A stretch of 30,379 nt of DNA, taken from the IMG/VR virus record IMGVR_UViG_3300045957_000027, positions 1-30,379 of that record. One strand, written 5' to 3'. The notes below the pieces were generated by a model that had not been told where the DNA came from, ran no database searches, and saw only the letters and a program-made list of their open reading frames with translations. This document shows, piece by piece, positions 1-30,379 of this stretch. Position 1 is the stretch's first letter; each line of letters opens with the position of its first letter. Origin of the DNA: a virus. The position numbers and the translations under genes are program-made.

Positions 1-2
1 TC

Positions 3-203
3 GCTGAGCCTCGCAGGACACGGGCAGACGCTTGGGCTCAGCTCATGGCAGCTATCAAGGGTGACGTTCCGGTGCTACTCAAGGACAGCAACCCTCCCGC
101 AGGCGCACTCCTGGAGATCGTTGAGTCGTACTTCTGCGGCAACGAGCCGGAGGACTTCGCCCCATGCCGTGTTGCTTCTACATCACATCGACCCACCCAG
201 TGA
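3..203 (+). CDS. C-terminal end of an unknown protein (5' truncated)
   Basis: An open frame runs in from the left edge and stops with TGA at 201-203, giving the last 66 residues of a protein whose beginning lies outside the window. An ATG at 45 would give a 52-residue product, but the frame is open upstream of it, so a longer protein is likely. The tail contains an acidic stretch (CGNEPEDF) and ends with a basic/polar sequence. I recognise no domain. The stop lies 11 bases before the ATG of the methyltransferase, which supports both being real and in one transcript. Function is unknown. Confidence 0.5.
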   Translation, partial: AEPRRTRADAWAQLMAAIKGDVPVLLKDSNPPAGALLEIVESYFCGNEPEDFAPCRVASTSHRPTQ

Positions 204-214
204 TAGGGCTCGTC

Positions 215-889
215 ATGGCGATTAGGCCCCGGTTGCTCGACCTGTTCTGCGGGGCCGGCGGCGCAGCCATGGGCTATCACCGCGCTGGGTTTGATGTGAT
301 CGGGGTCGATCACATCCCCCAACCACACTACCCGTTCCCTATCGTTCAGGCTGACGCGCTGGCACCTCCGCTGGACCTCGCACAATTCGACGCCATCCAC
401 GCGTCACCTCCTTGCCAGGCGTATAGCCAGATCACTCGCACCGCTGGCCCGAAGGCCAAAGACCATCCTGATCTCGTCGAACCGACTCGCGCCCTTCTCG
501 AATCCTCTGGGCTGCCGTGGGTCATTGAGAACGTGGAGGGCGCTCCACTACATCGCCCCCGGACGTTATGCGGCTCGATGTTCGATCTCGACGTAAAGCG
601 GCATCGCCTTTTCGAGGCGAATTGGCCGCTCCAGGATCATCACTGGCCCTGTCGTCACAAGATCTGGGGCAAGCGTTACGCCCCCAATCGCTCCGACCGA
701 CGCAGGAACCCCAACGCTCGCGCCCGAGTGGTCTCAGTGGCTGGCGGGGGTGGCGGCGGCTATGGCCAACGTGTCGACGACTGGCGCCGAGCCATGGGCA
801 TCGACTGGATGGTTCGTCATGAGCTGGCTCAAGCCATCCCGCCCGCCTACACCGAGTTCATTGGCCGCCAACTGCTGAAGGAGGCCTGA
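215..889 (+). CDS. C5 cytosine-specific DNA methyltransferase
   Basis: This 224-residue protein would transfer a methyl group from S-adenosylmethionine to cytosine C5 in DNA. Seen directly: motif I DLFCGAGG (residues 9-16), the catalytic loop PPCQ with Cys67 (65-68), motif VI ENV (105-107), an RHRLFE segment (129-134) matching motif VIII, and a C-terminal motif X-like AIPPAYTEFIG. A glycine-rich stretch lies near residues 177-184. It is short for the family, so the target-recognition region is minimal. An ATG at 164 would add 17 residues, but it lies inside the preceding gene. The ATG at 215 follows that stop directly and begins just before motif I, so I prefer it. The next gene overlaps its stop by one base. 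Known phage use is protection from host restriction; the recognition site cannot be read from sequence. Confidence 0.9.
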   Translation: MAIRPRLLDLFCGAGGAAMGYHRAGFDVIGVDHIPQPHYPFPIVQADALAPPLDLAQFDAIHASPPCQAYSQITRTAGPKAKDHPDLVEPTRALLESSGLPWVIENVEGAPLHRPRTLCGSMFDLDVKRHRLFEANWPLQDHHWPCRHKIWGKRYAPNRSDRRRNPNARARVVSVAGGGGGGYGQRVDDWRRAMGIDWMVRHELAQAIPPAYTEFIGRQLLKEA

Positions 890-1224
890 TGACTCTGTCG
901 CCGACGCAGCTCACCCTTCGCCACCTCCGCGAGTCGTGGCCCAAGGTCGAGACGGTCGAACGTTGGAACCCGCACGCCAAGATCCGCCAGGACCTGTTCG
1001 GGTTCGTCGACGTCCTTGCTGTCGGCCCGGAAGGGACCCTGGCCGTGCAGACCACCTCGGCCACGAACGTGTCCAAGAGGGTGCGGAAGATCCGTGAGGA
1101 CCTGCCCGACGAGTTCGCTGCGGTCCAGGCCGCCGGCTGGCAGGTCGTGGTCCACGGGTGGGCGAAGCGCAAGGGCCGGTGGGTGCTGGCCCGTGAGATC
1201 GAGTTGACCGAGTCTTACCCGTGA
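889..1224 (+). CDS. PD-(D/E)XK nuclease-like small protein
   Basis: The gene encodes 111 residues. Its ATG shares a base with the TGA of the methyltransferase (TGATG) and sits behind a strong GAAGGAGG ribosome binding site. The core reads DLFGFVDVLAV (35-45), then a beta strand LAVQTT (51-56), then a basic segment SKRVRKI. This resembles the D...(D/E)xK core of restriction-endonuclease-fold proteins, where a strand ending in an aspartate is followed by a strand with ExK. Here the expected E-x-K is Q-T-T, so either the metal site is altered or the family uses other residues. Coupling to a DNA methyltransferase suggests a DNA-related role. The nuclease fold is an inference from pattern and is not proven; a catalytically dead homologue is equally possible. 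Confidence 0.5.
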   Translation: MTLSPTQLTLRHLRESWPKVETVERWNPHAKIRQDLFGFVDVLAVGPEGTLAVQTTSATNVSKRVRKIREDLPDEFAAVQAAGWQVVVHGWAKRKGRWVLAREIELTESYP

Positions 1225-1556
1225 CCCCGGATGAGATGCGGGCCCTTGCCGCCCGCATGGCCGCCCAACTGACCGAACAAGCCGACAACGTCAACCACAG
1301 CTTCGACGACCGGGTGAGGTGGGCGGAACGAGCCACCGCGGCCCGGTGGGCGCTGCGGGCCGAGGTCGGTGAGACCGGGTGGGACCCGGGCCACGCCACC
1401 ACCCTCACCGACTGGGAGACCGACCTGGTGGAGGCCATGACCCGCCCCACGATCGTCGGGTCCCGAGACCGGGTCGCCGAGGTCACCCGTCGAGCGTCGA
1501 CGGTCCGGTGGCTGCGGGCCCTGCTCGACACCCGGCGCACTCTACGCCAGCCTTGA
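1221..1556 (+). CDS. hypothetical protein
   Basis: This 111-residue protein starts with GTG at 1221, overlapping the previous stop by four bases (GTGA), so it is probably translated by coupling in the methyltransferase operon. It is predicted to be mostly helical and charged, rich in Ala, Arg, Glu and Thr, with no cysteine, signal peptide or membrane segment. The first helix (DEMRALAARMAAQLTEQ) is amphipathic. I do not recognise a family. Its position makes it the third member of the methyltransferase/nuclease-like set. 88 bases without a convincing feature separate it from the next gene. Confidence 0.6.
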   Translation: MTPDEMRALAARMAAQLTEQADNVNHSFDDRVRWAERATAARWALRAEVGETGWDPGHATTLTDWETDLVEAMTRPTIVGSRDRVAEVTRRASTVRWLRALLDTRRTLRQP

Positions 1557-1644
1557 CCGAGAGTTCAGGTTCACTGCCGACGCCGCGGCTCGGAGCCATA
1601 ACGCTCGGGCCAGCATCCGAAGGAGACGCCGAAAGGACCCCAAA

Positions 1645-2043
1645 ATGATGAACAACCCCATAACCGCCACCCTGATCATGATCGGAAGCGCCGCCGCTAT
1701 CGTCGCAACATTCTTCGTAGCGAACTGGTTCGACAACCGTCGCAGCCGGACAGCACCTACCGAAACAGCCCGCGACCGTTACCCAGTGCCAGCCGATCGG
1801 ACCACCCGCCATCTCGCCCAACTAGAAAAAGCCAACGGAGTCCTACACGCCCACATAGTAGAACTAATCGCCGAGCTCGACGCCAAACAAGCCGTGATAG
1901 ACGCCCAAGCGGCAGAACTCGAAATCGGTCGATGGTCCCGAACCATCGACGTAACCGAAACCGATCTGTTGCCGGTCACGCGTCGCACTAGCGGAAGTAT
2001 CGGATGGGACGATTGGCTATCAGACTGGCTGCAACCAGCGTAA
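1645..2043 (+). CDS. single-pass membrane protein with coiled coil
   Basis: The protein has 132 residues. An N-terminal membrane helix (about residues 6-27, ITATLIMIGSAAAIVATFFV) is followed by a basic, Pro-containing linker. Next comes a long predicted coiled coil (about 50-92, with HLAQLEKANGVLHAHIVELI and more heptads) and a polar tail rich in Trp and Asp. Two adjacent ATGs (1645, 1648) follow a GAAAGGA site. Topology resembles lysis-associated or superinfection-exclusion membrane proteins of phages, but no specific family is recognised. The codons look richer in A (gaaaccgaaacc, ctagaaaaagcc) than in the neighbouring genes, a possible sign of separate acquisition. It converges with the minor tail gene; only three bases separate the stops. 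Confidence 0.6.
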   Translation: MMNNPITATLIMIGSAAAIVATFFVANWFDNRRSRTAPTETARDRYPVPADRTTRHLAQLEKANGVLHAHIVELIAELDAKQAVIDAQAAELEIGRWSRTIDVTETDLLPVTRRTSGSIGWDDWLSDWLQPA

Positions 2044-2046
2044 CTA

Positions 2047-5000
2047 TTATGTGATGCCAAGGAAATATTTGGCGTGCCCCGCCATCTCTTCCACCGTCAC
2101 CGACTGAGACGCAGCCATGTACGGCCACTTCAACCGCCGCACATTCGAACCGCCCGCCCCAACCAAATCCCAGTTCTCTGAAATCCCCGCCGGCGTGTAC
2201 TGATGGAACTGGTAATGCTGGGGAAGAATCAAATAGAAATTGTCGTTCTCGTCGGTGTACGACGGGTCGGCCTCATCATACAACCAACCCCAATTTGACC
2301 CCATCTCAGTAACAGTCTCGAGTTCACCAGTCGAATGGTTCAACGTGTACCACTTGACGTACCCCGTCCCCCCCGGGTCGTTGACAAACTCGACGATACT
2401 TGTCACCCACTCGCCAATCCCCGGCAAAGTCACCGACGAAGGAGCACCCCAATTAGTAGGAATATTTGAGGTGTCGTCGGGATCGATCGCCGTCGGCGTG
2501 TACTTCCCACCCAACGACAAGGTCCCCGACCGAATCGATTGAAGAATCGGGCCAGACCGGTAGATGCCGGGATCGTGGAGCTCCCACGGGCCCGTCGTGT
2601 AGTCGTTGGCGAACATCCACGGCTCAACCGAGAACGTGCAACCAACCACCGTCGGATCCGCCGACGGGCCAACCGGTATGCCAATAGAAATATGCGACAT
2701 CGCCGACCGGTTCCCATCGAAATACAGTTTGTCGGTAGTCGCGTTCGTTGAAGTGTTGTCTTGCCCGGACTGGTACACGTACGAACCGTCGGCGACATAC
2801 TGCATCGCCGTATGTACGACAGTGACACCATTGTGGGTGTCCTGCTGTAACCGCTCGTCGGTGCCGTCCTCCATCGTGAACGCACCGTCGATAGTGGTGT
2901 TGTCAACCTCCCACACCAAAGAGTTCCAGTTGTCGTCCAGGCCAGGGTTGAACCGGCCACCGCCGACCACCCATTGACCTTCCGTGCGGTTCTTTCCCCA
3001 CGTCGACGCGTCGGTCGCGTCCAGGTCAACCAAAAGGTTGGCGGTGTTGATGCGGGCCGCTGTGGGGTTTGTCCCACCGCCACCAGAGCCACCGGAACCA
3101 CGGAAAGCCATCGTGTAACCGATTTTCGCTCCGGCCGTGCCAGACCACGTGGCCACACCAGGATCCTCAGACCCGTCCGCCGACTCGGCCGCCGAATGCA
3201 CAGCAATCCGATTCGGGGTAGACGCCGTGTCGTTGTATTCCTCGGTCCACGTCAAAGACGAATCCGGTCCGCCGGTCAGCTGGTCCGTTGCCTGCTGCAA
3301 CATGATCGCCAAAACCCGGTCGCCGAGCAACGTCGACGCCACAGTCGGATACGTGTAAGGCCCGGCCCCGCCAGTCACGTCGAACGACCCCGACACCAAC
3401 ACGTCGGTAGCGAGACCATCCAACGCGATGACAACGCCCTGCTGGCGTTGATCGGACGAGGTGCCACCAAACGTGAACGTAGACTCTCCACCGTTGACCC
3501 CTGTCCAAATACGGGACTGCGGCCAGAATTCCCCGGTGGTGTTCGTCAACGTATCTTCAACGGTGACACCCGAAACGGTAGGCGCCACCCAAGTGATTGT
3601 CCCCGCGTTCCCGAACCCTTGGCAGCTCGAAACAAACACCAGGGTGTTCCCAACACCGGTCGGGTCCGGGTTGTTGACTGTCGCCGTTCCCGACCCGTTG
3701 TAAGTGCCGAGCACGTCAACCACCGACAAGTACGTGACGGGTTCACTGCCGCCGGTGCCCCCGTCGGTGTTGTCGTCCGCTCCCGACCCGACCTCGAGCA
3801 CCGGCGACAAATCGTATTCGACCTTCCATACCCGGTCGCCGTTGCCGAACTCACCGCGAATCGCTTCGATAAAGAAATCGCCGGACACGCCCTCATCGGA
3901 ATCAACAAACGCGACCCGGTCAGACAGGCGACGGGTTCGGGCCTGGACGCGGTGATGATACGACTTGGTGGCGGTAAACCCGAACGTTACTATCGGCCGA
4001 TCCTGGTCGAACCTGGTCAACAGATAATCGTTGTAAGTGGCCGCCGCGGCCGCGGTCGGAAGGATCGACGCTGGGTCGGGGTGGTCGACAATCGACCCGT
4101 GGTCGAATTGGGACGCCACGTTGTTCGACTCGACCTCGGGGCCACCAGCCAGAGGAGGCGGGTCGCCAGCGTAAGGTCGGACTGCCATAGTGAACGTCTC
4201 GAGGTAGTCGAACGCGTTGAACAACCCCGTAAACGGCGACGGGTCGCCGACACCGCTCGAGTTGTTTTGCAAAGCCCGCTCGAGGGCCACGTCGTAGGAT
4301 GACCCGCCGGTGGCGTTCAGGAAAAAGTTTGCGTTGGAGTTCCAGCCGTTAGGGTTGCGGGACTCCGAGGAAGCGTCCACAAGCCCACCGGTTGTTGAAA
4401 CCATCCCGACTCGGTACGTGAGATACAACGTCGGTGACGGCGCCCACGGTGTCAGGAGTGTCGGCGGATTGTTCGTCCCGGCTTGCGCGCTTGACGTGGT
4501 GTGCGGCGCCCCGTACCCGGTGGGTGACGCGATAGCGACCCCGGCAGTCACCTCGCCGTACCAGTTGGTGACAAGGTCGACGAACGCTAGCCACGCCCCA
4601 CCGGATGATGTGTCATCGTAAAACTTGACGACTGAGCCGAGGTCACCGGCTTCTAGTCGTTTGGCGTAGACGCGGGTAACGCCGAGCTCGTCGAACGTGG
4701 GCCGCAGATTCGTCCACCCAACGGGGTTGAGCCATGGTGTCCCGTCGGTTTGGACGGTCGACGCGATGGTGACAAGGACAAGGTCGCCGGCGGTGGCACC
4801 ATCGGCGGAATTCGGGATGATGACGGTGATGTCATTCGCGGTCGATGCGGGTGCGTCGCCCCCGTTCCCGAACGTTTGGACGATTCGGGGGAGGGTGGGA
4901 GAAACTTCGGAGGTGACCCGGTTGACGATGTCCCGCATCGACGTTCGGACTGTCACCGATTCTGGGGCGATTTCGGTGGCGTTAACCGGCGAATCGGTGA

Positions 5001-6318
5001 ACGTGGCGACCGGAGTGGCCCGATCTCGAGCCGAGCGGGCATCGAACGCGATCCCACCTTCGGGCGGTTCGTAGACAAACCCTACTTCGGCGTCCTCGAA
5101 CTTGCGGACCGCGTTGATGGCCTTCTGTTTCAACGCCCCCACACCACCGGTCGAAAGGTCCCCTGCGTCAAGAGGCAAAGGGGGGTGGAGCATCCCAACC
5201 GACGCCAAGGTTTCCCCGATCGACTGGCCGGTTGTTTTCCCTACAGTCAAATTCTCGGATGCGCCCAACGACGTCGGGGTAGAAACGGTCCGGTCGAGTC
5301 GAGCCATGTCGCCTTCGGCGATCACCACAGCCGTCTTTTCGCCCCGTTGGTTTCGGTTGGGGGTGCACGAAGTCACCGTCCCCGACCACAACACCCCATC
5401 TTGTGGGGATCGGACAGTGTCCCATACGGCGAACTCGTCCCAAGTGGGTGCGCGTTGGGCCGCCCAGAACCCATACAAACCGACTTTGGAACCTGTGGTC
5501 CCCACCAGCGACAGCTCCCGAAACGGGACCCCGGCAATGTAAACGGTTCCGGTAGACCCGACTACTTCGATCCCCAACGTAATGGAACCGGCGAAGTCTC
5601 GGGCCCTGAAATTGGGTGTCGATTCGACCCCCGCCACTCGATTGAAGTACCGAAACCCCCACGTGTACAACGGAAACACGACTTCGTAGTTGCTGGTGTC
5701 GGAGTAACGGAAAACGAGGCCGACCGTGTTGGGGTAGTCCGCGTACGGGATGGTTACTTGCGCGTAGTAGTCGTTTACGCCGACGTCGACCACCGCGATC
5801 GATGGGGTTGCCGGGGTGCCGGTGGTGACTGCCCGCCCTCCTGAACGAATCATGGAACCCGACACGGTCGACCAGGTTTCGCCGTCCTCAGTGGTTGAGG
5901 TGTTCATGTCGCCCGACCCGGCGAACCGGTCGCGGGCCAACTGGTCCGGGTCGGAAGGCGACGACTCGGAAGTTCGAAGCCGGATACGGCGCCCGTTTTT
6001 CAGTGAGTAGTTCCCGGTGTTCACCGGAGATGACGTGTTGTAATAAGAAAACCTGTTGTCGGTGTTGTCGAGCGTCAACCGCATACTTCCGGGGGTTGAC
6101 CGCCCCAGCAGCTGGCTCGGGTAGTCGCGGCCTACCCGGTAGTCGCCGCCAATCACATAACTAGAAATGTTCTCGACGGCCTGGTCGAGGTCGCCGTCGT
6201 TGTCGAAATCCCATTCGACGATCAGATCGGAACCGACCTGCCCGGTCTGGTTGGTGAGCGCAGCGGGGTTGTACGCGTACCCGTCGCCGGTTGCGGTTTC
6301 GGCGGCTACATCAACCAT
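2047..6318 (-). CDS. minor tail protein / putative receptor-binding tail-tip protein
   Basis: This 1423-residue protein is the last gene of the tail run; its ATG directly abuts the TAG of the tape measure gene. Residues 35-45 contain a calcium-loop-like DFDNDGDLD, followed by a region (about 48-130) typical of siphovirus minor tail proteins near the baseplate. Two Ser/Gly/Thr-rich beta-sandwich-like modules with a similar GDLVLV...W layout lie at about 480-730 and 860-1080, joined by Gly-rich linkers (GSGGSGGGG). The C-terminal part (about 1085-1423) reads like a concanavalin-A/polysaccharide-lyase-type jelly roll, rich in Trp, Tyr and Asp, suggesting glycan binding or cleavage. The tail-tip role follows from position and the N-terminal motif. 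The enzymatic or lectin role is an inference and I cannot name catalytic residues. Confidence 0.75.
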   Translation of the reverse strand: MVDVAAETATGDGYAYNPAALTNQTGQVGSDLIVEWDFDNDGDLDQAVENISSYVIGGDYRVGRDYPSQLLGRSTPGSMRLTLDNTDNRFSYYNTSSPVNTGNYSLKNGRRIRLRTSESSPSDPDQLARDRFAGSGDMNTSTTEDGETWSTVSGSMIRSGGRAVTTGTPATPSIAVVDVGVNDYYAQVTIPYADYPNTVGLVFRYSDTSNYEVVFPLYTWGFRYFNRVAGVESTPNFRARDFAGSITLGIEVVGSTGTVYIAGVPFRELSLVGTTGSKVGLYGFWAAQRAPTWDEFAVWDTVRSPQDGVLWSGTVTSCTPNRNQRGEKTAVVIAEGDMARLDRTVSTPTSLGASENLTVGKTTGQSIGETLASVGMLHPPLPLDAGDLSTGGVGALKQKAINAVRKFEDAEVGFVYEPPEGGIAFDARSARDRATPVATFTDSPVNATEIAPESVTVRTSMRDIVNRVTSEVSPTLPRIVQTFGNGGDAPASTANDITVIIPNSADGATAGDLVLVTIASTVQTDGTPWLNPVGWTNLRPTFDELGVTRVYAKRLEAGDLGSVVKFYDDTSSGGAWLAFVDLVTNWYGEVTAGVAIASPTGYGAPHTTSSAQAGTNNPPTLLTPWAPSPTLYLTYRVGMVSTTGGLVDASSESRNPNGWNSNANFFLNATGGSSYDVALERALQNNSSGVGDPSPFTGLFNAFDYLETFTMAVRPYAGDPPPLAGGPEVESNNVASQFDHGSIVDHPDPASILPTAAAAATYNDYLLTRFDQDRPIVTFGFTATKSYHHRVQARTRRLSDRVAFVDSDEGVSGDFFIEAIRGEFGNGDRVWKVEYDLSPVLEVGSGADDNTDGGTGGSEPVTYLSVVDVLGTYNGSGTATVNNPDPTGVGNTLVFVSSCQGFGNAGTITWVAPTVSGVTVEDTLTNTTGEFWPQSRIWTGVNGGESTFTFGGTSSDQRQQGVVIALDGLATDVLVSGSFDVTGGAGPYTYPTVASTLLGDRVLAIMLQQATDQLTGGPDSSLTWTEEYNDTASTPNRIAVHSAAESADGSEDPGVATWSGTAGAKIGYTMAFRGSGGSGGGGTNPTAARINTANLLVDLDATDASTWGKNRTEGQWVVGGGRFNPGLDDNWNSLVWEVDNTTIDGAFTMEDGTDERLQQDTHNGVTVVHTAMQYVADGSYVYQSGQDNTSTNATTDKLYFDGNRSAMSHISIGIPVGPSADPTVVGCTFSVEPWMFANDYTTGPWELHDPGIYRSGPILQSIRSGTLSLGGKYTPTAIDPDDTSNIPTNWGAPSSVTLPGIGEWVTSIVEFVNDPGGTGYVKWYTLNHSTGELETVTEMGSNWGWLYDEADPSYTDENDNFYLILPQHYQFHQYTPAGISENWDLVGAGGSNVRRLKWPYMAASQSVTVEEMAGHAKYFLGIT

Positions 6319-8706
6319 CTACAACGACGCCTGTAGTAGCTGGTCCCGGATTGTCCCCACTAGTTCCCTTTCGGACATGACCGACCCCATAACGTTGACA
6401 GTCAAATTCAAACCGCCGCTGCTGCTAGTGATCCGATCAAGTATCGAGTTCGTGTCAGGGTTCGAACGGACATTCGACCCGGCCGGCAGTTCAACCACTT
6501 CGGGGCCGTTCTCGCCGACTAGAACAGATTCGCCGCCACGTATCCCGCCTTCGGCCGCGGATGAGCCGCCCACGATCCCACCAGCCGCGTACCGTCGAAT
6601 ATTTCGGATGATCGTGTCGCGGTAAGTGCGGTTGTACGTCGTGTTGTAATGATTGGCGTACGTTGAAACCGTTGTGCCGTCGAGCCCATCCAGCCGAGCG
6701 TTGAGATCACGGATCCGACTCGACGCTTCTTCGGTTTTGGCTCTCACCTCCACTTCCGACAAAGTCGGAATACCCAAAATGGAATCAACAAACGCATCGA
6801 TTTCCGTTTCGGACCAGCCGGCCGCGGCACCCGCAGCCCGGATCGAGTTCTCCAACGACGTCATCGCCGCTTGATACTGGCCCGAAGTGGTCTCACCCCT
6901 GAGGAACTCGTCGGTTACTCGAGCGACATCTCCACGCAATTTTTCGGCTGCGAGGGACCCGGACCGCCCAGCCTCAGACGTCAAATCCCAACCGGTCGAC
7001 AGATCGTAAGCCGCGAGGGTGGCCGCCCCAAACGAGCCCGCGATTTCGTCTGCGGCTTCGTAGATGCCGCGTAGCGCCGCCTCGCCGGACGAATCGGCCC
7101 AGTCGGACAACGACCGCAACGCGCTTTCTGCCCTGTCGGCCTCGGCCTGCAAATCGGCCATTCGTTCAGCGACAACATTGATCTCCGGGGCGAGATCTTC
7201 GTAACCATCGCCCGCACCGGACAACGCCCGCTGATGATCCTCCCATGACCCGGCGCCTTCTCCGACAGCCAACGCCAAATCACGCGCCGCTGTCGTGGTC
7301 TCGGGAAGATATTTGTTAGCTAACTCCTGTTCGATTTCGGCCCATCTCTCCGCATCCCCAACCGCAAGGTTCCACACCTTCCGACGGTTAGACGCCGCAG
7401 AGTTGGACTCCTCGATAGCGGCCGCAGCTCGGCTAGCCGCTCCGGCGACGTTCTCCAACGCCTCACCCTGGTTGAGGATTTCTAGCGCATACTCCGGGTC
7501 GGCCGCCGATTCGATAGCGGCCCCGAAAATCTCCAACGCCAACGCGTTCCGTTGGGCCGGGTCTTCTATTTCTAGAAGCGCACCAGTTATCTCCTTCAAC
7601 GCCTGTCCACCTTGACCGTTGGCCAACATGGACTGCATCCGCTCGAAATCCAATCCAAGCCGCTGGATCACGGACCGCAAGGTGTCGGTTTCCGACAGGC
7701 GAATATTGAACTCCTCGAACAACTCAGCAGCCCGGTCCACGTTCGGCAGCAAACCCTCTTGAACGAGTTTGCCCATCGTCCCAAACGCCTCAGCCCCGGA
7801 GATACCGAGCTTGCCAAACACAGGCGAGAATTCTTCGGCGACATCCAACAGCTCTTGAAAGTTGACGTTGAACTGTTGAGCGGTCGCCGTCATCAAATCG
7901 AAAGCCTGGGAAGTGTCACGGGCCATGTCGTTGGCGACAAGCCGGCGAGCCAAGTTGATCGACGACGGCAAATCGACCCCGAACACGTCAGCCAACACAG
8001 TCGCTTGACGGGTCGCCTCGGTCAAATCAAGCGACGCGTCTACCCCGGACAACTCGTTTCGGAGAGTCGCAGCGGTGTTCCGCAGTTCCGACAGTGATTC
8101 CCCAAACCCGGCCGTGTAGGCGTCCCCCGACGCCCTACCGACAGCCAGCATTTCCCCAGGGTCAAGGTCGAACCTGACAGCGTTCTGTATGCGATCCCTT
8201 CGCCGGTTGAGCGCATTAGAAAACCCCTCGCTAAACGCACCCCCAAGCGACTCGGCACCGATACCCGCAGCAATCCCGAGTGCACCCCCCACACTCATAA
8301 TCGAAGTGAACTGGGAAGTCATGGCCCCGGACATGCCGGACAGGTCGATGTTCGCGAACTTCGATTCGATCCCGTCGATCGACTGGTTCACCTGACTGTC
8401 ATCAACTTCGACATTCACGTCGACGTCGATACTTTCGTTGTCGAGCTTGTCGATCTCGCGGCGCGCCGACCCCAACTCGGCGTCATCCACATCAACGTCG
8501 ACGTCGATGCTTTCGTTGTCGAGCTTGTCGATGGCCCGCTTGACGGCGTCAAGTTCGGCGTCGTCTACGTTGACTTTCGAATCGATTTTCGAAGCCCGTT
8601 CGACCTTGTCGAACTCTGATTTCAACGCCTGAACGTCACGCTTCGCCGAAGCGAACCCGGCCCCCGACTGGTTCTTCGAAGTGACCCTGATCTCCAGGTC
8701 AGCCAC
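6319..8706 (-). CDS. tape measure protein
   Basis: The 795-residue tape measure protein sets tail length and is ejected during infection. It starts with GTG and overlaps the frameshifted chaperone stop by eight bases, the usual position for this family. The N-terminal half is helical and very acidic, with an imperfect internal repeat (AIDKLDNESIDVDV then REIDKLDNESIDVDV, about residues 57-100). A hydrophobic Gly/Ala segment follows (about 138-160, GGALGIAAGIGAESLGGAF), then long coiled-coil-like regions rich in Ala, Glu and Arg. Near the C terminus (about 705-745) it has the signature GGIVGG...VGENGPEVVELPAGSNV, common in TP901-type tape measures. It is fairly short, so the tail should be of modest length. 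No lysozyme or peptidase motif is evident. Confidence 0.92.
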   Translation of the reverse strand: MADLEIRVTSKNQSGAGFASAKRDVQALKSEFDKVERASKIDSKVNVDDAELDAVKRAIDKLDNESIDVDVDVDDAELGSARREIDKLDNESIDVDVNVEVDDSQVNQSIDGIESKFANIDLSGMSGAMTSQFTSIMSVGGALGIAAGIGAESLGGAFSEGFSNALNRRRDRIQNAVRFDLDPGEMLAVGRASGDAYTAGFGESLSELRNTAATLRNELSGVDASLDLTEATRQATVLADVFGVDLPSSINLARRLVANDMARDTSQAFDLMTATAQQFNVNFQELLDVAEEFSPVFGKLGISGAEAFGTMGKLVQEGLLPNVDRAAELFEEFNIRLSETDTLRSVIQRLGLDFERMQSMLANGQGGQALKEITGALLEIEDPAQRNALALEIFGAAIESAADPEYALEILNQGEALENVAGAASRAAAAIEESNSAASNRRKVWNLAVGDAERWAEIEQELANKYLPETTTAARDLALAVGEGAGSWEDHQRALSGAGDGYEDLAPEINVVAERMADLQAEADRAESALRSLSDWADSSGEAALRGIYEAADEIAGSFGAATLAAYDLSTGWDLTSEAGRSGSLAAEKLRGDVARVTDEFLRGETTSGQYQAAMTSLENSIRAAGAAAGWSETEIDAFVDSILGIPTLSEVEVRAKTEEASSRIRDLNARLDGLDGTTVSTYANHYNTTYNRTYRDTIIRNIRRYAAGGIVGGSSAAEGGIRGGESVLVGENGPEVVELPAGSNVRSNPDTNSILDRITSSSGGLNLTVNVMGSVMSERELVGTIRDQLLQASL

Positions 8707-9255
8707 CAGCCGCCCCCGATTTCAACTCTGCGTCCGCCTGCAACAACCCGACAACAGACGCGTCCAACCCCCACGCTGTATCCGGGTCGACCCGGAACCG
8801 GTCACAGACACGCAAGACCATGGCCGCCCGGTCTAGCCAGTCGCCGTGGCGGACTCGTTCGGCACGGTCACGTCCATAGGCATCGTCGCTTCCATCTCTA
8901 GGTCGACCGCGTCGAGCGGCACACCAGACGAGGGGCCGGGGTCCAAAGGGCCCGACCGGTACACCCCCGTACACGCATCGATCCACTCGAGCGCAATCGA
9001 CTTCAACACATCAACCTCGACAAGCTTGAACCCGTCGGCGTCGGGCGGGACCGGCTTGGCTTTGCGTCCCTCCCCGAGTTCAAGGTTCCACGAGATAAGC
9101 CGCTCTGCGAACGTGTCGAGAATGTCGGGCCAGCGGACAAGTTCTTGCCATTCGCCGACGGTGATCCCGTGGGCCTCGAGCTCGAGACCGGAGAACTCGG
9201 TGGTTTCGTCGAAGACGACCTTCCGGGTTCTCGGCTTCAACTGGTAGCCAGTCAT
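8699..9255 (-). CDS. tail assembly chaperone, long -1 frameshift product (GT-like)
   Basis: This is the long form produced by -1 ribosomal frameshifting within the short chaperone gene. About 103 residues are read in frame 0 up to Ser-Gly-Pro, then ribosomes slip on GGGCCCTTTG (8953-8944) and read about 82 residues in the -1 frame, beginning Phe-Gly-Pro-Arg and ending at TGA 8701-8699. Total is about 185 residues. The downstream part is arginine-rich, then helical (WLDRAAMVLRVCDRF). The -1 frame has no stop between the slip site and 8701 and no independent good start. Its stop overlaps the tape measure GTG, exactly as expected for the lambda G/GT arrangement. Known role: the long form binds the tape measure and recruits tail tube subunits. 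The frameshift is inferred from sequence, not shown. Confidence 0.82.
8833..9255 (-). CDS. tail assembly chaperone, short form (G-like)
   Basis: This 140-residue protein is read without frameshift. The chosen ATG at 9255 shares one base with the stop of the preceding tail gene (TGATG). An upstream TTG at 9264 is possible but would overlap more and has no better ribosome site. The N-terminal two-thirds (residues 1-90) is a helical acidic domain including FSGLELEAHGITVGEWQEL, a common pattern in these chaperones. The frame-0 tail after the slip site is Pro/Asp/Glu-rich and probably disordered. Position between the tail tube gene and the tape measure, plus the overlapping -1 frame, supports the call more strongly than sequence similarity does. 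Confidence 0.85.
   Translation of the reverse strand: MTGYQLKPRTRKVVFDETTEFSGLELEAHGITVGEWQELVRWPDILDTFAERLISWNLELGEGRKAKPVPPDADGFKLVEVDVLKSIALEWIDACTGVYRSGPLDPGPSSGVPLDAVDLEMEATMPMDVTVPNESATATG
8944..8953 (-). other. programmed -1 frameshift site (tandem overlapping slippery heptamers)
   Basis: On the minus strand the sequence is GGGCCCTTTG in the frame TCG GGC CCT TTG. It contains two canonical X-XXY-YYZ heptamers in the correct frame: G-GGC-CCT (8953-8947) and C-CCT-TTG (8950-8944). Slipping back one base on either one joins the short chaperone to the -1 frame. Downstream GC-rich sequence could form a stimulatory structure, which I did not fold. Confidence 0.8.
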
Positions 9256-9659
9256 CAAGCCCAAGTCGGGACAGTGCCGTCGGCGAGGATCGCGGGGACC
9301 GTGAACGTGAACTCGCCGCCCTGGGCGCGGTTCATCTGGTAGTCAGTCAGGTTGCATTCGTTCGCGAGGGTCTGACCGGACAGGGCCCACGCGACGGTAC
9401 GCACCACCGACGTCGACGAGACGGTGGAGAACACGTCATGAGATGCGTTGGTGGCGTCGTTGAAGACACCCTGAATCGTCATCGAGAAGTCGCCGAGGAG
9501 GAGGAGGGTTTCCCGGGCGGACTTGTCGATGCCGGTCTGGTCCTGCACGCCGCGGGGGGTGGCAAACGACACGGATGTGGTGTCGTTGCTGATGTCCCGG
9601 GCGGTGCCGCCGCTGTCGTCGACGTTGAGGCTTGCGCCGAGACCGGATTCCTTGGCCAT
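9255..9659 (-). CDS. tail tube protein homologue, short version
   Basis: The gene encodes 134 residues with an AGAAAGAGAG ribosome site upstream. It is clearly homologous over its whole length to the 246-residue protein at 10167-10907: both begin M-x-K-x-S-G-L-G, share TGIDKSARET, a following FND segment, and a matching C-terminal stretch (NRAQGGEFTFTV against NRPADGSITLAV). This version lacks the extra C-terminal domain. The fold expected from the family is a tail-tube beta barrel. It lies immediately before the chaperone, the usual place of the major tail protein, so either this or the longer copy may be the main tube subunit, with the other minor or alternating. Which is more abundant cannot be read from the DNA. 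Confidence 0.75.
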   Translation of the reverse strand: MAKESGLGASLNVDDSGGTARDISNDTTSVSFATPRGVQDQTGIDKSARETLLLLGDFSMTIQGVFNDATNASHDVFSTVSSTSVVRTVAWALSGQTLANECNLTDYQMNRAQGGEFTFTVPAILADGTVPTWA

Positions 9660-9674
9660 TGTGTGTCTCTCTTT

Positions 9675-10163
9675 CTAGTTGCCTGTCCCGGCTCGGGAAC
9701 GGGCGGTTACGATCTTGTCGGTGTGGTTGTGGAGGTCGTCGGCGAACTGGTCGACCCGGTCGTAGACGCGGGCCTTGCCGGCGGTGCCGCGATGGTCGCC
9801 TGGTTGGACGAGGTAGAGGGGTTCCCGTTCGGCTTGGATGCGGTGGGCTGCGGTGTTGAAACAGGGTTGCCCGGGGGGAAACTCGAAAGCTGTCCACCCG
9901 GCTTCGGTGCGCCGCTGGCGGAACACCCGGCCGGAGTGGTAGCGAATGTAATCAGCTTGGCGTTTCCCGAGGTCGGTGGATTCGTCGACGGCGGTCACCC
10001 ACCCGTTGGTGAAGTGGCCGCAGTCGACTTCGGCGCATCCGGCTTGCCGCCACCAGGTTTTCGTTGTCCACGTCTGGTAGGCGCCGGGGTGGGCGACCGG
10101 TTGGGTGGGGCGGAACGGTTGCGTGGCCCCTCGTTGGGGTTCGATGTGGAACAGGTCAGCCAT
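9675..10163 (-). CDS. unknown protein between the two tail tube genes
   Basis: This 162-residue protein is encoded between the two homologous tail-tube genes, three bases downstream of the first and 15 bases upstream of the second. It is rich in aromatic residues, His, Arg and Gln, with a central AGCAEVDCGHFTNGW segment (about residues 41-55) and a later cysteine and histidine (PCFNTAAHR, about 100-108). The Cys-x4-Cys-x-His pattern could bind zinc, but the spacing is not a standard ribbon. No membrane segment or signal peptide is present. It is probably a tail or assembly factor by context. I do not recognise a family. Confidence 0.6.
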   Translation of the reverse strand: MADLFHIEPQRGATQPFRPTQPVAHPGAYQTWTTKTWWRQAGCAEVDCGHFTNGWVTAVDESTDLGKRQADYIRYHSGRVFRQRRTEAGWTAFEFPPGQPCFNTAAHRIQAEREPLYLVQPGDHRGTAGKARVYDRVDQFADDLHNHTDKIVTARSRAGTGN

Positions 10164-10166
10164 TGG

Positions 10167-10907
10167 TCAGAAGCTCGGAGCGACGGTGTTGCGGTTGACG
10201 ATTACCACAAACTGGATGTTCGAGTACGTGCCGGTGAGGGCAAGCCGCAGGTACCGCTCGACCGTGAGGTTTGTCGCGGTCGCGATCCGCTCAGTGGTTG
10301 CACCCGTAACCGCTGTGAACGCACCGCCAGTCACAGCAGCGAACGCGTCGCCGCCGCCGTCGTCGGACGATTCCTGGATGGTGATCGTGCACGACGTCCC
10401 CGTGAACGCATAGACGGCGAGGTATGCCTGCAACCCGAACGCGGTCGACGCTGTCCCGTCGTACGACGCGAGGTTCTCGGCGCCGGTTGACGTGGTGACG
10501 CCTTCGGAGAGGACCCGCCCCCATTCCAACCCGAGGCCGTTTCCGGTGGCGGACACGGCCAACGTGATGGACCCGTCGGCGGGGCGGTTGTGGTCGTAGT
10601 TGATTTGCTTGCCGGACAGTGCGGCGGCGGCTCGGCCTTGGCCGTTGATGCCGGTCAGGTAGAACGAGTCGGTGGTGGGGAGCGGGGAGAGGGCGGCGTG
10701 GGCTTGGCCGGCGTCGTCGTTGAAGAACGGTTCAAAGTTGATCATCCCGTCACGGACAGTGGTCACCGTCTCGCGGGCGGATTTGTCGATACCCGTCACG
10801 TCAAAAACCTGGTGGGGGCATCCGATCTGTGAGACGGATCCGACGTCGTTGCTGATGAGGTTGGTGCCGGCCGAGAAGAACATCCCTAGCCCACTGGACT
10901 TCGTCAT
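10167..10907 (-). CDS. major tail tube protein, long version with C-terminal domain
   Basis: The gene encodes 246 residues; its ATG follows a good AAGGAA ribosome site. Residues 1-135 are the tail-tube domain homologous to the 134-residue protein downstream (shared TGIDKSARET). Residues about 140-246 form an added beta-rich domain (FTGTSCTITIQESSDDGGGDAFAAV and onward), which resembles surface-exposed domains on siphovirus tail tubes. The pattern TITIxES followed by a repeated Ala/Val strand also resembles the decoration-like protein at 18761-19192, suggesting a shared surface module. The major tail role follows from position after the terminator gene and before chaperone and tape measure. 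Assignment as the more abundant tube subunit is an inference. Confidence 0.78.
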   Translation of the reverse strand: MTKSSGLGMFFSAGTNLISNDVGSVSQIGCPHQVFDVTGIDKSARETVTTVRDGMINFEPFFNDDAGQAHAALSPLPTTDSFYLTGINGQGRAAAALSGKQINYDHNRPADGSITLAVSATGNGLGLEWGRVLSEGVTTSTGAENLASYDGTASTAFGLQAYLAVYAFTGTSCTITIQESSDDGGGDAFAAVTGGAFTAVTGATTERIATATNLTVERYLRLALTGTYSNIQFVVIVNRNTVAPSF

Positions 10908-10920
10908 TGCGGTTTCCTTC

Positions 10921-11379
10921 CTAGGCCGCTTGTGCCCACACGTCGTTGAGGATGAGCGGGGTCAAAATGTCGAACACCCGGTACAGCGACCCCGACTGGT
11001 TCAAGTACCCGGCACGAGCCCGTAGAGGCTCACCGTGGGCCCCGAGCAGGTCGACGTTGGCGACCACCCCACCCAACTCGAAGTCGCCGCTGTATGCCCC
11101 CATAAGCGTGTCGGCGGCCGTGTACGCGACGGTGTCGATGTCGTCCTGCGGTTCGGCCAACATGTTCTTGTAGATCCGGGTGGTCAACTCCACCCGCGCC
11201 GACGTAGCCGCCAACCCCGACCGGGCCTGAACGGGGCGGACATCCTGCACCCACGTCGCCGCCGTCAACCCCTGTTGCGGCGCGGCCTTCGGTTCGTGTT
11301 TGGCGACGTGATCGAAGAACCCGATCGACCGTTGATGGTTCTCGACAGCGACCAGCAGACCGCCCAGCCCGACACCCAT
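10921..11379 (-). CDS. tail terminator / tail completion protein
   Basis: This 152-residue protein starts at ATG 11379, which shares a base with the TGA of the preceding neck gene (TGATG). It is predicted mixed alpha/beta, with a helical N terminus (GGLLVAVENHQRSIGFFDHV) and a central TSARVELTTRIYKNML strand region, ending in a hydrophobic stretch. Position between the neck protein and the tail tube is that of the gpU-like terminator, which caps the finished tail and joins it to the head. The sequence itself gives little decisive motif, so the name rests mainly on gene order and size. Confidence 0.65.
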   Translation of the reverse strand: MGVGLGGLLVAVENHQRSIGFFDHVAKHEPKAAPQQGLTAATWVQDVRPVQARSGLAATSARVELTTRIYKNMLAEPQDDIDTVAYTAADTLMGAYSGDFELGGVVANVDLLGAHGEPLRARAGYLNQSGSLYRVFDILTPLILNDVWAQAA

Positions 11380-11762
11380 CAACTCAACCTCTTCACGAGG
11401 ACAGGGAAATGCCGTTCAAGGATCGCCGGCCCTTCTTCCTGCTCGAGATATTGGACGGTTCGACGCCAATGGTGGTAACCCTTGAATCGGGTGGTCCTGT
11501 TGCGGGATCCGACACCCTCGAGCCACGGCCCGTAAATGACACCGCGGTCATGGATTACCCTGTCTGCGCCGGACCGGTCGATTGTCACCTGCGTTTCGTA
11601 GTAGGGGGTGGGGTTGCGGAATGACTGGTCCATCAACTGGTGCAACCTGGAGATGCCCTGCTGTGCGTAAGAGTCTTTGACGTCCTCAAGCCAACTGTCG
11701 ACGATTTTTTCGGCGTCGTCGAACAAGTCACCGCCGACGAGTTCGATGTCGATGAGGGTCAC
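11379..11762 (-). CDS. neck / head-tail joining protein (HK97 gp10-like)
   Basis: The protein has 127 residues. The open frame extends upstream to 11957, but that part runs antiparallel or out of frame to neighbouring genes and has poor composition. The GTG at 11762 overlaps the stop of the micropeptide (ATGTGA), so I choose it. The N terminus is acidic and helical (DLFDDAEKIVDSWLEDVKDSY). The C-terminal half has a conserved-looking YGPWLEGVGSRN...FKGYHHWRR motif, a pattern I associate with phage neck proteins just before the tail terminator. Function in head-tail joining follows from family pattern plus position. Confidence 0.68.
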   Translation of the reverse strand: MTLIDIELVGGDLFDDAEKIVDSWLEDVKDSYAQQGISRLHQLMDQSFRNPTPYYETQVTIDRSGADRVIHDRGVIYGPWLEGVGSRNRTTRFKGYHHWRRTVQYLEQEEGPAILERHFPVLVKRLS

Positions 11763-11830
11763 ATTTGCCCCCGATCGACAAACCACACGACCACCAAAAC
11801 ACAGGCGACAATCAGAGCCGCGGTAATCAT
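11759..11830 (-). CDS. 23-residue membrane micropeptide
   Basis: ATG at 11830 overlaps the TGA of the adaptor gene by four bases (ATGA). Its own TGA (11761-11759) overlaps the GTG of the next gene. The product is one membrane helix (ITAALIVACVLVVVWFV, residues 2-18) with a charged end (DRGQM). Being translationally coupled on both sides, and filling exactly the gap between two structural genes, supports it as a real gene despite its size. Alternatives are that it only bridges ribosomes between genes, or that it is chance. No known family; function unknown. Confidence 0.55.
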   Translation of the reverse strand: MITAALIVACVLVVVWFVDRGQM

Positions 11831-12894
11831 CGGCCGACTGTCCTAAACCTGACCTTGGCCCGCCCATACGTGGTACGGCATCGCCGCCACGTCGATTCGA
11901 TCCCGCCACCCGACGAATCCTGCGTTGACGTGCCGGCGCCGGACTGGACGGCCCCACCAGCCCGTTGGATGCCGAGCTCCGCCAACGCTTCCGAAATAGT
12001 CACCTGTTCAACCAAGCGAGGGACAACGTGGCGGTACACGGTCGCCGACGAAATGTGGGTGGCGGCGGTCGTCCCCAACACACCCCGTTCGACGGTGAAC
12101 TTCCGTGACGCGTAGATGTCTGCGCCGCTCGAGTGGGCGGCCAGCGTGGATCCGTCTACGGCGCGGCGGACGGTAAGCGTGTTCCCCGAAATCGCTGTGA
12201 TCTCCATCGTTTCGGAGTCGACTAGCAGCCGTTCCCCCGTGGCGTAGACGGTCCCGTCCGAGACGGCGACCGCCTGGTCGTTCATCGCTGCGGACAACGT
12301 GCCGGCGGTGTTCTCGGTGGTGTCCAACCATGCCCGTTCGGATACCCACAGGCGTTCAGTGTCGACCCGGAGAATGTCGCCGACGCCGACCGCTGCGGCC
12401 GTGGCCCCGTCAACCTCAAGTGATGTTTGGGAGGCGGTAGGGGCTTCCGCGAGGGTTCCTAGGGTGCGTTCCGTGTCGGAGAATCCGGTTAGCCCGACGA
12501 TGACGATGGACCGTTGGAATGTGTCGCCCGAAGCGAACCCGTCCGCGGTGGACGCTAGGACTATTTCGATTCGGTTATACGGGGGCCCGTAGTTGTTGGG
12601 TTCGAGCCAATAATGGGTGCCCTCGGTTAGCGCGGTGCCGGCCACGGTGAGTGACGTGATGGAGATTAGTTCGTGGGCGTCGAGCCACAGCCGCCACGTC
12701 GACGAGTGCTGATCGGGGTTGGGCCATGGCAGCGAAATGGTTTGAAGTTCCGGTCTGAACTTCCTGTGCAGTTCGCCTTGTACGGCTTCCGAGGCGGCGG
12801 CATTGGCCCGGTCTACGGCAGCGTCGGCCCGTGCGGTGACGGCGATATCGAACGCAGCCTTAATGGCTTCGCGTGTGGTGAGTGTGAGGTCCAC
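11827..12894 (-). CDS. head-to-tail adaptor / connector protein
   Basis: This 355-residue protein starts with GTG at 12894. The N-terminal part (about 1-110) is a helix-rich adaptor-like domain: TREAIKAAFDIAVTARADAAVDRAN, then strands around WLDAHELISITSLTV and an LxxGTHYW...NRIEI motif typical of HK97 gp6/SPP1 gp15-like connector proteins. The middle (about 145-290) holds two or three copies of a small beta module marked by LRVDTERLWVSER and LLVDSETMEITAI, then AVDGSTLAAHSSGADIY. These modules occur as insertions in phage adaptor proteins. The C terminus is Ser/Thr/Gly-rich, then basic. Position directly before the neck and terminator genes supports the role. Confidence 0.75.
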   Translation of the reverse strand: MDLTLTTREAIKAAFDIAVTARADAAVDRANAAASEAVQGELHRKFRPELQTISLPWPNPDQHSSTWRLWLDAHELISITSLTVAGTALTEGTHYWLEPNNYGPPYNRIEIVLASTADGFASGDTFQRSIVIVGLTGFSDTERTLGTLAEAPTASQTSLEVDGATAAAVGVGDILRVDTERLWVSERAWLDTTENTAGTLSAAMNDQAVAVSDGTVYATGERLLVDSETMEITAISGNTLTVRRAVDGSTLAAHSSGADIYASRKFTVERGVLGTTAATHISSATVYRHVVPRLVEQVTISEALAELGIQRAGGAVQSGAGTSTQDSSGGGIESTWRRCRTTYGRAKVRFRTVGR

Positions 12895-12940
12895 GGGCCG
12901 GCCGCTGCTTTCTGGGTCGGAAGGACAAACTTTCCTACTG

Positions 12941-12949
12941 ACTGTAGCA
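12941..12949 (-). promoter_or_regulatory. possible extended -10 promoter for the connector-tail genes
   Basis: On the minus strand the sequence is TGCTACAGT, which fits an extended -10 (TGnTAnnnT), 47 bases before the GTG of the adaptor gene. No good -35 is visible. An almost identical decamer, ATGCTAAAGT, lies in the gap before the protease gene (21807-21816), which is the main reason to list it. Confidence 0.3.
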
Positions 12950-12986
12950 TCCGGTCACCGCCCGTGGCAGAAGACAAGTCGGCTAC

Positions 12987-13007
12987 GTTTTACCGCTACG
13001 GTTAAAC
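12987..13007 (+). promoter_or_regulatory. operator-like inverted repeat with leaderless -10 before the 60-residue gene
   Basis: The arms GTTTTACC (12987-12994) and GGTTAAAC (13000-13007) are complementary at seven of eight positions around a five-base centre, and they end one base before the ATG at 13009. A -10-like TACGGT (12997-13002) within the repeat is followed by six bases and the ATG, as in the other plus-strand promoters here. No -35 is obvious. It may be a repressor site or an mRNA hairpin. Confidence 0.4.
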
Positions 13008-13008
13008 C

Positions 13009-13191
13009 ATGAGCGAGCCGAACTGGGAACCAATCGAAACCCTCCTAAACCCACCACCCACCCTTAAACCCGTCGACGACACCTGGTGGCGGTGGATCAT
13101 CCGCGGCGCCCTCTTGACCATCGGCGCGGTCTGCGCCGCCCCCATCGCCGCCGTAGTCCTTCTGTTCTGGCGTGGCTTTCTCGGCGGTTAA
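13009..13191 (+). CDS. 60-residue membrane protein on the opposite strand of the late run
   Basis: The protein has a 29-residue cytoplasmic-type N terminus with several prolines and tryptophans (NPPPTLKPVDDTWWRW) and one long hydrophobic segment (about residues 31-54, ALLTIGAVCAAPIAAVVLLFW). It is the only plus-strand gene between 2047 and 25740 and has its own promoter-like signal. Its start MSEP shares the ATGAGCGAG bases with the first gene of the cassette at 25740. Its TAA interlocks with the TAA of the fibre gene through a shared TTAA (13188-13191). This is the pattern of a moron, a gene added between structural genes with its own promoter. Function unknown; a superinfection-exclusion or host-membrane role is only a guess. 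Confidence 0.6.
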   Translation: MSEPNWEPIETLLNPPPTLKPVDDTWWRWIIRGALLTIGAVCAAPIAAVVLLFWRGFLGG

Positions 13192-15923
13192 GACACCGTC
13201 TCAGCGTAAACCGGGCGCCACCCATCAAACGGGCAGAACAAACGCCCATCGGACCCCAACTCCAAACGGTGACCGTCGTTCGGGCATGCCACCGGCTGCC
13301 CCGATCGTTCACGCTCCAACTGATCACGCCGCCGCTCAGCAATCGACAACAACCCAAACCATCCCGCCCCGCCCCCCCCGGTCCCCGGCGTCGGTCGAAT
13401 ATCTGATTCGACCGACGCGTCTGCCGCTTCGCCACGGCCCGACGCCAACAGAACCGCGGCACCAACAGCGGCAACCGGGTCAAACGCCGACCCGGTCCCC
13501 AACGCCGTCGCCGGTTCGGCCTCGCCTTGAACGATTGTCTGTATCTCTGCTGGTTCGTACGCCGTGCCCGTGCCCGTAGCGGTGTCGACGTCGACCCCAA
13601 TATTGACAGTGGCGTCATACCCGGTACCGGCACCTGCGGCCGGAGCGGCTGCCGAGCCGACATCGGATACAGGGTTGTAGCCGGCACCCGAACCCGACGC
13701 CGTTTCGGCGTTGACCGTGACAGCAGCAGCTGCGTCATACGCTGCACCCGAACCGGTGGCCGCCCCGGCTGGCGCTTGGGTTTGGGTTTCGGTCGAAACA
13801 GTGGCGTCATACGCTGCACCGGACCCGCTGGCCGTCTCGGCGTTGACCGTGACCCCAACTGTGGCCGCGTGGGCGGTGCCCGAACCCGTGGCCGCCTCAG
13901 CCGGCGCGTTGGCCTCGCTCGAGGTCGACACCGTGGCGTCATACGCTGCACCCGAACCTGACGCCGTTTCGGCGTTGACCGTGACAGCCGCCGAAGAGTC
14001 GTAGCCGGCACCCGAACCCGTGGCCGCCCCAGCTGGAGCGGTAGTCTCGCTCGAGGTCGAAACAGTGGCGTCATACGCTGCACCGGACCCGCCGGCCGTT
14101 TCGGCGTAGACCATGACAGTCGCCGAAGAGTCATACGCTGCACCGGACCCGCTGGCCGTCTCGGCGTTGACCATGACAGCAGCAGCTGCGTCATACGCTG
14201 CACCGGACCCGCTGGCCGTTTCGGCGTTGACCGTGACAGCAGTTGCGGCGTCGTAGCCGGCACCCGAACCCGTGGCCGCCTCAGCCGGCGCGTTGGCCTC
14301 GCTCGAGGTCGACACCGTCGCGTCATACGCTGCACCCGAACCTGACGCCGTTTCGGCGTTGACCATGACAGCAGTTGCGGCGTCGTAGCCGGCGCCGAGG
14401 CCTGATGCCGTGTTGGAGCTCGCCGCGGCTGCCACGGCAGCGTCATACGCTGCACCCGAACCGGTGGCCGCCCCGATGTCGACGACCGCCGCCACAGTCG
14501 CGTCGTATGCCGTGCCCGAACCGGTGGCCGCGGACGAAACCGCTGTCGCAGCGATTGCCGCGTCGTATGCCGTGCCCGAACCGGTGGCCGTCTCGGCGTT
14601 GGCTTCAACGTCGACAAGGGTCGACACCGTCGCGTCATACGCTGCACCGGACCCGCTGGCCGCCTCGACGTCGACCGTAACCCCGACCGTGGCGTCATAC
14701 GCGGCGCCCGAACCCGTAGCCGCCCCACCGTTGACAGCGACCCCCCCGGCAACGTCGTAGCCGGTGCCCGAACCCGTAGCCGCACCGCTGTTGACAGCCG
14801 CCGCGATCGCCGCGTTATAAGCCGCTCCTGTGCCAGAGGCGGCCCCAGCGTTGGCGCTAGTCCCACCGGCACCGCTTATCTGGAAAGCGCCAATGTCAAC
14901 CCCGGTAGTGGGGCGGGCGTTGCCGGCAATGTCAATCGAGAAGTCCTGGCGGGTGTCGGTCTCGGAACCTTGCCGGTCCGTGCCGTTCTCTAGGAGAACA
15001 TTGTTGGCGTGAGATACCGGGGTCGCGTCGAACGTGGCGACCGCAGTTTCGGTGATATAGGCACCGGCCGTGCCAGGGGCAGTGTCGACCAGACCGTCGG
15101 AAGCGTCTTGCCAGTTGGTCGAGTTGTCGGTACTGCCGACATCCAGGTTGATTTCGGATGCACCGGTTCGGGCGTTGTGTGAACCGTTGAGCGTGATATC
15201 CAGAAGCGAATCGAACTCGAGAGCCTGAGCGACTTCCGTGCCGACAATGCAGTTGTTGTAGAAGTTCCATACGGCTCCGTCGCCGCCCTGGTCGCCCGAT
15301 AGGACGTTCGCCAAATTGTTGCCGCCACCGTTGAGAACGACGGTGTTGTGTTCGCAGTTGACAGTCGTTCCACTGATCACGTACTGGGGGTGGATACCGC
15401 CCCTCTCCCACCCGTAGATCACATTGTGGTCTATGTGGACGGCATCGGTGCCGTTGGCGAAACCGGAGGAGCCGTAGATGCCGTCGGTCTGCTGGGCGCT
15501 GTCGTTGTCCGTCCAAATGATGTTGCGTGAAATGACGCACTCGGTCCCCCCAAACCGGATGCCTTCGTCGGAAGTGCCGATGCTCCCAGTTGTCGGCCGG
15601 TAGACCTGGAGATAGTCGACCTGTGCGTAGCTCGAATCGATTTGGATGGCGGCCGTGTCACCACCGCTGTAGCTGATCCGGGCCTTCGACGTCGACCAGA
15701 TCCCGGCGTGCCGATTCGCTGACGCTACGGTAAGCCACACGAACGAGGTGGTACTAGTCCCGCCACCGTCGATAATGACCGCTTCGTCATAGGCGGCGTT
15801 GTCGGAGATGACACCTTTCCAGATGTCCGCCCCGCTATTCAAGTTGGTTGCGGCCTCCCACGCTGCGATCGTGGTGTAGTTGCCGCCCCCACCGGAGATG
15901 ATGGTCCGGGTGACGGTCGCCAT
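13188..15923 (-). CDS. virion fibre: beta-helix head, 22-unit repeat stalk, zinc-ribbon end
   Basis: This 911-residue protein starts at ATG 15923, overlapping the previous stop (TGATG). Residues 1-345 form a probable right-handed parallel beta helix of the pectin-lyase type: turns rich in Asn, Gly, Val and Ile (for example NVIYGWERGG, NNCIVGTEV), closing with the GVDIGAFQ motif typical of the last coil of such domains. Residues about 360-830 are some 22 tandem repeats of 20-24 residues with consensus (S/T)GSGAAYDA-x-V. The C terminus is a zinc ribbon, CPNDGH...CPFDGW (about 887-905). It lies among head and connector genes, so it may be a head or neck fibre. The beta helix suggests glycan binding or cleavage; catalytic residues are not identified. 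Confidence 0.75.
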   Translation of the reverse strand: MATVTRTIISGGGGNYTTIAAWEAATNLNSGADIWKGVISDNAAYDEAVIIDGGGTSTTSFVWLTVASANRHAGIWSTSKARISYSGGDTAAIQIDSSYAQVDYLQVYRPTTGSIGTSDEGIRFGGTECVISRNIIWTDNDSAQQTDGIYGSSGFANGTDAVHIDHNVIYGWERGGIHPQYVISGTTVNCEHNTVVLNGGGNNLANVLSGDQGGDGAVWNFYNNCIVGTEVAQALEFDSLLDITLNGSHNARTGASEINLDVGSTDNSTNWQDASDGLVDTAPGTAGAYITETAVATFDATPVSHANNVLLENGTDRQGSETDTRQDFSIDIAGNARPTTGVDIGAFQISGAGGTSANAGAASGTGAAYNAAIAAAVNSGAATGSGTGYDVAGGVAVNGGAATGSGAAYDATVGVTVDVEAASGSGAAYDATVSTLVDVEANAETATGSGTAYDAAIAATAVSSAATGSGTAYDATVAAVVDIGAATGSGAAYDAAVAAAASSNTASGLGAGYDAATAVMVNAETASGSGAAYDATVSTSSEANAPAEAATGSGAGYDAATAVTVNAETASGSGAAYDAAAAVMVNAETASGSGAAYDSSATVMVYAETAGGSGAAYDATVSTSSETTAPAGAATGSGAGYDSSAAVTVNAETASGSGAAYDATVSTSSEANAPAEAATGSGTAHAATVGVTVNAETASGSGAAYDATVSTETQTQAPAGAATGSGAAYDAAAAVTVNAETASGSGAGYNPVSDVGSAAAPAAGAGTGYDATVNIGVDVDTATGTGTAYEPAEIQTIVQGEAEPATALGTGSAFDPVAAVGAAVLLASGRGEAADASVESDIRPTPGTGGGGAGWFGLLSIAERRRDQLERERSGQPVACPNDGHRLELGSDGRLFCPFDGWRPVYAETVS
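13430..14840 (-). repeat. coding tandem repeat, about 22 units of 60 or 72 bp
   Basis: The repeats encode the stalk of the fibre protein. Most units are 60 bp and several are 72 bp (extra Glu-Ala-Asn-Ala-Pro-type insertion). Plus-strand blocks such as gcgtcatacgctgcacc recur many times with little change. Boundaries are approximate. The frame is preserved in every unit, so the number of units could change by recombination without breaking the gene. Confidence 0.85.
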
Positions 15924-16450
15924 CAGAGGACCCCGAGCCGGTCCCGGGTCATCGTCCCCGGGTGACGTTGCCGAATGTTTCCTTGGGTGGTGTCGCTATC
16001 CCAAGCGGGGACATCGGTGACCGACAAGCCGTCGTGGCGGTTCTTGATCGCCGGCAACCGGTTAGCGCCAAGCGTCGCCTCGCCACCGGGCGCCTCCAAC
16101 GAGTTCCGTTGACCGGGGGGGAGATCATCAAGGTCGAGCCACCACAGGCGCCTACCAATGACCTCGGTCCCACCGCCCCCATCGCTGTCAAGCCAAGCCT
16201 CGGCCAGATTCAGGTCACACCGATACGACGGGAACCGGACGACAGCAAACTGCGGGTTGGGGAAGTTCCCGGTGGTGCGGGACACTCCGACAAGATCGTC
16301 GGGGAGCCCATTGGGGAACGCAACCTCGTCGGAGGCCGACCAACGGGACATGACCTCGAACGGCCCCCACACGTGAACGTCGGGGACAGCCGCCAAGATG
16401 TCGCCTCGGAGGTAACTGCCGTGGACACGGTTGACAATGAGGAGCTGCAC
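15923..16450 (-). CDS. unknown protein upstream of the fibre gene
   Basis: The frame extends to 16528, but that overlaps the end of the previous gene. The GTG at 16450 follows a GGAAGGGG ribosome site and leaves 19 bases between genes, giving 175 residues. The sequence begins with a beta-rich stretch (QLLIVNRVHGSY), contains HVWGPFEVMSRW and an aromatic, Asp-rich middle (RLWWLDLDDLPPGQRNSL), and ends polar and basic. There are no membrane segments. The TGA overlaps the ATG of the fibre, suggesting a shared job such as fibre attachment or chaperoning. I do not recognise a family. Confidence 0.6.
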   Translation of the reverse strand: MQLLIVNRVHGSYLRGDILAAVPDVHVWGPFEVMSRWSASDEVAFPNGLPDDLVGVSRTTGNFPNPQFAVVRFPSYRCDLNLAEAWLDSDGGGGTEVIGRRLWWLDLDDLPPGQRNSLEAPGGEATLGANRLPAIKNRHDGLSVTDVPAWDSDTTQGNIRQRHPGTMTRDRLGVL

Positions 16451-16469
16451 GGGACGCAACCCCTTCCGA

Positions 16470-16946
16470 TCAGGCGACGTTGATAGCGCAGATACCCGAA
16501 GCGTTCCACACGATCGTAAACGTTCCACCCGTCACCGACTGGACGCCACCAAAATAGTTGTAGCAGAGCCCTTGATCGGCGACAGGGGTCGTCACCGTGT
16601 CCGAATACACCAAACACCCGTACACGTTGGCCAGTGTGGTCGACGCCCCACCCTGCGGGGTGTCGGCAGCGTCGAACGTCCACACCCCAGCCGACGGAGC
16701 CGACGTAACAGACGTCAACGGTTCGCCACCAGCATCCCAGTTGGTGCCGTCCGACACCTCGTTACCGGCCGACGCCCACTGTCCAGCGTTGTACGCCGAG
16801 TTCGCGGCCGTGACCGTGTTATCGGGAGTGATGTCGTTGTCGTACAGGGCCGCTTTGAACGTGTCCCCGTTGCAGTCGATCGGGGCAGTGTTGTCGAACA
16901 CATCGTCGACGGTCTGCTGAAAGATCTTCGAATTGGACCAGGCCAT
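16470..16946 (-). CDS. probable virion structural protein of unknown family
   Basis: The 158-residue protein begins MAWSNSKIFQQTVDDVFDN and continues with a beta-rich, Asn/Thr/Ala/Gly-rich body (FKAALYDNDITPDNTV, NAGQW, LCYNYFGG, FTIVWNASG). The pattern of an F-K-A-A-L-Y strand, N-A-G-Q-W, and a terminal F-T-I-V-W strand resembles small structural proteins I have seen described in tailed phages only as hypothetical. Three cysteines (C25, C110, C127) do not form a zinc motif. Position between decoration-like proteins and the fibre suggests a surface protein of head or neck. Confidence 0.6.
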   Translation of the reverse strand: MAWSNSKIFQQTVDDVFDNTAPIDCNGDTFKAALYDNDITPDNTVTAANSAYNAGQWASAGNEVSDGTNWDAGGEPLTSVTSAPSAGVWTFDAADTPQGGASTTLANVYGCLVYSDTVTTPVADQGLCYNYFGGVQSVTGGTFTIVWNASGICAINVA

Positions 16947-16950
16947 TTAT

Positions 16951-17145
16951 CTAGGCTCCCTTGTCGTGGGCGTCGAGTTCGGCCTGGGCGGCATCGAGCC
17001 GGGCGCGGGCGTCGACGACCTTGTCGTCCGGCTTCCCGTCAGCCTCGCAGCGCGCGAGACGGGCCGCGGCGTCGTCCCGTAGGAGGGTGAGATGCGCGAC
17101 CTGTTCCTCGGGGGCGCGGCCTCGACCGGTCTGAATACTCGTCAT
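16951..17145 (-). CDS. 64-residue coiled-coil protein
   Basis: This small protein has an ATGA overlap with the stop of the previous gene. It is almost wholly helical: two predicted helices (EEQVAHLTLLRDDAAARLARCE and DKVVDARARLDAAQAELDAH) are separated by a short GKPDD turn, as in a helical hairpin. It is Ala, Arg and Asp-rich with one cysteine and no membrane segment. It may be an assembly factor or small connector by context. No family recognised. Confidence 0.6.
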   Translation of the reverse strand: MTSIQTGRGRAPEEQVAHLTLLRDDAAARLARCEADGKPDDKVVDARARLDAAQAELDAHDKGA

Positions 17146-17510
17146 GATGTTCTCCTGTTTGCGTAGGCGGTGGGGGCGAACACCGCCGTGTCGTTCGAAC
17201 CGTCCGCCCGTTCCACCCGGACAGCGGACACCGCCCGCCCCCGATCATCGTGAGCCACGCCCCGCTCCGCCCCGACGTAGTCCTCGCGTTCCACAGCAAC
17301 CGACCGGATCTGGCCGCGGCGCAAACCAAAGTTCGATGTCACCCACACCAACGGCACCGACAGCCCACGTTGGGAGGGACACGAATGGAGTTTCGTGGTT
17401 GAATGTCCAGGGGGTGGGACCCGGTCGCCGGGCTGCCACGCCTGTTGCACACCACAAGACGGGCACTCAAACCCGCCTTCGGGTCGCAGGGTGACAGCAC
17501 GACCGGACAT
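17142..17510 (-). CDS. small protein with CxxC zinc-binding motif (third of three)
   Basis: This 122-residue protein starts at an ATG sharing a base with the preceding stop (TGATG). Residues 14-19 read FECPSC, and a second group follows at HSTTKLHSC (His36, His42, Cys44). A CxxC plus His/Cys set could bind one zinc ion, though this is less canonical than in the two preceding proteins. The remainder (about 50-122) is beta-rich and charged (RGQIRSVAVEREDYVG, AVSAVRVERADGS) and may be a small barrel. It is coupled to its neighbours. Likely a virion or assembly protein by context; function unknown. Confidence 0.58.
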   Translation of the reverse strand: MSGRAVTLRPEGGFECPSCGVQQAWQPGDRVPPPGHSTTKLHSCPSQRGLSVPLVWVTSNFGLRRGQIRSVAVEREDYVGAERGVAHDDRGRAVSAVRVERADGSNDTAVFAPTAYANRRTS

Positions 17511-17974
17511 CAGGCGTCGCCAACCTCGAGAGCGTCGGCGTAGTCGATCAGTTCGGAACGGGTGGCCCCCTCCTCGGGGTTGCCGCCGAGCGCGGTCACG
17601 TAGTCAACCCAATCTGCGGTAGCAGCGTTCCCCGCTGGGCGCGACACCTCGCCGGCAGCGTCACCACCAGACTCGTCGACCTCGACCTCGACCTTCTCGA
17701 GCTCGGGATCCGGGTCGGGGGTGTGGCGTTCAGCGTCCGACACCGCCGACGCAGCCGACACCCGACCATCCGGGTCTTTGATGTTCGACGGGCCACTATG
17801 AACGGTGCCCTTAGCCATCTCAACGTCCTTTCGACAGATACGACACAAAGGGGTCCCGCCCCTGTCCACCAACACCGGACCGCCCTGCGGGTGACACCTG
17901 CCTGAACCACAAGCGGGGCACACCTCGGCCTGCCAGTTGTAGGCGGTCCCACAATCGTCGCAATGCCACAGCAT
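17510..17974 (-). CDS. double zinc-ribbon protein with HeH/SAP-like C terminus (second of three)
   Basis: The gene encodes 154 residues and begins three bases inside the end of the upstream gene's spacer (stop and ATG adjacent). The first zinc site is Cys5, Cys8, Cys19, Cys22 (HCDDCG and CPACG). A second likely site is Cys27, His28, Cys44, Cys47 (RCH, LCRIC). A Pro/Asp/Glu-rich linker follows (about 75-115). The C terminus, WVDYVTALGGNPEEGATRSELIDYADAL, looks like a small helix-extended-loop-helix (HeH/LEM/SAP-like) motif. An internal ATG at 17818 with a good AAGGA site could yield a second 102-residue product without zinc sites. Such HeH motifs occur in small phage head proteins. Function unknown. 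Confidence 0.62.
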   Translation of the reverse strand: MLWHCDDCGTAYNWQAEVCPACGSGRCHPQGGPVLVDRGGTPLCRICRKDVEMAKGTVHSGPSNIKDPDGRVSAASAVSDAERHTPDPDPELEKVEVEVDESGGDAAGEVSRPAGNAATADWVDYVTALGGNPEEGATRSELIDYADALEVGDA

Positions 17975-18289
17975 TCACACCGCCTCCGGTAACCCAAGCG
18001 CCTGGAGTTCCACTTTCGACATGCCAGCCGCCACGTCGGGAGCTACACCCTCGGTAATAGCCCATTGGCGCCACTCGTCGACAGGCGCACGGACGACCGG
18101 CCGACCCGAAGGCGAGACGTCATCGGCCGGCACATCCGTACGTTCCCGCACCCGAAGGCCGACAAGCGAAGCCAAAGGGTGCGACCCGTCGGCCTCATCG
18201 ACACCGAACGGGCGGAGACGGGCCCGGCAGCGCGGGCAAGCCAAAAGGCGTGCCTTCCACACTTCGCCGCACCCGTCACACGCCCACAT
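17975..18289 (-). CDS. zinc-ribbon protein with HeH/SAP-like C terminus (first of three)
   Basis: The protein has 104 residues and starts at ATG 18289, one base after the preceding stop. The N-terminal zinc ribbon has Cys4, Cys7, Cys18, Cys21 (ACDGCG and CPRCRARL). The middle is charged and Pro/Val-rich. The C-terminal segment (about 72-102, WRQWAITEGVAPDVAAGMSKVELQALGL) matches the layout of the C terminus of the next protein: aromatic helix, glycine, loop, Ser-x-x-Glu-Leu helix. The two proteins therefore appear to share an architecture and may be paralogues. A longer frame extends to 18709, but it is antisense-like to the decoration gene and lacks support. Confidence 0.62.
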   Translation of the reverse strand: MWACDGCGEVWKARLLACPRCRARLRPFGVDEADGSHPLASLVGLRVRERTDVPADDVSPSGRPVVRAPVDEWRQWAITEGVAPDVAAGMSKVELQALGLPEAV

Positions 18290-18290
18290 T

Positions 18291-18746
18291 TCAGGCGGCC
18301 GCCACGGAAGCGCCGATCTCGGCCGGCGTGTAGATGACGCTCCACTTGACCGACCCGGTGTTTGACGCCGCACAGTCGAGCTCGATCGCCCCCTCCGACA
18401 GGAGAAGCGGGTCCTGGAGCATGACGTTCCCGACCAACAGATCGGACACCATCGCGTCGGCGACAGTACCGGTGATCGTGTAGATCTCGCCGACAGCGTC
18501 GTTGGCGATGTCCAGCACGGCGCACAGGTCCTGGTCGGCGCCGGTGGCGTCCGGGTTGAACTTGACCTTTGTGTTATTCGCCTGGTTCTGGATGACGGTG
18601 GTGACCTCACCCCAAATGGCATTGATGATGACCGGCCCGCCAGAGATGGTGAACAGCGCACCGTCGGTCGACTGGGGCAGCGTCGCGGTGGCCCGCTGAA
18701 CGAGGACACCGTAAATCGCTGGGGTCGTGTTTGACTTGTTACCCAT
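18291..18746 (-). CDS. decoration-like head protein 2
   Basis: The 151-residue protein, MGNKSNTTPA..., is beta-rich with Thr, Val, Ile and Asn. The segment VKFNPDATGADQDLCAVLDIANDAVGEIYTITG aligns by eye with ITIKESIDGASEQNLAVIDLAHKAPGIGGTWTAIS of the gene upstream, so the two are likely paralogues. It is located two genes after the major capsid, the usual place of capsid-stabilising or decoration proteins. The lack of cysteine motifs and membrane segments and the Ala-rich C terminus fit a secreted-style beta sandwich on the capsid surface. Decoration is an inference. Confidence 0.6.
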   Translation of the reverse strand: MGNKSNTTPAIYGVLVQRATATLPQSTDGALFTISGGPVIINAIWGEVTTVIQNQANNTKVKFNPDATGADQDLCAVLDIANDAVGEIYTITGTVADAMVSDLLVGNVMLQDPLLLSEGAIELDCAASNTGSVKWSVIYTPAEIGASVAAA

Positions 18747-18760
18747 GGTCTAATCCCTCC

Positions 18761-19192
18761 TCAGGCGACGTTCGACGGAAGATTGCCAGGCTTCCGCTTC
18801 ATCATCAGATCATGGGTGATGGCGATGCAGATACCACCGTCAACGGTGGCCTCTACACAGTTGAACCCGTCGGACAGCTGGGCGGCCTCGATCGTGACAA
18901 CCGAAGCGTCGTTAGTGCCGTCATCGGCCAGGTCGAGCGTCGCGGCCGCGGTCTGAGAAATCGCGGTCCACGTGCCACCGATACCGGGGGCCTTGTGTGC
19001 CAGGTCGATGACCGCCAAATTCTGTTCCGATGCCCCGTCGATAGATTCCTTGATCGTGATGATCGTCGAACCGTCGTCTTCGTAGGTGACAAACGAAACG
19101 GCGCCGGCGTGGGTAAGGGGAATGTGTACCCCGGAAGCGGCAGGGACCACGTTAAAGATCCGTCCGAGTCCGAGGCCGTAGCCCTGTGCCAT
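18761..19192 (-). CDS. decoration-like head protein 1
   Basis: The 143-residue protein follows the major capsid gene after an 83-base gap holding a strong hairpin. It begins MAQGYGLGLGRIFNVV and is beta-rich (VSFVTYEDDGSTIITIKES, TWTAISQTAAATLDLADDG). It shares a central motif with the next gene product, and its ITIKES strand resembles the C-terminal domain of the long tail tube protein. An AGCAGGAAACA ribosome site precedes the ATG. Likely a capsid decoration or cementing protein given its position; no catalytic motif is present. Confidence 0.62.
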   Translation of the reverse strand: MAQGYGLGLGRIFNVVPAASGVHIPLTHAGAVSFVTYEDDGSTIITIKESIDGASEQNLAVIDLAHKAPGIGGTWTAISQTAAATLDLADDGTNDASVVTIEAAQLSDGFNCVEATVDGGICIAITHDLMMKRKPGNLPSNVA

Positions 19193-19234
19193 TGTTTCCT
19201 GCTTTCTCCCGGGGTGTTAATGCCGGGTTGTCGC

Positions 19235-19268
19235 GGTCGGGGCTGGCATTGGTTGCCGTCCCCCGACC
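19235..19268 (-). terminator. stable hairpin just after the major capsid gene (attenuator or mRNA stabiliser)
   Basis: The arms GGTCGGGG and CCCCGACC form a perfect 8-bp stem. The 18-base interior has a second small stem GGC/GCC. No T-run follows, so full intrinsic termination is unlikely. It may lower readthrough into the decoration genes or protect the 3' end of the abundant capsid message. Confidence 0.5.
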
Positions 19269-19275
19269 TAGGTCA

Positions 19276-20676
19276 TCAGGCTCGGGTAGCGAGCTGGACG
19301 AACGGGGACAGGGTGTCGGACCCGTTGCGGGGGGTGATGGCCGACTGGAGCCACGGGCGACCGTCGACACGAGACACAATCTTAAAACTGGTCTTGTCCG
19401 ACGTGAAGTTGACATGCTCGCTCGAGGAGGCCGACATCATCTGCCGGTCGCCGACCAGGTAGAACCCGAAATCGACGAAGCTGATGTCGCCTTGGGTGCC
19501 GAGCGCGGCCGGGGTCTTCTCGGTGACCACGATCGGGCGGCCCAGGAGGGTCATGGTCGGGGCGCCGGTCCCATCGGGGAGCCACACGGGGACACCGCCG
19601 GTCCCGACGTTCAACGCCATGGTGGCCAGTTCGGGGAACACATCGGTCGACACGACCCACACGGCCCGGTTGATCGACTGGGGCAGCATCCGGGCGTACA
19701 TCTTGATGATGTTCTCCCAGTAGATCGTCGACGCAGCCTGACCGGTTTCCTTGGCGACCGAGATGATCGACCCGTTGTCGCTGTGGAGGGCTCCCAGTGG
19801 CTTGCCGACACCGTTTCCACCGAGGAACGCGTCGTCCTCGTCGAACGCCAAAGCCTCCGGGAACAGCTCCGAAATGAACATTTGGAGCGCACCCGGCGAG
19901 TCGGTCAGCAACTCGTTCGGGACGGTGGTGTAGGTGACCAGCTTGCGGGCCTGGAGGGTGATGGCCTGAAACTCGGGGGCCGACTCGGTGTGAGTGGCGG
20001 CCTCCTCCTCCCAGTACGAGACGATCCCGCCGTGGACGCTTGAGGCGTTGGTGGTCGAATCGATCGCCGGGAACGACAACCGCAGGGACTCCATCGGCAC
20101 AACCCGAGCCCGGGACCGAACCACCGAGGTTTCCAAGTTCAACCGCAGGATTTCGGAGCGCAGGACCTCGGGGAGGAGGAACCCGCCGCCGGCACCCTCG
20201 GTCGACGTGAACGCGTTGCGGATGTCGCGAACAATGGTCTGCTGCTTGGCGTCGAGGTTGGCGTTATGCCAGATCAGAGAAAAGAAATCCGACATACCGG
20301 TCGGGCCAGCGAAATGCTTGTCGATGGCCGAACCGATCGCCCGCGGGTTGTTGAGGCCCTTCCGGCGGTCGATCTCGGCGCCGGGGTTCCGGGCGTACTG
20401 CTCGAGCGCAGTGTTCGCGACCGGGGTCGGGACGAAACCTTCGTCGCGCTGTTCCTTGAGGAACGCGGCCATGGTCTTTTCGACCTGGTCCTGGACCTGA
20501 ACGGCGATGTCGGTCTGCTTGTTGAGAACAACCTGGGCGTACTTCGCGATGAACGCCTCGAACTGCCCGGGTTCCTTCAACACGGCGGACATGCGCTTCG
20601 GGTCGGCCAGGAAGTCCTCGAGCCCCGCTGGGGTGTCCGGGATCGTCAGGTCAAGATCGGTGTCGGTCACGGTCAT
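19276..20676 (-). CDS. major capsid protein, HK97 fold
   Basis: The 466-residue protein starts at an ATG overlapping the protease stop by four bases. Residues 1-150 are a helical, charged region (DFLADPKRMSAVLKEPGQFEAFIAKY, VQVQDQVEKTMAAFLKEQRDE) matching the scaffolding delta domain removed by the protease. The HK97-like shell domain follows: GGGFLLPEVLRSEILRL (N-arm), ARVVPMESLRLSFPAI, a spine helix around SPGALQMFISELFPEAL, FLGGNGVGKPLGAL (common to this family), WVVSTDVFPELATMAL and LLGRPIVVTEKTPA...ISFVDFGFYLVGDR (P domain and loop). Neighbours on both sides (protease, decoration) agree. The cleavage site cannot be fixed from sequence. Confidence 0.95.
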   Translation of the reverse strand: MTVTDTDLDLTIPDTPAGLEDFLADPKRMSAVLKEPGQFEAFIAKYAQVVLNKQTDIAVQVQDQVEKTMAAFLKEQRDEGFVPTPVANTALEQYARNPGAEIDRRKGLNNPRAIGSAIDKHFAGPTGMSDFFSLIWHNANLDAKQQTIVRDIRNAFTSTEGAGGGFLLPEVLRSEILRLNLETSVVRSRARVVPMESLRLSFPAIDSTTNASSVHGGIVSYWEEEAATHTESAPEFQAITLQARKLVTYTTVPNELLTDSPGALQMFISELFPEALAFDEDDAFLGGNGVGKPLGALHSDNGSIISVAKETGQAASTIYWENIIKMYARMLPQSINRAVWVVSTDVFPELATMALNVGTGGVPVWLPDGTGAPTMTLLGRPIVVTEKTPAALGTQGDISFVDFGFYLVGDRQMMSASSSEHVNFTSDKTSFKIVSRVDGRPWLQSAITPRNGSDTLSPFVQLATRA

Positions 20677-21767
20677 TGCAGGGTCTCCCTAAATCGTTGA
20701 GCAACACCCGTCATGATCTCGTCGAGTGTCGTTTCGGGTGTTGGGTCCGGTGGGGGGGTGTTGTTGGCGGGAGCGTTGTTGGCGGCTTGTTCGATGGCGG
20801 CGCGAATGATGTAGGGGTCCCATGTAGCCGGCTGGTCGGGTGGGTCGAGGGCATCTCGGATGACGGCGCCGATGTCGACTCCGGAGCCGGCCAAGTCTGC
20901 GGATGGGGCAGCCTCGGCCGGCTCCGGGTCTTCTGCCCCGCCAGGGGCCTCCAACTCGTCCGGCGCACCACCAGTAGTCACCGGGTCGGTTGGAGGTTCG
21001 ACGCCGTCACCGGCTGTCGACTGGTTGAGGGTTCGGGCCACAAGGTTCCGGGTCAACGACTCGCGCCACATGGCTTTCGGGTCGGCTGAACGGGCGCCGG
21101 CCTTCACGACCTCGTCCGCTAGGCCGACGGCGACGGCTTCGTCGGCGGTGTACCAGGTTCCGTCGACACCGTCGGTCATCCGGTCCCGCCACTTCTTGAC
21201 GGTGTCGTTCCCGGACCGGTCGGCGTAGATGGAGGCGATGTTGTTGGAGGCCATGTCCAACAGGTCGGCCATGTGGCGCATCTCGGTTGCGTTTCCGAAG
21301 ACGCCGCCGATGGCGTCGTGGATCATAAATTGGCCGTTGCCGCCGATGCGGATCCAGTCGCCGGCTTGGGCGATGACCGACGCGATCGAGCCGGCTAGTG
21401 AGTCGACCATGACATCGATGTGGGCGGGGTGGTCGAGGAGGGCTTGGTAGATGGCGATTCCGTCGAATACGTCGCCGCCGGGGGACGAGATGTGCAATTC
21501 GATTTCGGCGCCGGTGATGTCGCGGAGGTCGGCGATGAAGGTGGAGGCGTCGATGCCCCACACCCCGATTTCGCCGTGGATGTCGATGAGTGCTCGGCCG
21601 CCGGTGGTGGTGGCGTTTGCCATCCGGTAGCCGGTGTTGCCACCGCGGGTGAGGGTGTGTTGGGGCTGGTCGGGGCCATGGTTTGCCATCCGCTGGCCCC
21701 ATCTTGCTTCGGCGCCTCTCTTGCCGGCGATGCTCCGTTTGAGGGAGAGCGCGGGGTCTACAGCCAT
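20673..21767 (-). CDS. head maturation protease, ClpP-like (S14), with acidic C-terminal extension
   Basis: The 364-residue protein carries a serine protease domain at about 55-225: IDIHGEIG, ELHISSPGGDVFDGIAIYQAL, the nucleophile Ser127 in AGSIAS, and His150 in MIHDA. The third residue may be Asp171 in LLDMASNN. It cleaves capsid scaffolding during head maturation. The C-terminal 120 residues are Pro/Ala/Asp/Glu-rich with a terminal helix and may act as internal scaffold, as in other phages where protease and scaffold are fused. The first 48 residues are basic, and further Mets (27, 49) could be alternative starts. It is coupled to the capsid gene by an ATGA overlap. Confidence 0.9.
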   Translation of the reverse strand: MAVDPALSLKRSIAGKRGAEARWGQRMANHGPDQPQHTLTRGGNTGYRMANATTTGGRALIDIHGEIGVWGIDASTFIADLRDITGAEIELHISSPGGDVFDGIAIYQALLDHPAHIDVMVDSLAGSIASVIAQAGDWIRIGGNGQFMIHDAIGGVFGNATEMRHMADLLDMASNNIASIYADRSGNDTVKKWRDRMTDGVDGTWYTADEAVAVGLADEVVKAGARSADPKAMWRESLTRNLVARTLNQSTAGDGVEPPTDPVTTGGAPDELEAPGGAEDPEPAEAAPSADLAGSGVDIGAVIRDALDPPDQPATWDPYIIRAAIEQAANNAPANNTPPPDPTPETTLDEIMTGVAQRFRETLQ

Positions 21768-21806
21768 GGCAGTGGTGACCGTGTGTGAGATGGCGTCACG
21801 CTGGGC

Positions 21807-21816
21807 ACTTTAGCAT
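21807..21816 (-). promoter_or_regulatory. possible extended -10 promoter before the protease-capsid genes
   Basis: On the minus strand, ATGCTAAAGT includes an extended -10 (TGCTAAAGT), 40 bases before the protease ATG, inside an 80-base gap that is unusual in this tightly packed run. No clear -35. The same decamer with one change precedes the adaptor gene at 12941. Confidence 0.33.
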
Positions 21817-21847
21817 CACCGTGTGAGGTGTGCGACCACACACCGTA

Positions 21848-23932
21848 CTAGCGGCGCCACACACCCGTAATCGTCCCCCGGCAACGCTCACGACCCTCAC
21901 ACCCCACATACCCGCCATACGCCCCACCCGGATAGGACCGCATCACCTGATCCAATTCATCCGTGTTCCCCAGCCACCGGCCATCCACCTCGCGGCACGG
22001 GCCACACGTATTCGAATCGTTCACCTCAGACGCATACACCGCACCCACCGGGCCCCGAGCCAACGTTTCAATCCGAGCCTGATTCTGCGTGCCCGTCAAC
22101 GCCGACGACAACTGAGGCCGCGGCCCATCCACCGACAAATCACCCAACGCCAACCGGACAGCATCAGCCACCTCCGACGGCGACGCCGCCGACGAATTGG
22201 CCCGCATCGCGTTCGACTTCGCCGACCCAACCAGGCGAGCCGTCACCAACGCCGCCACCACAACCGCCACATCACGGAACGAGAACCGCGACGGAACCGC
22301 CGGCTGCAACCGCACACCCTGCGCCGCGGCCTCCTCAACCACCGCGTCCGCCGCGTCCTCAGCAATATCGGCCATAGCGTCCATCAACAAGACCACCATC
22401 GCGTCGGTGTCGACCGTCAACCGCTCGAGGTCAGCGATCGAACCAGACTGGGCGATCGACAACACTTGAGCAACCAGGGCGGCCTTTGCGGTCTCCTCCA
22501 AACCGGCCCAGTCCGCCAACAACCCATCAAGAACCGCATCGAACTTGGTTTGGAGGCGCCGCACATCCGGCAGTTCGGCGGGGTCCAGATCGGGTGGATC
22601 GTCGACGTTGCGTGGACGGTGCGGCCACCGGAAGCCGGCGTAGACCCTGGCCCGGTCCTCCACGACACCCGGCCCGATCCGAGGCGGTTCCTCTTCGTCT
22701 TCGATGAACGGGGCCAACTGGGCCGGCACAGGCTCCGGTTCCGACCACTCGAGCTCGGGCAGGTCGAACGCTTCGAACGCCGCCGCCGGGTCAGCACCCA
22801 ACTTGATAGCACGCCAAGCCGCCGCAATCCGAGAATCCCGGTCCTTCGCCTCGTCCTCCACGTTCCCGGTCACAGGGGATTCGAAATCGAACTCGTAACG
22901 GTCACCGTTGGCGTACATCGGCAACAGCCGCCGATTCAACGCTGTTTGGATCTTCCGCAACCTGGGGACCGTCCGGTACTTCGAATACACGTACTCGGCG
23001 GCCTCAGCCGTCGCCCGATTCACCCCCTCCGTCTGCCCCAACAGGGTCTTCGACATGCCCTTTGCCAACATGATCTGCTCGCCCGCGGCCTTACGAAGCT
23101 CGGTGAACTGCATGTCCCGCATCGAAAACGACCGGTCTTTCCACTGCATCCCCGCCTCAAGGATCGCCACCCGGTGCGAGTTCGCGACCCCCCTGTGCTG
23201 GGCGTTCCACCGGGCGTTGAGAGTGTCGAACTCCTCGTCAGTCAAATTCTCCACGACCTCGATCACGCCACCGGGTTCGGCCGAGTTCCGAAAAAAGTTG
23301 GCGTTGTACCGGGCCGCCGCCACCGACGCCTCGAGGTCGTTCATCAACGCATCGATCGGCGACGTAGCGGTGTAGGGGTCGCGGGGGTTGCCTTTCTTGA
23401 TGTGGATGACCTGCTCCACCGGGAACGGGACCATGCGCCCGTCGGGGTCGCGGTACACGTATCCGGCCAGGTACTTCGACCGGGACGGGACGGCCCGCAT
23501 CCGCTCCGACGACACCGGCCACAGGGACAGTGGCAAACCGGCGGCACGGTCGGACATGCCGATCACCCAGAACGTCTCGTAGGTGAGTTCGTAGTGGAGC
23601 CACGAGTTCTCGAGGAATTCGACGCGGTCCATGAACGGGTTGGGCTGTTCCCACAGGTCGAGGGCGGCGTGGGAGACGACTTGGGTGCGGTCTTCGTCTT
23701 TGCCGGACGCGGCTCGGGTCCAGAGGTGCCATTTGTGCTGGCTGATGTCGGTGACGAACTGGTCGATGACGGCGAACAGGGTGGGGTCGGCGTCGTAGGC
23801 CCGCATCGCGGTTTCGGCGTCGTTGCCGGTGAAGTGGGGGACGACGGGGGTCTGTTGGTAGGCGACGGGTGTGCCGGTGGCGTTGCGAACCTTTCGCCCG
23901 ATTGCCACCAAATCACTGACCGGCGATCTCAC
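21848..23932 (-). CDS. portal protein fused to a MuF-like C-terminal domain
   Basis: This 694-residue protein starts with GTG at 23932, overlapping the previous stop by four bases (GTGA). The longer frame to 24268 runs opposite in sense to the membrane protein and is not used. The portal core lies at about 1-400: YDADPTLFAVIDQFVTDI, FMDRVEFLENSWLHYELTYETFWVIG, VEQVIHIKKGNPRDPYTATSPI, AARYNANFFRNSAEPGGVIE and KTLLGQTEGVNRATAEAAEYVY. A linker of charged helices follows. The C terminus (642-694) carries TCGPCREVDGRWL, then YPGGAY...GCEG...CRGTI, the pattern of the SPP1 gp7/MuF domain, with Cys643, 646, 678 and 684 possibly holding zinc. The portal forms the ring for DNA passage. Portal and MuF are usually separate neighbouring genes; here they are one. 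Confidence 0.9.
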   Translation of the reverse strand: MRSPVSDLVAIGRKVRNATGTPVAYQQTPVVPHFTGNDAETAMRAYDADPTLFAVIDQFVTDISQHKWHLWTRAASGKDEDRTQVVSHAALDLWEQPNPFMDRVEFLENSWLHYELTYETFWVIGMSDRAAGLPLSLWPVSSERMRAVPSRSKYLAGYVYRDPDGRMVPFPVEQVIHIKKGNPRDPYTATSPIDALMNDLEASVAAARYNANFFRNSAEPGGVIEVVENLTDEEFDTLNARWNAQHRGVANSHRVAILEAGMQWKDRSFSMRDMQFTELRKAAGEQIMLAKGMSKTLLGQTEGVNRATAEAAEYVYSKYRTVPRLRKIQTALNRRLLPMYANGDRYEFDFESPVTGNVEDEAKDRDSRIAAAWRAIKLGADPAAAFEAFDLPELEWSEPEPVPAQLAPFIEDEEEPPRIGPGVVEDRARVYAGFRWPHRPRNVDDPPDLDPAELPDVRRLQTKFDAVLDGLLADWAGLEETAKAALVAQVLSIAQSGSIADLERLTVDTDAMVVLLMDAMADIAEDAADAVVEEAAAQGVRLQPAVPSRFSFRDVAVVVAALVTARLVGSAKSNAMRANSSAASPSEVADAVRLALGDLSVDGPRPQLSSALTGTQNQARIETLARGPVGAVYASEVNDSNTCGPCREVDGRWLGNTDELDQVMRSYPGGAYGGYVGCEGRERCRGTITGVWRR

Positions 23933-24246
23933 TTGTCGGTCCTGATGTAGTAGTCGAGCGCCATCAGTGACACGGCCCCGGCGAAGTAGCCGGCAACCTG
24001 GTGGAGTTCGTAGAACCCGTAAGTGATGAGGGCGGCGGCGGCGGTCAGCATGACCACGGAGCGAAGGCGAGTGAACCAGTAAACCGCCCACCGCTTCGCC
24101 GGCCCGGCAGCCCACATGGCGGCTGTACGTGCCGCTGAGAGGAAATGGCCGACGGCGGTGGTGGACCGGGTGGGGACAGCGCGCAAGGGTGGGGGGTCGG
24201 TGGCCCCGGGTGCTCGTGGGATGTCGCGGGGATACGCCGAGGTCAT
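23929..24246 (-). CDS. small membrane protein between terminase and portal
   Basis: The protein has 105 residues from the ATG at 24246; a GTG at 24264 is an alternative start. The N terminus is Pro/Arg-rich and the C-terminal half holds two predicted membrane segments (about 62-80, VVMLTAAAALITYGFYEL, and 84-98, VAGYFAGAVSLMALDYY). It ends with a charged YIRTDK tail. Its stop overlaps the portal GTG (GTGA). Genes of this sort lie between terminase and portal in several phages without known function. A small holin-like or membrane-targeting role is possible, but nothing in the sequence decides it. Confidence 0.6.
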   Translation of the reverse strand: MTSAYPRDIPRAPGATDPPPLRAVPTRSTTAVGHFLSAARTAAMWAAGPAKRWAVYWFTRLRSVVMLTAAAALITYGFYELHQVAGYFAGAVSLMALDYYIRTDK

Positions 24247-24290
24247 ACCACGCAACGCTACCACTCACCGTGACCCGAGATCACCAAGGG

Positions 24291-25625
24291 TCATGCGCCG
24301 AGCCAACGGACGTTGGGCCGCTTCCCCAAATCCACGTGGGCCACCCCATACCGCATCGCGTCACACCCGTGGTCGTTCAACTTCAACGGTTCCTCTTTGT
24401 TGGGCTTCCCATCCGGCGACGGCGCCCACACATACCCCGGCAGTTCCTCCACCGTCGAACACGGCAGTTTCGCCTCGTCCAACAAAGGGTCACGTTCCAA
24501 CAGCACATCACGCATGAACAACAACCGCGGCGCACCGTCACCAGCCGGCCGCAGACGAGCCTGTACAGCTTCGATGCCCTGCAACACGTCCTTCTTCGCC
24601 GGGACGGTCGGAATCCCCAAATGCTTGCGGAGCGTGGCCCGGCCCTCGGCGTCGTGGTCGCAGATGATCGCCACCGGCCGTGGTTCTTTCCATCGGCCAT
24701 CCTTGGACACGGCCTTGAGCATGGTGCGTGCGTGATCCTCGACGAGCTGTTGGGTCATGTACAACTCTCGGTACATGGTCAACCGGCCGTCGGGGTCTTG
24801 TGACCACCACTGGCACACGAACGGGTTGGTGTAACCGAAGTCAACCACCCAGTACCGGGGCCAGTCTTTCGGGGTTGGGGACCGGTCGATCAAGTGGACA
24901 GCCGGGTCATAGTCGCCGTAAATGATGCCTTCCGCAGCGACCCACAAGCCCTTTCGGAGGCGGGCGCGGCGGACCCCGGTCAACTGGTCGAGACGGCCGA
25001 TGTATTGGCGGCCGGCGTCGGTCATCGTCCCGTCCGGGTGGAAGTAGATGGGGTTGTCTTCGTGGCGGGACTCGAGGAGGGTGGTTTGCCCGCGGTCGCA
25101 GCGGAGTTTCAGCCAGTGGGTGGGGTGTGCGGGGTTGGTGTCCCCGATGATCTGCTGAAAGCTGATGCGTTGGTTGCGGAGCCTGGTGGAGATCGACTCC
25201 CAGTCGTTCTCGGTAAGTTCGACGGCCTCTTGGACGAAACAGACGTCCCACTCGGAGGACATGATTTTGGTGGGTTTGTCCATGCCGCCGATGCCGACCA
25301 TGCTGCCGTTCGAGTAGTAGAACCCGGCTGGTTCTTTGTCGGATCCGCCGAAGTAGCGGACGATCCCAGCGTTCTCGGCTTCGGGGATGACGAACCGCCG
25401 CCACGTTTGGAGTGCGGTGGCGGCGAGCGAGGCCCGGGTTTTGCGGATGATGAGTCCTTTGAATCCTGGGTTGCAGAGAGCGAGGAGGTGGAGTTTCTCG
25501 AGGGCGGCCCGTGATTTGCCGGTGCCGGCTGGGCCGCCGAGGAGGATTTCGGGGTCTTGGCATTCGAAGATGGAGCGGGCGGCGCCTCGGGGGGCGAAGG
25601 TGTGCTCAACCTCAGCCGTGGTCAC
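24291..25625 (-). CDS. terL: terminase large subunit (ATPase-nuclease)
   Basis: This protein packages DNA into the head. With the GTG at 25625 it has 444 residues. The ATPase has Walker A GGPAGTGKS (30-38) and a Walker B-like VCFVQEA (Glu133). The RNase-H-fold nuclease shows Asp262 (VVDFGY), Asp323/325 (CDHDAEG) and Asp418/422 (NDHGCDAMRYG). The start is uncertain. An ATG at 25683 with a GGAGGT site lies in another frame and would join the gene only if the C7 run (25666-25672) were C6. With C6 the product would begin MAIYPPTDQPP. The GTG at 25625 has no good ribosome site. This may be a sequencing indel or a true feature. Confidence 0.93.
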   Translation of the reverse strand: MTTAEVEHTFAPRGAARSIFECQDPEILLGGPAGTGKSRAALEKLHLLALCNPGFKGLIIRKTRASLAATALQTWRRFVIPEAENAGIVRYFGGSDKEPAGFYYSNGSMVGIGGMDKPTKIMSSEWDVCFVQEAVELTENDWESISTRLRNQRISFQQIIGDTNPAHPTHWLKLRCDRGQTTLLESRHEDNPIYFHPDGTMTDAGRQYIGRLDQLTGVRRARLRKGLWVAAEGIIYGDYDPAVHLIDRSPTPKDWPRYWVVDFGYTNPFVCQWWSQDPDGRLTMYRELYMTQQLVEDHARTMLKAVSKDGRWKEPRPVAIICDHDAEGRATLRKHLGIPTVPAKKDVLQGIEAVQARLRPAGDGAPRLLFMRDVLLERDPLLDEAKLPCSTVEELPGYVWAPSPDGKPNKEEPLKLNDHGCDAMRYGVAHVDLGKRPNVRWLGA

Positions 25626-25704
25626 CGTCGGCCCAAGTGTCGGGGAACGGGGGGGCTGGTCGGTTGGGGGGGTATATGGCCATTGGGTGATTGTACCTCC
25701 GTTG

Positions 25705-25733
25705 TTGACTCCACAGCAAGAATGCTGGATAAT
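25705..25733 (+). promoter_or_regulatory. strong sigma-70-type promoter, leaderless, for the pentapeptide cassette
   Basis: TTGACT (25705-25710), a 17-base spacer, then GATAAT (25728-25733) and only six bases to the ATG at 25740. Transcription would start at or next to the ATG, giving a leaderless mRNA. This is the best promoter match I see in the window. Confidence 0.75.
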
Positions 25734-25739
25734 AGCTAC

Positions 25740-26036
25740 ATGAGCGAGACAAGCACCCCCGAAACCCTCACCAACCAAACCCGGACAACACTCAACCTCC
25801 TAAAGAAAATGGAAGATGACGCAGGCTGGGCCGCAATCGAACCCCTCGTCCACGCCCTCCCCGTTCTTTCCCGCCGCTGCCTAGCCGAAGTCCTACTAGA
25901 GGACGAAGCCGACGGGATACTCGAGCCCACCGAAACTCACAGGATGTTCCTCGACCACGTAGCCAACGGAATCACATGGGAAAAGGTCATGCTCCGTTCG
26001 TTCGGGTTCATCGTCCCGGAAAGCTACCCGCGATGA
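25740..26036 (+). CDS. unknown 98-residue protein, first gene of the cassette
   Basis: The ATG at 25740 is six bases after the promoter -10, so translation is probably leaderless. The frame is open further upstream to 25557, but that part is antisense to the terminase. The protein is helical and acidic (TLNLLKKMEDDAGWAAIEPLVHALPVLSRRCLAEVLLEDEADGI) with a C-terminal hydrophobic strand (VMLRSFGFIVPESY). The HRMFLDHVANGITWEKV segment may be a short helix pair. There is no signal peptide, membrane helix or metal motif. The codons use more A (ctaaagaaaatggaagatgac) than the structural genes do, hinting at separate origin. No family recognised; coupled to the next gene by ATGA. Confidence 0.65.
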   Translation: MSETSTPETLTNQTRTTLNLLKKMEDDAGWAAIEPLVHALPVLSRRCLAEVLLEDEADGILEPTETHRMFLDHVANGITWEKVMLRSFGFIVPESYPR

Positions 26037-26302
26037 CCGCCACCGTGTTCGAATGCGTCGACCTCGACCAGGCCACCGCCTCCACCCAACTGGGCGAGGA
26101 CTTCCACGTGTCCTTCCACGCCGTCGACATGCACGAAACCGCTCACGGCCTGTTCGCCACCGTCCAGTTGCCCGGCGACGACGGGCAGGGCGGTTGGCTC
26201 CTGTCCCGCAGGTTCTTTCCGTGGCCGGCCGTAAAGGCTGTCACCATCGAACGAGTCCGCACGCTCACACCGAGCGAGCGGGACTATTTGGAGGCGTTCT
26301 GA
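26033..26302 (+). CDS. unknown 89-residue protein, second gene of the cassette
   Basis: The ATG at 26033 overlaps the previous stop by four bases. The product is beta-rich with a regular layout: a CVDLDQATASTQLGEDFHVSFHAVDMHET core, FATVQLPGDDGQGGWLLSRRFFPWPAVKAVTIERV, then a charged C terminus (TLTPSERDYLEAF). It looks like a compact single domain. It contains no cysteine pair, membrane segment or known catalytic motif. The next gene starts on its last stop (TGATG). Function unknown; it probably acts with its cassette partners. Confidence 0.62.
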   Translation: MTATVFECVDLDQATASTQLGEDFHVSFHAVDMHETAHGLFATVQLPGDDGQGGWLLSRRFFPWPAVKAVTIERVRTLTPSERDYLEAF

Positions 26303-26463
26303 TGATCGCCACCCGGCTAACCATGTCTATGGTCGGTGTCGTCATCCCGGTATACCTCGGGCTGACCGTCACTAGCCAATCCGGATGGCAAGCGGCCATT
26401 TGGTGCGCCCTCATACTCTTCGCCAACGTAGTTGGTTATATGGATGGAAGACATTTCAAATGA
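26302..26463 (+). CDS. 53-residue two-helix membrane protein, third gene of the cassette
   Basis: The protein has two predicted membrane segments (about 5-24, [20 protein letters not shown], and 31-46, [16 protein letters not shown]) with a short polar loop between them and a basic tail (MDGRHFK). It has the topology of a small holin or membrane-anchored accessory protein. It is translated by stop-start coupling (TGATG) and its own stop overlaps the start of the pentapeptide gene (ATGA). Presence beside a pentapeptide protein is unusual for a holin, so a membrane effector or exclusion role is an alternative. Neither is proven. Confidence 0.62.
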
Positions 26464-26879
26464 CTGGATTTACCGACAAGATGATCCAATTGGTGTTGGA
26501 CAGCCACGCCCGATGGCTGGCCGACAACTCCACCGGCCAACGCGCCAACCTCAGGTACGCCAACCTTTGGGGCGCCGACCTCGGGGGCGCCGTCCTCGGG
26601 GGCGCCGACCTCGGGGGCGCCGACCTCAGGGGCGCCGACCTCGGGGACGCCGACCTCGGGGGCGCCAACCTCAGGTACGCCAACCTCGGGGGCGCCGTCC
26701 TCGGGGGCGCCGACCTCAGGGGCGCCAACCTCAGGGGCGCCAACCTCAGGTACGCCGACCTCCGGGACGCCAACCTCAGGGGCGCCAACCTCTGGGGCGC
26801 CGACCTCTGGGGCGCCCTTTGGAATGAGCACACGGTGTGGCCGGACAGCTATCAGCCGGAAACGAAGGCATCGACATGA
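26460..26879 (+). CDS. pentapeptide repeat protein, 18 repeats
   Basis: The gene encodes 139 residues. A 27-residue helical lead ([20 protein letters not shown]) is followed by 18 consecutive pentapeptides A(N/D/V)L(x)(x), such as [10 protein letters not shown] and ANLRG (residues about 29-118), and a short Trp-rich end. Such repeats fold as a right-handed quadrilateral beta helix of about 4.5 turns; some members (Qnr, MfpA) mimic DNA and inhibit gyrase. The central position of each repeat is leucine in every unit I read, as expected for the folded core. It is the last well-supported gene of the coupled cassette. Whether it targets gyrase, host DNA-binding proteins or something else is unknown. 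Confidence 0.88.
26544..26813 (+). repeat. 15-bp coding repeats of the pentapeptide protein
   Basis: Eighteen near-identical 15-bp units of the form GGCGCCGACCTCGGG or GCCAACCTCAGGTAC run without interruption. The close DNA identity suggests recent expansion by slippage or unequal recombination. The opposite strand reads as open frames only because of the repeat. Confidence 0.85.
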
Positions 26880-26920
26880 TGCGAGCCCGCAATCCATGAG
26901 TGGTTAGCCGAGGCATTCTG

Positions 26921-26992
26921 ATGGACATCGACAACGCATCGGCGGACGAACTGCGCCGCGTCCTCCAACCATGGTGGCGGCCTTCTAGCTGA
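26921..26992 (+). CDS. possible 23-residue peptide after the pentapeptide gene
   Basis: ATG at 26921 shares a base with a TGA at 26919-26921. It would encode a short acidic-then-Trp peptide (DIDNASADELRRVLQPWW...). An in-frame GTG at 26900 gives 30 residues. It overlaps the end of the convergent small terminase gene by eight bases. The coupling is suggestive, but the reading frame feeding it (CEPAIHEWLAEAF, directly after the pentapeptide stop) has no start codon of its own. It may be the remnant of a longer gene. Confidence 0.25.
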   Translation: MDIDNASADELRRVLQPWWRPSS

Positions 26993-27449
26993 GCTTGGAC
27001 ATGTCCACTCCAGCAACGGTGTACCTGACCGTCCCCGACGTTTCCACCTTCGCCGGCGCGTCCAACCCCAACAGAGACGCGCGCCGCTGAGCGATCTTCA
27101 CCAGACGATCCACACCCTTCAACACTTGGTCAGGATCGTCGATCTCTGTAACGTGCACGTTCCCGTCCCGATCTACGGACACGTGTACACCCTTCGCTGC
27201 TAGGGCTTCCATCGTGATCGCCTCGTACTCGTCGAGCTTGCGGATCTCGGTGTCTCGCCATTCGGCTACGGCTTCGCCGGTCGCTTCGCGCATTCGAGCC
27301 AGGGCTCGCATGACGTCCCCGCAGGCGTGGCCGGGGCTCGAGTAGCCGAGCTGGGTGGCGATGTCGATCCAGTGGGTTCCTTGTTTGCGGAGGTCGAGGG
27401 CTTTTTGTCGGCGGGTTTCGATTTCTTGGGGGGGGAGTCGTTTGGCCAT
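26985..27449 (-). CDS. terS: terminase small subunit
   Basis: This 154-residue protein begins MAKRLPPQEIETRRQKAL and carries a helix-turn-helix-type N-terminal region (LRKQGTHWIDIATQLGYSSPGHACGDVMRAL, about 20-50). A charged helical oligomerisation region follows (EAVAEWRDTEIRKLDEYEAITMEAL), and the C-terminal segment reads GLDAPAKVETSGTVRYTV. The terminal motif with LG.DAP.K is frequent in small terminase subunits. The gene recognises packaging sites and delivers DNA to the large subunit. It is separated from the large subunit gene by about 1.4 kb of plus-strand cassette. That is unusual, since the two are normally adjacent. Confidence 0.8.
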   Translation of the reverse strand: MAKRLPPQEIETRRQKALDLRKQGTHWIDIATQLGYSSPGHACGDVMRALARMREATGEAVAEWRDTEIRKLDEYEAITMEALAAKGVHVSVDRDGNVHVTEIDDPDQVLKGVDRLVKIAQRRASLLGLDAPAKVETSGTVRYTVAGVDMSKLS

Positions 27450-27495
27450 GGGTGGTGGTTTCGCGTGGTGTGGGTTTGGTTGAGGTGTGTCACGG

Positions 27496-27525
27496 AGTGT
27501 AGTGGCCGGTCACTGGTGGTGTAAG
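27496..27525 (-). promoter_or_regulatory. weak candidate promoter for the terminase-led late genes
   Basis: On the minus strand, CTTACA (27525-27520), an 18-base spacer and TACACT (27501-27496) lie about 47 bases upstream of the small terminase ATG. The match is moderate. The site overlaps the start region of the divergent membrane-protein operon. Confidence 0.3.
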
Positions 27526-27533
27526 TTTGGGGG

Positions 27534-27707
27534 GTGGTTGGTGAGTCTGGTCGTGTGGTTGGGGGTCATTTGTGGGTGGATGCGAAGGTGGTTGGGTTGG
27601 TTGAGCGGCATCGCCGGCGGTTGCGTGCGTTGGATGTGGCGATCACGGTGGCGTTGTTGGTGGTGGTGGGTGTGATTGGTGGGTTGTTGTGGTGGTGGTC
27701 GATGTGA
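27534..27707 (+). CDS. 57-residue membrane protein (first of four)
   Basis: The GTG start lies six bases after a -10-like TAAGTT (27522-27527), suggesting another leaderless start, though I see no good -35. The N terminus is soluble with a basic cluster (LVERHRRRLRALD, residues 22-34), and a C-terminal membrane helix follows (about 35-52, VAITVALLVVVGVIGGLLWWW). The stop is overlapped by the next gene's GTG (GTGA). The strand is extremely G/T-rich and has other open frames, but this frame has the most protein-like composition. Function unknown; possibly a holin partner or membrane anchor. Confidence 0.5.
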   Translation: MVGESGRVVGGHLWVDAKVVGLVERHRRRLRALDVAITVALLVVVGVIGGLLWWWSM

Positions 27708-27817
27708 TTGAGTTGTTGTGTTTTTTGGCTGGTGTGGTTTGTGGGGCGTGGTTGGAGTTGTGGTTGATATCGGGTGGTTTGGGGTTTGGTGGTGGGGGAT
27801 TTAGAGGGGGGGAGTAG
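27704..27817 (+). CDS. 37-residue membrane peptide (second of four)
   Basis: GTG at 27704 overlaps the previous stop by four bases. The product has one hydrophobic segment (IELLCFLAGVVCGAWLELWLI, about 2-22) followed by a Gly-rich tail (GGLGFGGGGFRGGE). Two cysteines lie in the hydrophobic part. It is supported by coupling and the hydrophobic design rather than by similarity. Confidence 0.45.
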   Translation: MIELLCFLAGVVCGAWLELWLISGGLGFGGGGFRGGE

Positions 27818-27992
27818 TGGTGGGGCGGGTTTGTCGGGGTTGGTCGTGCCGGTTGTTGCGATTGGTGCGATTGTGATGGTGGTTTGGTTGGATTCGAGGT
27901 CGCCTGTTCCGGTGTCTGAGTCGGTGTATTGGGTGTTGGGTGGTATTGGGACTGGTTCGATTGCTGTTGTGGCTCGGAAGGTGTTGAGGTGA
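27789..27992 (+). CDS. 67-residue two-helix membrane protein (third of four), holin candidate
   Basis: After a Gly/Ser-rich start the protein has two predicted membrane segments (LVVPVVAIGAIVMVVWL and SVYWVLGGIGTGSIAVVA) separated by a polar loop with DSRSPVPVSE, and a short basic tail (RKVLR). This is a holin-like topology. Several starts are possible: GTG at 27774, 27789 or 27792, or TTG at 27831. The one chosen overlaps the previous gene modestly. Its stop lies 11 bases before the GTG of the next gene. No endolysin gene is in the window, so the lysis role is only a suggestion. Confidence 0.5.
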   Translation: MVGDLEGGSSGGAGLSGLVVPVVAIGAIVMVVWLDSRSPVPVSESVYWVLGGIGTGSIAVVARKVLR

Positions 27993-28003
27993 GGAGGTTT
28001 GTT

Positions 28004-28207
28004 GTGGAGCGGAAGGTGTCGGCGGCGTCTGTGGCGGCTTTGGTGGTGGCTGCGGTGGTGCAGGCCGTTCAGGATCAGGGTGTCACTGTGGATGCGGTTG
28101 TGGTGGCTGTGGTGACGGCTGGTGTGGCTGCGGTGGTGGGTTGGTTGCGTCGGAATGGGCGGTTGTCTCCGTCGACTCTGGAGGCGGCGGATTCGGCAGG
28201 CCAATAG
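28004..28207 (+). CDS. 67-residue membrane protein (fourth of four), holin candidate
   Basis: A strong GAGGAGG site six bases before GTG 28004 sets this start; a GTG at 27989 is an alternative and overlaps the previous stop (GTGA). The protein has a charged start (ERKVSA), a hydrophobic segment (ASVAALVVAAVVQAV), a short polar DQGVTVD loop, and a second hydrophobic segment (AVVVAVVTAGVAAVVGWL). It ends with a soluble tail (RRNGRLSPSTLEAADSAGQ). This is like small putative holins of actinobacteriophages, where such a pair of helices with a short loop is common. Function is inferred from topology only. Confidence 0.6.
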   Translation: MERKVSAASVAALVVAAVVQAVQDQGVTVDAVVVAVVTAGVAAVVGWLRRNGRLSPSTLEAADSAGQ

Positions 28208-28215
28208 ATAGATAC

Positions 28216-28245
28216 TTGACGTTTCGATACTTCCTACCTTAGGGT
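28216..28245 (+). promoter_or_regulatory. leaderless promoter with operator, HTH gene
   Basis: TTGACG (28216-28221), 18 bases, then TAGGGT (28240-28245) and six bases (GGGGGT) to ATG. The spacer carries GATACTTCCTACC (28226-28238), which corresponds position for position with the inverted repeat of the promoter at 29230. GATACTT also occurs at 28211. A regulator could sit between -35 and -10. Confidence 0.55.
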
Positions 28246-28251
28246 GGGGGT

Positions 28252-28458
28252 ATGGCACGAACGGCCACCCACCAGCTGATTGACCGCATCATCCGCGAAA
28301 CGGGCGAGTTTGACGACCTCGAAAGTCTTGTCGCCGCTCGCCGGGCTGTCGGTCGCTCTTGGGCTCGTATTCGGGCCGAAGTGGTTGAGATGGCCGGCGT
28401 GGAGGTGTCTCGTCATTCGCTTTACGGTTGGTTTCCTGATTACCACGTGAAGCCATGA
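28252..28458 (+). CDS. small helix-turn-helix DNA-binding protein
   Basis: This 68-residue protein has a helical N terminus (HQLIDRIIRETGEFDDLESLVAARRA) and a probable HTH in SWARIRAEVVEMAG-VEVSRHSLYGWF (about 36-61), where the second helix follows the VSRHS turn. Translation probably starts on a leaderless transcript. Similar small HTH proteins occur in actinobacteriophages as regulators. Its promoter resembles that of the recombinase operon at 29267, so it may regulate itself and that operon. A role in terminase-like DNA recognition is less likely, given separate TerS. Confidence 0.65.
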   Translation: MARTATHQLIDRIIRETGEFDDLESLVAARRAVGRSWARIRAEVVEMAGVEVSRHSLYGWFPDYHVKP

Positions 28459-28462
28459 TCTC

Positions 28463-28582
28463 GGGCGGGTCCGCTCTCCACGCCCAGGGCGGGCGCGTAG
28501 TGTCCGCTCGAGGTGAGGGCCCGCCCGAACTTCTGCCGTCGGCCCGACACACGACTTGTCTTGTAACGCTGTCCAGGGCGGG
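28463..28582. repeat. cluster of GGGCGGG boxes in a GC-rich gap
   Basis: The 242-base gap between the HTH gene and the secreted protein gene has GGGCGGG at 28463, 28487 and 28576, and its complement CCCGCCC at 28520. A 10-base direct repeat, CCAGGGCGGG, lies at 28484-28493 and 28573-28582, and GTCCGCTC is repeated at 28469 and 28502. These may be binding sites or remnants; nothing else is seen in the gap. Confidence 0.35.
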
Positions 28583-28700
28583 TCACTAGTGGGGTCCTGT
28601 CGCTCGGGCCCGGTCGGGCCGGCGGCGGTTTGTGAACCGTTGGGTTTCGCCGCGGGCCCCGGGTTTGACTATTCGAGCGGCGACGAAAGGACATGTGAAG

Positions 28701-29111
28701 ATGAGGACTACGTTTGTGGCTTTGGCGGTGGCCGTTGCCTTGGTTGGCGCGGCGGTGGGGGTCATCCCTGCTCCGGTTTCGCCGGTTTCGGGGCCTGAAC
28801 AGGTTGGGGCGTCTCACCTGGTGCAGTGCACCGTCAGCCCTGTTAACACTTACGCGTCGTGGGGGTGTGGTGGGGCCAGTTTGTCGGGGGTCACGGTTCG
28901 TATCCAGGTTCAAGATCGTTTGACCGATGGTTACGCGGTGTATGGGCGGATGTGTTCGAATTCGTGGAGTTCGTCGACGTGTGACTATGTGGGGTGGACT
29001 GGGTCGACGATTCCGAAGAACATGTATTACCAGTGGACGGGTAAGACGTGGTTTTGGATGTGTCGTGGTTCCGGTTACAGCACGTGCGTGAGGTACAACA
29101 TGGCTTGGTGA
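28701..29111 (+). CDS. secreted six-cysteine protein
   Basis: The protein has 136 residues from ATG 28701, after an AAAGGAC site. The frame is open upstream to 28632, but that part is not protein-like. A signal peptide is clear: MRTT then a hydrophobic core (FVALAVAVALVGAAVGVI), with a likely cut near APVSPVSG (about residue 31). The mature part has six cysteines (43, 56, 85, 94, 121, 129), enough for three disulfides, and many Trp, Tyr, Ser and Gly residues. It is probably a small secreted beta-rich protein. A phage gene for a disulfide-rich exported protein is unusual; it might act on the host surface or on competitors. A hairpin terminator follows. No family recognised. Confidence 0.65.
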   Translation: MRTTFVALAVAVALVGAAVGVIPAPVSPVSGPEQVGASHLVQCTVSPVNTYASWGCGGASLSGVTVRIQVQDRLTDGYAVYGRMCSNSWSSSTCDYVGWTGSTIPKNMYYQWTGKTWFWMCRGSGYSTCVRYNMAW

Positions 29112-29176
29112 GGGTCGGTTTGGTTGTGTAGTTCTGGGCTGCGGATCTTGTGTTCCTCCTTTTTCCCCCCGGGGGA

Positions 29177-29198
29177 GGGGCGCGGGGTTCGCGGCCCC
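29177..29198 (+). terminator. candidate intrinsic terminator after the secreted protein gene
   Basis: The sequence GGGGCGCGGGGTTCGCGGCCCC forms a GC-rich hairpin of about eight base pairs with one bulged base, followed by the T-rich stretch TTGGTTTGT. It lies about 65 bases after the stop and just before a new promoter. Confidence 0.5.
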
Positions 29199-29229
29199 TT
29201 GGTTTGTCCCGTCAACGGTGTTTAATCCC

Positions 29230-29259
29230 TTGACGATCGGCTAGTTTCTAGCTTACTGT
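29230..29259 (+). promoter_or_regulatory. leaderless promoter with operator, recombinase operon
   Basis: TTGACG (29230-29235), 18 bases, then TACTGT (29254-29259) and seven bases (CGGGGGT) to ATG 29267. The spacer contains a perfect inverted repeat GCTAG-TTT-CTAGC at 29240-29252. The -35, spacer phasing and GGGGGTATGGCA are shared with the HTH gene promoter at 28216. Confidence 0.6.
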
Positions 29260-29266
29260 CGGGGGT

Positions 29267-29398
29267 ATGGCAGACAACGACACCAGTGACCCGGAACGAG
29301 TGACCGAGCGAGCTGTTTACGTCGCTCTCCTGTTTGCCATGGCCGCGGCCGGTGTCGTGTTGTGGTTGATGACCTGGGCCGAGCGGATCGCGTCATGA
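29267..29398 (+). CDS. 43-residue single-pass membrane protein
   Basis: An acidic N terminus (ADNDTSDPERVTERA) is followed by one membrane helix (about 18-37, VALLFAMAAAGVVLWLMTW) and a short polar end. The ATG is placed seven bases from the -10, so it is probably translated from a leaderless message. Its stop overlaps the next gene by four bases (ATGA). It is the first gene of an operon leading to the recombinase. Function unknown. Confidence 0.55.
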   Translation: MADNDTSDPERVTERAVYVALLFAMAAAGVVLWLMTWAERIAS

Positions 29399-29595
29399 CC
29401 GCCCACCGGTACCGGGTGAGGTCGGCCGGGAACGAACTTTTAGACCATTACCGCCAGACCGAGGGCGCCGCGCTTGCATTGGCCCGCTCCATCGTCGACA
29501 GCGTCCACTCGCCTGTTGCGTGGACTGCGGTCGACCACTGGGCTGACGACAAGTGGCGGTGCATCCACCGACTCACACCAAGGGAGACATCATGA
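29395..29595 (+). CDS. unknown 66-residue protein
   Basis: The ATG overlaps the previous stop, and the stop overlaps the recombinase ATG (both ATGA). The sequence is basic at the start (MTAHRYRVRSAG), helical in the middle (NELLDHYRQTEGAALALARSIVDSV), and ends with a Trp-rich segment (VAWTAVDHWADDKWRCIHRL). It resembles small phage proteins of unknown role. Coupling suggests production together with the recombinase, perhaps as a partner in DNA metabolism. Confidence 0.55.
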   Translation: MTAHRYRVRSAGNELLDHYRQTEGAALALARSIVDSVHSPVAWTAVDHWADDKWRCIHRLTPRETS

Positions 29596-30379
29596 GCGAC
29601 CCACGCAACCTCGACAAGTGGCACGCGTGGCGGAAGGGGGGCCTTGGGGCTTCCGACATCGCGAAGGCCGCCACGGGCCTCTACGGCGGCCCTGTCGCCG
29701 TGGCAGCAGACAAGCTCGGCATTGTCTACGGCGACACGATCAACACAGCCGTAGCCGACCGTGGCCACCGGTGGGAACACCCCATCGCCGATGTGCTTCT
29801 CACCACTCACGGGCTCCACGTCATCGGCGAGCAAGGCTGGTGGGAACACCCCGACCGGCCACACCACCGGGCCACCATCGACGGGTTCCTTCACACCCAA
29901 CCCGAGGCCACCGTGGGCGAGGTCGACGCACTCCTCGAGATCAAGACCCGCGGTCTTTACGCCCGGGCCCCGTGGGATTACTACCGCGCTCAAGTCGCCT
30001 GGCAGATGCATGTCACGGGGATGCAACGGTGTTTGATTGCGGTGGCTGTGATCGACGACACCGACGACAGCATCCGCCGTCTCGAGTTCGAATGGGTCGA
30101 CCGTGACCCGTACGTGATCGACCAGCTCGTCGGTTTGGCGGAGGATTTGTGGGAGGACATCCAAGCGGGTGTGCTGCCGGAACCGACGGACGGGTCGACG
30201 TTGGACATCATCAAGGCCGCCCACGCCAAGGCGGATTCCACTGTCACGGCAGACATCGATGATGTGGAGGACGTGATTGCCGACTACCAGGAGTTAAAGG
30301 CCCGAGCGAAGGCCGCGGATGATGCCCTCAAGCTGGGCGAGGCCCGTATCCGTATCGCCATGGGCGAGGCCACTGAGGC
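29592..30379 (+). CDS. YqaJ/lambda-exonuclease-like recombination nuclease (3' truncated)
   Basis: About 262 residues are visible before the window edge. The N terminus has RKGGLGASDIAKAATG (14-29), the YqaJ start pattern. Catalytic candidates of the PD-(D/E)XK core are Glu62 (WEHP), Asp97 (IDGF), Glu116 and Lys118 (LEIKTRG), and Gln134/Gln138 (YYRAQVAWQM). It would degrade duplex DNA 5' to 3' to make single strands for annealing or recombination, as lambda Exo does. The C-terminal part is a charged helix (DVEDVIADYQELKARAKAADDALKLG), continuing off the edge. A single-strand annealing partner would be expected just beyond. Confidence 0.85.
   Translation, partial: MSDPRNLDKWHAWRKGGLGASDIAKAATGLYGGPVAVAADKLGIVYGDTINTAVADRGHRWEHPIADVLLTTHGLHVIGEQGWWEHPDRPHHRATIDGFLHTQPEATVGEVDALLEIKTRGLYARAPWDYYRAQVAWQMHVTGMQRCLIAVAVIDDTDDSIRRLEFEWVDRDPYVIDQLVGLAEDLWEDIQAGVLPEPTDGSTLDIIKAAHAKADSTVTADIDDVEDVIADYQELKARAKAADDALKLGEARIRIAMGEATE

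Follow-up and report, generated by a model that had tools for sequence, protein, structure and literature searches.

Within the 30,379-nucleotide stretch of viral DNA analysed here (hereafter the window; IMG/VR record IMGVR_UViG_3300045957_000027, which is linear and possibly partial), one gene encodes a 911-residue protein that, on the reading we consider rather probable, would be an adsorption fibre of an actinobacterial siphovirus, anchored at the head or neck, docked by its C-terminus and carrying an exchangeable glycan-binding, possibly glycan-cutting, head. More tentatively, and with slightly less than even confidence, we propose that a family-wide capsid-to-neck protein of about 55-65 residues, comprising a helix and half a zinc ribbon, doubles as a C-terminal plug, which would occur both bare and fused to fibres bearing unrelated, swapped glycan-binding or glycan-cutting heads. 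Such a system would constitute a head- or neck-borne modular mode of adsorption with reversed polarity (adhesin N-terminal, anchor C-terminal).

The structural genes of the window all lie on the minus strand, with the following features in the order of transcription:

25778-24291, minus strand: terminase
24268-21848, minus strand: portal
21767-20673, minus strand: protease
19276-20676, minus strand: major capsid protein, with an annotated homologue in Streptomyces phage Dagobah; bounds the slot described below on its upstream side
17142-17510, minus strand: 122-aa Cys-containing protein; co-occurs with the 158-aa gene and with repeat-stalk genes
16470-16946, minus strand: 158-aa protein (phrog_644); its family adjoins repeat-stalk proteins in many phages, and gp8 in the satellite phage MiniFlayer
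15923-16450, minus strand: partner gene, about 175 aa, GTG start at 16450
13188-15923, minus strand: fibre gene, 911 aa, ATG start at 15923
14874-15923, minus strand: fibre head, residues 1-350, predicted right-handed parallel beta helix (from alignment and model)
13368-14873, minus strand: fibre stalk, residues 351-852, A/G/T-rich, with 22 units at residues 362-826 (14840 down to 13446) and a degenerate unit
13209-13367, minus strand: fibre C-terminal module, residues 853-905, a W..LL.I helix followed by CPNDG...LFCPFDGW (profile E 4e-20)
11827-12894, minus strand: head-tail adaptor-like protein, 355 aa (phrog_442, E 1e-7); first recognised gene on the downstream side of the fibre
8706-6319, minus strand: tape measure, preceded by tail genes that follow the adaptor
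6318-2047, minus strand: minor tail protein, 1423 aa

Small genes of the capsid region lie between the major capsid protein and the fibre gene. An actinobacterial host is most likely, because the closest annotated terminases are those of Thermobifida phage P1312 (59%) and Streptomyces phage Dagobah (52%); the phage collection searched held no near relative of the window. The fibre reading frame, which the earlier note had listed without a strand, is real: it runs on the minus strand from an ATG, and the plus-strand reading is broken by stops throughout. Neither tblastn searches of annotated phage records nor single-sequence queries of viral contigs recovered close relatives of the head, the module or the whole protein, and relatives of the individual parts emerged only through short motifs and profiles.

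The part of the fibre with the widest distribution is its C-terminal module. A search with the pattern FCPFDGW matched 72 viral stretches, in 68 of which the motif forms the end of one shared module of about 55 residues, with the layout W..LL.I and a helix, followed by C-P-N-D-G..L..G.DG..F-C-P-F-D-G-W; the other four are chance matches lacking a capsid-adaptor context. A profile built with the window left out matched residues 853-905 of the fibre with an E-value of 4e-20. Pfam, PHROGs and NCBIfam contained no convincing model for the module, nor any matching DNA-binding or enzyme profile, and a search of PDB sequences gave chance matches only. The open literature searched contained no description of a module of the CPxDG kind or of an actinophage neck zinc protein; we thus take the module to be previously undescribed, head and neck adhesin fibres as such being already known.

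The C-terminus had been described in the earlier note as a zinc ribbon, of which the ribbon-like, two-knuckle organization stands, while the full set of cysteines does not. The knuckles of the window (CPNDG and CPFDG) have one cysteine each in a C-x2-D arrangement, leaving Asp at the third and fourth ligand positions, and the two C-x2-C (or C/H) knuckles of a classical four-Cys/His zinc ribbon are absent. Across the family, the fourth residue of the first knuckle is D in 74 and C in 15 (together 89 of 91), and that of the second knuckle is D in 84 and C in 4 (88 of 91). Since there are usually only two Cys among the ligand positions, we label the module a putative half or degenerate zinc ribbon. 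Some members of the family approach C-x2-C knuckles, D and C all being possible metal ligands.

The module is mostly encoded as a stand-alone protein of about 55-65 residues, and its place in the genome is constant. Among the loci found by the FCPFDGW pattern, a capsid gene lies upstream of it in 50 of the 50 that include a capsid gene, and an adaptor gene lies downstream in 63 of the 63 with an adaptor. To avoid bias from the pattern, a second survey gathered loci by alignment to the adaptor alone, with no use of the module; here the module lies between capsid and adaptor in 81/81 of the loci holding both. These loci, drawn from viral contigs and actinobacterial prophages, are the best-scoring part of a larger family, and the figure is therefore valid for relatives of this adaptor rather than for all actinophages. 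The adaptor search of the genome collection recovered prophage-like loci in Streptomyces, Nonomuraea, Catellatospora and others. In the isolated siphophage Dagobah, gene 15 (MT711977, 60 aa, annotated as hypothetical) is a stand-alone homologue of the module with 49% identity to the family consensus, and is situated directly before the adaptor gene 16. It thus occupies the same slot as the module of the window, from which it differs in having no head or stalk and in its knuckles (CPVH and CPFA versus CPND and CPFD). The window itself has both the module match and its placement between the major capsid and head-tail adaptor genes, which bears out the earlier note's assignment of the fibre to the head-connector part of the genome. 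Long in-frame extensions preceding many stand-alone modules proved to be wrong-frame, arginine-rich readings of the upstream gene. The genes adjoining stand-alone modules code for LamG (L014), beta-helix (L041), GDPD (L029) and repeat proteins (L004); judged by this content, the capsid-adaptor interval is a variable slot for predicted surface interaction.

Against this background of stand-alone forms, 9 of the 81 loci of the adaptor survey (best-scoring relatives) have a larger protein that ends in the module, with further fused cases in the window, L023, L096 and L042. It is C-terminal in every fusion, and the fused-form stretches yielded no second copy of it at a threshold of E 0.01. The fused N-termini fall into seven types devoid of detectable mutual similarity. 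The beta helix is found only in the window among the fused forms; a LamG/ConA-like lectin domain followed by A/G-rich repeats is present in prophage and viral loci (L213, L241, L253, L265, L278, L286, L288, of which L286 and L288 belong to prophages of Streptomyces spinosus and S. alboflavus; in L286 the domain matches Pfam PF13385 with E 2e-13); and L023, L096, L042, L292 and L296 each have an N-terminus of their own. A repeat stretch also separates head and module in L023, L096 and L292. Mapped by parsimony onto an 81-row tree of capsid proteins, the fused state requires 11 changes, at least 9 of them forced by well-supported branches, these counts being approximate as the tree is a quick one. 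The LamG-fused genes sit on distant capsids, which points to their horizontal exchange. Together, these patterns suggest a common plug for swapping different surface-gripping heads.

The recurrent fusion to unrelated adhesins argues for a site of action of the module at which an adhesin would be of use, namely the surface of the particle. With a constant C-terminal module in a constant place and a variable N-terminal head, the simplest mechanism would be one in which the module docks and the head is presented on the stalk. In this scheme the slot protein, normally a separate mini-protein, would serve as the docking module, its 53 residues attaching to the capsid, the portal or the adaptor; the fusion of the 22-unit A/G-rich stalk and the beta-helix head ahead of it would hold the head away from the particle. 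The head, apparently borrowed from the tail-fibre regions of other phages, would probably bind, and perhaps cleave, host surface glycans, and once bound could retain the particle at the cell long enough for the tail tip to engage. We infer the presence of the fibre in the virion and its anchoring by the module, as also its oligomeric state, metal binding, glycan target and enzymatic activity. A head or neck appendage, as the earlier note had suggested, is the most likely role as judged from gene content, backed most strongly by the position of the module (50/50, 63/63 and, among best-scoring relatives, 81/81) and by the unrelated adhesin-type fusions in other phages.

The N-terminal 350 residues gave no significant match to Pfam, PHROGs or PDB sequences, and the NCBIfam model choice_anch_Q scored 17 bits against a cut-off of 25. 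Relatives were recovered with a search for the motif TIAAWE, the closest of which (the same in L109, L172, L184 and L191) aligns over the whole 350 residues (phmmer E 2e-42), with 35% identity over residues 1-349 to L109/L191. The head of the window bears an N-terminal NYTTIAAWEA and a C-terminal DIGAFQ motif, and remoter relatives keep the corresponding D-Y-x-T-I-A-A-W-E-A and D-I-G-A motifs; the genome collection held no confirmed relative of the head. The earlier note had proposed a pectin-lyase-like beta helix here and had suggested structure prediction of these residues as a check. A single-sequence AlphaFold run on residues 1-359 returned no usable fold (pLDDT 34), and AlphaFold2 with a 19-sequence alignment produced a right-handed parallel beta helix (pTM 0.67), with pLDDT of 80-95 over most of residues 1-110, lower and mostly 55-90 up to residue 200, low values at residues 254-314, and a poor model at residues 200-320 as a whole. 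Foldseek returned a pectin methylesterase as the best match (E 6e-5), and comparison with solved structures using VIA-align gave parallel beta helices throughout, with Z up to 18.9 over 225-275 residues: the YbhC pectin methylesterase (Z 18.9, rmsd 3.3, 246 residues), rhamnogalacturonan lyase (18.8), alginate lyase (18.3) and the phage tailspikes Fri1 gp49 (18.0) and Pam1 (17.8). Alignment-based model and fold searches thus agree with the earlier proposal and support a right-handed parallel beta helix of the pectin-lyase type for residues 1-350. Sequence identity to the matched folds is 6-14%, and the top matches are tied within 1 Z, such that no single enzyme family is nearest and none is thereby excluded. 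As lyases, esterases and non-enzymatic tailspikes share the beta-helix fold, the match assigns no function.

These matches bear on an alternative that we regard as somewhat unlikely, namely that the beta helix is a dedicated depolymerase, acting as lyase or hydrolase on a capsular or teichoic glycan, and that the fibre is mainly an enzyme arm rather than an adhesin. In its favour, the best matches of the modelled fold are pectin methylesterases and PL6, PL9 and rhamnogalacturonan lyases, and some relatives carry GDPD enzymes in this slot or attached to related stalks (L029, L087). However, the head has only 11-14% identity to any enzyme, its fold is also adopted by non-catalytic proteins, and no active site could be placed in it since the model is poor at residues 200-320. 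The depolymerase alternative would be compatible with, and does not exclude, a head- or neck-anchored adsorption fibre.

The stalk consists of 22 tandem units, the number counted in the earlier note and recovered alike with a regular expression and a profile, which start at residues 362 to 807 and are followed by one degenerate unit. Each conforms to A-(S/T)-G-(S/T)-G-(A/T)-(A/G)-Y-D plus 11 or 15 residues, so that the period is 20 residues, interspersed with units of 24, and a higher-order periodicity of 84 residues is superimposed; positions 1, 3 and 5 are invariant A, G and G, followed by alternating small/hydrophobic residues. The repeat arrays are also detected at the DNA level by TRF. 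Low-complexity chance is ruled out as their source by an autocorrelation at lag 20 of 0.38, a value that 1000 shuffles did not approach beyond 0.22, and by the absence of unit-profile matches in 6003 shuffled ORFs. The AlphaFold2 model has a pLDDT of about 40 in this region, which we take to be an extended spacer. The same unit occurs in at least 8 other viral loci, with 5-23 units each, in otherwise unrelated proteins. Many such repeat proteins adjoin homologues of the window's 122-aa and 158-aa genes, and these neighbourhoods extend to phages with a terminase that is only about 30% identical.

The fibre ATG overlaps the TGA of the partner gene by one base (CTGATG), and the two genes are translationally coupled. 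In L190-L193 a homologue of the partner directly precedes the closest homologue of the beta helix, the pair being found among tail-fibre genes; because they occur together both there and in the window, head and partner look like a mobile two-gene unit. This occurrence favours a second alternative, that the fibre is a tail-fibre or tailspike gene moved into the head-gene region, with the module attaching to the tail tube or tail terminator. In Gordonia phages, moreover, the 158-aa family is found among minor-tail genes, where it precedes minor-tail-type phrog_7114 proteins; the window's own 1423-aa minor tail protein has one stalk-type repeat unit at its N-terminus; and the folds matched by the head include the tailspikes Fri1 gp49 and Pam1. 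Most known fibres also attach N-terminally (e.g., the neck fibre protein gp82 of the Anabaena myophage A-1(L); PMC10966104), and the C-terminal anchor proposed here would reverse the polarity of this neck fibre and of most tail fibres. Yet all genomes checked have the module between capsid and adaptor, also where it amounts to only about 55-65 residues, and the stretches searched never showed it among their tail genes; we accordingly consider a tail attachment unlikely. A third and distinctly improbable alternative makes the module a factor for assembly or folding, or else a small zinc protein with a regulatory role; the fusions would then place a chaperone-like and perhaps cleaved-off domain on structural proteins. 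This would fit the tiny size, abundance in the family and lack of structural annotation of the stand-alone form, and the retention of the gene in the near-identical loci L254 and L256 despite loss of both module cysteines. Against it, the module always forms the C-terminal end of adhesin architectures that look secreted and differ in origin, no sign of a cleavage motif was seen, and no DNA-binding or enzyme profile matched it.

A head- or neck-anchored adsorption fibre would have several partial parallels. The turret of the archaeal virus HFTV1 is capsid-borne, with a gp30 base and a gp31 head, and is proposed to mediate an initial, reversible interaction with the host (PMC12494034). It resembles the fibre, as read here from its genes, in its capsid-borne location and its combination of predicted carbohydrate-binding and predicted glycan-modifying domains; it differs in comprising two separate proteins with deacetylase-like and galactose-binding-like folds, without a tandem-repeat stalk and with no CPxDG module reported. 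Phi29 gp8.5, SPP1 gp12 and T4 Hoc are non-essential, elongated, head-attached proteins thought to aid host contact, of which SPP1 gp12 recalls the fibre in its collagen-like repeat (PMC7602432); unlike the fibre, they have Ig-like, coiled-coil or collagen folds with no beta helix, and lack a family-wide stand-alone docking module. By analogy, the HFTV1 turrets and the head fibres of phi29 and SPP1 may be considered functional analogues of the fibre. The gp82-gp81-gp80 fibre of A-1(L) likewise extends from the neck as a long, modular structure and has a carbohydrate-binding module at its distal end, but it is a bead-chain of separate proteins attached by the N-terminal domain of gp82, and the distal module failed to bind the host used in the test (PMC10966104). 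The Fri1 gp49 tailspike of an Acinetobacter phage (PDB 6c72) and that of the cyanophage Pam1 (PDB 7eea) likewise have a right-handed parallel beta helix, similar in size; these are tail-attached, whereas the helix of the window is N-terminal and followed by a repeat stalk and the C-terminal module. MiniFlayer, a Streptomyces satellite phage with a putative adsorption module (gp6-gp9), has in succession a capsid gene, gp6 of the 158-aa family, gp8 with LamG and GSG repeats, and a head-to-tail adaptor, a gene order that recurs in the window with one partner gene in between. Its 1376-aa gp8 has no CPxDG module and terminates in a hydrophobic stretch. The tail fibres of MiniFlayer are reported to bind specifically to the neck of its helper (PMC10690885), and MiniFlayer is possibly a further functional analogue.

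If the proposed reading is true, the conserved head-neck slot with its exchangeable adhesin or depolymerase heads would be a second and easily recognised determinant of adsorption in actinobacterial phages (e.g., those of Streptomyces), whose host range is usually sought at the tail tip. The CPxDG module would provide a sequence handle for finding such slots in phages and prophages, among genes now listed as "hypothetical". As a small docking domain of natural origin, it would also allow its partner on the particle to be identified.

The capsid-to-adaptor interval of the window encodes three more small Cys-rich proteins, whose sequence motifs (e.g., MWACDGCGEVWKARLLACPRC, MLWHCDDCGTAYNWQAEVCPACG and FECPSCG) are zinc-ribbon-like:

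17142-17510, minus strand, small Cys-rich zinc-ribbon-like protein of 122 aa
17510-17974, minus strand, small Cys-rich zinc-ribbon-like protein
17975-18370, minus strand, small Cys-rich zinc-ribbon-like protein

The gene for the 122-aa protein co-occurs in distant phages with the 158-aa gene and with repeat-stalk genes. The gene for the CPxDG module of this slot is retained in two near-identical compared loci, L254 and L256, with both cysteines gone (QADAGGEPL...FSKFSGYQWPRD), an argument against metal binding being required in every case.

Elsewhere in the window, we identified the following genes:

164-889, plus strand, left end of the window, probable C5 cytosine DNA methyltransferase
2047-6318, minus strand, 1423-aa minor tail protein
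21848-24268, minus strand, 806-aa portal ORF with a CGPCREVDG-type region at its end
26385-26879, plus strand, 164-aa pentapeptide-repeat protein, encoded by 18 tandem copies of a 15-bp unit

The region at the end of the portal ORF resembles a MuF-like minor head domain that has been joined to the portal. The minor tail protein opens with a single stalk repeat unit (ETATGDGYAYNPA, residues 9-17); hence, stalk units are common to head-region and tail proteins.

Glycerophosphodiester phosphodiesterase (GDPD) domains are present in two compared loci, and the proteins bearing them are candidate teichoic-acid-degrading enzymes of the head or neck:

L087, 3704-5626, GDPD domain on a repeat-stalk protein
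L029, 7104-9101, GDPD domain in the module slot

In the Streptomyces satellite phage MiniFlayer (5186-9997), gp6 is homologous to the 158-aa protein of the window and adjoins gp8, a 1376-aa protein with LamG and with GSG-type repeats; gp8 is a candidate for the fibre by which MiniFlayer holds its helper's neck.
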